Below, piece by piece: positions 1-64,000 of a stretch of 64,000 bases of DNA. The notes beneath the pieces were generated by a model. The model was not told where the DNA came from. It ran no database searches and worked only from the letters and a program-made list of their open reading frames with translations. The translations under genes were made by a program, and so were the position numbers. Source of the DNA: Kryptolebias marmoratus (taxonomy: Eukaryota; Chordata; Actinopteri; Cyprinodontiformes; Rivulidae). The stretch covers positions 23,856,476 through 23,920,475 of the forward strand of contig NC_051440.1 of assembly GCF_001649575.2 (NCBI RefSeq), read 5' to 3'. Position 1 is the first letter of the stretch. Each line of letters opens with the position of its first letter.

Positions 1-1
1 C

Positions 2-228
2 TCTCACCCAGATCCTGTTCCCAAATCTGAGGAGGTCCAGGAGGACGCCTCTCACCCAGATCCTGTTCCCAAATCTGAGGAGGTCCAGGAGGACGCCTCT
101 CAGCCAGATCCTGTTCCTGAGTCTGAGGAGGTCCAGGAGGACGCCAGAGTACCAGCCGGTGGAGGGAGAAGCTTCTCGGCCCGTTCCTGTCTGCCGTTTT
201 GTTACTTAGCTTTATTTTTAGGAGCTTC
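2..228 (+). repeat. 48-bp coding-phase minisatellite (three units) and tail
   Basis: Three tandem 48-base units (2-49, 50-97, 98-145) stay open on the plus strand and encode a 16-residue Pro/Glu-rich unit of the form SHPDPVPKSEEVQEDA. The open frame continues through a Gly/Arg/Ser and then hydrophobic stretch to about 433 and is cut by the window edge. The unit length is a multiple of three, and the third unit differs by a few substitutions. I do not recognise a protein. It lies in what should be an intron of the minus-strand spire2 gene, so it is probably the end of an inserted element rather than a host gene. Confidence 0.5.
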
Positions 229-680
229 TATGATCTCAGAGAATTTCGTTTTAAAGTTTTCAGCCTGGAGTCTAAAGAGTCACTCTTATTTGACCATTTT
301 GGAGAAGTATTTTCTATTTTATTTTAAATTAAGACAACTTGTTTTTATTAAATCTTGTTTTTTGTACACTGAACAGGAAAGATGGACTCTTGCTGTTAAA
401 AAAGTAACTATCTTTTACTCTGAGTTCATTTAAAATTAGCTACTTTTTACTTTGACCTTGATTTTTAGTTTGGTAATTTTATTTGAGCTTAAGAAAAAAT
501 TTATCATATTAGCTGCACTTGAGTAAAAATACTCTTTCCACCTCTGTCCACTTCCGACTCCACAGAGGAACGTTAACCAGTTTAGGCTGTAAAACAATAG
601 CCCAAGCGCCAAACAGAGGAATAAAAACAGCCATTCCCGAAGAGCCCCTTCCAGCGCAGACATCTCAGCAATGAGCTCAC

Positions 681-841
681 CTCAGATAAGTTCATCTCCT
701 CCATCTCAGCCAGCGTCGGGGCCTTGAGCAGGATGCGAGGGCGGGGCGGCGGCCGGGGCTCCGACACAGACAGGTCGATGCATGACGTAGATTTGACATT
801 ACAAGGACACATCTGAGCCAGACAGGGCAGAGAGCCAAAAG
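681..841 (-). CDS. spire2: spire2 exon 8: post-WH2 linker
   Basis: Completes the split codon of exon 7 and reads [20 protein letters not shown], then IDLSV, a proline-rich stretch, and [17 protein letters not shown], ending at GAG/gtgagc in phase 0. This linker precedes the Spire box, which is not visible between 1 and 680. Confidence 0.88.
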
Positions 842-3800
842 CTGAGAGAAGAGAAACCAAAAAACAGCAGCAGCGAGCCGTGAGTCAGGAGCAGAGATTC
901 TCAGGATCTGCAGCATGTTGCCAACAGTATAAACACAGTATATCAACAATGTGGCTGTTCCACTACTTTTCAGCATATTTAATGTTTATTCTAAAGTAAA
1001 TCTGTTGTGTTTGCAGCAACACTGACTGCATAAATCTGCACAGATTTTAAAAACTCATTAAGTAGAGTGGATGTGTTTGTGTCAGTCAAGAACATCAGAG
1101 CTCCTCATAGGAGGTCATAGTGGACATTGTTTAAGTATTGTTTGGTGTGACGGTGAAAAAGGAGGAATGAGGTGTTGGATTATAGTTTCACAACTAACAG
1201 CAGCAGAAAGTTCACAAACAAACAATGCTGCAGTAATAAAAACTGTAGGTTTATAACCCTGCCCTAAAGGCAAAACAGAGACAGTTTTTCTTACAGAACA
1301 AAACACAACTTTAAGCCGGACTGAATAACATTTAAATCAGAAATGAAACAAATAATTGTGTGTAAGACAGAAGAGTATTTCAACATCTTTCTACTAAATG
1401 TTTTAGTTTAGCTGCTTAACTTTATGACGGTGAACAAAATGGAGGATTTAGCATCTAAACAGCTGAGTTTTTTTCACCAGAAATGGTGGAAATGAGACAC
1501 TGAAATACCTAACTAACTAACTTCAACCAGCTACCAACAACAATATCTTTGAAGTGGTAGATAATCTCTATTTTATTTCCCCAAAAAATTAAAAGCTTTT
1601 TAAAATGACAAATTCTTTATTTAACTTTTTTTCTTGACTGTTTTTAGTTAAACGGTAAAACCCCACGTACTGACTGGTACTGACTGTAACAGCAAATATA
1701 AAACTGATTAAAATCTAAGGCTTTTCAGCCGATAACTGAAAACCAAAACATTTGATTCCACGTTCAACAAAGTGTCATTATTTGACTTCTTTCTCTGTAA
1801 ATGGCTGATTGGTATCTGTGAAATCTGATATCAGCTCTAAACTGAGAACTACTCCTGGATACAAACTTTATAAACTTAGATGAATATTAGCTCTAATGTT
1901 GTTATTATTTGACCTCAGCAACTTCTACTGGAGGGCGATTTGAAACCAGATCAACAAATAAAAAACAATCATTGCTGGGTTAAACAAGGAACATCTATGA
2001 TGGTGTAAACTGAGGTAAAACTGTGACATACTTGAATGAAAGTGACAATAATTCATTTTCACAGCACTTTCTGTGAATAACATGCAGAGACTCGCTCATT
2101 GGACGACAAATAAAATGTAATTTTAAACTATAAGTTGTTGTTTGTCATGTAGTCGAGTCATCTCTAACACCTACTGCTACAGATCAAGGCAGCGGGCGAT
2201 ATGCATTCCTTCATTAATTTTAGAAATCCTGTTGTCTTTACAGCTCTGTAATAAAATAAGGTGTTGTAAAGACCACTTGTGTGACATATAAAAGGTTAGA
2301 AACCACAAACCCTCAGGTATTTATTGGTCTCTGAGCCTCTAGACTACATGAACATATGCTACTTTAATGTTTTTCAGATAAACTAGAAGAAATACCTTAT
2401 TTATCTGAACATATTTTTACATCTTGTTAAATAAACATTTGACACAGCTGTACTTTCGGGTGGAGCTGCCTAGCGGCTGTCAGGGTGCCTTTTAAATAAA
2501 GTTTTAGCGATTCTCCGTCGGAGCCACTGCTTGCTTGCAACTCTTATTTTGAAAAGCTCTGTGTCACTTTTACAGTTGTAACGTGTCTTTGTTGCACATT
2601 AAGGTGACGTGTGAAAGTACAGAGGCAGAATGACGGAGCTAGAGCTGATCCATGTGATCCATCCCCGACATTCATCTCAGACTTTACCTATAATAACCTA
2701 GAAAAGACTGATGGTTGTTGTCTTACGTCTGGTACTGTGTGGTGCCACCGGTCTGAGCTTTCTCTCCTGCTTGATCTCTGCCAGGACCCGCTCATGGAGG
2801 GACTGCTGCTGAGGTGGTGGAGGGGGGAGGCTGCGCTCTGAAACCTAAAGTGGAAAAGCTATTAGACCACATCCACAAATCCACAGATTTAAAAAAATAA
2901 AAAGAAGCGTCTCTCGGCCCTGTAAGGCCAAACTATTTATTATTCATTCACGTGCAAATGGAAGTCGGGTGAAGCGTTGTATACAGCATACATTAAACAT
3001 GTTTGAGTCACCCATCTTCACGCATATAAAGGAGTGCTTTAACTCACTGGTTTAAGTGGAGGTCTGGATCTAATGAAGTCCAGAATCAGTTCATGAGCGT
3101 TTCTCTTCACTCTCGTAGGGATGTCACCATCCACCTAAAAAAAGGAAGAAACACAACACAAACCTGAGCAATGTGTGTCAAAATCAAACACTTTAAATGA
3201 AAACATGGTTATTGAGGTCAGAATATTAAAGATTCAGGTATCTTTTTATGATCAGATTAGAACAAAACAGAATTATAACAGCTTAAAAGTTAATTTAATA
3301 AACATGTCAGGCTCCTTACATCACAGGAGCAACATTTCCATTCACTTCCTGTTAATGTTTCTCATGGTTCGAGTTTATTTAGATATATAAGCAGCAAACA
3401 CAACAGTAGTATCCAGTGACAGAGATTTCTGCTATCCATTGATTCTGGAAATGAACTGCAATGCAGACAAAACAACCGAAGGCTGTAAAAAAAGCCATTA
3501 ATATTTTGTTTGTGAGTCTGAATAATGTAACTGAGTGTGGAGGACTCCTCCAGGCTGCTCTCTGCCACATGCCTGAACGTTTTCTTTCTGTTTGAAAAGC
3601 CGACTCTGTGTGTTGCCGTGAAGTTCCTGGAAAGTTAAAAAAAAAGTGGAAGATTTGAAACCTTTAGCTTCACTCCTGTCTGCACCCAGAAACCTCCTGT
3701 TTTATCTGAAGGAGGTTTTAGAAAACATCTCACAGCAACTTTAACGGTTTGGAAAATGACAACAAAGTTAAACTATTTAGAATCAACAAATTTATTTTAT

Positions 3801-6800
3801 CATTTAGAGGCCTGCTGACAATTTAAATGAAGTTTATTAAGAAAGATGCAACTTGGTTCTTCAAATATCTGTGTAATTCTGTCATTGTGGCTTTCTCACA
3901 GTCTTCTGCATTATTTTTTGACAACCTTCTGCTGACTGGTGGGAATTTCTGTTTGTTATATCCGCTAACTTCATCTGGTGCTCAGATGAAGATGTCGCTT
4001 CTCATCAGTGTCTAAACACTGAAACTATTTTTTTTATACTTGCCTGTATTTTCCAAAACAATGGGGGTCCTTAAATAATCTCTAGATATCAGATTACATT
4101 TAAAAATGATTGTTTATGGCATCTTTAGTGAGGCTACAAGGTCAGAGGTCACAAAGGTGCAAGACTTTGGCTGTCCAGATAAACAGGGAGTGTGGTAAAG
4201 AGGTGAAGAGAGTCCAGACAGGATGGAGAAAAGTTTCAGGGTTGATTTGTGACAAAAGGGTGGCAGCAAAGGTCAAAGGTCAAAGGAAAGGTTTACAGAC
4301 AGTGGTGAGAGCAGCCATGTTGTTTGGTTTGGAGACAGAACAGGAAGTGTCAGAGCTGAAGATGTTGAGGTTCTCCTTGGGANGGANGAGGATGGACAGG
4401 ATTAGGAATGAGGACATCAGAGGTCCAGCACAGGTTGGAGGACTGGGAGATAAAGTTAGAGAGGACAGACTGAGATGGTTTGGACATGTCCAGTGAAGGG
4501 ACAGAAGGATGTTAGAGACACAGAGGACAGACTGAGATGGTTTGGACATGTCCAGAGGAGGGACAGAAGGATGTTAGAGACAAAGAGGACAGATATGGAT
4601 GCAGTTAGAGAGGACATGGAGGGAGTTGGAGTGAGGACAGAGGACGCAGAGGACAGAGTTAGATGGAGGAGGATGTGGTGACCCCTGAAAAGGGAACAGC
4701 CGTCCAAAGGAGCAGTTAGTTTTACAGATACTGAGCTAAATTCAGTGTGGTAGTAGCTGAGAGACATTCTCATCACAAACTTCATCAAGCAGAACATCAT
4801 TTACAAGGTTTCACCAAAACGGCTGCAACTCCATGAAAGGTGGCGGGTGACGTGCATTCCTTCAAGCCTTCCTATTGTCCCGTGACACCTCAGCTGTTTT
4901 CAGTGACTGCAGCGCTGCCCGAACATTTAAACTCCCTCGCAGAGCAGACGCTGGCAGAGCTACGTCAGGACGCTCACCATGACTTTGCGCAGCTGGAATT
5001 TGCGAGCTCGAATGTCCTGCATCAGCATCTCGAACGGCGTGAGGCTGAACTCGGTGGGCAGGGGGTTGAACGGCTGCTCCTGGACCTTCTTCAGCTTCAC
5101 TCCCTGCCTGAGCTCCTTCATCAGCTGCACCCACAGACGAGCCTGGAGGCAAAAACAACAACAACTCATCTGCATCTGCGAGCGAGACGACTCTGCCTTC
5201 TCCGGTCAAACACACGGCCGTATTGTCCTCTGTCACAGAGTGTCCTCCCGTCTCACCCAGTCTCTGTGTTTCAGCGCGTCCAGCTCAGCTGTAGACCTGT
5301 CCTCCAGAGACTCTTCACTTGAAATCTTCTTTAGCATCTGCACAACAAAAAGCAAACATATATATTTGAAATAAAAGCATGACAACACTTTTTCATGCAA
5401 GTATTTAAGCTTCATCTACTCATCGATTTTCAAACATAAATACTTTAACGTTGGATGAGACTGACACCATTTTCACAACTCATATTTTATTTCCCAGATT
5501 TAGTCTTTTACTGGTTCAACTACATCAACTGACATTTAGCTGTTTCTTATATACTAATCAATTCCAGTGAAAAGTAACTAAACATTTCATTATTTTAGGT
5601 GAGACTTTGTCATTTTAGAATTTGTTTATTTAAAACCTTGACATTATTTCTTGAAAGAATAATTGACATTTTAAGTTTTGCAGATAATGTGAAATTGTGA
5701 AATTTGAGGTTTTAGTTACAGTTATGCTAATTTTAGCTTTTAGCAACCTTTCTGCTCCTCTTCTCTTTGTTTGAACTTTTTACCAGCTGAGTTTCAGCTT
5801 CTTCAGCAAACGGCAGCGAGCTCATCCGGCTCTCAGCATTCACTCTGGATTTTCACAGAAAATGCTAATTATTTTTAATCTGGCTTTTATTTTCTCAAAC
5901 ACTGCTGCTGAATCTTTACAGGAGAAATGAAAAAATGCTTAATTTACAGTCAATGAATGTGATTTCATTAGTTAAAAATGAAGCTTTGTCTTTTATATTT
6001 ACATACTCTGCTTGGGAGAAATATTATTTCTGTTTCATTTGTTGACTCTTTTTTTTAACTTTATCTGCGTTTAGTAAATAAACTCGATACCCTGAAGAGG
6101 CACTGGCGTGACAACTTAACAAACCTCCTTTGCATCTCTGATCTTGACGAGGAAGGTCTGCAGCTCCAGAGTCTCCACGAACAGAGCCCGGCAGACAGCC
6201 TGGTAGTGCTCGGGAGCCAGGCTTGGGTTGGCCAGGCGGGACGCACAAAGCACCATCACCTGACGGAACGTACAAACTGGCCGTGTCGCTCCTTCCTCTT
6301 CCTCCTCTTCCTCCTCCTCCTCCTCCTCGTCCTGCCCGCTGTAGCCCTCGTCTGACGTGCCGTTCCCAGCGTTGCCGTCGCCCTCTTCGCACGGGTCTCC
6401 GCCTGCCATCCGGTCGATGAGGCGCTCCAGCTGCGGGCTGAGCTCCCTCTCCTCGCTGTCATCCAGTCCCCAGTCCAGAGCTCGGTAGATGGCCACGCCG
6501 AGAGACTGAACCAGCTGGACCCAACAACAACGGGGCAAAAAAAGAAGAAGGCAGCGGTGAATTTTCAATTCTATCCAAACAAATATAACCACAAAAAACA
6601 TACAATTTATTTGAAAAGAAGGAACAGTGGAAGGAAGATAAGATTACCTTTAGTTTGAGTGTTTTTCATTTAAACTTTTGACTGGATAATTCTTTCAGAA
6701 TTATACAAATATAGTACCTAAAAGGTGCAAATGTGTAAAAACTAAATTCTCCTTTAGTTGAGAGGAGGTGAAGTTCTTTTAAAAGGCAGTTCAGTTGTTT

Positions 6801-9800
6801 TCTGCAGCTTTAGGAACTATAAAAGCTGTGAGAATTTCTCCCTGATTCTCTAAACTGAGATACTCTGATTGTTGCAGGTCAGAAACTGACTACTCATGAC
6901 TCCTCCACAGAAAGCTGTTTCTTACCTGTAACAACTCTCACTGAAGACACACAGTAACATTAATTTATTATTTTTTATTATCTTTTTATATCAGGCTGAG
7001 ATTAAACTCTGTTTCATTAAAGGACATTAAACTTGATGTTAAAAGTTCTAAAATAACTGATACCTGAAGTCCTTTTTACAACAAAATACCTTGAGTTTGT
7101 TCTCACCTGATGCTCTGTGATCGCAGGAAAAGGCCCATTTTCATCTGGAGAAACAAAGACATAAAAGACAATAAAGATCTGAGACATTCAAAAACCCAAA
7201 CTCTGATTTGAAAGTCATCGAGGAAGCAACATGAACTGTTGATCGAGACCACTTCAAGAAAGTCTGGCTGACCGAAATCAAGGTTAGGAATTAGTTGTTT
7301 CAAACATTAGTTAATGAACAATCCAGGAAAGTTAAAGAACGTCAGTCGAAGCTCTAATGAGTGGGCAGAAAGGATGCAGCCGCTGGTCTGATTTTTATTT
7401 TATCGGGATGCAACAACAGGAAGAGATGTATTATCAAGATTCAACAAAAAACATAATGAACCTTGTTGACTTTGCATGTTTGCTGTCTAAAGAGCCCAGA
7501 AAAAACAAGCCTTTAAAGTACACAAAGTTGTTTCAAACAAAAGTTAAAAAGAAAATTCTTTAATTTCAACGCAGCTCTGTGTTAATTTTGCTACAGTTCA
7601 GCTCCCACACATCCCAGCTTGAACTCGAGCTTTTGTCCTTCGGTCCAGTTGGCGTGCCAGTGTGAGAATAAAACACAGCTTTTCTCTTTTCTCCAGGCTC
7701 GGATGTCAGTAACGACACCCGAGGGGCCTGAAACTCCTCAATCAGCAGCTGCTTCAGCTGAGAAACGGGAGAGTGGACGACGATCATCAGGAAGGGGAGA
7801 GACAAAAGCTCAACAACAAAAAAAAAAACAGAAATACACTGCAAACAATTTAAAGAGCCTCAATATAATGTTTTTAACTAAATATTTTTACAAGCACTCA
7901 TTCCTCTCAGATATTTAACTTGTTTGCTGACCTTTAAACTATTTGTGTTTCTGTACCTTATTATAAGATGTTTTTGACATGATTTAGAGAATAAATACAG
8001 TAAATGTTTCCTTATATTAAGACAGAATGAAGATCGAAGGTCTGTAGGCCATCTACAGATATCAGGTGGATGGCGTGTAACTGCAGGCTGAGGTTTTTTG
8101 CAGTGCAGGCCTGGATGTGGTGGAGGAGGGGGCAGCATCCCCACCTGTCAACAGCAAAGTGCTTGCAGCAGGACGCCAAGCTTCGACCGACAGAGCCTCT
8201 CTGTTTCCTGTGTGAACAGAGACGCTGCTTCCATCAGCAACAAAGGAAAGTCCATTACAACGCCCTCCACACAGGAGTGGGGCGATAACATGAAGCCCCG
8301 TAAACCTGTCAGACAGGTTCAGATAATGCACGGCCCCGGTCACAGAGTGAAACCAATGATACCTCCGCCTGTTTCCCACAGTTACAGCCCAGTACACACA
8401 AAAACAGGACAGGAATCTGGACTGAAAACACCTCCAACAGACACCCAGCTCTGTTCTAGGAAAACAGATAAACCACAGAGCCATAAACTTCAGGAAAATG
8501 TGTTTAGGTTGCTCATATTTTTTGTCCTCTAAGCTGCACTGCTCGTCTGTTCACGGTGATTCACGGGACACTTTAACGCTGTTCTGAAACAGTAAAGAAC
8601 GCTTTATTTCAGCTCTGAAATAAAAAGCTGGGATGCGGCTTGGCTCGTGTTTGAAATGCTTTATTTTTGTGTCTGATTTTAGGAGAAAACTGATTCAAAT
8701 ACACCAGAAAGATGTCCAGTGAGGTCACGACACTGGTGTTTACTAACCCACAGTTTGCCTTTAGTCACACACAGGTTTCAGTTTTATACCTAATAAAGTC
8801 AATAGTTCTTTTTTTCTAATCATCACTCTTATATTACCAAGTTGACAAACTAACAACTTTAACATTTCCTAAATATCTGAAAGATTTTGCAAAAAAAGGA
8901 AAATAAACTTTAGTTTTAACAGTTTCACAGGGATAATGTTATATACTGTCTCAAAGGCAAGTAAAGATATAAGACATTTCAGAATCTTAAAAAAAAGGCC
9001 AAACAGTGCCTGAAATATCCATTTATCACCTAACAAAAGGAAAAACCAACACAGTGACCAATTTCAGCCAATTATATTAGAAATCAAACTGAGAGAACAG
9101 CAACTATTTTAGTTTTGTGTTGATGGTGAAGCTTCAAACAACAAACATTTTATCCTGAGCCAACTGCATCTGTCAAAACAAACCTGAAACACAGAAAACC
9201 ACGATCTGCCAGCCGACAGGCGAATATCAAAGCAGTTTCCTGATTTCTGTGTCTGACCTAATGATACGCCGTCACTGCGCCCCACAGAGTTCCTCCTCAT
9301 TAGCTTTTGGTCACACAGTTTATTCTGGCTAATGATGGAAAATATTTGCTCCTCAAAAGCCCGACACCCCCCTCTTCCTTCGTTCACGCAACACAAAAAT
9401 AAAAAAACTCTCCCAATGTGGACTTTGCCTCCTGTTGCCATGGAAATAAGGGCTGAGAAACCACGACGTGACGGAAGAAAAACTGGGTTTAGAGGAGCAG
9501 GGTTGATGATAAATGAAACGGAGGAGACAGATAGGAGAGAAAACAGATTACGAACAGGAACAGAACATTTACAGCCGTGACACGAACTTTCCATATCCAT
9601 AAACCCCGTTTTCGTCACAGCCACAGGTGTCAGAGCTCCTCCAGCCGAGCGAGGCTGCAGCCAGGACGTTTTCGTGTTTCCTGACACTCAGAAAAAACAG
9701 AAAATATAAAAGTGATTGTGCAACGTGCAGCTGTGACAGCAGTTCGTTTGCCTGTTCACACTTGCAGCTCAGGTAGAAACTTTAAACATCTGCTAATAAA

Positions 9801-12800
9801 ATGACAATGATGCAATTTTTCAAACCCAAACTTCAAGGTTTCTCTTGAATTCTGTTAATGTAGTGCATCTTTTTAACTGCATGTAAACTGACTGGTTAAT
9901 TAGCACACAGAGAAGCTGGCAGGGAGTTTCGGGGATGCCAGACCTCCTGCTAAAACCTGCTGCTGAGCTGAGAAACAAATAGCTGGCGGCAGCAGCACGA
10001 TGACATATGTCAGACAGCCGGGGGTTTCCTGTGAATTTTCAAATTAAATTCCTATTTTCATCATGAAACACGATTAACAGGAACTCTGGACAGATATTCC
10101 TTGATAAACGCACCCAGATAACCAGATGTTTATGGATATAATTACTGCCAAGGTACTGCTGTGGTGATAAAGACTGCACCTTCATCAACAGACAGCCATC
10201 TGACACACGTCAGGGTTAAAGCTCGTTGTTTGCACTTTTCACCCCATTATGAGCTGCAGGAAGGAAAGAACTGAAAACGCAGGTGGAATAAAGCACCAAA
10301 GATATATAATTTATGAAAATATTTCTGCAGAATGTTCTGTGATTTGCCACTTTGACTCAGTGCGGCGTGTTTCCGCTGCACCACCCACCTGTGAGCTGGG
10401 TGGTGCAGCGGAAACACGCTGGACTTTGACTTCCTGCTGGCCTCACGTTTACCCAGTGAATCCGGATTAGCTTCGTCCTTTGCTGCTGCCCTGCTCTGGT
10501 TATAAGAAGCTGTCACACAGAGGCGTTTGGCGTTAGGACTGAGGGAGTTATTTACAACTTCTGGTGGTGTTTACAAACTTAAAGTGTAGCTCAGCTGAAG
10601 TAAAAGGAAGAAGCTTTAAGTATCAACGCAGACAAACTGAGCACAACCATAAAAATAGTTTGATAGATTTCCGTTAGATAACAGCAGATATAAATGTAGA
10701 AATGAGGGTAAAGGTCTTGTGCCATCAATTCGTTGCTCATCTAAGAGCAATGCTGAACATATTGTTTGCTGGAGGACAAATATTTTATTAATCAGATCTG
10801 AAAACAGTGATATTTATAAATCTGTATTAGTCCAACAATAAAAATAAACACCAAGGATAAAAACTCTGAACACTGAAAAGGATTTTCAGGAGAGATCCTG
10901 AAATCAAGCAGAGATTTACACATAAAAACTTTGATTATTATATTTTTTTGTTTGTTTGTAGAGTTAGCAAAATAGCTCATGGACTAGAGGAGGGATTTTA
11001 ATGAAACCCTCAGAAAATGAATCATTAGCTGTATATCTATAATAGAAATAAACTTTGGAGTCAACCCAGTTTAAGATGCAGCCAGCTGACATTAGGAAAC
11101 ATAAAAATGGCAAAAACTCAGCAAATTTGATTTGGTTTGGTAGTAGCTGTGAGTCATTCCCAACACAAACTCCAAGCACCAACTGATCTCGAAAAATCAG
11201 TTTTAAAACGTTGCCGTTAGCCTCAACTGTGTCTGTTAGCAAAACATCTCAGGAACCACTGGACAGATTTTAATGAAACAATCATCAGATGTGACATCAG
11301 CTCATTCACTACTGAGGCCAACCAATTTAAGATGGCCGTCACTGCTAATCGGCCAACACAGGAATGACTACAGGCTGTCACTGAAATATCAACACCAACC
11401 TGTTTGGCCAGACAAAGATCTGCTGAAGCTCACCTCGGTAGCTGTGGCCCAGATGGCAGCCGGCTCATAAACGCACCACTCCAGCCTTAGAGGCGCTCAC
11501 TGCGGCACCGCGGCACCGCCGCTCAGATCATGTTCTGGTGGCGGTTCCAGCTGATGTCAGCAGCATCCGAACGCTGCACTCAGGCTCTCGTGTTTACCAC
11601 CAGTCGTGTTTTATTCCGGAGCGCGCTGACGACGACGGGAAAAGGAAACCAGGAGAGCGCTCGGAAATGCTGTCAGAAAAGGTTCCACTTTTCATCTTTC
11701 CGACCGGATCAGAAGACAGGAGTTAATTTGATAACAGGAAGAGGGGATTGTTTTGCTTTTATCCATGCATTTTAATTTATTTACATTAAAATTCTGTGTA
11801 TTTAAGCTGCCTGAATTCATATTAACCTCCTCTTCTTGGTTAGATTTTACTACATGATGATGATGATGTTTAGACTTTTGCTTCCTGATTATTTATAAAG
11901 CCATTTATTTATACATAACTAGGATTGGCTTAAAGTGTGAATAAATGTAACAATCCACAGCGATGGTTTTCATTATTAATGAATCTTTAAATACGAGATT
12001 ATTTGCTGTCTTTCCTCCTCTGGCCCTGCTGTGTAAAAACATGGATTAATTTAAACACATAAAAAAGTGAAACTGGCCTGTTGCTGATATTAATAATGCA
12101 AACTGACTGCGGTGGACTCGTCTAATGCCACTGAAGGGATTTACATCACAGCTTGTTTACTTTTGGATCAGCGGAGCACAAACTAACAGACAAGAAGAAT
12201 AAACAGTTCTGTTAATTATCCTCAGGACCTCCTCAGGGTCCGATGTGGCTCTGGTCAGTTAGAAGTCCAGCAGACTTACTGATTATAACCAACAACTTAC
12301 ATTAAAGCCACCGAGTTTTGGAGCCGAAAACAAAACAAAACACCATCAGTTAGGAGTCGCCAACTTTTACAACCAAAGAAACTATTTCTACCTTTTTTGC
12401 CCCACAGAATAAAATTTGTCCAGAGCCACAAAACCTACTTGAGGGTTGAGATAAAGATAAAAGTTGGAATAACGCAACTCATTATGTTTTTTCTTTATAT
12501 ATATACAACAACAAGTCCCCCACTTTTAAATAATAAAGGATATATTTTAATACTGGTAAATTATTTGAGCAGATATGTTTAAGTGTGGACATTTAAATGT
12601 GACACACTGAATTTTCACAAAAATGAAAACTGGACAATAGAACTGGCACAATTGTAATCATAAATACTGTATAAATATTAATTTCCTGAAGCCACATGGG
12701 GCCCCAGAGCCACAGGTTGCAGACCCCTGAGTTAGGGGGATTGTTTAGGATTAAGCTGTTTTATGACGAACATTATTTCTACTCCTAATTTAAGTTCATT

Positions 12801-15435
12801 TGAAGACATTTGAATCTACTTATTTCCATATTTTACAGAAATTTACAGGCCTGAAGTAAACCATTCACCTCATTATTGCTGTGGTTTTAAAATATTTATT
12901 CTAGGTTTATTTAATCAAGCTGCTTTTTATGGTTTCAAGCAACTAACAAAAAGCTCTGCCAGTTAATATTACAGTGCTGTGATGCTGCAACTAGTGAAGG
13001 GTTTAATTAAAAGTAATTCAGGTTTGTTCCTCTTTAGTTGGTTATAATTTTCAGCTCAAAAGAAGTGGAATCATTAAGAAAAAGGAAAAAAAAAAGAGCA
13101 GAAGGTCTCTGGAAAGCTGTCACTGTTTTTTCCTTATAACAAACCGTCAAGCTGCTTCTCTCCAGATGTTTCAGATGAACCATCTGAGACACGAGAACGA
13201 GTTGATGCTGAAGGAATCTGACACAAAAACCAGAGCTAACAGACGCTTTGAAGCAGAACTAAAAAATCCCACCTTCCTATCAGGTCTTCATTTTTAATCA
13301 TCATCCATCCTCTGCTGATTGTCTGTGGTGGGGTAAAGGAGGCAGCAGGTCCAGGAGGGAAACCCAGACCTCCTTCTCCCCAGCGATTCTCCAGCTCCTC
13401 CTGGATCCCAGAGAGGAAACAGAATCCCTGCAGGGAGTTCTGGGTCTTCCCCAAGGTCTCCTCCCAGTGAGACATGCCTAAAAAACCTCCAAAGGGAGGC
13501 GTCCTAATCAGATGAACCACCTCAGCTGACGCCTTTCGATGAGGAGGAGCAGCGGCTCTACGCCGAGCTCCCCCCGTATGACGGAGCTCCTCACCGTGTC
13601 TCTAAGGCTGAGCCCAGAGAAGGAACCTCATTTCAGCCGCTCATATCCAGGATCTCCTTCTTTCTGTCATGATCCAAACCTCATGACCACAGTTGAGCAG
13701 GAAATGGAGAGTTTTGCCTTTCAAATAAACTCTTTTTTGACCATGACCGTCCGGAGCAGCGTCCTCATTACTGAAGATGAGGCTCCGATCCATCGATCCA
13801 TCGATCCGTCTCCTGCTCCATCCTACCATCACACCTGAACAAGACGCCAAGATACTTAACTCCTCCAAGTGAGGCAAAGTCTTTATTACACACGTGTTTC
13901 TAATCAACTGATTAAACTTGCAACACGTGTATTATAGGCAGATGCAGTCAAATGTTTAATATTATCTAATAAGTCAGAATAACAGAGGCGTTTGAATGGT
14001 ACAACAGAATCAGTGAGAGGTTTCTCACACGTGTTTCCACACATAAACAACAGAAAAACAATGCTCCTAAATGTAAACCTGACATATTGCTGGTGCTGAA
14101 GCTGCCATGTCAAACTATGATAACTTATTATTCACAATATGTTGCCTTTACATGTTTCCCTCATGGCCCTATCAGAAACACCCGATACTGTTTTTGATTT
14201 GTAGAGATCAGAAATAAACTATAAATACCACATAAATGACAGAAGAGTTTACCCAAACTATGATAAGGAATATCTAAGACGATATGATATAGAAAAAGTG
14301 GATGTAAATGATGAAATGTAATATATTTAGTTTATGTAATATATTTAGGCATCAAGTTATCTCTGTGCAAACTGGGGCTGCAGGGACTGCAGTGAGAACA
14401 CAAATGTTTCTCATGTTGGGTAAATTTAAAGGAGATTACTGGAATCCTTTGGGTTTCGATTCACCTTCTGAAACCCCCAAAACAGTCCTTAAATAAGGGG
14501 ATGCTCGGGTAAAGCTCTGCTAACTGAATAATTGATAATTTACCGGCATACAAGTCATTCTGGCTGGCTCTGGAAGCAGATACAACACAGATAGCCATAA
14601 TATGTCAACAAACGCGAAACTACTTTGTGCAAAAATAGCTCCGTGGTTACTCAGTGTCAAAATAAAGAAGCTGAAGGTCAAATAGAAATAAGCTCAGGTT
14701 GTTTGGGATGGGAACGAGGTGTCGTTTGTAGCTTTGTTCCCGTGTGCCAAACTCCGTTCGAAATTCGTATGATTTAACAAGTTTTCTGTGTATCTTCGAA
14801 TAAACACAAATTAAAATAAAATTCGAGAAATATTTATAAAACACTGACAGGCACTTTTAAATTCCGCAGTAATATGGTGAGCCAAACAGTTAGCAATTTA
14901 TAGCAATCGGAGACAAAAACATTGGTCACGGTGCCGATAAGCTAAAAATAAGTTCTTACTGCATGAAAATAAATCAAAAATACGTTAGATTAAAGCATGT
15001 TATCAGGCAGAATTTCTCCCCGAATATAAAGCGGGGTTTAATGTAATACAGGCGTTAACTTTTTAAAGAAGGAAACGCTGTTAAATGTTCACTTTTCCGT
15101 GTTTGTTTTGGGTGAACGCGACGGGACGGAGAGAAGTTGGGAGCCGTCCTACCGTCCTTTAATGTCACGGTTCCGTCCCGGAGCAGCAGGATGGAGGACG
15201 GGTCCTTCACCCGGCAGGCTCTCCCGGGCGGCGGGCGGGGCACTCTGAGCCCGCTGCAGCACTGGTAGCACACCGCCCATGCCTGCTCCTCGTTGATGGG
15301 CTGCTCGTAGGACTTCAGCACCGCCTCCAGAGACAGCTCCCGGGGCTCGGCCAGGTCCCGCGCCTCTCCGCGGTCCGTGGAGGCGGTGACGCAGGGGTCC
15401 CCGTCCTCGGCGCTTCTGTTGGTGGATCTGGCCAT
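681..15435 (-). CDS. spire2: SPIRE-type actin nucleation factor, 5' part (spire2-like)
   Basis: Spire proteins nucleate actin filaments through WH2 repeats, bind formins through the KIND domain, and act on vesicle membranes. Eight minus-strand exons join in phase to give about 441 residues: 15435-15153, 7144-7107, 6514-6125, 5337-5257, 5142-4978, 3134-3048, 2844-2727 and 841-681. Domain order is KIND (about residues 25-240, interrupted by an acidic Glu run), then four WH2 repeats (about 250-385), then a linker containing [14 protein letters not shown], which I recall from SPIRE2 rather than SPIRE1. The start is the ATG at 15435 (MARS), which resembles the mammalian SPIRE2 start; an upstream in-frame ORF extension lacks this resemblance. 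The Spire box and FYVE-like finger are missing because the gene continues beyond position 1. Paralogue assignment is from memory. Confidence 0.9.
2727..2844 (-). CDS. spire2: spire2 exon 7: WH2 repeat D
   Basis: 39 codons plus one base. Two acceptors lie seven bases apart; the upstream one (ctttag, exon start 2844) is chosen because it keeps frame with exon 6 and gives the conserved VSERS. WH2-D follows as [20 protein letters not shown] Pro/Gln run (PPPPPQQQ) replaces the shorter human segment. Confidence 0.88.
3048..3134 (-). CDS. spire2: spire2 exon 6: WH2 repeat C
   Basis: 29 codons reading [20 protein letters not shown] and then IRSRPPLKP. This is the linker and third WH2 repeat, which in Spire cooperates with the linker to nucleate actin. 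Donor is CCA/gtgagt. Confidence 0.92.
4110..4700 (+). mobile_element. RTE-like LINE fragment, end of ORF2 and 3' tail
   Basis: The plus strand encodes the C-terminal end of a non-LTR reverse transcriptase, including [33 protein letters not shown] and RLRWFGHVQ, a hallmark of RTE-like LINEs common in fish. The RLRWFGHVQ segment is repeated in a short local duplication (about 4470-4560). The copy is frameshifted, contains two N bases (4383, 4387), and ends with a gtgacccctga-type 3' end. It sits in spire2 intron 5 in the opposite orientation to that gene. Confidence 0.75.
4978..5142 (-). CDS. spire2: spire2 exon 5: WH2 repeats A and B
   Basis: 55 codons. WH2-A is the [20 protein letters not shown] helix with its LKKV actin-binding motif. 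WH2-B is [19 protein letters not shown] with an LRKV motif. These are the strongest SPIRE matches in the window. The donor is ATG/gtgagc. Confidence 0.93.
5257..5337 (-). CDS. spire2: spire2 exon 4: KIND-WH2 linker
   Basis: 27 codons starting [13 protein letters not shown] and ending HRDW, flanked by tgtgcag and TGG/gtgaga. It matches the short linker between KIND and the first WH2 repeat in SPIRE2, and is in phase with both neighbours. Confidence 0.88.
6125..6514 (-). CDS. spire2: spire2 exon 3: second part of KIND with acidic insert
   Basis: 130 codons in phase 0. It contains [20 protein letters not shown] and [12 protein letters not shown], both diagnostic for SPIRE KIND, and then a Gly/Asn/Asp-rich loop with a run of about 12 Glu codons (near 6290-6330). 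The exon ends with [20 protein letters not shown] and IRDAKE. The Glu run is a GAG/GAA repeat and may vary in length between individuals. Confidence 0.92.
7107..7144 (-). CDS. spire2: spire2 exon 2: 38-nt microexon inside KIND
   Basis: A 38-base exon between a ctccag acceptor and a CAG/gtgaga donor. Joined to exon 1 it reads [13 protein letters not shown] and restores phase with exon 3, whose first codon is in phase 0. Without it, exons 1 and 3 are out of frame, which is strong evidence that it is real. It encodes the variable loop between the two halves of KIND. Confidence 0.8.
7145..10364. other. spire2 intron 1, distal part, nothing recognised
   Basis: AT-rich intronic sequence between the exon 2 acceptor and the hairpin at 10365. 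Several short open frames on both strands show no recognisable motif, no repeated homology within the window and no convincing splice context. Confidence 0.5.
10365..10419. repeat. Perfect 23-bp hairpin with 9-nt loop
   Basis: Arms 10365-10387 and 10397-10419 are exact reverse complements over 23 bp and GC-rich in an AT-rich intron. Flanks are not complementary, so the stem ends sharply. The GGTGGTGCAGCGG core recalls the tRNA-like head of fish SINEs, so it may be a folded-back SINE fragment. It is rather short for a typical pre-miRNA. Confidence 0.7.
10970..11420 (+). repeat. Two tandem copies of a dispersed fish repeat
   Basis: Two adjacent degenerate copies of a non-coding repeat recognised by phrases such as 'ggacagattttaatgaaac', a 'gagtcaacccagtttaagatg' segment and 'agctgtgagtcattcccaac'. 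Related copies lie near 27230-27500, 35520-36010 and 40915-41215. No terminal structure or coding capacity is seen, so it is probably a non-autonomous element of unknown class. Confidence 0.55.
11421..13235. other. spire2 intron 1, central part, nothing recognised
   Basis: A slightly GC-richer patch at about 11480-11660 has several CpGs but no exon-like frame. The rest is AT-rich with simple runs. No gene, RNA or clear mobile element was identified. Confidence 0.4.
13236..13910 (-). mobile_element. Degenerate LINE 3' end
   Basis: The minus strand resembles the 3' end of a widespread fish non-LTR retrotransposon: a segment like [11 protein letters not shown], then an L/R-rich part ending [17 protein letters not shown] and [15 protein letters not shown], and a ggatggatga-type tail near 13300. 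Frameshifts separate the pieces. The clade was not determined. It lies in spire2 intron 1 in the same orientation as the gene. Confidence 0.6.
13911..15052. other. spire2 intron 1, proximal part
   Basis: AT-rich sequence between the LINE remnant and exon 1 with no recognisable coding, RNA or repeat structure. A minus-strand ORF reading through from exon 1 down to about 15055 is intron sequence past the donor. Confidence 0.4.
15153..15435 (-). CDS. spire2: spire2 exon 1: start and first half of KIND
   Basis: Residues 1-94 plus one base. It contains [20 protein letters not shown], the signature opening of the SPIRE KIND fold, and ends at a GACG/gtagga donor. It is GC-rich and CpG-rich, unlike the rest of the window, as expected for a first exon in a CpG island. 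Confidence 0.9.
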
Positions 15436-15640
15436 GTCTGCGATGCCGCGGCGCCCATGCTTCACTCCGGGAGCACCGGGGCCATCTGCGCGGTGCGGGG
15501 AATCGGGCCGGTCTCTGCCGTCTGCCGCTTTCAAATACCGCAGCTGCGTCTCGTTGCGTTGTCAAGGTAGCCAACGGAAACGACCGCTTCCGGTTTTAGG
15601 GCTTAAAAAATAAAACCAGCAGTGACCGGAAGTTTAGAAG
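15436..15640 (-). promoter_or_regulatory. Candidate CpG-rich spire2 promoter with two ETS motifs
   Basis: Upstream of the spire2 ATG the sequence is CpG-rich to about 15560. Two ETS-type core motifs follow: CTTCCGG at 15587-15593 and CCGGAAG at 15626-15632, in opposite orientation. No TATA box is apparent. Such motifs are common in broadly expressed, TATA-less vertebrate promoters. The transcription start is not determined. Confidence 0.5.
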
Positions 15641-17690
15641 TAAAAGTCAGGGGCAACGTCAAAAAGTGACAAAGTGAACTAGATAAATTATGGGGTGCCG
15701 TTTGTAAAGTTACAGCAATATTTTGGTTTATTTAGCCATGTTTATTCATACCCTTTTAAAACGTCATAGTTCCAAACAAAATATTTAGTTTACAGACTAA
15801 ATGTTTATGTTCGACCGAAATATTTATTTTTCAAGCTAAATATTTAAATTGCAAACTAAATATTTAGTTTGCTAAATAGAAGTTTGCTTGGAAATTAAAT
15901 GTTTAGCTAATATGCAAATTCCTTGCCAAAAACCGGAAATGGACAACAAATGTCTAAATGTAACATAGCAAACGTAGTTTCCATGATGATGCATGTAATC
16001 GATTTCTGTTTATGTTATTTTTTGTTTTACTTCTTTCTGTTTTGGACAGATAGTGATAAAATCAATGCACTGATAGCCTAAAAATATATAAGATTAAAAA
16101 TGTCATAAAGCAAATAAGTAATATATTCATGAGTTGTGCTTTTGGAGTTTTACTTTGGTTCAGTTGAGTTTTATAGATATTAAGATTTTGTTGTGAAATG
16201 CATAAAAAACTGTGGGGGAAAAAACAATTTTAACAAATTTGTGCATCAAACAGTTTGTCGCAGAAAATTATTTTCTTGCTCCTCATTTGTTCTCAGATTA
16301 AAGTGTAGCAGTTTTGTGTAGCAGCTTTAGCACCTTGTGTTCATCAATAACAGCTGATATTTTACATATTTACTCCTGATTTAAGCTGCAACTACACATG
16401 AGCTTTAAACAAGATTACAAAGTCTTCTTCAACATTTAACACAACTAGTGACCAAACTCATCAGTGTCACTCTTTTTACGGCTTTTTTTGTTTGTTTTAG
16501 GACGTGTTAAAACAAAAGACTGGTGATCAGAACCATAAGTGAACGAAATATCGGTTTGACCACAAGATGGCGTCAGTGTCACATGACCTCATCCCCAGTA
16601 AAACGATGCAATGTGCTTCTTCTGCTTTACAGCAGTGGTTTCCAAACTTTTCAGCTTCAGATTCATTAAAAAAACAGTGGTAGAGGCTTGTGACCCCAGA
16701 TATTACTGGTGTATGTTTACAATTTTTTACTAACAGCTTTATTAAATACGGGTATGATTGTCTAGACTTCATTTATTTTTATGTAAGACGTATGTCTGGT
16801 GTGTCTAAGTCTCTCCCAACAACAGCTGTTTGGGTAAACAACCTGTTTTGATGCATTTGGTAAACAATCATAAAGTCCCTGAATAACAATAGCCTGTTGC
16901 CAGCAGACTGCTATTAACTTTTGTTTTTCTTGCAACATATAAAAACAAGCAAGCAAAACAATCGAAATGAATCTTGTGTGTGTCATGGAAGTTTAATTAC
17001 TTGAAAAAAAAACCTTAAGTGGAACTTTGTACACACAGTTATTAAGTTGTCTCCTGTCTTTAGCCAATCATGGCTTATGTTGTAAACATGTTAAACTCAG
17101 CTGCAAAAGGCCTATTATAAGATAAAAAGTGAAACTCTTACTATAGTTTTAGGTGAAGTACACAGTTCAGGTGTATAAGTAACTGTCTGGTATGTACATA
17201 CTTACTGGTGAACACCTGGTGTTTGTGGGTGAATAAATAATAAAAAATATCCAGCCTAGTTTCAGCTTTTTCGGCAATTTTCAGCAAAGTATTTGAGCAC
17301 CCAGCATTCATCTTCAGTTTTCACAGAAGACACAACTTCTCTAGTTATTTGTAGTTATTAGTTAGTAACTAACTACAAATAAGTTAGTTATTTGCATTTG
17401 CTTGGTTGAAAACTTTGTGTCAGGATTTGATGTAATTTCCGAGCTTGTGAATTGTTTTCAGAACTTTTGCCTCCTTTTACTTGTGCTTAGAATATTTTGA
17501 CGGTAAAACCTGTTTTGATTATACTGAAGGCAGATGCAAGTCAGCTGTGCGCGGTCAGTGAAAGATATATGTTTGACCACAAAAACCACAATAAATCAAA
17601 CTTCAACCTTGTGGAAGTTAAAACGGCCTACCTGCCACTGTCGTTACTCTTATGCATCACTGTCACACAAAAGTAGGAAAAAACAAAACT
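15641..17690. other. Intergenic, AT-rich
   Basis: Between the spire2 promoter and the sulfotransferase cluster. It contains a short 12-bp-arm palindrome (about 17344-17380) and AT-rich sequence built of 'aaatattta' words at 15780-15900. No gene recognised. Confidence 0.4.
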
Positions 17691-17694
17691 GGTC

Positions 17695-18420
17695 AAAAAC
17701 GAGTTCAGTCAAGCTTGGATCTCAGCTGAGGCTTCCTTTAATAAAGTATCTTCATTTCAGGTATTACAAACAATTGAACAAATATAAATGAATTGAAAAA
17801 ACAAAAACCCAACAGATGAATTTAATGAAGTTGAGTCACACCAAGTAATGATTCGGAAATATTACATTTATTTGAAGAACACTTTAATAACTAAAAGGTG
17901 ATTCTAATGTTCAATAAGAAAACAAGTTTCAATACAGTGATAAGTTGATTCAGTAAAATATAGGTATAAAGTCATTTCCATCAAAATATCAAAAGCTTCT
18001 AAGCATTAGTTAACAGAAAAATGCAAAGTCATGTAAAAATAAGCCTAAAAGCTGCTGCAGAAAGAATTTAGAAAAGGTAAATATGATCCCAGATGTTTGT
18101 AGATCTATAAGACAAACAAAGAAACATTCAGACTCAGTTGGATCATCGGGTGAAGCTTTCAACTCTGGTTAAGGTTTCAGGTTTCATACTGATGTAGTCG
18201 AACCAGAAAAAGATGAGACAATTTTTATATCAGCGTATAAAAATACTTTCTACATTTGCATGAAGCAAACCTGTAATTACAGAGGACAGTTTTTTTTTCT
18301 CACCTAAGGAAACAGACATTGCAATAAAAATATCTTTATTGTTCCCAACAATGCCATAACCTGTAAAGATTTAATACATGTACAAATTTATAGAATCTTT
18401 ACGCTAAAAATATTTCTAAA
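17695..18420 (-). repeat. CHST 3'-flank module, copy 1 (gene A)
   Basis: This block reappears at 24295-24800 (same orientation), 33540-34080 (inverted) and 34850-35280 (same orientation, shorter), with a few substitutions and small indels. It lies just beyond the stop of gene A on the minus strand and probably includes its 3'UTR. The repeats show that 3' ends of sulfotransferase genes were copied along with or without the coding exon. Confidence 0.75.
18335..18340 (-). terminator. Candidate poly(A) signal for gene A
   Basis: AATAAA on the minus strand about 290 nt after the gene A stop codon. Position and orientation suit a polyadenylation signal; no transcript evidence. Confidence 0.4.
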
Positions 18421-18631
18421 AGACTTGGTCACATTGACACCAGAGGTTTAATATCAACTACCTTAAAGGACCCTAAACAATCGTTCATAAAAGCCTGGGA
18501 AATGAGACCGTGTCTCAGCGAGTTGAGCAGACTGGGGACTCTTACAGAATCTGTGATGTTTTTTAGTATTAATCTGTCGTTCATGTTTTAACTCTTACTA
18601 TCTGCTCTGTTTTAGCTGGTTTCCAGCTGAA

Positions 18632-19774
18632 CTAACGTAGTTCTCGTACAAGCAGCAGATCCAAGTCAAGTCTCTTCTGCTCCTCTTCACTGTGAACGCT
18701 CCTGTACCCGAGCAGCTCCATGGCTTCTCCACAAACTTCTTGAACACGTTTGACCTTGCTGTGTGGCAGCATGGTGCGCCAGGCCTCGGACACCTGGGTA
18801 GCATTTCTAGGGATAACTTGGAAAGCCTGCTTCCCAGTGCCTTTTCCCTTTCCGTGAGTCGTCTTGTAGATCCATTCCTCCATCTGTTTGGTCATCTCTA
18901 AACCTACAAACTGATAAATATCACTGACTTCCTTTAGTGGGTTGCGAGCCATGTCTTCATAGCGAATCATTTTGTAGCGGCCTTCAAGAAATGGAGGAGG
19001 TTTCAGGATGGCCGTCTCATAAATCTCCAAATGACTATGACAGACTTCCTGCATGACTGAATATTGCACCTCTGCTGCTGGTATGTCTTTCTGCTCCAAG
19101 ACAATAGTGCTGTCAAACATAAGTTTACCTGGTAATGCATCTCTAGACCTGTACACGGCCCGAGGGTCGCGGACCAGATGAACGATGCGGAGATCCAGGT
19201 TGGGGTCTTGCAGAAGGGGGTAAAGGGATTTCAGCTCAAAAAGTCGCACTTCTTTTAAAACAACATGACTGTGTGTTCTACAGGCCTTTTCCACCTTCTG
19301 CAAACCCTTAACGTCACATTTCTGACGGCATTGAGACTCGTTCCTCGCTGTGATGGAACAGGCCGGAGGCGAGCACAGAGCTCGACTTACAGTCCACATA
19401 AACAAAGAGGACACATGTGCGTTTTCTGGAAAGTAAGAATCCATTACTGAGAAGTCACACTGAAGTAGACTTCGTAGTAAATCTCTCACAGCCATTCGGA
19501 GGAGTCCAGCACGAGGTTTCTCCACTTTGGTCCACACATGCCAGGCGGGCTCCATTAGGTAGAAAACAGACGGGTGCTGGCTGAAAACCTGACCCATGAA
19601 GGAGGAACCTGATCGCCACGACGAGAGCAGCAAAACATGAACTTTACCGTCATTTTGGGCAGAATCTAAAGGACGATACTGATAATACCAGTTACAGATC
19701 AGCACCACTGATGCTCCCTGAAGAATCATCAGGGGAATCAGGGTCTTAAAGCTAATTATACTCCTAGAACCCAT
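18632..19774 (-). CDS. Carbohydrate 6-O-sulfotransferase, CHST5/6-like (gene A)
   Basis: A type II Golgi membrane enzyme predicted to transfer sulfate from PAPS to the 6-OH of GlcNAc or Gal, as in keratan sulfate synthesis. The 380 residues have a short cytosolic tail, a membrane anchor (about 10-28), the 5'-phosphosulfate loop SSWRSGSS (51-58) and the 3'-phosphate site in RIVHLVRDPRAVYRS (196-210). Family blocks are QHPSVFYLMEPAWHVW, RALCSPPAC and FLEGRYKMIRYEDMARNP. N-glycosylation sequons are N145 and N324. One coding exon; the start is the first ATG after a conserved 5'UTR acceptor. Mammalian CHST5/6 are about 390-410 aa; this copy lacks the last residues because of a stop where gene C has Lys. 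Its sequence differs from gene B mainly at residues 129-315. Exact substrate is not predictable. Confidence 0.93.
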   Translation of the reverse strand: MGSRSIISFKTLIPLMILQGASVVLICNWYYQYRPLDSAQNDGKVHVLLLSSWRSGSSFMGQVFSQHPSVFYLMEPAWHVWTKVEKPRAGLLRMAVRDLLRSLLQCDFSVMDSYFPENAHVSSLFMWTVSRALCSPPACSITARNESQCRQKCDVKGLQKVEKACRTHSHVVLKEVRLFELKSLYPLLQDPNLDLRIVHLVRDPRAVYRSRDALPGKLMFDSTIVLEQKDIPAAEVQYSVMQEVCHSHLEIYETAILKPPPFLEGRYKMIRYEDMARNPLKEVSDIYQFVGLEMTKQMEEWIYKTTHGKGKGTGKQAFQVIPRNATQVSEAWRTMLPHSKVKRVQEVCGEAMELLGYRSVHSEEEQKRLDLDLLLVRELR

Positions 19775-19853
19775 GGCTGTGGGTCTTTGTCAGCTTTAAA
19801 TGCAGGAGAACATCTGCCGTTTCTGTCTTTTGTTGAGGAAAGTGTAGTCTCTT
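19775..19853 (-). promoter_or_regulatory. Gene A 5'UTR part of the coding exon, splice acceptor
   Basis: A pyrimidine-rich cccacag acceptor ends at 19854 and the exon begins AAGAGACT. The segment up to the ATG contains CAGATGTTCTCCTGCA, which is shared with small changes by all five intact paralogues at the same place. It indicates a non-coding upstream exon. For gene A that exon is not seen; it would lie past 22600, where the N run begins. Confidence 0.65.
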
Positions 19854-19999
19854 CTGTGGGGAAAAAGACACAAAAAGAAAAAAGAATTGATATTTTTGAC
19901 TAACATGCAGATTTCCTAAATACAACCTCCAGTCTCCATAACCTTTTGATTTCACTGTCTCTAAACAAAGAACATCTTGGCAACATTTACAAACCAAGA

Positions 20000-20591
20000 C
20001 TGCTCAGCAGAAATAGTCTGGGTTTGGCTGCTGCCAGGAGAACGGTGCTTGTCTGACTGCATTGTGTAACGTGCAAAGTTTGGTGGAGGGAGGATGATGG
20101 TGTGGGCTTGTTTTTCAGGAGTTGGCTCGGCTTAGTTCCAGTGAAAGGAACTCTTCATGTTTCAGCACAGCAAGACATTTCATGCTCCCAACTTTGTGGG
20201 ATTAGTTTGGGGATGTTCCCTTCCTGTTCCAACATGGCTGAGCACCAGAGCCCAAAGCAAGGTCCACAAAGACATGGATCAGGAAGAACCTGACCATCCT
20301 GCACAGAGTCCTGACCTCAACCCGGCAGAACACCTTTGGGATGAATTAGAGCAGAGACTGAGAGCCTTCTGTCCAACATCAGTGTCTCACAGATGAGCTT
20401 CTGGAAGAATGGTCCAAAAATTCCCATAAACTCTCCTAAACCTGTGGAAAACCTTCCCAGAAGAGCTGAAGCTGTTATAGAAGCAGAGTGGGCCAACATC
20501 AGATTAAACCCTGTGGATTAAAAATAGGATATAACACAAGTTCAAATGTTTGTGAAGGGAGGCGAGTGAATACTTTTGGCAATATAGTGTA
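20000..20591 (+). mobile_element. Truncated Tc1/mariner element (left arm)
   Basis: The plus strand encodes the end of a Tc1-type DDE transposase, including HPAQSPDLNPAEHLWDELEQ with the D of the catalytic triad region, and the element ends at an inverted terminal sequence ACTTTTGGCAATATAGTGTA (to 20591). The 5' half and its terminal repeat are missing and the frame is broken. It lies in the presumed 5'UTR intron of gene A, antisense to the gene, and was copied into the other arm. Confidence 0.85.
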
Positions 20592-22599
20592 TGTGATACA
20601 GAATTGATTTTTTTCTTTTTTTGTTGCTAAGAGCTGGACTGCAGTATGATTACTGTTCCAGTAAAGGGGACAAAGCTGGGGGACAATAATTTGCACAGCT
20701 GTGAGTCATTTCCAAGTAGTTTGTCCTTGTCTCATAAGATGTTACAAACTGAAACCTGGAGGATTTTAAAGAACAAGACAAGCACTTATGTTCATGGAAA
20801 ATAATGTCACAATACATTTGTGCTTGCATTGTCTTAACTAAAAAAAAAAATTACCCTTGTGGGTGTGGTACAGGACTGCATTTTTAAACAAATAGCTTCC
20901 ACCTCCAGTACATGTTCTCCCTGGTTGACCTCCCACTTCCACAGCCTCAGTCTAAGAAAGAGGATGGCATAAACACAATCCTGAAGACCACTATAAGTCT
21001 TTATATTGAATAAAAAAGTCCTGCGTACAACAAGATCATCTTACTATTGTGGCCAGGTTGACTCACTCCCATACTGCAAGTGATCGGCACTGTAGCGGCT
21101 AAAATGCTATATTTTACGCTACTGGTTGCTGTTCTTCCTGGTGAGCTTTGGTTGTACGTGCCCTTTGTTAAACTTGTTATGCAAATCTTCCTTGTCAGCT
21201 TATAGATCATAAAGCCATTTATTTCCTTTAAAGCACCCATTCATCTTGTCATTTTCCATCAGCACAAAATACATCCACATAAACTCTTAAATTATGCACA
21301 GTAGAAAACCGTTTGCCTCCTACCATTAGCAACACCTGAGTAGAAACACACCTGACCTTAAATAACCCATCCCAGCAATACACCAAATGAAATACACCCC
21401 TAAGAGGGGAAAAACAAACATGAAATAGATAAATGGCTTCTACAAACACGTTCCCTCAGCGCTCAGCAGTAATGATTTATAGACTTTCGGCAAAGGAAAT
21501 TTTGTTAGTCAAATATATTACTGTCTCGTTAGCCATCTAGTTCAATCTTCATTTCTGATACGATCTCAGAACACGGCGGCATGTGCGGTTTGACATTTCT
21601 ATGTTAAAGAGTTTTCAATATAGAGCTTGGACAAGAAATTGTTTCTGATGATGCTGAAAAACTGGACCATGCTTCCATCACCTGCAGACCAGACTGTTAT
21701 AATGCCGTTCTAGCTGGGTGTCCAAACCCGCTCACAGCTCTCCGAGCTGAAGACTAATTAGCAGATTTAACCTGATTCAGGTGTTTGTTTCAAAGCTGCA
21801 AACTACAGTAATTCCATGATTTTATCCTCTACTTGATCTAAAGAAAGCAACTGTGACTGACTACAGCATATACGTATAAAATTAGGTAAAACACACACAA
21901 TAAAATCCTCTTAGAGCTTAAAAGTCAATGTGAACTTGTATGTCGATCATAAGAACAGAGGAGGAATGTTTGGGTCTAACTCAGATTTAAGAAATGTCAG
22001 ATAAGTTACCTGTCCTCAGGTGTGTCCAACAGGCAGTTCTTCTAGTTCAGCCTTGAGCAATTAGAGGTTTTCAGCTCCAACAATGTGTCCTCGGGTGTCC
22101 TAAGAATCAAGTATTTGTTTGATTTAATCTTGTAAAAACATCAACAGACTATCAAGTTAAAGGGGAACAAATTATCAAATATTTAATCTGTCCTTTGAGA
22201 CAGATTAATGAGACAAAGTGTTTGCAGGTATGTTTGTTTAATTGGTTCACTGCCACTATTATGAGGTTTTACCCAGCAAGTTTAAACATGACTGTTTAAA
22301 TTACATCATTTAACTTGATGACAAATTTATTTGCATGTAATGCCTCATCTTTGAGAGATGAGGCAGTTTAGCACAGAGGGTAGGGATCTTGCTTCTTGCT
22401 GGGATCCTGCTTATATATCCAGGGGTAAAAAATAATAATAATAAAGTCATGTCGTGGAAAACAAACCTTCAGCTAAAGCAAACTGTTGAAAACATGAGGA
22501 TCTACAGGCTGACAGATTTTGGTAAACGGGAATTATTGGGTTTTTATGAAGCGCCTCAGGCTCACATGTGAGGTCAGAAATTGACAAAAAAAAAAAAAA

Positions 22600-23187
22600 N
22601 NNNNNNNNNNNNNNNNNNNNNNNNNNNNNNNNNNNNNNNNNNNNNNNNNNNNNNNNNNNNNNNNNNNNNNNNNNNNNNNNNNNNNNNNNNNNNNNNNNNN
22701 NNNNNNNNNNNNNNNNNNNNNNNNNNNNNNNNNNNNNNNNNNNNNNNNNNNNNNNNNNNNNNNNNNNNNNNNNNNNNNNNNNNNNNNNNNNNNNNNNNNN
22801 NNNNNNNNNNNNNNNNNNNNNNNNNNNNNNNNNNNNNNNNNNNNNNNNNNNNNNNNNNNNNNNNNNNNNNNNNNNNNNNNNNNNNNNNNNNNNNNNNNNN
22901 NNNNNNNNNNNNNNNNNNNNNNNNNNNNNNNNNNNNNNNNNNNNNNNNNNNNNNNNNNNNNNNNNNNNNNNNNNNNNNNNNNNNNNNNNNNNNNNNNNNN
23001 NNNNNNNNNNNNNNNNNNNNNNNNNNNNNNNNNNNNNNNNNNNNNNNNNNNNNNNNNNNNNNNNNNNNNNNNNNNNNNNNNNNNNNNNNNNNNNNNNNNN
23101 NNNNNNNNNNNNNNNNNNNNNNNNNNNNNNNNNNNNNNNNNNNNNNNNNNNNNNNNNNNNNNNNNNNNNNNNNNNNNNNNNNNNNNN
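22600..23187. other. Assembly gap (588 N)
   Basis: Unresolved bases directly after a poly(A) run at the inner end of the left inverted arm. Open frames that cross it are artefacts. True length and content are unknown; the first exon of gene A could be inside. Confidence 1.
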
Positions 23188-23689
23188 TGGCAAATAAAAA
23201 GCAACTGTTTCCAAATTCTCAAACATTATGTGTGATAGCATACTAGACATTTCCTTAATCCAGTAATCTGTCATATTTTACATTAGAACGGGATTTGCCA
23301 AAAAGTCCACACTCTGATCTTTTCAGGAAGTCTTTATTTTTGTGCCCTGCTCTCAGCTAACTTCGCTCTTCTTGTATCAGAAATGAAAAATTATAAATGC
23401 ACACTACGTGTTGGGAACCTGTGTTTGTTGACTGACTTTTATTTGTCAGATTTAAGAGACAAAAGTTGAAAAAAGATCGATTCTCGTCGCGTTTAAAATA
23501 ACACAAAACAGCGTAAAAAGACCTCCAAACAAGACCTCGTTTATTTATTTATTTATTTTATTTTTATAGCTGCTGATTAAAGTTACAACATTGACATGAT
23601 TATATGAGTAGTTTTTACCGAGAAATCGACCAGAAGCGCCGTGAAAATGGTCAGATCCGCCAAACTAACTGCTACATTGTTCCTCTTAC

Positions 23690-24800
23690 ATTAGAAACAC
23701 AGAGACCTTTGTTTTTAGTATAAACAACAAAAAAAAAGCCTAAGTACTTTTGATTTTATTTACATTAATTCCTTTTGTCACACTGGTAATAATAGAAAAA
23801 GGCTAGTTCAGGGCTAAAAGTAACAAAAGCTAAAAATAGTTTTTACCGGTCCTGCATGTATGTGAATGACTAAATGTGACGTCATCGGGTCAAAACTGGA
23901 CAGGATGTTTTCTTTTGTCACTTGTTTTTCAGTTGTTTATGTTCCCGTTTTTATTTTTCTACTTTACTTTTGCATGCTTTGTGGTGTTTATCGTTCATCT
24001 ACAGGCGTGTCCGGGTTTAATAGGACAGGTGTGGCACTTTGATTTTTACTTCACTTTGGTATTTGTGCCTTTTTTATGTTTTAAAAGATTTTTACCTTTA
24101 GCCTATTTGTTTTTACAAATACTTTCCCCTTAGAAATAATGACATCTCTTCAGTTCCTTCATAAACATTGTTCTCTTTACAATTTGCTTCAGAAAACTTG
24201 CTTTATTTATTAATTTCTTTTTTTAACGTTTAAGTTTTAGCTAGTATGATTCTCCTTTTCAATTCTGCTTGTGCTCTGTAAGAAGAATGATTCCAGTCAA
24301 GCTTGGATCTCAGCTGAGGCTTCCTTTAATAAAGTACCTTCATTTCAAGTATTACATACAATAGAAAAAAATATAAATGAATTGAAAAAACAAAAACCTA
24401 ACAGATGAATTTAATGAAGTCGAGTCACGCCAAGTAATGATTTGGAAATATTACATTTATTTGAAGAACACTTTATTCACTAAAAGGTGATTCTTATGCT
24501 CAATAAGAAAACAAGTTTCAATACAGTGATAAGTTGATTCAGTAAAATATAGGTATAAAGTCATTTCCATCAAAATATCAAAAGCTTCTAAGCATTAGTT
24601 TACAGAAAAATGCAAAGTCATGTAAAAATAAGCCTAAAAGCTGCTGCAGAAAGAATTTAGAAAAGGTAAATATGATCCCAGATGTATGTAGATCTATAAG
24701 ACAAATAAAGAAACATTCAGACTCAGTTGGATCATCGGGTGAAGCTTTCAACTCTGTTTAAGGTTTCAGGTTTCATACTGATGTAGTCGAACCAGAAAAC
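23690..24800 (+). repeat. Duplicated block, inverted copy at 33540-34570
   Basis: This block matches the reverse complement of 33540-34570, including a phrase 'gtgtccgggtttaa' and 'gctagtatgattctcctttt'. It contains the CHST 3'-flank module (24295-24800). The inverted partner lacks about 40 bp around the start of that module. The pair encloses gene B and the right 4-kb arm, making a second, older inverted repeat. Confidence 0.75.
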
Positions 24801-24994
24801 GATATTTTGACATTTCTACCTTACGTGGTAGAAATGTCTCGGTTCTAAACCACCTGACTTCTCTTCAAACTTTACAAGAAAAAATAAAGAAAATGAATAT
24901 AAGAAAATGAAAAATGGAAAACAGAAAGTATTCACCAGCTGAAATCTTTTATAATATGAGAATTTAAATGAGTTTCATTCTAAAAACTGCTGCT

Positions 24995-25594
24995 AAAGTA
25001 TGGAACCTGCCTTATAGATACCTGCTAAAAAATAAAGTGAGATAAGTTAATTCATAGATTTTACCCTGCCAAGCAGTACATGTTAAAATTTAGGAAAGAT
25101 TTATGTGTGAGCTGTTCTCTGTGTGATTCTGAACCTGAAACTGTGAAACACCTGTTCTGGAACTGCATCTCTACCACCTTCTGGGAAGAAGTAACTCGGT
25201 ATATCCAAAGGAAGGTTGACTGTGGTTTCCAGTTAAGATGGGACAATGTACTGTTTGGAGTCCATGACAGAAATAACAAAAACAGAAGGAACTTTATATT
25301 TTAACCTAATAATAATCTTAGGTAAATACCACATACATAGATCTAAATTTGCACATACTACTCCCTCTTTTCTGGCATTTCAAGAAGAATCTGAACAGTA
25401 CATTGTAAGCATCCGTGATTCCTACAACATGAAAGCTATTAAAACTGTTATTCTTTGTTCCTCATTTAATATATTTACATGATTGAATGGTCCCCCTGGC
25501 TTTTGTTATTAATTGTTTTATTTATTTTTGGTTCAATGTTTGTTAATAACTGACTTGTATTGACTTTTTTCCTTCAATAAAATTAAAAAAAAAG
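24995..25594 (+). mobile_element. L1-like LINE fragment, ORF2 C-terminus and 3' end
   Basis: The plus strand encodes CSLCDSEPETVKHLFWNC, the zinc-finger-like region at the end of L1-type reverse transcriptases, then WEEVTRYIQRK, VLFGVHD and, after a frameshift, IILGKYHIHRSKFA. A 3'UTR with AATAAA and a poly(A) tail ends at about 25594. This is a 5'-truncated retrocopy. Confidence 0.75.
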
Positions 25595-26084
25595 GGAGGC
25601 TGTGGCATTGCTCGGCACAAAGCTGGGAAAAAGAGTGAAAAAGAGCAGAAATCACTAAACACTGATCTGCTACTTCCAACAGAACTGTAATGGCTCATCT
25701 AGCTCCAAACTAAGTGTTTGTAATATATTTAAAAAATGCATAAATAAAGTATTAAATAAGACCATGAAGTCTGCTCATAAATGATCCAGCTATATGTTTT
25801 AAAACATTTAGTCTTTTTTATGTGGAAATTGTCTGATTATTTGTATAATGACATGTTTGTGTGATATTTAGTGTTTAATAGAAAAAGTTAAATGTGTTGG
25901 GGTCAGTGTAATCACTTCAGGGTCAGAGTTTAAGGAAAATCTAAGCAAGCTTTAAAAATAAAAGACCTGTTTCCCTCAAACTTTACTTTGAACCTTTACA
26001 AAAGTAAGACTTGATCATTTCAAAGCAGAAGGCCTTTCCTCTCATTAGCTACTTTAATAACATCTGCATGACTGCAGCTCTGCA
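25595..26084. other. Spacer, nothing recognised
   Basis: AT-rich sequence after the LINE poly(A) tail with no gene or repeat that I can identify. Confidence 0.35.
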
Positions 26085-26201
26085 GTTTGTATTAAAATAC
26101 AAATGCAATGATCACAGCTCGATGAGTGAAGGTACCAGATTTTCTTACCTTTTGCTTCCACCTGGTGGTTGCATCTTTATCAGAGGTTGTAAAATTTAAA
26201 A

Positions 26202-26265
26202 GTCGGCTTCTTGTGAATTTAAAGTTCACATTATTATGTGAACTTTAAATTCACAAGAAGCCGAC
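26202..26265. repeat. Perfect 30-bp fold-back with 4-nt loop
   Basis: Arms 26202-26231 and 26236-26265 are exact reverse complements around the loop TATT. Sequence left of it (about 26110-26231) is also an inverted copy of 26590-26700, while the right arm sequence recurs in direct orientation at about 26583 and 36354. It marks a head-to-head junction of a repeated segment. Confidence 0.75.
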
Positions 26266-26304
26266 ATTTAAATTAGGAACTAACATAATTAACAATAATT
26301 AATA

Positions 26305-27070
26305 GCTAATTAACACTGGCTAATACAGAAATGCTGAGAACATAGTTTTACAGATACTGAGCTAAAATTTAGTGTGGTGGTAGCTGAGAGTCATCCTAAA
26401 CACATACTAAGAGCATTACATGTTGTGCAACATATTTGTGTTAAACACAGTATGGTAAACTAAAAGCTAACATGTGAACTCATCAGACCAACACCTGACT
26501 CACGCCAGTTTACGAGCCTCAAATTGCTTCTCATTAAAAACATCAACAACATTAGCTGGAGTTATTTTTTAATGACTGTTATTATGTGAACTTTAAATTC
26601 ACAAGAAGCCGACATTTAAATTTTACAACCTCGGATAAAGATGCAACCACCAGGTGGAAGCAAAAGGTAAGAAAATCTGGAATCTTCACTCATCGAGCTG
26701 TGTGAAACTGTGTGTGCAGTGAAATGGCGTTATTGTTTAAACAGAATTTAACTACATTTTTAAAAAACAAAATGGCCAAACATAAATTTTAAAGCAAACA
26801 TTAATAAATCAGGATTTTATTTAATAAATGAACAGCTTGTTTTTGTTTTTTCATCCTTTACTTTTCTCTGTCAGTGCCTTGTCATGTCCTGGAAACAGCC
26901 TCTGAAATTAGCTGGATAATGAAATTTTATGCAGCTTTGAGTTAGGGAGAGAAAATAAAAGGTTTTCTAAAAGTAAGATGGGCAAAAAACTAATTCTTCT
27001 TTGAAGACAGTGAAGGGAAACGCAATAAAAGTTTAATAATATGTAAACACAGTTGAAGAAGAATGATCCA
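26305..27070 (+). repeat. Direct repeat, copy 1 (partner 36075-36835)
   Basis: Near-identical to 36075-36835 in the same orientation, with small deletions and a few substitutions (for example a 4-base gap near 26785). It has no coding content and contains a copy of the sequence that forms the fold-back at 26202-26265. Confidence 0.8.
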
Positions 27071-27109
27071 GTAAAAAATAACAGTCATTTAAAAATAACT
27101 CCAGCTAAT

Positions 27110-27500
27110 GTTGTTGTTTCTGTATTGTATTTCAGTCCAGATGTTCACAAGTTATTTTGCTAACACACAAACAGGGTCAACATTTATAACAGCAGTTTTA
27201 GGTACAGATCTTTGTGTGGAGCTTGGAGTAAATGTTGGGGATGACTCTCAGCTACTACCTCATCAAACCTGAGCTCAGCGTCTGGAAAACTGATGGATTT
27301 GTAGCCATTTATGTGTTTCATAGCTTAGCTGTGGCGGCCATCTTGAAAGGGAATGACTCCAAAAGTCAATCAGTTGTAGATGTTCATCCAGTGATGACCA
27401 CCTGAGAGTTTAGTTCGTATCCGTCCAGCGGCTCACGAGATATTTTGGTACACGCGCGCGCGCACGAGTAAAAACCTCCTTCGTCTTCTCCGGCGGGCGA
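27110..27500 (-). repeat. Dispersed fish repeat, minus orientation
   Basis: Reverse complement of the repeat family at 35520-36010, with phrases such as 'gatggccgccacagcta' and 'ggtcatcactggatgaacat'. It ends with an alternating purine-pyrimidine run (about 27452-27466), which could adopt Z-form. It lies immediately upstream of the candidate gene B promoter. Confidence 0.6.
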
Positions 27501-27779
27501 TAATATAAAGACACATGTCCTGATTGGCTGATGTTCGGACAGCCTGGGTGTGTAAGGCTCCGGTACTGGGGTCAGAGGCTGCGTTTAAAAACCGAGAGAA
27601 GAGTCCCTCACCTGAGACAGGTGATGCTCATTGGTTCAGAGCCCTTCGCTGACTAACCTACCTGTCCCGCCAGGTTTACAGGTATTTAACCCGGACAGGG
27701 ACGGAAAGACAGGAGACAGGAGACAGGAGACAGAAGGAGGAGCAGCAACAGTTATTTGGAACCAGCGACACCGACTAAG
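27480..27779 (+). promoter_or_regulatory. Candidate promoter and non-coding first exon of gene B
   Basis: The region is GC-richer than its surroundings, has two reverse CCAAT boxes (GATTGG at about 27522 and ATTGG at about 27630), a TTTAAAAA element near 27583 and purine-rich direct repeats (GGAGACA at about 27713-27731). It ends with a good donor, CTAAG/gtacaa, at 27779/27780. Splicing to the acceptor at 30697 would give a 2.9-kb 5'UTR intron. It lies outside the inverted arm, so gene A does not share it in the visible sequence. Confidence 0.45.
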
Positions 27780-29958
27780 GTACAAATTTACTGTTTTTGC
27801 TTTTTCTGATTCGTTTTTGAACAAACCGATTCATCCACTTTTTCTCTCTCTGAAGTTTATTTTTTAATGTTTATTCAATTTGCCAACAAACTTTACCAAG
27901 TTCATAGAAAAAATTAAATAAATGATAACGAATTTGTACTCAGTCTTCCCCTCGCAGGACACAATTTTTTTTTTTTTTTGTCAATTTCTGACCTCACATG
28001 TGAGCCTGAGGCGCTTCATAAAAACCCAATAATTCCCGTTTACCAAAATCTGTCAGCCTGTAGATCCTCATGTTTTCAACAGTTTGCTTTAGCTGAAGGT
28101 TTGTTTTCCACGACATGACTTTATTATTATTATTTTTTACCCCTGGATATATAAGCAGGATCCCAGCAAGAAGCAAGATCCCTACCCTCTGTGCTAAACT
28201 GCCTCATCTCTCAAAGATGAGGCATTACATGCAAATAAATTTGTCATCAAGTTAAATGATGTAATTTAAACAGTCATGTTTAAACTTGCTGGATAAACAG
28301 TGAACCAAATAAAAAAATGTACCTGCAAACACTATGTCTCATTAATCTGTCTCAAAGGACAGATTAAATATTTGATAATTTGTTCCCCTTTAACTTGATA
28401 GTCTGTTGATGTTTTTACAAGATTAAATCAAACAAATACTTGATTCTTAGGACACCCGAGGACACATTGTTGGAGCTGAAAACCTCTAATTGCTCAAGGC
28501 TGAACTAGAAGAACTGCCTGTTGGACACACCTGAGGACAGGTAACTTATCTGACATTTCTTAAATCTGAGTTAGACCCAAACATTCCTCCTCTGTTCTTA
28601 TGATCGACATACAAGTTCACATTGACTTTTAAGCTCTAAGAGGATTTTATTGTGTGTGTTTTACCTAATTTTATACGTATATGCTGTAGTCAGTCACAGT
28701 TGCTTTCTTTAGATCAAGTAGAGGATAAAATCATGGAATTACTGTAGTTTGCAGCTTTGAAACAAACACCTGAATCAGGTTAAATCTGCTAATTAGTCTT
28801 CAGCTCGGAGAGCTGTGAGCGGGTTTGGACACCCAGCTAGAACGGCATTATAACAGTCTGGTCTGCAGGTGATGGAAGCATGGTCCAGTTTTTCAGCATC
28901 ATCAGAAACAATTTCTTGTCCAAGCTCTATATTGAAAACTCTTTAACATAGAAATGTCAAACCGCACATGCCGCCGTGTTCTGAGATCGTATCAGAAATG
29001 AAGATTGAACTAGATGGCTAACGAGACAGTAATATATTTGACTAACAAAATTTCCTTTGCCGAAAGTCTATAAATCATTACTGCTGAGCGCTGAGGGAAC
29101 GTGTTTGTAGAAGCCATTTATCTATTTCATGTTTGTTTTTCCCCTCTTAGGGGTGTATTTCATTTGGTGTATTGCTGGGATGGGTTATTTAAGGTCAGGT
29201 GTGTTTCTACTCAGGTGTTGCTAATGGTAGGAGGCAAACGGTTTTCTACTGTGCATAATTTAAGAGTTTATGTGGATGTATTTTGTGCTGATGGAAAATG
29301 ACAAGATGAATGGGTGCTTTAAAGGAAATAAATGGCTTTATGATCTATAAGCTGACAAGGAAGATTTGCATAACAAGTTTAACAAAGGGCACGTACAACC
29401 AAAGCTCACCAGGAAGAACAGCAACCAGTAGCGTAAAATATAGCATTTTAGCCGCTACAGTGCCGATCACTTGCAGTATGGGAGTGAGTCAACCTGGCCA
29501 CAATAGTAAGATGATCTTGTTGTACGCAGGACTTTTTTATTCAATATAAAGACTTATAGTGGTCTTCAGGATTGTGTTTATGCCATCCTCTTTCTTAGAC
29601 TGAGGCTGTGGAAGTGGGAGGTCAACCAGGGAGAACATGTACTGGAGGTGGAAGCTATTTGTTTAAAAATGCAGTCCTGTACCACACCCACAAGGGTAAT
29701 TTTTTTTTTTAGTTAAGACAATGCAAGCACAAATGTATTGTGACATTATTTTCCATGAACATAAGTGCTTGTCTTGTTCTTTAAAATCCTCCAGGTTTCA
29801 GTTTGTAACATCTTATGAGACAAGGACAAACTACTTGGAAATGACTCACAGCTGTGCAAATTATTGTCCCCCAGCTTTGTCCCCTTTACTGGAACAGTAA
29901 TCATACTGCAGTCCAGCTCTTAGCAACAAAAAAAGAAAAAAATCAATTCTGTATCACA

Positions 29959-30548
29959 TACACTATATTGCCAAAAGTATTCACTCGCCTCCCTTCACAA
30001 ACATTTGAACTTGTGTTATATCCTATTTTTAATCCACAGGGTTTAATCTGATGTTGGCCCACTCTGCTTCTATAACAGCTTCAGCTCTTCTGGGAAGGTT
30101 TTCCACAGGTTTAGGAGAGTTTATGGGAATTTTTGGACCATTCTTCCAGAAGCTCATCTGTGAGACACTGATGTTGGACAGAAGGCTCTCAGTCTCTGCT
30201 CTAATTCATCCCAAAGGTGTTCTGCCGGGTTGAGGTCAGGACTCTGTGCAGGATGGTCAGGTTCTTCCTGATCCATGTCTTTGTGGACCTTGCTTTGGGC
30301 TCTGGTGCTCAGCCATGTTGGAACAGGAAGGGAACATCCCCAAACTAATCCCACAAAGTTGGGAGCATGAAATGTCTTGCTGTGCTGAAACATGAAGAGT
30401 TCCTTTCACTGGAACTAAGCCGAGCCAACTCCTGAAAAACAAGCCCACACCATCATCCTCCCTCCACCAAACTTTGCACGTTACACAATGCAGTCAGACA
30501 AGCACCGTTCTCCTGGCAGCAGCCAAACCCAGACTATTTCTGCTGAGC
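29959..30548 (-). mobile_element. Truncated Tc1/mariner element (right arm)
   Basis: The mirror copy of the element at 20000-20591, with the same terminal TACACTATATTGCCAAAAGT and the same truncation. It lies inside the presumed 5'UTR intron of gene B, antisense to it. An identical breakpoint in both arms shows it inserted before the duplication. Confidence 0.85.
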
Positions 30549-30696
30549 AGTCTTGGTTTGTAAATGTTGCCAAGATGTTCTTTGTTTAGAGACAGTGAAA
30601 TCAAAAGGTTATGGAGACTGGAGGTTGTATTTAGGAAATCTGCATGTTAGTCAAAAATATCAATTCTTTTTTCTTTTTGTGTCTTTTTCCCCACAG

Positions 30697-30775
30697 AAGA
30701 GACTACACTTTCCTCAACAAAAGACAGAAACGGCAGATGTTCTCCTGCATTTAAAGCTGACAAAGACCCACAGCC
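30697..30775 (+). promoter_or_regulatory. Gene B 5'UTR with conserved acceptor
   Basis: tttccccacag/AAGAGACT acceptor at 30696/30697. The sequence to the ATG is the same as in gene A, including CAGATGTTCTCCTGCA. It supports splicing from the candidate first exon ending at 27779. Confidence 0.65.
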
Positions 30776-31918
30776 ATGGGTTCTAGGAGTATAATTAGCT
30801 TTAAGACCCTGATTCCCCTGATGATTCTTCAGGGAGCATCAGTGGTGCTGATCTGTAACTGGTATTATCAGTATCGTCCTTTAGATTCTGCCCAAAATGA
30901 CGGTAAAGTTCATGTTTTGCTGCTCTCGTCGTGGCGATCAGGTTCCTCCTTCATGGGTCAGGTTTTCAGCCAGCACCCGTCTGTTTTCTACCTAATGGAG
31001 CCCGCCTGGCATGTGTGGACCAAAGTGGAGAAACCTCGTGCTGGACTCCTCCGAATGGCTGTGAGAGATTTACTACGAAGTCTACTTCAGTGTGACTTCT
31101 CAGTAATGGATTCTTACTTTCCAGAAAACGCACATGTGTCCTCTTTGTTTATGTGGACTGAAAGCCGAGCTCTGTGCTCGCCTCCGGCCTGTTCCATCAC
31201 AGCGAGGAACGAGTCTCAATGCCGTCAGAAATGTGACGTTAAGGGTTTGCAGAAGGTGGAAAAGGCCTGTCAGACATACAGTCACGTGGCATTAAAAGAC
31301 GTTCGACTTTTTGAGCTGAAATCCCTTTACCCCCTTCTGCAAGACCCCAACCTGGATCTCCGCATCGTTCATCTGGTCCGCGACCCTCGGGCCGTGTTCA
31401 GGTCTAGAGAGGAGTCAGCCAAATCATTTATCTTAGATAGCTCTATTGTCTTGGAGCAGGAAGACATACCAGAAGCTGAAGTTCAGTATAAAGTCATGCA
31501 GGAAGTCTGTCATAGTCATTTGGAGATTTATGAGACGGTCATCCTGAAACCTCCTCCATTTCTTGAAGGCCGCTACAAAATGATTCGCTATGAAGACATG
31601 GCTCGCAACCCACTAAAGGAAGTCAGTGATATTTATCAGTTTGTAGGTTTAGAGATGACCAAACAGATGGAGGAATGGATCTACAAGAAGACTCACGGAA
31701 AGGGAAAAGGCACTCCGATGCAGGCTTTCCAAGTTATCCCTAGAAATGCTACCCAGGTGTCCGAGGCCTGGCGCACCATGCTGCCACACAGCAAGGTCAA
31801 ACGTGTTCAAGAAGTTTGTGGAGAAGCCATGGAGCTGCTCGGGTACAGGAGCGTTCACAGTGAAGAGGAGCAGAAGAGACTTGACTTGGATCTGCTGCTT
31901 GTACGAGAACTACGTTAG
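30776..31918 (+). CDS. Carbohydrate 6-O-sulfotransferase, CHST5/6-like (gene B, chimeric)
   Basis: Same family and predicted activity as gene A: a 380-residue type II Golgi sulfotransferase with anchor at about 10-28, SSWRSGSS at 51-58 and RIVHLVRDPRAVFRS at 196-210. All catalytic blocks are intact. Residues 1-128 are identical to gene A. From residue 129 to the end it is identical to gene E, including REESAKSFILDSSIV and KGTPMQAFQV, which A lacks. The switch falls in a 19-bp stretch shared by all three (31142-31160). It is the only plus-strand member of the cluster. The same stop (CGT TAG) as A and E ends it. Because A and E flank the conserved active-site halves, the hybrid should be functional if expressed. 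Confidence 0.93.
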   Translation: MGSRSIISFKTLIPLMILQGASVVLICNWYYQYRPLDSAQNDGKVHVLLLSSWRSGSSFMGQVFSQHPSVFYLMEPAWHVWTKVEKPRAGLLRMAVRDLLRSLLQCDFSVMDSYFPENAHVSSLFMWTESRALCSPPACSITARNESQCRQKCDVKGLQKVEKACQTYSHVALKDVRLFELKSLYPLLQDPNLDLRIVHLVRDPRAVFRSREESAKSFILDSSIVLEQEDIPEAEVQYKVMQEVCHSHLEIYETVILKPPPFLEGRYKMIRYEDMARNPLKEVSDIYQFVGLEMTKQMEEWIYKKTHGKGKGTPMQAFQVIPRNATQVSEAWRTMLPHSKVKRVQEVCGEAMELLGYRSVHSEEEQKRLDLDLLLVRELR

Positions 31919-32383
31919 TTCAGCTGGAAACCAGCTAAAACAGAGCAGATAGATCATAATTAAAGGGACATTTACACATTGTTGCTTCTAAATTGTGTAC
32001 GGATCATAGTTCAAAATAGTAATAATATGTCAGAAATTGAGAGATATGCAAAAGAAAACAAAGGCAAGAACAAATCAGCCAAGAACAAAAACAGAAGTTG
32101 CTGACAGACCGACTGAACTCTGCGTAAACGCAGCTGAACACAACCACTGTCAAAGAAGGAAGCCATGATAGCAAAGTTTCCAGCTCAAACATGAGCTCAT
32201 ATGATGATCTTTAATACGACAGAATTCCCAATAAGGCTGCTCTCACTCTGTTCATCCTGATTTTACTCAAACCCAATATTTTCAAACAGAACCTCCAGTC
32301 CCCACATCATGTCACAGTCCTGGGTCTCTGTGTTCGCTGTAAGCTGTTTTTTTATATTAATGTTTACATTTAACCACGTTTTT
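31142..32383 (+). repeat. Segment shared with gene E (inverted copy 49390-50631)
   Basis: Covers the last two thirds of the gene B coding exon and about 465 bp of 3' flank. The reverse complement at 49390-50631 gives an identical protein and an identical 62-residue shadow frame in the flank. Homology ends abruptly after 'taaccacgttttt' on both sides; at the gene E side the next bases belong to pseudogene D. Confidence 0.9.
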
Positions 32384-32799
32384 TTGTTCTTTTATTTTGA
32401 GCTCGGATTGTTTTGTTACTCAGTTTGTGCTGGTTGATGTGTCAGGGTCTCAGAGGCAGCAGAGCTGGATTCTTGGGGAAAGTACAGCGTTGCTGCTGCA
32501 AGACGCTACACGTCAGTTCGGCTTGTTCCTGTTAGAACAATGAACAATTAAACAGATGTAAACATCTGAGTAAAACTACTTCACCTTTCAAAGTTTCATC
32601 ACTTCATATATGGAGGTGCAGCTTCCATTTAATATGCCCCCCCCCCAAAAGACTCTATGTAACAAAACTGAATTATGATTTATTTCTTTGTGCCATCAGA
32701 TGCACTTTTTAACTTGAATGACAAATTATTGAAAAAAACAGAAAACAACTTTACAGATCCCGTATCAGCCATGAGTCTGCACAGAGTTTCACAGATTGT

Positions 32800-33170
32800 A
32801 TTAAGAAAAAAAACAAAAACTTTGATTTATGGCAACTGGACACCAAACGCTGTGTGTTTATAAGATTGAAATGAGGTGTGAGAGCTGCCAAACTGAAGTA
32901 TAATTTACTGCCATGTGGTCTTATTACTCCGTCTTTTAATGAAGAATTGTTTAGGGTTATTTAAGATACTGTAGCTGATATTACATTTTTGGTGTCGGAA
33001 TAACTATATAATGTTAAAAGCACTTTGGGTTGTTTTATTTAACTTTATTGTTTGAAGAAATTGCTCTTGTGACTTTGCACATGTTGTATTATTCCAGCTG
33101 TCCATGACAGGTTATTGTATTGCAGACATAAATAGGATTCTTTTAGTATTTGCCACTTTGTCTATCAATT
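32800..33170 (+). repeat. Older inverted repeat, partner about 35215-35470
   Basis: Phrases such as 'actttgatttatggcaactgg' trimmed to 'tttatggcaactgg' and 'ttgaaatgaggtgtgagag' recur as reverse complements near 35380-35450, and 'gacaggttattg' with 'aataggattctttt' pair with 35220-35250. The pairs are diverged. With 33540-34080 and 34850-35280 they form one interrupted inverted repeat centred near 34.5 kb. Confidence 0.6.
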
Positions 33171-33179
33171 CAATTACCT

Positions 33180-33494
33180 TAGCATTTTTATGTTGGCTGT
33201 TTTAGCGTGCATTGGCACTGTTAGCTAGATTTCTTCGTGCCTTAGTTTAGTAATATCATGTTTTAGTAGTTTATTTATCCTGTACCTTAGTTAGCATTGT
33301 CATGTTTTAGCTTAGTTATCTTGTACCTGCATTATCATGTTCTATAACTTTGTATTGTTGTTTAATTTAGTTTTCTCTCTTGTATTTTATCTGTAACTTT
33401 GTCTGTAATTTTGTTCTTGTGTTGTAAAGCACTTTGAGTCGCCTTGTGCTGAAAAGTGCTGTACAAATAAATGTACCTTACCTTACCTTACCTT
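33180..33494 (+). mobile_element. LINE/SINE 3' tail with ACCTT repeats
   Basis: Ends with 'aaagcactttgagtcgcctt', then 'gtgctgtacaaataaatgt' and four ACCTT-like units (about 33474-33494). This 3' tail is shared by several fish LINE/SINE families. The insert interrupts the inverted repeat module between 33170 and 33540, since its partner at 35100-35215 has no such sequence. Confidence 0.55.
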
Positions 33495-33539
33495 GAACAA
33501 TGTTTGTTTGCTTTGGTTACTGAGAAACTGTCCTCTGTA

Positions 33540-34570
33540 ATTACAGGTTTGCTTCATGCAAATGTAGAAAGTTTTTCATATGCTGATATAAAATTGTCTC
33601 ATCTTTTTCTGGTTCGACTACATTAGTATGAAACCTGAAACCTTAACCAGAGTTGAAAGCTTCACCCGATGATCCAACTGAGTCTGAATGTTTCTTTGTT
33701 TGTCTTATAGATCTACAAACATCTGGGATCATATTTACCTTTTCTAAATTCTTTATGCAGCAGCTTTTAGGCTTATTTTTACATGACTTTGCAGTTTTCT
33801 GTTAACTAATGCTTAGAAGCTTTTGATATTTTGAATAAAATGACTTTATACCTATATTTTTACTGAATCCACTTATCACTGTTTTATTATTGAGCATAAG
33901 AATCACCTTTTAGTGATTAAAGTGTTCTTCAAATAAATGTAATATTTCCGAATCATTACTTGGTGTGACTCAACTTCATTAAATTAATCTGTTAGGTTTT
34001 TTCAATTTATTTATTAATTTTTTCTATTGTTTGTAACACCTGAAATGAAGATACTTTATTAAAGGAAACATAAGCACAAGCAGAATTGAAAAGGAGAATC
34101 ATACTAGCTAAAACTAAAAAGTAACAAAAGAAATAAATAAATAAAGCAAGTTTTCTGAAGCAAATTGTAAAGAGAACAATGTTTATGAAGGAACTGAAGA
34201 GATGTCATTATTTCTAAGGGGAAAGTATTTGTAAAAACAAATAAAGGTAAAAATCTTTTCAAACATAAAAAAGGCTCAAAAACCAAAGTCATCGCAGTGA
34301 AGTAAAAATCAAAGTGCCAAACCTGTCCTGTTAAACCCGGACACGCCTGTTTATGAACGACTAAACACCACAAACATGCAGAAGTAGTTAATTAGAAAAA
34401 TGAATACGGGAACAAACAAGTGACAAAAGAAAACATCCTGTACAGTTTTGACCCGATGACGTCACATTTAGTCAATCACATACAGGCAGGACCGGTAAAA
34501 ACTGTTTTTAGCTTTTGTTACTTTTAGCCTTGAACTAGCCTTTTTTCTATTATAACTAGCATGTTGCTGC
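33540..34570 (-). repeat. Inverted copy of 23690-24800 with CHST 3'-flank module
   Basis: Carries copy 3 of the 3'-flank module (33540-34080) and the adjoining block. It lies 1.6 kb downstream of gene B in the orientation opposite to copy 1. Substitutions and small indels relative to the other copies suggest it is older than the A/B arms. Confidence 0.75.
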
Positions 34571-34849
34571 TTTTACTGTAACTTGTAGCTAACAATTTAT
34601 TACATTTGGCTTTTATTTTTTTTAATTTTTATTTATTTTTTTGTCCTGTCATGGCATTTCAGGCATACCATGTAGAGAAGATGGCTGCCTACGTGTGTCA
34701 GAACAGATTTGCTCTACAAAAAGAATATCTCAAGATGAAATCCTTTATTGAATCGAGACTGAATCTAGCGTCAGAGTAGGCAGGCCATGTTGACCCCCCA
34801 ATGACCCAGAGCTGCACCTTCCCCGGCAGAGAAACCGCCCAGCACCAAG
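34571..34849. other. Spacer between inverted modules
   Basis: AT-rich start, then a GC-richer stretch (34640-34850) without recognised features. Confidence 0.3.
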
Positions 34850-35470
34850 CTTCTAAGCATTAGTTAACAGAAAACTGCAAAGTCGTGTAAAAATAAGCCT
34901 AAAAGCTGCTGCAGAAAGAATTTAGAAAAGGTAAATATGATCCCAGATGTTTGTAGATCTATAAGACAAACAAAGAAACATTCAGACTCAGTTGGATCAA
35001 CAGGTGAAGCTTTTTCTTGTGGTTACAGTTTCAGGTTTTTTACTGCTATGTAGTAAAACCAGAAACAGATGAGGCAATTAATTTTATGTCTGCATATAAA
35101 AAAATATGTTCTACAACTTTTGCTTGAGGCAAACCTGTCATTACAGAGGACAGTTTCTTTGTCACTAAAGTAAACAAACATTGTACAAAGTGACAAAAAA
35201 AAACCCAAAAAACTAAAAGAATCCTATTTTTGTCAATGATGCCATAACCTGTCAAGTGCAGTTGGAATAATATAACATGTACAAATTCACAAGTGCGTTC
35301 AGCTAAAACTATTTCTTAAAACAATAAACACTTTTAAGATTACTTGAGTTTGGCAGCTGTCACACAACACGGCTGAACTCTCACACCTCATTTCAATCTT
35401 AGAAACATAGTATTTGGTATCCAGTTGCCATAAATCAAAGTTTTTGCTTCTTTTTTTTAATACTGCAAGT
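34850..35470 (+). repeat. CHST 3'-flank module, copy 4, and adjoining old repeat
   Basis: Copy of the module at 17990-18420 in the same orientation, most diverged of the four, followed by the partner of 32800-33170. No sulfotransferase coding exon is attached to it, so it is probably the remains of a lost gene copy. Confidence 0.65.
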
Positions 35471-35519
35471 TGAACAGTCTTTAAAACCCACTCTCTCCTT
35501 TGCTAGTGGGTGTATGCGT

Positions 35520-36010
35520 GTACTGTTAGCAAAATATCTTGTGAGCCACTGGACAGATTAGAACTAAACCTTCAGGTGGTCATCACTGGATGAACATCTA
35601 CAACCGATTGACTTTTGGAGTCATTCCCATTCAAGATGGCCGCCACAGCTAAGCGACTTCAGCAAACACGTAAATGGTTACAAATCCACCAGTTTTCCAG
35701 ACGCTGAGCTCAGATTGGATGAGGTAGTAGCTGAGACTGATCCCCAACACAAACTGATCCGTTTTAAAAACTCAACTCTGTTTGTTTGTTAGCAAAATAA
35801 CTTGTGAACTGGGAGATATTTTGGATTTAATTTAAAATCCAATAATTCAGCCAGTTTCACGGATATTGAGCTCAGATTTGATGAGGTAGTAGCTCAGAGT
35901 CATCCCCAACATTTACTCCAAGCTCCACACAAAGATCTGTACCTAAAACTGCTGTTATCAATGTTGACCCTGTTTGTGTGTTAGCAAAATAACTCACGAA
36001 CATCTGGACT
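35520..36010 (+). repeat. Dispersed fish repeat, tandem copies
   Basis: At least two copies of the repeat seen near 10970 and 27230, with 'gatggccgccacagctaag' and 'tagtagctcagagtcatcc'. Non-coding, class unknown. Confidence 0.6.
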
Positions 36011-36074
36011 GAAAGTAACAACTGGAGGTACATCTACAACTGAATCATTTTAGAGTCTTCCTGTTTCAGCTAAT

Positions 36075-36835
36075 TAACACTGGCCAATACAGAAATGCTG
36101 AGAACATAGTCAGTTTTACAGATACTGAGCTAAGATTTAGTGTGGTGGTAGCTGAGAGTCATCCTAAACACATACTAAGAGCATTACATGTTGTGCAACA
36201 TATTTGTGTTAAACACAGTATGGTAAACTAAAAGCTAACATGTGAACTCATCAGACCAACACCTGACTCACGCCAGTTTACGAGCCTCAAATTGCTTCTC
36301 ATTAAAAACATCAACAACATTAGCTGGAGTTATTTTTTAATGACTGTTATTATGTGAACTTTAAATTCACAAGAAGCCGACATTTAAATTTTACAACCTC
36401 GGATAAAGATGCAACCACCAGGTGGAAGCAAAAGGTAAGAAAATCTGGAATCTTCACTCATCGAGCTGTGTGAAACTGTGTGTGCAGTGAAATGGCGTGA
36501 TTGTTTAAACAGAATTTATCTACATTTTTAAAAAACAAAATGGCCAAACATTTTAAAGCAAACATTAATAAATCAGAATGTTATTTAATAAATGAACAGC
36601 TTGTTTTTGTTTTTTCATCCTTTACTTTTCTCTGTCAGTGCCTTGTCATGTCCTGAAAACAGCCTCTGAAATTAGCTGGATAATGAAATTTTATGCAGCT
36701 TTGAGTTAGGGAGAGAAAATAAAAGGTTTTGTAAAGGTTAGATGAGCAAAAAACTAATTCTTCTTTGAAGACAGTGAAGGGAAATGCAATAAAAGTTTAA
36801 TATGTAAACACAGTTGAAGAAGAATGATCCTGTAA
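36075..36835 (+). repeat. Direct repeat, copy 2 (partner 26305-27070)
   Basis: Same content and orientation as copy 1, preceded by the same type of dispersed repeat. The two copies are about 9.8 kb apart and bracket gene B. Confidence 0.8.
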
Positions 36836-37129
36836 AGATGAAAAATGTTTACCTCTAAAAATCTTTATCCTTACACCATAAATTTACAAAAACTGGTAAT
36901 AGTGCTGGTGATGTAGCAACCAAACTTTATTAATCCAGACTTTGAACTTAAATGCTGCGTCTCTAACATGAAAACACTGCCGTAGTGTAGTTAAAGGCGC
37001 GATCAGGAGGAACTTTCAACACTCATTCATATTTTGCATCACCGCAGCAGGTTATTGTTAAATCTGTTTTTACTCAGCCTCTCCCGTCAGCAATTATTGA
37101 AACAAATTACTCATTTGATTGGTACACTA

Positions 37130-37840
37130 AGCTGCTACTAAAGCTAAAGTTGTTACGGGTTACAAGAAGAATGTGTCAAAAAACAACCACAATAAGGTGT
37201 GCCAGCGTTCTCTCATTAGCTCCAAAGACGAGAAACGCTGTTGGCTTTCCACTGATGATAAACACCGTAACTAAAGTTGGAGTCTCTTCTCCCACTTCCA
37301 CTTCCTGGACAGTGGATTGGTCGTCGTGGGCCAGTTGAATGGCCCCCAAGGTCTCCCGATCTGACCCCCTTAGACTTTTTTCTTTGGGGTCATCTGACGG
37401 CGATTGTCTCTGCTGTGAAGATACGAGATGAAGCACCTGAAACTACAGATACTGGAAGCCTGTGCTCGCATTTCTCCTGTAGTGTTGCTGTCAGTGTGTG
37501 AAGAGTGGGAGAAGAGGGTTGCATTGACAATCCAACACTTTGAACACATTTTATAAGTGCTGAGAAACTTGTAAATAACTCATGAAAGAATAAAGTTACG
37601 TTAAAAGCAAGCACACTATTCTTTTTCTTGTGAAGTTCCCAATAAGTTTGATGTGTCACATGACCCTCTTCCTATTGAAAAAACAAAAGTTGGATCCAAA
37701 ATGGCCACCATGGTCACCACCCATCTTGAAAAGTTTCCCCCCTCCCATATACTAATGTGCCACAAACAGGAAGTTAATATCATCAACCATTCCCATGTTA
37801 TTAAGGTGTATCCATATAAAAGGCGCACCCTGTAGAACTA
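37130..37840 (+). mobile_element. Degenerate mariner-type DNA transposon
   Basis: The plus strand encodes WPPRSPDLTPLDFFLWGHL, a conserved motif near the end of mariner/IS630-type DDE transposases, followed by frame breaks. It ends near 37836 at GGCGCACCCTGTAGA, similar to terminal repeats of such elements. Non-functional. Confidence 0.65.
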
Positions 37841-37904
37841 AATATAATCCAAACATGAGCAAAGTCCTGGATCACCTTCATCAACGGTCTTAATTAAAAA
37901 AAAA

Positions 37905-38205
37905 AAAACTAGACAGTGCAGTGCCTCCCAGCCTGGGGCCTTTCTGGGTGGAGTTTGCATGTCTCTGTGCATGCATGGGTTTACTCCGGTTACTCCGGTT
38001 TCCTCCCACAGACATGCATGTTAATTAGTAACGCTAAAATTGTCCCTAGGTGTGAGTGAGCATGTGAGCATGTGAACGTTGTCCCGTCCCTGTGATGGAC
38101 TTGTCCAGGGTGTCCCCCTGCCTCTCGCACAGTGACGGCTGGAGACAGGCATCAGCTCCCTGCAACTCCGAAAGGAGAAGTGGGTAAAGAAAAGGGATGG
38201 ATAGA
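37905..38205 (+). mobile_element. tRNA-type fish SINE, degenerate
   Basis: Recognised by the series 'tttctgggtggagtttgcatg', shortened here to 'gtggagtttgcatg', then 'gcatgggtttactccggtt', 'ttcctcccacagacatgcat', 'aaattgtccctaggtgtgag', 'tgtccagggtgt' and a ggatggatag tail. This is a very common teleost short interspersed repeat. Confidence 0.75.
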
Positions 38206-39248
38206 TGTGAATCACTTAAGTAAACAGCATTTTATTAGAAAAACTCTAAACAACAGATCAGATTCTTTATGGAAGGCTTCTGTGGAAAAGCTAATATCTT
38301 ACCTGTCACTGATAGATTTATGAGTTTGAAATTTAAACTCGTTCTGATTGGATTATTGAGCTAAAGGCTAGCCCTGCCATTTTCAAAACAACTCCAAGAT
38401 CAAAACTTCTAAAGCGGTTCATGCAAACGCTATTTTATCAGTCTTTGTTCTGCCATCTGTTTCATAAAACACAAGAGTTAGATGATTCCTTGTGAATGCA
38501 GCATTTGGCCAGCCGTTAGCTTGGTCTGGACAAAGACTTCTGCTGTAGTTGAAATATGCTCTAAATAAATAATGATTAAAAAAGTGTTTCATTAAATTAG
38601 ATCTTTGTAAAGTACACATGGTAGTGCCCACACAGCAAATGAGTGATTTATGGCTTTATAGTTTAATTTATTTAATGACAACTTTGACTTTCTGGAAAAA
38701 AACAAAAAAAAAAAAAAACACCAACTTGAAAATCAGCACCATTGTCCAGGAATGAGAAGTCAGGATGTAAAAGTCTGTTAAAAGGTTTATTTTTATTGTT
38801 AGATGCTAAAAAAAACAGGAAACTGAATGTTGGGCCAGTCTGAGTGCTACATTTCCTTTGACAAATTAAAACCTTTTTCATTAGTTCGTCTGGATTTGGC
38901 ACCAAATTCGCTGGAAGGCAGGTGTGATTATCTTCACAACCGAAATATTCCATTGTCTTAGAGCTGGGAATGTAAAAATGCAGCTCTTGTGACTCTTTAT
39001 CTTGTCAGAACAGGTACAATGGGGCACATTTTTCTCTTAAGCATGTTGAAAATGGAGCTTAAAGATGGGTGTGTTGTGTCATTACATGGTTGTTTGTTTT
39101 TTTTCAACTCTTTCCTCAAGTTTGCTCATCATGTTTGTTTCAGGAACTTCTATCTTCTTGTTGTTTCTTTAAAAATACACATTGGTCTATCCATCGATCA
39201 GTCTACCTGCAGAGTAAATGGTTTGTATGAAGCCTTACAATCAAACCT
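38206..39248. other. Intergenic, nothing recognised
   Basis: AT-rich sequence between the SINE and the end of gene C. Short frames on both strands carry no recognisable motif. Confidence 0.35.
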
Positions 39249-39254
39249 TTATTT
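39249..39254 (-). terminator. Candidate poly(A) signal for gene C
   Basis: AATAAA on the minus strand about 260 nt beyond the gene C stop codon; well placed, not verified. Confidence 0.4.
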
Positions 39255-39515
39255 AATAAAATACTCTTGATCTAGAAGTCTTAAACTGAACATAAACAAA
39301 ACAACACGTAAAACAACAACAACTGTATACAAACTGAGCTTTCACACAGTGTTTAAATCTTATAAATGTACAAACAGTGTTGTGTACATGTGCCATAAAT
39401 CCATGTTTTTGTTTTGTTGCCCACATTGTAGGTCTATCAGTCAGCAAAGCCATGCACAGATTCACAGTTGATTCAGGAGGCAGATCTACAACAATGATAA
39501 AGATGTCATTCATGT

Positions 39516-40700
39516 TTACTTAAGATCTGTCTGCTTGTTTTTATCTGGCATCCAGATGAACTTATACGGTTCCTTCGGCTCCAGCAGATCTATGTCAAGT
39601 GCCTTCTGCTCTTTTATGCTGTTAACGGTCCTGTATCCGAGCAGCTCCATGGCCTCGCTGCAGACGTCCTGAACACGTTTGACCTTGTAGAACGGCAGCA
39701 TGGTGCGCCAGGCCTGAGAGACGAGTGTGGCATTTCTGGAGGTGATTTCGAAAGCCTGTTTCTTAGAGCCTTTCCCCGTCCCGTGGGTTTTCTCATAGAT
39801 CCATTCCGCCATCTCAGGGGTCATCTTTAAGCCAGCAAACTCATAAAGATCGTTGATTTCCTTTAGCGGATTGCGTGTCAGATCTTCGTAACGAATCATC
39901 TTGTAGCGGTCTTTTAGAAACAGAGGAGGATTTACAACAGCCCCATTGTTGATGCGTACATGGCTACGGCAAACTTCTTCCAGGACCTGATACTGCATCT
40001 GATATAAGGGTATTTTCTTCTGCTCCAAAACAATAGAGCTATCTAACCCTAATGCTCTGGGTGATGCCTGTCTGGACCTGAACACGGCCCGAGGGTCCCG
40101 GACCAGATGAATGATGCGGAGATCCAGGTTGGGGTCTCGTAGGAGGGGGTAAAGGGATTTCAGCTCAAATAATCGCACTTCTTTTAAAACAACATGACTG
40201 TATGTCCAACAGGCCTTCTTAGCTCTATGCAGGCCTCGAGCATCACATATGTCTTCACATTGAGAGGCGTTGCTCACGGTTAGAGGACAGGCCGGAGGCG
40301 AGCACAGAGCCCGACTTTGAGTCCACATAAACAAGGAGGACATGTTGTAGTTTTCTGGTAGATATGGATCCATAACTGAGAAGTCACACTGGAACACACC
40401 TCGCAGTAAATCCCTGACAGCTTTTCGGAGGAGCCCGGCACCGGGTTTCTCCACTTTGGTCCACACATGCCATGCGGGCTCCATTAGGTAGAAAACAGAC
40501 GGGTGCTGGCTGAAAACCTGACCCAGGAAGGAGGAACCTGATCGCCATGACGAGAGCAGCAAAACGTGAACTTTACGTTGAGGGACAGATTCGGAGGGAC
40601 TCAGCTGAATGTGCAAGCTGAGGAAAAGCACCACTGCTGTCCCCTGCAGGAACACCAGAAAAATCACAGTCTTGAGGGTAACTCTGTAGTAGCGCCCCAT
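39516..40700 (-). CDS. Carbohydrate 6-O-sulfotransferase, CHST5/6-like (gene C, full tail)
   Basis: A 394-residue type II Golgi sulfotransferase. Anchor at about 10-30, SSWRSGSS at 50-57, RIIHLVRDPRAVFRS for the 3'-phosphate site, RALCSPPAC and FLKDRYKMIRYEDLTRNPL. Among the five it is the most divergent and probably closest to the ancestral form. Its C-terminus continues past the point where A, B and E stop, with KFIWMPDKNKQ, comparable to the HFSW-type tail I recall for mammalian CHST5/6. Length matches the mammalian enzymes. The start ATG follows the same 5'UTR signature as the other copies. Substrate preference (GlcNAc or Gal) cannot be told from sequence alone. Confidence 0.94.
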   Translation of the reverse strand: MGRYYRVTLKTVIFLVFLQGTAVVLFLSLHIQLSPSESVPQRKVHVLLLSSWRSGSSFLGQVFSQHPSVFYLMEPAWHVWTKVEKPGAGLLRKAVRDLLRGVFQCDFSVMDPYLPENYNMSSLFMWTQSRALCSPPACPLTVSNASQCEDICDARGLHRAKKACWTYSHVVLKEVRLFELKSLYPLLRDPNLDLRIIHLVRDPRAVFRSRQASPRALGLDSSIVLEQKKIPLYQMQYQVLEEVCRSHVRINNGAVVNPPLFLKDRYKMIRYEDLTRNPLKEINDLYEFAGLKMTPEMAEWIYEKTHGTGKGSKKQAFEITSRNATLVSQAWRTMLPFYKVKRVQDVCSEAMELLGYRTVNSIKEQKALDIDLLEPKEPYKFIWMPDKNKQTDLK

Positions 40701-40790
40701 GTTTATGTTTCTCTGTCAGCTTCTAGTGCAGGAGAATATCTGCTTTTGTTTGTCCTCTGTTGAGCAGGGTCCAGTCTCTTCTGCAAAAAA
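40701..40790 (-). promoter_or_regulatory. Gene C 5'UTR with conserved acceptor
   Basis: ttttttttgcag/AAGAGACT at 40791/40790, then CAGATATTCTCCTGCACTAG before the ATG. This is the shared paralogue signature of a spliced 5'UTR. Confidence 0.65.
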
Positions 40791-40914
40791 AAAGAAGACA
40801 AGTGAGATATTGAACCATTAGACCAATAGGCATGTTTCCTCAATCCAAAATTTTCTTTACAAATCATCTGACAGATAAACAAAGCATTCCTATTTCTTTT
40901 ATTATATTCTTTTA

Positions 40915-41215
40915 TATAGCTCTCGGAGTATAAGTTGGGGATGGCTTTCAGCTACAGCTACACCAAATTCTAAGTAAATATCTGTAAAACGGACTGAGTT
41001 ACAGCCCCTGTAGTGTTTGCTATGATTGATTTAAATCTATGCAATTAGACTGACTCCAAAAGTTATTCAGTTATAGATGTGAACCCAGTGATTACTTTCT
41101 GAAAGTTTAATTAAAATTCATCCAGTGGTTTATCAGATATTTTGCTAATGGTACAGACAAACGGACACACAAAAAGCAAAAACATCATCTTTTCTCCTTT
41201 GGCAGCAGGTGATTC
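40915..41215 (-). repeat. Dispersed fish repeat
   Basis: A minus-oriented copy of the repeat at 35520-36010 ('gactccaaaagttattcagtt', here cut to 'ctccaaaagttattcagtt', and 'gatattttgctaatgg'). It lies in the presumed 5'UTR intron of gene C. Confidence 0.5.
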
Positions 41216-43855
41216 GGTGACCTGTAAAGGTATAAATTTGTAACACTTGAATAAAGGTAACGTCTTTTTGTTACGAGCAGCTTGAGTCAGCTACAAAGTG
41301 TGTTCACAGGTGAGAACTATTATAGACTAAATGGAAACCCTTTCATTCAAACAGATTTAATCCTAGAAACTGGTTCAGGAGATTTACTTAAGTGTATTGT
41401 ATGCAACACCCTGTACTTTGCCGAGTATGTTGTTTATTTTAACCACCTACTGATTAGAAACAACAATGAAAACTAAATATACAACATAAATTTGCTATGT
41501 GTGTTCATATAATATCATCCCTTCTTGTACAGTTGCCTTAATTTTTTTATGACCACACTGTTGTTCACCAAGTTTGAAGCTCCTTTCATCAAGTTTGTAA
41601 TAGTTCGTTTGTGAATCACTTTGTTGGTAGAAAAGTACATTTTGTTATAGTCAGATTGTTACCTTTGCAAAGGTTTATGGCTTAAACTAAAGGAATGAAC
41701 AAATGAGTCTTTGAAACAAACTAAAAATAAAATGCTAGCTTTTTTTCACCAAGTTAAGAGAATCTTCTTGTCACTTCCAGTGGTACGTCTGAAAGATAGC
41801 TGAGAAACATTAACGTAGAGGGACCAAAAAGAAGTCATCACTTTAACACAGTGCTTCCCAAAGGTGGGCTCAGGGCCCCATGTGGGCCATGAAACATCCT
41901 CAGAGGGTCTCCATATATCAGAATAAATGTAAAATGATTACTCATGGAGTATTTTTAAGCATAAATACCATAGTCATGCATATAGTATTATTTTAGTATT
42001 GTATTATTAGTAGTAGTTGTGGCAGTTTTTGTTGTTATTATGTTTAATAGGACTATTAGCAATGTTGTAATACTTAAAATCATAAAATTTGGGATTACAA
42101 GCTGGTGCCATTGTTGTTTTGTAGGTCAGAACCTGAAAGGTTGGGGAATTGCTGCTTTAACAGACTGATAAAGCCGATGTCACATTTATAAAAGGAACTA
42201 AAACATCGTTGGACTTGTTTGAATCTGTTCACGTCATATTGGAAATTTCCCTCCTTGCTTTGTTTCATCAGTAGTGACATCAAACACCTGACAGACCAGT
42301 TCCGCGTCATTAGTCCTCTTACTGTATGTTCCTGCTTTTAATTGCACCGGACTCGTCACAAACTAGTCAAACTGCATTTTATTTCAGTCTTAGGTTTGTT
42401 TTTAGGTTGTGTCATGTAAGCTGTTGACTGCCTCATACAGAGTGTTTTTGTGTTATCGCTGAGTTTATGGCATTTATTTTGTTACAAATCACTAATTTAA
42501 TCAACTTGAACTACCTCTAGTACTTTAGATCAGCTTTAGTGTGGTAATTATTAATAAAAATTGTGCTTTTTTCAAACAATCCATGCATTTTTTGTCCTTT
42601 AAACCACAAATATTTTGACCTCCAACACTGGATCTGCACATACTCAAGAACTAATGATGAGAAACCAAAACCCTTTATGATTCTGTCTTAGTTAATAAGT
42701 GTGAGCCATCAACATTAATTGTGCAATCTGTAAGAATATGTGCCGCCATCTTGGGAAGCCCTTCAGGTAGCAACATAGGCGTCCTTTTATACTGCCAGAA
42801 TGGAGTATACAAGGACCATAAAACCTAAACTCAGCAAATTAATGCAATGTTTTGCTCTTAACTGTTATCAGTATTGGAGCTGGCGCTTCAAAGAACATGT
42901 TTCATCTGTAATTATTACGCCATATTAGCTCATAAATCATTGACCTTTTCAGTTTAATGTCAGTCTTGTCCATTGTTTATACTAACAGAAAATACTTCAT
43001 ACTTAAAGTAAACATATCTGTGCCAGTTTATTCAGATTCAACACCAGAATCAAGTGGGACAAAAAAATTGTAGTGAACTGACAGGCGCAGTGATGTGACA
43101 TGTTTCTTATTTTTATGCATGTTTGTCAAACTTAAATTTAAATATTAGACAAAGATAATACAAAATGCAGTTATGAAACAAAGGTCTTTATCATTAAGGG
43201 CGTGGATGAATCTAAACTACATGTTCCTGTGTGGAAAACTGATTGTCCATCCTCAGCAGCAACAACTGCAATCAACCGTTTGCGATAATTGGCAATGAGT
43301 TTTTTTACAGACCTGAGGAGGAATTATATATGTAAACTGACCACCCCTTTTATTTGAGGAAACTATAGTTTTAAGCAAAAATAAAAACTAGAAAGCACAG
43401 TTTCCTCAAATAATTGGGAAGGCTCCATCCGTTCGCCAGGATTCATCATTCTGCGCCACTTCGGACAGCAAATCATCCCTACAGTGAGGTAAATATTGTC
43501 ACGTTTCATGGATGGTTTGAAGTTATTTACAAAAACAAACAAAAACAAAATCCAGGATTGCAAAGACACGAGGGAACCCAGACAGCACATGGAAGTGAGG
43601 AAGATGACCGGGTTTTAAAGGCTGAAGATCACGACTGACTGATTAGTAACGCAGGACAGGTATGGGTGGCAGCGGCAGGCTGAGGAGTAACGAGCAGAGA
43701 AAAAGTAAATAATGAGGAGCCAAAACTATACAAAGACAAAACTAAACATGAAGACAACCAAATAACTAAATAAAAGAAACAATAAACCCAATACAAAAAC
43801 AAACCCAAAGACACCCAGATCACAAGAAATATATTTTCCCTCCAAATTTGTATAA
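41216..43855. other. Presumed gene C intron, nothing recognised
   Basis: AT-rich sequence. A stretch near 41850-41930 ('cttcccaaaggtgggctc') resembles the ends of common fish DNA transposons but is too degraded to classify. Confidence 0.35.
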
Positions 43856-44315
43856 GGGCCTTTTGGCTCAGGGCTAGGGTAAGGGTCTCCTCAGGGTTGA
43901 AGAGGTTAGGGCCTTCTGGCCCAGGGCTAGGGTAAGGGTCCCCTCAGGGTTTATGGGGTTAGGGCCTTCTGGCCCAGGGCTAGGGTAAGGGTCTCCTCAG
44001 GGTTGAAGAGGTTAGGGCCTTTTGGCTCTGGGCTAGGGTTAGGGTCTCCTCAGGGCTTGAGGCGTTAGGGACTTTTTTGCCCTGGGCTAGGGTTAGGGTC
44101 TCCTCGGGGTTTGAGGGGTTAGGGCCTTTTGGCCCAGGGCTAGGGTTAGGGTCTCTGGGTTGAAGGGGTTAGGGACTTTTGGCCCTGGGCTAGGGTTAGG
44201 GTCTCCTCTTGGATTGAGGGGCTAGGGCCTTTTGGCTCAGGGCTAGGGTCTCCTCAGGGTTTATGGGGTTAGGGCCTTTTGGCCCAGGGCTAGGGTTAGG
44301 GTCTCCTCAGGGTTT
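43856..44315 (+). repeat. G-rich minisatellite, ~9 units of ~53 bp with telomere-like words
   Basis: Nine degenerate units (47-54 bp) of a 'ttagggccttttggccc' - 'agggctagggttaggg' - 'tctcctcagggtt' pattern. Most units hold CTAGGGT(T/A)AGGG, close to the vertebrate telomere hexamer. Closely spaced GGG runs on the plus strand could form G-quadruplexes. It lies in the presumed 5'UTR intron of gene C. Confidence 0.9.
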
Positions 44316-45261
44316 AATTCTTGGACTCAAACAATATTTACACTGAAGGATGTATATTTGTAAGCCCAAGATGATAACAAACGTATATTGTCCGTTTACC
44401 TTTTTTTTACCCCCAAAAATGCACAATTTGTGAAAGTGTCAACCTCAGGTGTTTTTAGCTTGTCGTGAATTTTTGCAGTTTTCAATTATACTCAGGATTA
44501 TTGCAATGTAAATGTAATTCAATAAATGACCAAATATGAAAAAATAATTATGTTTTTGCATCGGTTCTGTTGATTTTGTTTGTCTAGTTTGCCTGTATTG
44601 TTACCAGTCATTCAGTTATTTAGTATGTAAGTACTTTTAGCCACAAAAAAGTACATTAATTGTTATTGTCAAACCTAACAACGCTTACAATGGGAATTTT
44701 TACTAGTCTGAATGCGATAACAGTGATAGATTTGGACACTGAAAGGACATTTTTGCCTTTATGTAACTTCGTAATTTTTAAAAGGGGCATATTTTTAAAA
44801 ATTACTGCACATGTAGTCTTTTGCATAGTACAAAAAAAACATAAAATAGGCACTTTTTGTTTGCCAGACTGACAGACATCTGTCTTAAAAATGACTTTAT
44901 TTTACTCAGAAATAACATAATTTACAGATTTCAGCTCATGTGGTCAACTGAACCATGGAAAATGTCTGTAGTGTAAGACATTCCACTGAAAGACATTCCT
45001 AAATATGTCCCTCATCACTGAAACAAAAAATAAATGTACCTCTGTTATACACAGAGTAACACCTACCCACTTGAATATGTTGCACCAGTCATTAAGGTTT
45101 TCTTGCATTATTTCTCTGTTCAGTTCCAGGCCAGAAAAAACTCTCATCTAAAAAACTAAAAACATTCATCATTCAAAACCCTCAGCAACATGAGAGCATT
45201 GGTGTACCGCTTGTTTTAATTGTAAGTAGTAATACTACTACTACTAATAATAAAGTTCTAC
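44316..45261. other. Presumed gene C intron, distal part
   Basis: AT-rich, no recognised gene or repeat. Confidence 0.3.
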
Positions 45262-45560
45262 CTTTAATCTTTCTCCAGTGTTGTTGCTGTCCACCAGAGT
45301 TGGTTCTCTGTGTCTTTAAACCCTGAGGTGTTCCTGACCCAGATTCAGTCTTCTTTTGATGATCAGATCTGTCACAATAATCATCCAATCTGAATCAGAT
45401 AAGAATCAGCTTCCAGCCTTGGCTCCAGAGTAAAATGAGTCTGTCACTGAAGGACAAGTAGGAAGAGGAAATAAAACCACATGCACGGATTTGATTGGCT
45501 GAAACTCCAGAGGGAGGGCGGGACCAAAGAGCATACAGGTATTCCTTCAGGTATGAAGGC
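45262..45560 (-). promoter_or_regulatory. Candidate promoter and first exon of gene C
   Basis: On the minus strand a GC box (CCCGCCC near 45515) and a CCAAT box (near 45494) are followed by a purine-rich stretch ending with a good donor, TTAAAG/gtagaa, at 45262/45261. The next acceptor in this orientation with the paralogue signature is at 40790, giving a 4.5-kb 5'UTR intron. No transcript evidence. Confidence 0.35.
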
Positions 45561-46449
45561 TTAATCAACCGAAACTGATGCTTATCTGATCCGGAACCAG
45601 TTTATCTGATCAGATCAGATAAAAAAAAGTCGAATCAGCTTCACTGCAGAGAAAGGAGAAAAAGGAAACAAGCCTCTCTGACGTAGTTTCTCTGATCAAA
45701 GTTAGCACAGAAGTAAATGTTTTAATGGGAGTTAGTTTGTAAAACAAGGAGAGTTCAGTGCAGAAAAAGAAGTCAAATCCAGAGGAACCTGTAGGGACAG
45801 CTGAGCTGGCTGCAATGGTGCTTTACAACACTGCAGTGTCATGTTCTAATAACGTACTTTTACTCTCATTCACTTTTATTCCTGCATTTATAAGAGGCAC
45901 ACATTAAAAGAGTGCTTTGGTACCACTTTACAATAGGAATACCCCTATAATTACCAAAATAATGGGTAATAAAGCAGGTATTAATTAAGCCATAACAGAT
46001 AATGAACCATTATTAGGCACTTACAGCACATTAGATAATCAAAACATGACTCATTTCTAACTTTTAGCTGTACTCTCCATTCTCACAGTTAAGAGTTTAA
46101 ATAGCGAACATTTGTCAGTAAGTTGGCTACATGTAAGGACTACGAGCATGTGCACAAAGTTAGCTTTTTTAGTTATTTAATTTAAAAAGTAGGCTGAGCA
46201 ACTAGCAGAAAATGAAGTATACCTGAATAAATAAAAGTAACTCATCTTGCCATCTAGGAAGCCTGTTTAATTGTTCTTTATTTCTTTAATAAATATTTTT
46301 AATACTTTATAAAGTGGTTCCAAACTCTCAAATAACCTATTTAGAAAGCACTGATAAATGTTTTATAGAGGTACTTTTGTTGGAAAGTGGTGTTGAAATT
46401 TTTAATAAAGATTTGGTCAACAGGTGGCACCAAAGAGCAATTTATGGTC
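45561..46449. other. Intergenic, nothing recognised
   Basis: AT-rich sequence upstream of the candidate gene C promoter. Confidence 0.3.
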
Positions 46450-47400
46450 TCTGAGAGACTGTCCTCAAACATCAGAGTTCAGCTGTTAAGGTTTAAACTC
46501 CCATCTCGCCCTATTGGTTCCACTTCAAGCTCGGGTCGTTTACCAGAACCCTGGGAGCTTGAGGGTTCTGGTCAGTATCTTAGTTGTTCCTAGGACTGCA
46601 CTCTTTTGGACAGAGATCTCTGAGGTTGTTCCTGGGATCTGTTGGAGCCACTCTTCTAGTTTGGGGGTCCGATGACCACTGGTACCACTGAGGCCTCGAC
46701 TCTCCACAGCTTCTCTGTTTCCTCTTTCAGCTCTTGGTGTTCCTCCAGCTTCTTGTGCTCCTTCTTCCTGATGTTACAGTCGCCTGGGACTGCTATATCT
46801 ATCACTACTGCTTTTTTCTGCATCTTATCCATCACCACAATGTCTGGTTGGTTAGCCATCACCTGTTTGTCAGTCTGGATCTGGAAGTATCTCCACCACC
46901 TTAGGTGCAGTCTCCCACTTTGACTGTGGGACTTCCAGTCCATATTCGGTACAGATGTTCCTGTAAACTATTCCAGCCACTTGGTTATGGCGTTCCATGT
47001 ATGCTTTGCCTGCCTGCATCTTACTTCCTGCTGTTATGTGCTGGACTGTCTCAGGAGCATCTTTACAGCCTCCATCTTGGGTCCTGCCTGGTATGACAGA
47101 CTCTGGTCTCTATCTTGTGCTGCCATGATTAGTTCCTCTGTGCCGTCCTTCATCGTGAGGAGCTTTCGTGTCTTGATGTCAGTGGCTTCTATCTCACCTT
47201 TGGCCAGGTTATTATACCAGCAGGGTATCTGATGAATGGCAGCACATATACGTTTATGGCTTGGACTATGTTTTGCCATTCAGCTGTCTCTTCTGGACAA
47301 GGAAGAAGGAAGAAGGTTGAGGGATGCACAGAGGTTACATCAGATTACACAAACATTATCAGACAGAAGCACTTGCTATCCTGGTTCTGCCCTGATAAAC
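46450..47400 (-). mobile_element. LINE ORF2 C-terminal fragment
   Basis: The minus strand encodes the end of a non-LTR retrotransposon polyprotein common in fish: EIEATDIKTRKLL, EELIMAAQD, then FQIQTDKQVMANQPDIVVMD, AVVIDIAVPGDCNIRKKEHK and ASVVPVVIG, with frameshifts and an internal deletion after RKLLTM. The clade was not assigned. Confidence 0.75.
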
Positions 47401-48490
47401 TACAATGAGTTGTCAGGTGATGTATGCACTGTAGATTTTGAAAAGCTGAAATGAACAGTGATGACCTTATGACTCTCCATTGTGAGCAGGAAGTGAGTGT
47501 AATCTGCATGTGAATCTAAATTATATTTCAACCTGGAGAGACTCACACGGAGAGATAAAGACAATTAGAGTGTTTTATTGGCAAGAGGTCTTTGGTGCTC
47601 GGGCCCCGGCAGAAGACGAGTTTGCAGAGAACTGCTGTGAGCTTGAATGATCGAAGTAGGGTGAGAGATTAGGGTAGTCATCCCCCGGGACCCGGACCTG
47701 GTGGTGGCGTGGAGGACGAGGAAGGGGAGTCCAGAGGAGTGGTGGAGATCGGGGAGGCGGTGGGACGAGACTTGGCTGGCGAGCAGGAGGAGCCGTGGAC
47801 GGGGAGCCTTATATCCTGCGCCTGGATGCGATTTGACACCTGGGAGCGAGGATCCGAGATGAGAAATGCTGGACAGCTGGGTGAGTCTGCCAGGCTGAAA
47901 TTGCGGCTAGCCTTCACAACCGAACATCCCACGCAGTTTAAAAGCTTGAAACTCCACACTTTACAGTTTTTGAATTGAAAAAGCTTCTCGAATGTAAATG
48001 GAAACGTCTTCATCTACAGTACAGAAGTGTTGTTGTTTTGGTTTTTTAACTTTTCTTTGGATTTGCCATGTCCTGCATGACTGAGAATCTACACCAGCAT
48101 ACACAATGCACTAACACAGACACATTGGTCACAACATTGCTTAATAAAAAATACTTTTTAGTTCTATAAGGAAAAATGTGAAAGTCTGTACTTTTGTGGA
48201 AATGCCATAGTTGGCAAGAAAACAAAGTGAAATTTGAAATGCCATCTTGTATTTTTGTGTCCTCAAGGAGGACATTTTTTAGATTTGAAAGGCTGAAGCT
48301 CTCTGTAGAGGCGTTACCAGCAACAGAAACAATTTGGCGTCAACTTACATTTTAAAAAACAAAGAAACTAGAAACCTGTTTGTAGGTTAGAGTTACAAGA
48401 TCTCTATTGCACAGACATGGTTATCGCGATTATTTTCCATGACATGAATGTTTTCAAACCGTCAGCGAGCGTGTTGCATTCTTTACATGA
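47401..48490. other. Spacer with a GC-rich patch at 47590-47850
   Basis: The patch is strikingly GC-rich, and on the minus strand it is followed by AATAAA (47574-47579). Its minus-strand frame is rich in Pro and Ser. It looks like the 3' end of an inserted element or processed transcript, but I cannot name it. The rest is AT-rich. Confidence 0.35.
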
Positions 48491-49053
48491 CCCGAAATGG
48501 AAAAAAACCAGATTAAACAAAGGCTGTTTCTTTTAGCGTCTCTACACCCAGAAAGTGTGCAGCACTGTCAGTTGTTTAAGCAGCTTGCACAACATTCAGC
48601 TTCTCTTAATAAAGCTGAATGGCAAAACATAGTCCAAGCCATTAACACATATGTGGTGCCAGTCATCAGAAACCCTGCTGGTATAATAACCTGGCCAAAG
48701 GAGGAGATAGAAGCCACTGACATCAAGACACGAAAGCTCCTCGCGATGCACGGAGGGCTTCACCCTGAGACTGAACACTAAGAGAAAGGAAGGAGGCGGA
48801 GGACTAGAGAGCATCAGAATCACTATACAATTATGATCTGTTCAGTGAATGTCTCAGGCAGCAGGAACCCAATGTGGAAGAGGAGAAAGAGGAACCATCA
48901 TGGAAAGATAAACCTCTGAATGTTATCTATCACCGGCAGATTGAGGAAGTGGCTGATGTCAATGAATCCTACCAGCGGCTAGAAAGGGCTGGACTGAAGG
49001 ACGGCACAGAGGCACTAATCATGGCAGCACATAACCACCAGCCTGTTTTGACC
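48491..49053 (+). mobile_element. LINE ORF2 fragment, plus orientation
   Basis: Same family as 46450-47400 but opposite strand: HPESVQHCQLF-like start, EEIEATDIKTRKLLAM, then after a break EEKEEPSWKDKPLN, YHRQIEEVADVNESYQ and DGTEALIMAA. It ends within a few bases of pseudogene D at about 49053, so the element or a deletion next to it removed the 3' end of D. Confidence 0.75.
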
Positions 49054-49390
49054 AACACGTTTGACCTTGTAGAACGGCAGCATGGTGCGCCAGGCCTGAG
49101 ACACGAGGGTAGCATTTCTAGAGATAATTTGAAACGCTTGTTTCTTAGAACCTTTCCCTGTCCCATGAGTCTGCTTGTAGATCCATTCCCCCATCTGATT
49201 AGTCATCTTTAAACCTACAAACTGATAAATATCGCTGACTTCCTTTAGCGGGTTGCGAGCCATGTCTTCATAGCGAATCATTTTGTAGCGGCCTTCAAGA
49301 AACGGAGGAGGTTTCAGGATGGCCGTCTCACTGATGCGTACGTGGCTTCGGCAAATTTCCTGCAACACTTTATACTGAACTTCAGCTGGA
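49054..49390 (-). pseudogene. Truncated CHST5/6-like sulfotransferase (D)
   Basis: About 112 codons from the C-terminal third of the enzyme: AEVQYKVLQEICRSHVRISE, FLEGRYKMIRYEDMARNPLK, EWIYKQTHGTGKGSKKQAFQ and AWRTMLPFYKVKRV. It begins directly after the 3' flank of gene E and stops at VKRV, where LINE sequence follows. Both nucleotide-binding motifs and the start are missing, so it cannot be functional. Its first part resembles gene F and its second part gene C (GTGKGSKKQAF, TLVSQAWRTMLPFYK), so it is the remnant of a further copy. Confidence 0.88.
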
Positions 49391-49854
49391 AAAACGTGGT
49401 TAAATGTAAACATTAATATAAAAAAACAGCTTACAGCGAACACAGAGACCCAGGACTGTGACATGATGTGGGGACTGGAGGTTCTGTTTGAAAATATTGG
49501 GTTTGAGTAAAATCAGGATGAACAGAGTGAGAGCAGCCTTATTGGGAATTCTGTCGTATTAAAGATCATCATATGAGCTCATGTTTGAGCTGGAAACTTT
49601 GCTATCATGGCTTCCTTCTTTGACAGTGGTTGTGTTCAGCTGCGTTTACGCAGAGTTCAGTCGGTCTGTCAGCAACTTCTGTTTTTGTTCTTGGCTGATT
49701 TGTTCTTGCCTTTGTTTTCTTTTGCATATCTCTCAATTTCTGACATATTATTACTATTTTGAACTATGATCCGTACACAATTTAGAAGCAACAATGTGTA
49801 AATGTCCCTTTAATTATGATCTATCTGCTCTGTTTTAGCTGGTTTCCAGCTGAA

Positions 49855-50997
49855 CTAACGTAGTTCTCGTACAAGCAGCAGATCCAAGTCAAGTCTCTTC
49901 TGCTCCTCTTCACTGTGAACGCTCCTGTACCCGAGCAGCTCCATGGCTTCTCCACAAACTTCTTGAACACGTTTGACCTTGCTGTGTGGCAGCATGGTGC
50001 GCCAGGCCTCGGACACCTGGGTAGCATTTCTAGGGATAACTTGGAAAGCCTGCATCGGAGTGCCTTTTCCCTTTCCGTGAGTCTTCTTGTAGATCCATTC
50101 CTCCATCTGTTTGGTCATCTCTAAACCTACAAACTGATAAATATCACTGACTTCCTTTAGTGGGTTGCGAGCCATGTCTTCATAGCGAATCATTTTGTAG
50201 CGGCCTTCAAGAAATGGAGGAGGTTTCAGGATGACCGTCTCATAAATCTCCAAATGACTATGACAGACTTCCTGCATGACTTTATACTGAACTTCAGCTT
50301 CTGGTATGTCTTCCTGCTCCAAGACAATAGAGCTATCTAAGATAAATGATTTGGCTGACTCCTCTCTAGACCTGAACACGGCCCGAGGGTCGCGGACCAG
50401 ATGAACGATGCGGAGATCCAGGTTGGGGTCTTGCAGAAGGGGGTAAAGGGATTTCAGCTCAAAAAGTCGAACGTCTTTTAATGCCACGTGACTGTATGTC
50501 TGACAGGCCTTTTCCACCTTCTGCAAACCCTTAACGTCACATTTCTGACGGCATTGAGACTCGTTCCTCGCTGTGATGGAACAGGCCGGAGGCGAGCACA
50601 GAGCTCGGCTTTCAGTCCACATAAACAAAGATGATGCACGATGGTTTTCTGGCAGATAAGAATCCATTACTGAGAAGTCACACTGGAACAGACTTCTTAG
50701 TAAATCTCTCACAGCCATTCGGAGAAGCTTGGCACCGGGTTTCTGAACTTTGGTCCACACGTGCCAGGCGGGCTCCATTAGATAGAAAACAGACGGGTGC
50801 TGGCTGAAAACCTGACCCAGGAAGGAGGAACCTGATCGCCACGACGAGAGCAGCAAAACATGAACTTTTCCTTCAGTTTTGCTGGAGCTGCGAGCGTTGG
50901 GCTGAACGTACCAGCTGGAGTACAGGAGAACTGCAGCTCCCTGCAGAAGCACCAGGAAAATCAGGATCTTGGAGTTAACTCTGAAGTAGCGCTTCAT
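49855..50997 (-). CDS. Carbohydrate 6-O-sulfotransferase, CHST5/6-like (gene E)
   Basis: A 380-residue type II Golgi sulfotransferase with anchor at about 10-28, SSWRSGSS at 51-58, RIVHLVRDPRAVFRS at 196-210, RALCSPPAC and sequons at N145 and N324. Catalytic blocks are complete. Residues 1-43 (anchor and stem) are unique to it. Residues 44-128 closely match gene F (KVQKPGAKLLRMAV, LPENHRASSLFMW), and residues 129-380 are identical to gene B. It ends at the shared CGT TAG stop. Start is the first ATG after the conserved 5'UTR acceptor. The likely donor of the 3' part of gene B, or the reverse. Confidence 0.94.
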   Translation of the reverse strand: MKRYFRVNSKILIFLVLLQGAAVLLYSSWYVQPNARSSSKTEGKVHVLLLSSWRSGSSFLGQVFSQHPSVFYLMEPAWHVWTKVQKPGAKLLRMAVRDLLRSLFQCDFSVMDSYLPENHRASSLFMWTESRALCSPPACSITARNESQCRQKCDVKGLQKVEKACQTYSHVALKDVRLFELKSLYPLLQDPNLDLRIVHLVRDPRAVFRSREESAKSFILDSSIVLEQEDIPEAEVQYKVMQEVCHSHLEIYETVILKPPPFLEGRYKMIRYEDMARNPLKEVSDIYQFVGLEMTKQMEEWIYKKTHGKGKGTPMQAFQVIPRNATQVSEAWRTMLPHSKVKRVQEVCGEAMELLGYRSVHSEEEQKRLDLDLLLVRELR

Positions 50998-51066
50998 GGC
51001 TGTGAGGCAAGCTTCTAGTGCAGGAGAAAATCTGGCTCGTTTTGTCTTTGTGGAGTATCGCTTCTT
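50998..51066 (-). promoter_or_regulatory. Gene E 5'UTR with acceptor
   Basis: cttgttctag/AAGAAGCG at 51067/51066, followed by CAGATTTTCTCCTGCACTAG before the ATG; same arrangement as the other paralogues. Confidence 0.6.
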
Positions 51067-53083
51067 CTAGAACAAGAAAATAACAAGAGGCAAGTGAGTG
51101 AGATTTACCCATTTCTTTCGTTTTTGTGGTTAAGGTGATGACAAAGTTCCTCTAACCACCCTGTCCCATAAAGCCTAATCATGACAGAATATTAGTGATT
51201 AATTCTGTCTAAACAATAAAAGTTATTATCAAATTAAAGGCCTAGCATTTCTTAAAGGAATGCATATTGCCTGCTGCCTTTTTGTCCTTTCTCAGAGTAA
51301 ATTAATTTAATTAATTAGTTCATTTGCTCATTCCAGTTGTTGGTCACGCAGTTCCTCTTTTGTCGTCTCTGGGGTTTATTACAGGTGAAGTTCGAGCCGT
51401 TTTTCTGTTAGCTGAGGTTGTTTATCTTGAACTGGGGTGTTTACCGTCTCAGAGTTTGAGGGCTCATGAGATTTTTTGCTAACACTGCAAACAAACACAC
51501 GGACAAAAACATTATGGCCTCTACCTTCTGCGGTGGGTGATAATAACTTATATCTCTAAGACAAACTGATAAGGACAAATGGCTGAAAGGCATTTTGTTT
51601 TTTTTGTTGTTTTTTTTAACTTTATTTTGTTCCAAGTTGCTGAGCGGAGTTTCCCAAATGTTTACAGTATGAAAACAAATATTTATGAAAGAATAACAGA
51701 TCTTGACTGAATGTTATCATGTTAACAAATCGATGAAGTCAATGTGGCGCATCTCACGACAGAAAAGAATTAATGTTTCAAATTTTCATTTGTTTTGCTT
51801 TTGGACTTTATGTTTATTTGTTATTTTTCAGATGTAACGTCTAAAACTTGCCAAACAAGTTTCACTTTTCCATCATCTGTCTCTATTGTTGCTTTTTTAC
51901 TTTTAAAATGTCCATCTGAGTCAACGAAGAAGTATAAACCAATCAAACAGCATCTTTTCTCAAAGAAAATTAAGTTATTTCTTTAGTTAATTTGCTCATT
52001 CTGACTGTTGGTCATCTCATGGCAAATTCATTTCCTCCTTTGTCCTTTCTGGTTCAGTCACTTTGTTTTTAATCTGAGAAACTGACGTCTTCTCAGAATT
52101 CACACCAAAAAAATTCCCGCATGAGTTTCAGCAACACCAGTCTGCACATTCTGGACTCGTTACGGCACATTTTGTTGAGAATAGATAACAATCTAATGGA
52201 CATTTTCAAGCATTTCATGACAAACGTCTGGCTTCTCATCTAAATCTAAACTAAATATGAAAGCGTGATGATAACTTACAGCTTTTCTTTTAGGACATAA
52301 AAAGCAAGAATTGTAAAAAACTTACAACATGCCTGATCTATCATTTATGCTGAGAACATTAGAGTCCTCTTTGAGTGTGGGAATTTAGCTTCTCTCCAGT
52401 CTAAAGATATCAGGCAAAAACTTTTTCACCCTGCTCCTTCCACATCAAATAACTACTTTACCTTCCATTACTTTTAAAGGTAACTTATATTGCTGTAAAC
52501 CTAACAGTGCCCTAAAAGTTGTCATATCAAACGGCACTTGTGCCACACAAATTCAGAAAACCGTGGAAGGTAATCACACTTTCTGGTTAAGAGATGAAAG
52601 ACACAACAAGCTAAATTAAATAATCATATTTTCTAAAACATGTTGATTTAAATAACAGTTAATGATTAATTAAATGTCCAGTTAGATGAGCAATCCTGAT
52701 TAAATTAAATAAAAAACTTTGACAGTTTTACAACTACAGCTTAGACAAAAACGTACCTAATATTTATGAGCTAATTGTGCAAAATATAAACAGCTCCTTA
52801 ATATGATTGATTGATTATAGTTTAGTAAATGAGCAGAAGTACCATATAAAAAATCATTTATTTAATGTAGTTTCATGCCAAAAGCAATCTACCCTGTTTT
52901 ATTAAAATATAATCTTTTAGCTTTTCATTAGTCAATTTAAGTTACTATAATTAAGTATTTCCAACTACTACTGAAGATATTTATAAATCATTAAGTGATG
53001 AAGAGCTGAGTAGCTTCAGTTTATCAGATAACTGATTAAATGAGACTAGTTTAGTAAGAAATAATAAAAAAAAACCTGCGCAC
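51067..53083. other. Presumed 5'UTR intron of gene E
   Basis: AT-rich. A degraded dispersed-repeat end lies near 51440-51560 ('tgctaacactgcaaacaaac', 'ctaccttctgcggtggg'). No other feature recognised. Confidence 0.35.
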
Positions 53084-53250
53084 CTTTAATTCAGGTTTTT
53101 ATCGGTGGTTCTGGTGATCTCCTCCCCCCGGCTCGGAGCTCCTCTCCCGGCTGTCCTCGGTGCCTCTGCCCGGTAAGGTGTGGGGCAGGTGGGTCGGACC
53201 CGGACCGTGGATCAGACAGGAGCCTCCAGGAAAACCTCCGTCATGCAGGC
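53084..53250 (-). promoter_or_regulatory. Candidate GC-rich first exon/promoter of gene E
   Basis: A GC-rich island in AT-rich surroundings, ending on the minus strand at a donor TTAAAG/gtgcgc (53084/53083). Splicing to 51066 would give a 2-kb 5'UTR intron, as proposed for the other copies. Not verified. Confidence 0.4.
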
Positions 53251-55554
53251 GCATCTGCTGAGTCATGCTTTGTTTTGCGTGCAGGAAATATCTGTGCGTG
53301 CTGTTATTATTTCCGTACTTTTTTCTTTTTTTTCCTCCATTCTAAGCCGAGCTATTTTTAGAGAAGGTTCAGCTCATTATGGGTGCTGATTTTTGCTTTT
53401 GTAACTTTTGTAACTTTATGAACAAATATTTTCCCCACAGAAATACATTAAGATGTCATTATTCTCTAGTTTTGCTACTTTTAGTGATTTTTCAGCTTCT
53501 TTAGCTTTCAGCCTTTTGATACTTTTAGCTAACATTTTGCTGCTTTAGGCAATAAGTTTGTGGCTAATTTTAGCTTTTAGCTACCCTTTTGCTACTTTTA
53601 GGTGGTAGCTAGTGTTCTGGTTTTAGTTTTGCAACAGTTTAGCTTTCGTTCCAAGTCAACTTTAAAATACTTTTGGACTGTTTTTATATTTTTAAATTGT
53701 TGTCACTGCTGGTTCTCATAAGACTTCAGCACCTCCTCCAGAGACAGCGCCCTGCTTCCTCTGGTCCTGTATGTATTATAATACTGTGGCCGGTGTAGTA
53801 CTTATACAGATGTATATAATACTGAGGCTGGTGTACTCATAGACATGTATTTTAATACTTGTCTGTGGTAGCAACAAACATTTAACAGTTATCTAACGAG
53901 AGGAAGGTCTTCTAGTTTAAAACTTTTATTTTTGTACAGTTTTAGAGTAAAATTGGAAGAAAATGTTCTTTTATTTTTAAAGTGATATCTTCACCCGGTG
54001 CAATCCTGAGGCGATTACACTGACCCACAACAAATTTAATTTATTTATTCCTCAAACACAGAAAAATCCCAAAAACATGTCAATATACAAATAATCACAG
54101 TTTTCACAAAAAGGACAGAAAAAAAATCAAAGACTGATACTGATTCAATAATTTTAAAGATATAACTGGATCAATTACTCGCAGATTGCATGGTCAGATT
54201 GAATACTTTATTTATGCACGTTGAATTTTGACCTTGATTTTAAAATGAACTCACCAGCCGGGGATTTAAACGACTGCTGAAGAAGCAGTTTTTGAGAAAA
54301 CGAATCAATGTGAAAACAAAATATAAATTGAGCAAAAAATGTTTCAGTTCTTGTTTCGGAGACGAAGCTCCACTGTGACTCTTAAAAACGTGCTGATCAA
54401 ACGATGAGACGACAACATCTGGCTGCAGATTTGTTGAAAAAGGTTTGATAAAATCCAAACAGATGTTGCTTCAGTCATGCTGCCGATGTATTGCTCTTCT
54501 TTTTGGTGGTGGTTTTACTTTTATACTGTTAAACAAGTCCATTGAAGGAGTGAAGAAAGGGAATTCAGTCAAGTTTCTCAATTGGCATCACTTATAATTA
54601 TTATTATGACGAATAACTGCAATAAATGCATCTGTTCCAGATCATAAATATCTTATATATTTATGTACTTCCTGTAATTAGAGAAGTTTGGCCAAGGTTT
54701 GACTCATGCTGAGCTCCTGACAACTTATTTTCTGTCACTTTTGGCATCATCCACATTAACTGGAGTTTAATTTTCATCAGGCGAAGGTCTAAGAGGTGCT
54801 TTGACATAAAAAAAATAAATCGGATTATAGAGTCTGCAGGCTGAAAACAAGTGGATCAGTAAGCGTCGCTGCAGGCGGATGTTGTTGGCTGTTGGCTTTT
54901 ATAAAAGTGAAACCAGCAGCAGCCACAAAACCTCACATCAGGTCTGCATTTGACAAAAAAAAAAATCTAGCTCACATTTCTTATGGAAAATAGTTCTTTG
55001 TCACTTCAACATAAAACAGGTTCAACCGGTGAAATCAAAATACGGATCCTGTTCTGAGAAAAGCCGTCGTCTTCGTTATCAGTGTTTATACCTGGCAATG
55101 AATCCAAACAAAACCACGTGTTTTTATCAGAATCAAAGTTAGTCTTCTTAAAACCTTAAAATAAAAACAGGAAATAAGACGTGGGTTTAAAAAAGTACTG
55201 TTATAGATGTTTTACAATGAAGAAAATTGGTGTTGACTTAAAAAAACAAACACAGTTTTAAACAATTCTTCATTAAGATAAAAGTTTAGATATTAAAATA
55301 TTTTCTGTTCACCACCATCTTAGTTTGGAGTTGTCTTCTGCTGCAGGTAAAGCATTAAAAGATAGCTTTTAGTTGTTTTATAGACCTGCAGAGATGAAAC
55401 AACATAAACTACGCCTCACTCTGGTGGTGCATAAATGAGTCACTTTCTCTTCAGTAAACCATCTATTCAACGCTTTGATAAAAAGAAAACATTTTTGCTG
55501 CAAAACTTACTTTTCTCTGGAGCTTAAAGCCTTTTCTCAGTATTATTTATGGTT
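53251..55554. other. Intergenic between genes E and F
   Basis: AT-rich. A phrase like 'tcataagacttcagcacctcctccagagacagc' region near 53715-53750 is similar to spire2 exon 1 DNA (LKSYEQP-adjacent EAVLKS codons), but it is too short to call. Otherwise nothing recognised. Confidence 0.3.
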
Positions 55555-55560
55555 TTTATT
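55555..55560 (-). terminator. Candidate poly(A) signal for gene F
   Basis: AATAAA on the minus strand about 100 nt after the gene F stop; plausible but unverified. Confidence 0.35.
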
Positions 55561-55659
55561 TTTACTCAAAACGAAGTTCATTCTGAAAGCCTCCACCAAC
55601 ACTGGAGGACGACCCTGAGTCGTTCATGGTTTAACTATTCGTGTGCTGGATTTTAGCTG

Positions 55660-56787
55660 TTACAGTTCCCTTGGAAGCAGCAGATCGGTGTTGAATGCTT
55701 TCTGCTCCTCTTCACTGTGAACGCTCCTGTACCCGAGCAGCTCCATGGCCTCTCCACAAACTTCTTGAACACGTTTGACCTTGCTGTGTGGCAGCATGGT
55801 GCGCCAGGCCTCGGACACCTGGGTAGCATTTCTAGGGATAACTTGGAAAGCCTGTGCCACAGTGCCTTTCCCCTTTCCATGAGTCTTCTTGTAGATCCAT
55901 TCCTCCATCTGTTTGGTCATCTCTAAACCTACAAACTGATAAATATCGCTGACTTCCTTTAGCGGGTTGCGAGCCACGTCTTCATAGCGAACCATTTTGT
56001 AGCGGCCTTCAAGAAACGGAGGAGGTTTCACGATGGCCGTCTCACTGATGCGTACGTGGCTTCGGCAAATTTCCTGCAACACTTGATACTGAACTTCAGC
56101 TGCAGGTATGTTTCTCTTCTCCAAGACTATAGTGTTATCTAAGATAAATGATTTGGCTGACTCCTCTCTAGACCTGAACACGCCCCGAGGGTCGCGGACC
56201 AGATGAACGATGCGGAGATCCAGGTTGGGGTCTTGCAGAAGGGGGTAAAGGGATTTCAGCTCAAAAAATCGCACTTCTTTTAAAACAACATGACTGTATG
56301 TCCGACAGGCCTTTTCCACCTTCAGCAAACCCTTAACGTCACATTTCTGAAGGCACTGAGTCTCGTTCCTCGCTGTGATGGAGCAGGCTGGAGGCGAGCA
56401 CAGAGCTCGGCTTTCAGTCCACATAAACAAAGATGATGCACGATGGTTTTCTGGCAGATAAGAATCCATTACTGAGAAGTCACACTGGAACACACTTCTT
56501 AGTAAATCTCTCACAGCCATTCGGAGAAGCTTGGCACCGGGTTTCTGCACTTTGGTCCACACATGCCAGGCGGGCTCCATTAGATAGAAAACTGACGGGT
56601 GCTGGCTGAAAACCTGACCCAGGAAGGAGGAACCTGATCGCCACGACGAGAGCAGCAAAACATGAACTTTTCCTTCGTTGGCGGAGAAGTTGTGGGGAAG
56701 CTGAGTGTGCCAGCAGCAGAACAGAAGAACTGCTGTTCCCTGCAGGACTGCCACGGAAATCAGAACTTTGAGATGAACGTTCTTCAT
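55660..56787 (-). CDS. Carbohydrate 6-O-sulfotransferase, CHST5/6-like (gene F)
   Basis: A 375-residue type II Golgi sulfotransferase: anchor at about 8-26, SSWRSGSS at 47-54, RIVHLVRDPRGVFRS as 3'-phosphate site (Gly where the others have Ala), RALCSPPAC and FLEGRYKMVRYEDVARNPL. The open frame extends upstream to 56868, but those ATGs lie before the splice acceptor at 56851, so the ATG at 56787 (MKNVHLK) is chosen; it also lines up with the starts of the other copies. It stops at PREL TAA, two codons before the stop of A, B and E, so it too lacks the C-terminal tail. Closest to gene E in its first half and to pseudogene D in the ICRSHVRISETAI region. Confidence 0.93.
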   Translation of the reverse strand: MKNVHLKVLISVAVLQGTAVLLFCCWHTQLPHNFSANEGKVHVLLLSSWRSGSSFLGQVFSQHPSVFYLMEPAWHVWTKVQKPGAKLLRMAVRDLLRSVFQCDFSVMDSYLPENHRASSLFMWTESRALCSPPACSITARNETQCLQKCDVKGLLKVEKACRTYSHVVLKEVRFFELKSLYPLLQDPNLDLRIVHLVRDPRGVFRSREESAKSFILDNTIVLEKRNIPAAEVQYQVLQEICRSHVRISETAIVKPPPFLEGRYKMVRYEDVARNPLKEVSDIYQFVGLEMTKQMEEWIYKKTHGKGKGTVAQAFQVIPRNATQVSEAWRTMLPHSKVKRVQEVCGEAMELLGYRSVHSEEEQKAFNTDLLLPREL

Positions 56788-56850
56788 GTCTGTGGACCTC
56801 TGCTGGAGAATATCTGCCTTTTTAATGTCCTTTGTGAAGAAGAGTCTTTT
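56788..56850 (-). promoter_or_regulatory. Gene F 5'UTR with acceptor
   Basis: ttttttcatgcag/AAAAGACT at 56851/56850, then CAGATATTCTCCAGCAGAGG before the ATG. Shorter than in the other paralogues. Confidence 0.6.
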
Positions 56851-57350
56851 CTGCATGAAAAAAGACACGGAGCGGAGTGAGAAATCATTGGTTTAGATGA
56901 GTTATTTTAGACCAGCCTGCATGTTTTCTTGTCATCAAACCAGACAAACAAAGTCAACAGAATCAATGCAAAAAAAACGAAAGTAATTTATTGATTGACT
57001 CACAGTACAGGTACATTTCTGCCTCTCCACCTTTAGCTCCCTGTCATCAGATGAAAGCACAATTTTAATGGGCGCCTATCAGTGCCTCTGTTACTGATCA
57101 TGTACAAACAGCTGTTAAATACAGAAATGTCGACCAGAAATATTTCTCCTGCATCGCTTTGACGCCCCCTCTAATACCACATAACCACTTTTTACGCCGC
57201 TGATTTTGGTGCAGACAGTTAAACTTCGTTTAGGGCAATAATATTTGATTCCGAGCAGAAACATCGAGTCACGTGAAGAGAAAAACCCAAACAGGCTGCG
57301 ATCAGCTGTTGGCACAAAACCGGACCCATTCTGGCCCAGAACGCACGCAC

Positions 57351-57540
57351 CTCGTTGATGTTGTTGCCCCAGCGGCCCGGGTCTCTGGCTGCTCGTCTAC
57401 CCCCTGCTCCTCTCTCCCGTGTTCTCCTCCCTTCTCCTCCCTTCTCCTCCGCTCCTCTCCGGCTGACGCAGCATCCACCTGCGCGCGGGCCGCGCCTCGT
57501 CCTCCTCTCCGTCACGTGGTGGATGGCTCAGTGAGCATCT
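57351..57540 (-). promoter_or_regulatory. Candidate CpG-rich first exon and promoter of gene F
   Basis: A strongly GC- and CpG-rich island. On the minus strand it ends CAACGAG/gtgcgt at 57351/57350, a good donor that would splice across 500 bp to the acceptor at 56850. The island has an open Arg/Gly-rich frame, but there is no sign that it is translated into the sulfotransferase. GGAGAAGGGA repeats are present. A CACGTG E-box lies at about 57514. Confidence 0.5.
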
Positions 57541-57986
57541 TTCTGCGGGTTCGTCTTCGCTGGCAGATGCCTTTTTAAAAATATCCTGCCAGCTTTGGCA
57601 CGCGCTCTAGTAATTATTTTCCCCCGAAACTCGTGTTTTGTGAGCAGAAAACCCGATAAATTACAAAACAATGATTTCTTTCTGCTCATCGAGTGATTTT
57701 AAAACAACAGGCCAATCAGTCGGCTCCTATTCTTCAGCCCAGGTAATCCTAGTTTATAAACATAATACATGCATGTATATTTTTTGTTCATCTGTGCCAT
57801 TTACGCACTACTTGTTCCTTCATGTTGACGCTGAAGATAAGGACCAGCTCCTCACGACCCTCAACAGGAACAAATGGGTAAAGAAAATAGATGGATGGTT
57901 TATTTACACCCTCAGATTCAACAAAGGCAGGGCAACTTTATAAGACTTCATGATTCTGTGTTAGGTTTGAATGCTTCTATTTAATG

Positions 57987-60900
57987 TTAGGATAAATTAC
58001 ATATGAAGCCATATGGAGACTCCTTCCTCTGCTTCTTGGTGTCCTCTGCTGGCCATCGCTGTCCTGGTTGTCTCTTCAGCTGTTTGGTGTTTAGCTCCTC
58101 TTATAGAGGGAAGTCTGGAAATGCAAAGTTATAATAACATACCAAAAGACTGACTCACTTTACCTCCAACTGCCTGATGAAGTCAAAGATATGAAAATGT
58201 CGCCAAATAACACGTTCTCTGCCCTTTGTCTACATTTGTTTATGATACAAACATGCGTGACTTGTTTAAATCGTGCAACAGATCTTGAAATACCTGCTGC
58301 AGTTGGCAGACAAGTTGTCTTCTTCAGGCTGAAAAAACATGAAATAAACAACTTCCAAATGTCATGTTGCAAAAATTCATCCCTGACCAAATCCAAACAA
58401 AACGATGGATTTGGTACGAATATTATTTTATACAGACAAATTTAACTTTAAAGCTCACAACAGTGGTCTTACATTCCAATAAAATGATTTATTAATGATT
58501 AAATAATTCAAAAAACACTGATTTTTAGAGCAGTATAAATCAAATGTAGAATATAGAGCACAGCTTTTGTTTATTGTTTGTTTTTGACTAAAAAGTCTAA
58601 ATAAAATACGCAGACATTTAATATCTAGAAAACAAAATTAAACAAAAACAAAGTGGTGAATAAAGTACACGGACAGATATTTGCTAATTTTTGAACAAAT
58701 GGATGAAAACCATCCAATCTGTTGATGATAAACTCTGATCTCTCTTCTGCTGGTGAATCTGCCTAAAAGGAAGGAGTTGGTAACTAAATAATGAATAATT
58801 CAGATTTATTTCATCTGAAGCAGCACGAAAACAAGAGTCCAAAAGACGGACAGTCGTCCACATTTTCCATATATTAAAGAAGAAAATGTGAAGCAGAAAA
58901 ATATCATTTTGATTTAAATTTGACGGTAATGAGTGTTTTATTGTTGTTCCTTGTGTGATTCAGTGATAAACTAGTAATTATTCTAATCCAGGACAGTTTT
59001 AGCTTCTCTCCATTGATTCCCTGTCAAATTCAGAATAAAATTTAAATCTTCTCACACCCACAACCAGCTCCATCTTATTTTAAAGATCTTATTGTTCCAT
59101 ATTTTCCAAACAGAGCACTGCAGGTTTCTTGTGGTTCCTAGAGTTTCTAAAACAGGAGGCAGAGTTTTCAGTTCTCAGGCTCCAACTTCCAGTTTCTGTC
59201 TACTTTTAAAACTAGGCTTCAGGCTTTCCTTCTTGATAAATCCTATAGTTAGAGTTGGATTTCCTGAGGTATCCTTTAGTTCTGCTGCTATAGGCTCAGA
59301 CTGCTGGAGGACAAACTGACCTCATGTCCTCACTCTGCTGCTGTCTTTATTCTCTGCTCTCCGTGTTTGTATTTGTAATTATTTCTGTCATTAATATGTT
59401 TTTCTTCCCATAGAAACCAGACCTGGACCAATCCTTCTGTTCGTCTGAGTCTCTTTCCTCTGAATCCCCGGCTGGTGGAGGCAGATGGCTGCCCATCCTG
59501 AGCCTGGTTCTGGTTCTGGTTCTGATGGAGTTTTCTTGCTGTTAAAAGGAAGTCGTTTCTTTCCGCTGTCTCCTCCGTGCTGCTCAGGATGGAGAATTGT
59601 GACACAACCTGCTGGCTTCCTTAGACAGATAACTTTCTATAACTGATCATTTCTCATGTACTGGCTGTGAATGTATTTTATTATAACGAGAATGATTTGA
59701 CTCTAATTGGATTTGAATCCAGATCTGAATTGGATTTCTTTCTTTTGTACAGAGGTTGCTTTTGTTGTTAACATAAATAAACTGAACTGCACGTAAGGTT
59801 CTGGCTGCAAAAATCCCAAATAATATGTTGTGATTAGTAAACAAGCTCAGACTCAAACCAACTTCATCACAAGTTCTTCCTCTCTGTCATTCAGTCTCTC
59901 TTTTACACACGTTATTGAAGAGGCTAAAACTAAAAAGAGTTCCTGTACAGCCTGCTGGTAATGAGAGAAAGATAACATTTAATTATCTGAATAAAAGAGT
60001 GGATGAAGAGCTTTAACTCCTCTTTTTTTAACGTGTTCTAAAACATGCAAACAGGACTGTTCGGTCACGAAACCCAAACAGAACAAACTGCTTTATTTTT
60101 ATCTCAACACCTGCCTCTTTATCTTATCTTAACTTAACAAAATTCTGATGAGTCATGAATCAACAAAAGTGATGAGATCATTGTTTCCAGAAGTGACTGA
60201 AGAAATATTTATTTATGGTGGGTGTGACGATGTTACAATACTCGGCATTGTTTTCCAAACCAAACCACATTCCAAAATACGACATTTATTAAATGTAAAT
60301 GCTTAAAACATGGGTATTATTTTAAAAAGTAAATTCACACTCCTGATATTTTGTTCTGTGTAAAGTTGTGGATGATCTTAAACAACAAGAAGAACTGAGC
60401 TGCTGCAGTTTTTAAAATGAAACTTATTTAAATTATTGTATTATAAAAGATTTCAGCTGGTGACTACTTACCGTTTTCCATTTTTCATAATCTAATACTC
60501 TACTTTTTTCTAGTGAGGTTTGAACAGAAGTCGGGTGGTTTAGAACCAAGACATTTCTACTATATAAGGTTTTGTTTTATTTAAAAAAGCAAATATAACT
60601 TGCACCTTTAACTGGAATATTTTGTTCTATTCTGTACCAGTGAAATAAATAAATCAAAGGCCCAGGATTCTGCAGTTTTTTTATGTCAGAGTTTTATACT
60701 AAAGTCATCTTATGATGAGAACAGACAGAGTTTTAGCCAATTTGGTCAAACCTTATAAATGCATGATCTCATATAATACAGCTGGAGTGTTTGCTGAGGA
60801 TGATGCTCAAACTCTGTGAAACTGTCTGGGTTATTGATATTGATAACTGCACATTAACTCGTTAAGTTTAGCTGAGTTAATGAGTTAATGTGCTCACAAT

Positions 60901-62210
60901 GCTTCTGTTCTTGTTTTATCTCAGTTTCAGTGGAAAACTATAGATTTTAAATAATAATTTACCATCATTAAAACATTCTTCTGTTTGTTTTTGGTATTCT
61001 TAGAGGTATTTATTCACAAAAACTGATTATTTATTCATTCAACACATTCTTTGGAGCTCAGAATGTGTGATTTGTTCAAACAAATTCAAACATTTTGTCC
61101 ATTTTTTTCCAACCTTGTGTAAATTCTAATACTTTTGCCGTGTGTGTTCGAGCTTTTATTATAAAAATAAAGACAATATTTCACCACACTTTTGAACCAA
61201 CCTAAATATTTCATCCGTGTCTTGGTTTTGGGTTTTCAGCTACTTTATTCACATTATTTATGAAAAGATATTTCTCAGTCAAAGCAAAGCCTGACGGATA
61301 AATAACTTTACTGTGACTGAAAATATTAATCGAGCCACAGAATCTACGTGTGATTAAATCTGGATACACACCCAAACTAAATTCAGTAATTTGGTAAACA
61401 ACAACAAAAACAATAATAGTAATAATAATAAATTCACACCTTTAAGATTTTTGGGTGGTGTCTGGCTGTCGTCCGTCAGCAGCTGAGCAGCCTGTAGTTG
61501 TAGGAAACTACCGTCTGATCAATATAAGCACACCGATCTGCCGAGTCATGCTTTGCTTATGATTCTGTTAAGACTATAAATACTTTCAGACTGGATCTTC
61601 AAGCCTCTAATCACATTTTCTGATTTACTGACAACACAAAGTTTACAGCTTGCTTTACATTTTATATGAAGAACATAAAGGTTAATATTCATTTTGTTGC
61701 TTTTTTTCGTGCATAAAGTTTTTTCTCCATCCAGCAGGTCCAGGTTCTGTCTCGTGAAAACAGTCGGTTCTGATAATTAAACCAGAGAGTCGGACCCACA
61801 TCTTCCCAAACAGGAGTATTATTTATTTTACCTGCGAATAATAAAACAGACAAACAGGTAGACTGGATTGGATTGGATTGGATTGGATTGGATTGGATTG
61901 GATTGGATTGGAAGCAATAATTCTGCAATAATACTTCAAATTAACAAAGTTAAATGTGAAATAATTAATAAGTATATAAAACTGAAGAGGTGGTGTGCAT
62001 ATTTAATCACTACTTTGCTTTTAAGCTCCAACCATTTCATTCAGAAGCCACAAAATAAGTTCAAAAAGACCCACCTGTAGGCGATCTGAGTGGAGATAGA
62101 TACAATTGGAGAAAATGTCCTGGTGTATATCTCCCCAGTCTGTCTGCTCCAAGCTGCTGGCTGATAATTCATCTTCTAATTTCAAACTCACAAATGGATT
62201 CTTAAACAGA
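57987..62210 (-). CDS. Possible 3' end of an unrecognised gene (three phased exons)
   Basis: Three minus-strand segments between plausible splice sites join in one frame. Exon 62210-62075 (acceptor gcttctag, donor CTACAG/gtgggt) reads LFKNPFVSLKLEDELSASSL and EQTDWGDIHQDIFSNCIYLH. Exon 61491-61440 (acceptor aactacag, donor AAAG/gtgtga) reads AAQLLTDDSQTPPKNLK. Exon 58099-57987 (acceptor ctctataag) completes the split codon, reads EELNTKQLKRQPGQRW and then a Lys/Arg-rich end, and stops at 57987. I do not recognise the protein. It is hydrophilic, with acidic then basic parts, and without membrane segments. Upstream exons would lie to the right of 62.2 kb. Exons could be missed, and the whole may be chance. 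Confidence 0.38.
59000..59560 (+). mobile_element. Rex1/CR1-like LINE 3' end
   Basis: The plus strand shows the C-terminal end of a CR1/Rex1-type reverse transcriptase, FLVVPRVSKTGGRVFSSQAP, broken by frameshifts, then a 3' region with 'gctataggctcagactgctg' and 'gaggacaaactgac' typical of fish Rex1 tails. 5'-truncated and inactive. Confidence 0.65.
59600..61430. other. AT-rich, nothing recognised
   Basis: No gene or element identified; lies in the intron of the possible gene described for 57987-62210. Confidence 0.3.
61863..61912 (+). repeat. Pentanucleotide microsatellite (GATTG)n
   Basis: About nine to ten perfect GATTG units. A short tandem repeat likely to vary in length. Confidence 0.95.
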
Positions 62211-62289
62211 CTAGAAGCACTCGGAGAGCGCAAACTTCCGCCGAGGCCACAGCGTGATTAAAAAACGGTGTGATACCGATCGCATTCAG

Positions 62290-62450
62290 GGTCAGCACCA
62301 AAATTTAATCCACTGTTTTTTTTATGACAACTCCAACATTTCCTGAACATTTCATCCAGATCTGTTCATTAGTTTTTACCTGATCTTTGCTGACAGACAG
62401 ACAAATAACCGGAAACACAACCTCCTCGGTGGAGGAAACTAAAGGGTCAC
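62290..62450 (+). repeat. Dispersed fish repeat end
   Basis: Contains 'tgctgacagacagacaaata' and 'aacctcctcggtggagg', the usual end of a common teleost interspersed repeat. Non-coding. Confidence 0.45.
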
Positions 62451-62549
62451 ATGTAGGAGCAGGGACAAGCTTTTAATTAAGGGGTTACCTGTGACCTTTG
62501 ACCCCATGAACCTTGAAATCAACAGGCATCATCTTTGATCCGTGAGGTG

Positions 62550-62870
62550 TCCAGCTGTACAGTTTGAACAGGAAGTGTCAGAGCTGAAGATGTTGAGGTT
62601 CTCCTTGGGAGGGACGAGGAAGGACAGGATTAGGAATGAGGACATCAGAGGTCCAGCACAGGTTGAAGGACTGGGAGATAAAGTTAGAGAGGACAGACTG
62701 AGACGGTTTGGACATGTGCAGAGGAGGGACAGAAGGATGTTAAAGACAAAGAGGAGACATATGGATGTAGTTAGAGAGGACATGGAGGACAGAGGACAGA
62801 GTTAGATGGAGGAGGACTTGTTGTTTTGTCCCCTGAAATAGGAACACCTAAGATAAAAAAAAGAAGAAGA
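62550..62870 (+). mobile_element. RTE-like LINE fragment, second copy
   Basis: Same family as 4110-4700: [37 protein letters not shown] and [16 protein letters not shown], then a 3' end with 'cccctgaaataggaacacc' and a (GAA)n tail at about 62860-62870. Shorter than the first copy but with fewer local duplications. Confidence 0.75.
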
Positions 62871-63119
62871 AGCTGCTATTTAAGTGGCAGGTCTGGGCGT
62901 TCACACAGAAGATTCAACGGTGAATCGCTGAAGTGAACGAAATGCTGTGGAAATATGTAAAACGTGGAACGTGCTGCTTGCTGGAATCAAGTTATTTATG
63001 CTAAAACAGAATTAAAACACGTTAATACCTGCACACACACTGTTTTCACGCACAACAATTTTTTTATAAACATCTTTACACTCCAAACATACGCTTTGAA
63101 AACTTTATCAACTTAAACT

Positions 63120-63610
63120 TTGATGCAGGTTTTGTCATCACAGCTGCAACCATCTGTTCTGTTGGACAGTAGTTCTTCTTCACATTTTGAGTTTGTCTGT
63201 TATTTTTCTGTTTGTGTTTTTGTGTCAGTGTATATATTGTTTAGTTTTGCTCCTTGGTGCTTTGTGTTCTTGATTCATGACTTGTTCTTTGTTGCTCCTG
63301 CGTCTCTGTTTACCTGCCCTCGGCTCTGTAATCCTCCAGTCTGCCTGCCACGCCCACCTCACCTGTTGCTCGTCATCTCCTCAGCTGTAACTCATTTCCT
63401 TCTCAGTTCTATACAACTGGTCTCGTTTGATTCGTTCTTCCTGGTTGTCCGCATCTCTGTGTTTTTCCACGCCACGTCTTTTCTGTACGTTGTTGTTGTT
63501 GTTTGGTTTTGCTGCCCCGTCAGCCTTTTGTTTTCCTTTTTGTTAAGAAATCAGTTTAATTTTATCTCACATAAATCTGTGTTCTGGGTTCGTCAGGCAC
63601 CACCTTAACA
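63120..63610 (+). mobile_element. Probable transposable element tail
   Basis: A T-rich stretch with 'ctgccacgcccacctcacct', 'tcatctcctcagctgtaact' and an end 'tgttctgggttcgtcaggca', phrases I recall from repeated fish element ends. The long open frame here is of low-complexity hydrophobic composition and is not treated as a gene. Element class not determined. Confidence 0.35.
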
Positions 63611-64000
63611 CGTTTCTCCTCACAAAGTTATACTTTATGTTTCTATCTGTCAATTTACAGGACTCTTTGCCAAAGCTATTGCACCCTGATTATCTTTGTA
63701 AATTCTGGGATGTGTATATTTACACCTCATCAAAACCATCGAGCTGCACGAGACACAAACACTCTTGTGTGGTAGCAGCTGATGCTATATTATGAGCCTC
63801 ACAGGTGCTCCAGTAGGCTGCTTTCTGGTTTTCCAGGATATCAAATATCCATTTTCACACAGTAGTCAGTCGTCTTTCTTCTGTCCTGTTTATCTGCATC
63901 ACGTTAAATATAAATCCCAAGTTTTTCCTTGTCACATTTTCTGTAGGTTAGCTCTTTATCAATTGTTCCCTTAAGATACTTCAAACTATGCTTCACAGTC
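63611..64000. other. Window end, nothing recognised
   Basis: AT-rich sequence with no identified feature. Confidence 0.3.

Follow-up and report, generated by a model that had tools for sequence, protein, structure and literature searches.

The sulfotransferase paralogues in the window (the whole 64,000-nt stretch of DNA that we analysed) appear to have overwritten one another by interlocus gene conversion, and two recent events of this kind would give the pattern described below, an explanation to which we attach somewhat better than an even chance. The locus is a cluster of CHST5/6-like sulfotransferase genes of the self-fertilising fish Kryptolebias marmoratus. Five intact genes and one orphan piece are present in the window: gene A (18632-19774, minus strand, 380 aa, open frame), gene B (30776-31918, plus strand, a CHST5/6-like sulfotransferase of 380 aa, open frame), gene C (39516-40700, minus strand, 394 aa), a more distant paralogue that served as reference, gene E (49855-50997, minus strand, 380 aa), with a 5′ half of its own that is F-like from codon 41 and a 3′ half of B type, gene F (55660-56787, minus strand, 375 aa), and D (49054-49388, minus strand), a 335-bp piece of coding sequence that covers codons about 233-343 and has no internal stop. 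The coding sequences of A and B are separated by 11.0 kb and those of B and E by 17.9 kb. A sixth gene of the cluster, H, lies 4 kb outside the window (L009:3974-5173). A search of the whole assembly, in which 40 of 108 candidates were scored, placed all gene-length matches within the cluster and found nothing outside it beyond 32-37 bp matches near the start of the query. Protein B is P0001 and gene H is P0012, named CHST6-like, Kryptolebias marmoratus, by NCBI. Among the best 120 relatives, those named by NCBI are mostly CHST5, CHST6 or -like proteins of killifishes and other teleosts, with a few hypothetical or unnamed.

Gene B changes its affinity once along its length. It is identical to A, in inverted orientation, over 28335-31160 (2826 bp) and identical to E, again in inverted orientation, over 31142-32383 (1242 bp), and the 19 bp by which the two exact blocks overlap (31142-31160, plus strand, codons 123-129) mark the interval in which A-like sequence gives way to E-like sequence. 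The tables of informative sites put the last A-like site at 31141 and the first E-like sites at 31161 and 31165. The two kinds of site are not spread uniformly along B: the 124 sites of its coding sequence that distinguish A from E fall into 82 A-like sites followed by 42 E-like ones (29 and 42, respectively, from codon 41 on); the order holds throughout, and private sites are absent from B. If sites were exchangeable, such an ordered run would have a chance of 4.4e-34; third positions taken alone give 32 A-like sites and then 18 E-like ones (P = 5.5e-14). The identity with E continues for 465 bp past the stop codon (31919-32383), and the whole tract, called R here (31142-32383, plus strand, in B), comprises the 3′ half of the coding sequence and this flank. 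Within it, 233 bp (31720-31952, plus strand) are identical in A, B and E, which we take as a shared conversion tract, so that the description of B as following E and not A is inapplicable to the end of the gene.

The earlier note had described B as a chimera of A and E, with a 19-bp junction, identity to A upstream of it and identity to E downstream through the stop codon and 465 bp of flank. The junction is present in the assembly and is clean, the coordinates, flank and orientations were all re-found, and the view that a nonreciprocal recombination between linked inverted paralogues is recorded here is upheld. The idea that B obtained its 3′ end from E was not supported, the evidence favouring the transfer of this end from B to E. 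The term chimera is thus apt in that the switch is real and the 5′ half matches A, but on the E side the copying is likely to have gone the other way.

The case for this direction comes from gene E and fragment D. Across 30896-31141 (B numbering), 26 of the 29 sites in E that are informative between F and B are F-like, the B-like ones being at 30898, 30982 and 31082, and after 31141 all 77 are B-like, the first of them at 31186. The change from F-like to B-like sequence in E falls at 50588-50631 (31142-31185 in B), and tract R occupies 49390-50631 of the minus strand. D starts 1 bp past the end of the B/E identity, on the strand of E, in frame and without a stop; the join of R, which ends inside a repeat, to D is at 49388-49390 (minus strand), where the one base in between fits neither side. 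Identity to F is 97.8% for codons 233-292 of D and 97.6% for codons 41-122 of E, and 86.0% for codons 233-292 of E. Since D and codons 41-122 of E are similarly F-like and codons 233-292 of E reach only 86.0%, we read D as the original continuation of E, left stranded as the rest of the old gene. The evidence thus favours a history in which the N-terminal half of E and D were once one gene, between the parts of which the tract was later inserted.

The affinity of D is not uniform. In its last third (codons 293-343) identity to C (85.3%) exceeds that to F (82.1%), and a tree of codons 233-292 gives the placement of D near F a support of 46-50. Among 124 fetched proteins, with the Kryptolebias marmoratus rows P0001-P0003 dropped, P0009 of Nematolebias whitei is the top non-Kryptolebias match for residues 1-43 and 1-122 of E and for the whole of D. 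The same protein is the top non-Kryptolebias match for E as a whole too, its lead for D is small (83.6 vs 81.1%), and the parts of D taken alone have other best matches, namely Austrofundulus P0006 for D 1-59 and gene C for D 60-111.

The 3′ flank of B provides a second line of evidence. From about 31938 to 32690 it matches a dispersed repeat, of which E has a part up to 32383 only. In all, about 780 bp are extra in B between the stop codon and its own old flank; relative to A, the extra stretch spans 31965-32742 (plus strand), with a right limit that rests on a weak 41-bp match. Beyond it lies a paralogous flank (32743-32996, plus strand) that is homologous to the 3′ flanks of A and C: B 32807-32886 matches C 39418-39337 at 76%, B 32917-32996 matches A 18509-18436 at 75%, and B 32743-32783 matches A 18564-18524 weakly (71%, E 0.019), the flank comparison placing the homologous stretches of A within 18436-18564 (minus strand). 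The best flank scores against B are 54.0 bits for A and 59.7 bits for C, compared with shuffle maxima of 31.1 and 28.3 (200 shuffles each). Further out, a 600-bp stretch (A 18321-17725 vs B 33498-34075) is 91% identical and represents a repeat with further copies in the window, so not all of the flank is 25% diverged.

The repeat in the flank of B has 26 matches in the genome, comprising B itself, E, a local relative at 35378-35463 and 23 elsewhere, and its continuity was checked in 12 fetched places that cover 13 of these 23. Both sides of 32383 are matched, on the same strand and in the same order, in four of the 12 places; in these four there is no match to B 32271-32442, and the two sides are further apart than in B. 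The left side alone is matched in seven places. One place (L021, C5) spans 32383, at 69% identity with 22 gap columns in 140. By these matches, with continuity seen directly in that one place, B across 32383 looks like the interior of the repeat and E like a copy cut there. Given that D can be read as the remainder of E, and that the flank of B lies inside the dispersed repeat and then passes into homologues of the A and C flanks, the 3′ half of B and 465 bp of flank were probably copied into E, with end joining at the far end; the end of the B/E identity at D could alternatively reflect a later deletion of E's flank. The tract in E has homology at one end (31142-31185) and none that we could see at the other (32383/49390), and for this reason we class it as a non-canonically terminated conversion. 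E is better seen as the recipient of the 3′ end of B, and the 5′ half of B as shared with A.

The identity of A and B reaches 27966, 2.8 kb upstream of the start codon. The arm on the B side (27966-31160, plus strand) equals A except in a patch at 28293-28334; the arm on the A side (19390-22599, minus strand) terminates in a poly-A run at an assembly gap (22600-23187). All differences between the arms, six substitutions and a 15-bp indel, fall in these 42 bp (28293-28334 in B, 22216-22272 in A), which are either a local patch or an assembly slip. While the 5′ arms are 100% identical outside the patch, the cluster-specific 3′ flank stretches of A and B are 71-75% identical, and on this ground the two genes look like an old inverted pair, with arms that were recently exchanged. 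For the same reason, we set aside the idea that B originated from A by a recent inverted duplication. Leaving the patch aside, the 3134 bp of arm show no difference, nor does the B/E tract; provided that identity was not imposed by the assembler, this corresponds by a Poisson bound to a divergence below about 0.1% for the arm and below about 0.25% for the tract. The inverted repeat pairs 27966-31160/19390-22599 (near-perfect) and 31142-32383/49390-50631 (perfect) overlap within B and can be expected to promote inversion of the intervening DNA.

From these observations we infer a break, end joining, a direction of copying and an order of events as follows. The first event would have begun with a break in the original E gene, for the repair of which the inverted paralogue B would have served as template. 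The 5′ end of E would have invaded B near codons 123-137, and synthesis would have copied the 3′ half of B, its stop codon and 465 bp of flank, running into the repeat there. The new end would then have been joined directly to codon 233 of E, because homology to the other broken end was exhausted. The outcome would be an E frame that stays open with the C-terminal part of B, the rest of the old gene being left as fragment D. In the second event, the 5′ half of the coding sequence and at least 2.8 kb upstream would have been made identical between A and B, with one end of this tract at 31142-31160.

Two other histories are unlikely but deserve weighing. According to one of them, B was built from A in its 5′ part and from E in its 3′ part, the copying from E having run past 32383 before a deletion fused E to the neighbouring D. 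A single breakpoint at 31142-31160 would then both end the identity with A and start that with E, in keeping with the lack of private sites in B; however, the additional deletion would have to end exactly at D, the equal F-likeness of D and the 5′ half of E would be left to chance, and it is B that has the paralogous 3′ flank and the larger share of the repeat. According to the other, which we consider just as improbable, B is no hybrid but an unchanged donor, from which sequence was copied over the 5′ half of A with its upstream region and, in a separate event, over the 3′ half of E. It shares the first event with our preferred explanation, and the chances given to the two overlap. The paralogous flank and the fuller repeat in B agree with such a donor, as does the presence in both A and E of a portion unlike B, but two independent tracts would need boundaries that fall together in 44 bp (31142-31160 and 31142-31185). 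No marker that would independently give the direction between the A and B arms was found. Copying from A to B is slightly favoured over copying from B to A because it explains the coincidence of both boundaries: if A overwrote B after the event in E, one boundary serves both, whereas if B gave to A, the two boundaries came to lie within 44 bp by chance.

More doubtful still is an assembly artefact, by which near-identical copies were collapsed or cross-joined and the identities, the order of the genes or the inverted placement of B would be unreal. The main doubt is that the assembly probably derives from short reads, in which case the exact repeats of 2826 and 1242 bp would be longer than a read. 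An overlap of 19 bp, such as that at the junction in B, would be too short for the usual join in an assembly graph, which speaks against the artefact, whereas the poly-A run in which the A arm meets the gap speaks for it. The other repeat pairs of the window were kept apart at 89-97% identity, and UniRef entries of Kryptolebias marmoratus hold most of A (P0002, identical over 343 residues) and of F (P0003, over 347), although these may go back to a previous release of the same data. The B/E repeat of 1242 bp is inverted, so a misassembly across it would invert 32384-49389 and swap the roles of B and E together with the direction of copying; the F-likeness of both the 5′ half of E and D supports the assembly as it stands. 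As described in PMC5223126, a Kryptolebias marmoratus assembly of 680,349,455 bp (LWHD01) was produced from Illumina reads with ALLPATHS-LG, which adds to the suspicion, and from an isogenic strain, which makes a false allelic duplication unlikely. The assembly searched here has 680,653,423 bp. For GCF_001649575.2, PMC12763893 gives 300 scaffolds and a contig N50 of 61,321, a value that also leaves room for an artefact, and both PMC13283775 and PMC12763893 credit this version to Kelley et al. 2016.

A single replication-based template switch that carried the upstream region and 5′ half of A and then the 3′ half of E into the place of B is very improbable: the two parts of B are alike in showing no differences, and switching between homologous templates is documented in PMC5104497, but the old paralogous 3′ flank in B indicates a gene already in that place, and D would go unexplained. 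Two further routes were rejected, namely unequal crossing-over between A and E, which share one orientation, so that a hybrid of the two would have it too, B being inverted, and a reciprocal inversion between B and E, which would swap the halves and from which two identical copies are not expected.

The sulfotransferase family as a whole is mosaic. Synonymous divergence between A and E in six successive segments is 0.90, 0.33, 0.13, 0.27, 0 and 0. In a permutation analysis of 397 variable columns in A, C, E, F and H (2000 permutations, at most the three longest runs per pair), in which P values are per pair, are uncorrected for the 10 pairs and have a floor of 0.0005, this floor was reached by the A-E runs 31166-31270, 31540-31688 and 31720-31918 and by the run 31721-31824 in both A-F and E-F; weaker runs (P 0.004-0.032) were obtained for C-F, C-H, E-F and F-H. 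These runs indicate that conversion among A, E and F extends past the single junction in B. Identity between C and H is 94.3% in codons 41-122 and 71-81% in the segments that follow (30896-31194 and L009), and the former segment may be a further conversion tract or reflect mere constraint. The identity of C and H also falls at about 31151-31194, and a breakpoint hotspot near codons 123-137 was considered and discounted because the codons that follow look variable.

Members of the CHST5/6 family sulfate the C6 position of GlcNAc in keratan sulfate or mucin sugars. All five genes of the window score above the cut-off for Pfam Sulfotransfer_1 (PF00685), B with an E value of 1.3e-18. The earlier note's statement that the frame of B is intact, with both cofactor motifs, is borne out: the PAPS-binding stretches are SSWRSGS (residues 51-57), on the A-like side, and RDPRAVFRS (residues 202-210), on the E-like side. 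In human CHST6 these stretches are residues 49-55 and 202-210 (PMC6382428). Residues S51-S58, R202-R205, V207 and S210 are invariant among 42 aligned sequences and thus common to A, B and E, so that B has no new combination of motifs. At the protein level, B shares 94% identity with A and 91% with E. A protein model of B (mean pLDDT 67.2) has a helix at residues 9-33, a candidate N-terminal membrane anchor, and places the switch point in a loop (residues 116-143) with pLDDT below 50; as a prediction it is too weak for a functional reading. Among the 50 matches listed in a Foldseek search of the PDB were general PAPS-dependent sulfotransferases (query TM 0.31-0.43), and a sequence search at E 0.001 matched no solved structure.

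In human macular corneal dystrophy, rearrangements at CHST5/CHST6 arise by homologous recombination. That system, in so far as PMC2695576 and PMC6382428 describe it, involves the same family and deletions or rearrangements between or upstream of the copies, as here; it differs in that the changes described are upstream of CHST6 and involve no hybrid coding region. Another parallel is the interlocus conversion described for Caenorhabditis (PMC3966223), which likewise includes nonreciprocal copying between neighbouring paralogues, also inverted ones, and long identical runs beside divergent parts, whereas here one tract adds 465 bp of flank and has a 3′ end without homology. The type of join between E and D resembles the non-canonical termination of recombination in long-tract gene conversion, in which rejoining is described as involving microhomology or nucleotide addition (PMC5104497). 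That work concerns an induced break in mouse cells with the sister chromatid as template; ours is an evolutionary trace between paralogues.

The case clearly illustrates a process that is already known, gene conversion, and its mechanism is not new; no report of it was found in the literature searched, which covered few subscription papers. It offers a fresh conversion trace with a non-homologous end in a nearly isogenic vertebrate, and D and the interrupted repeat suggest the direction of copying, which is usually missing from such traces. Because the halves of the genes differ in history, whole-gene trees and orthology calls for the CHST5/6-like genes of killifishes may mislead, and this part of the assembly calls for long-read caution. 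A far broader proposal, which we regard as speculative and rather improbable, is that in a selfing vertebrate linked inverted paralogues are the main source of new combinations, through end-joined break repair that transplants catalytic ends. If this were so, a whole catalytic end, with its stop codon and a repeat-bearing 3′ flank, would have moved between genes in a selfer in which allelic exchange does little, and the stranded end of the original gene would be a fossil that tells the direction. The perfect inverted repeats left over would make swaps and inversions likely, and strains should therefore differ in the hybrid that they carry.

Some other features of the window were also recorded. 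Between A and B, in the orientation of B, a scrap of 57 bp (25634-25690, plus strand) matches the terminal 57 bp of F at 84% identity and is taken as the remains of another copy. A direct repeat of about 770 bp flanks B (26304-27075 and 36068-36836; 97% identical, with one 300-bp part at 100%). A short interspersed repeat at 33161-33495 has, among the matches listed, many copies on many contigs at 84-96%, and self-comparison revealed tandemly repeated units of about 53 bp at 43855-44315.
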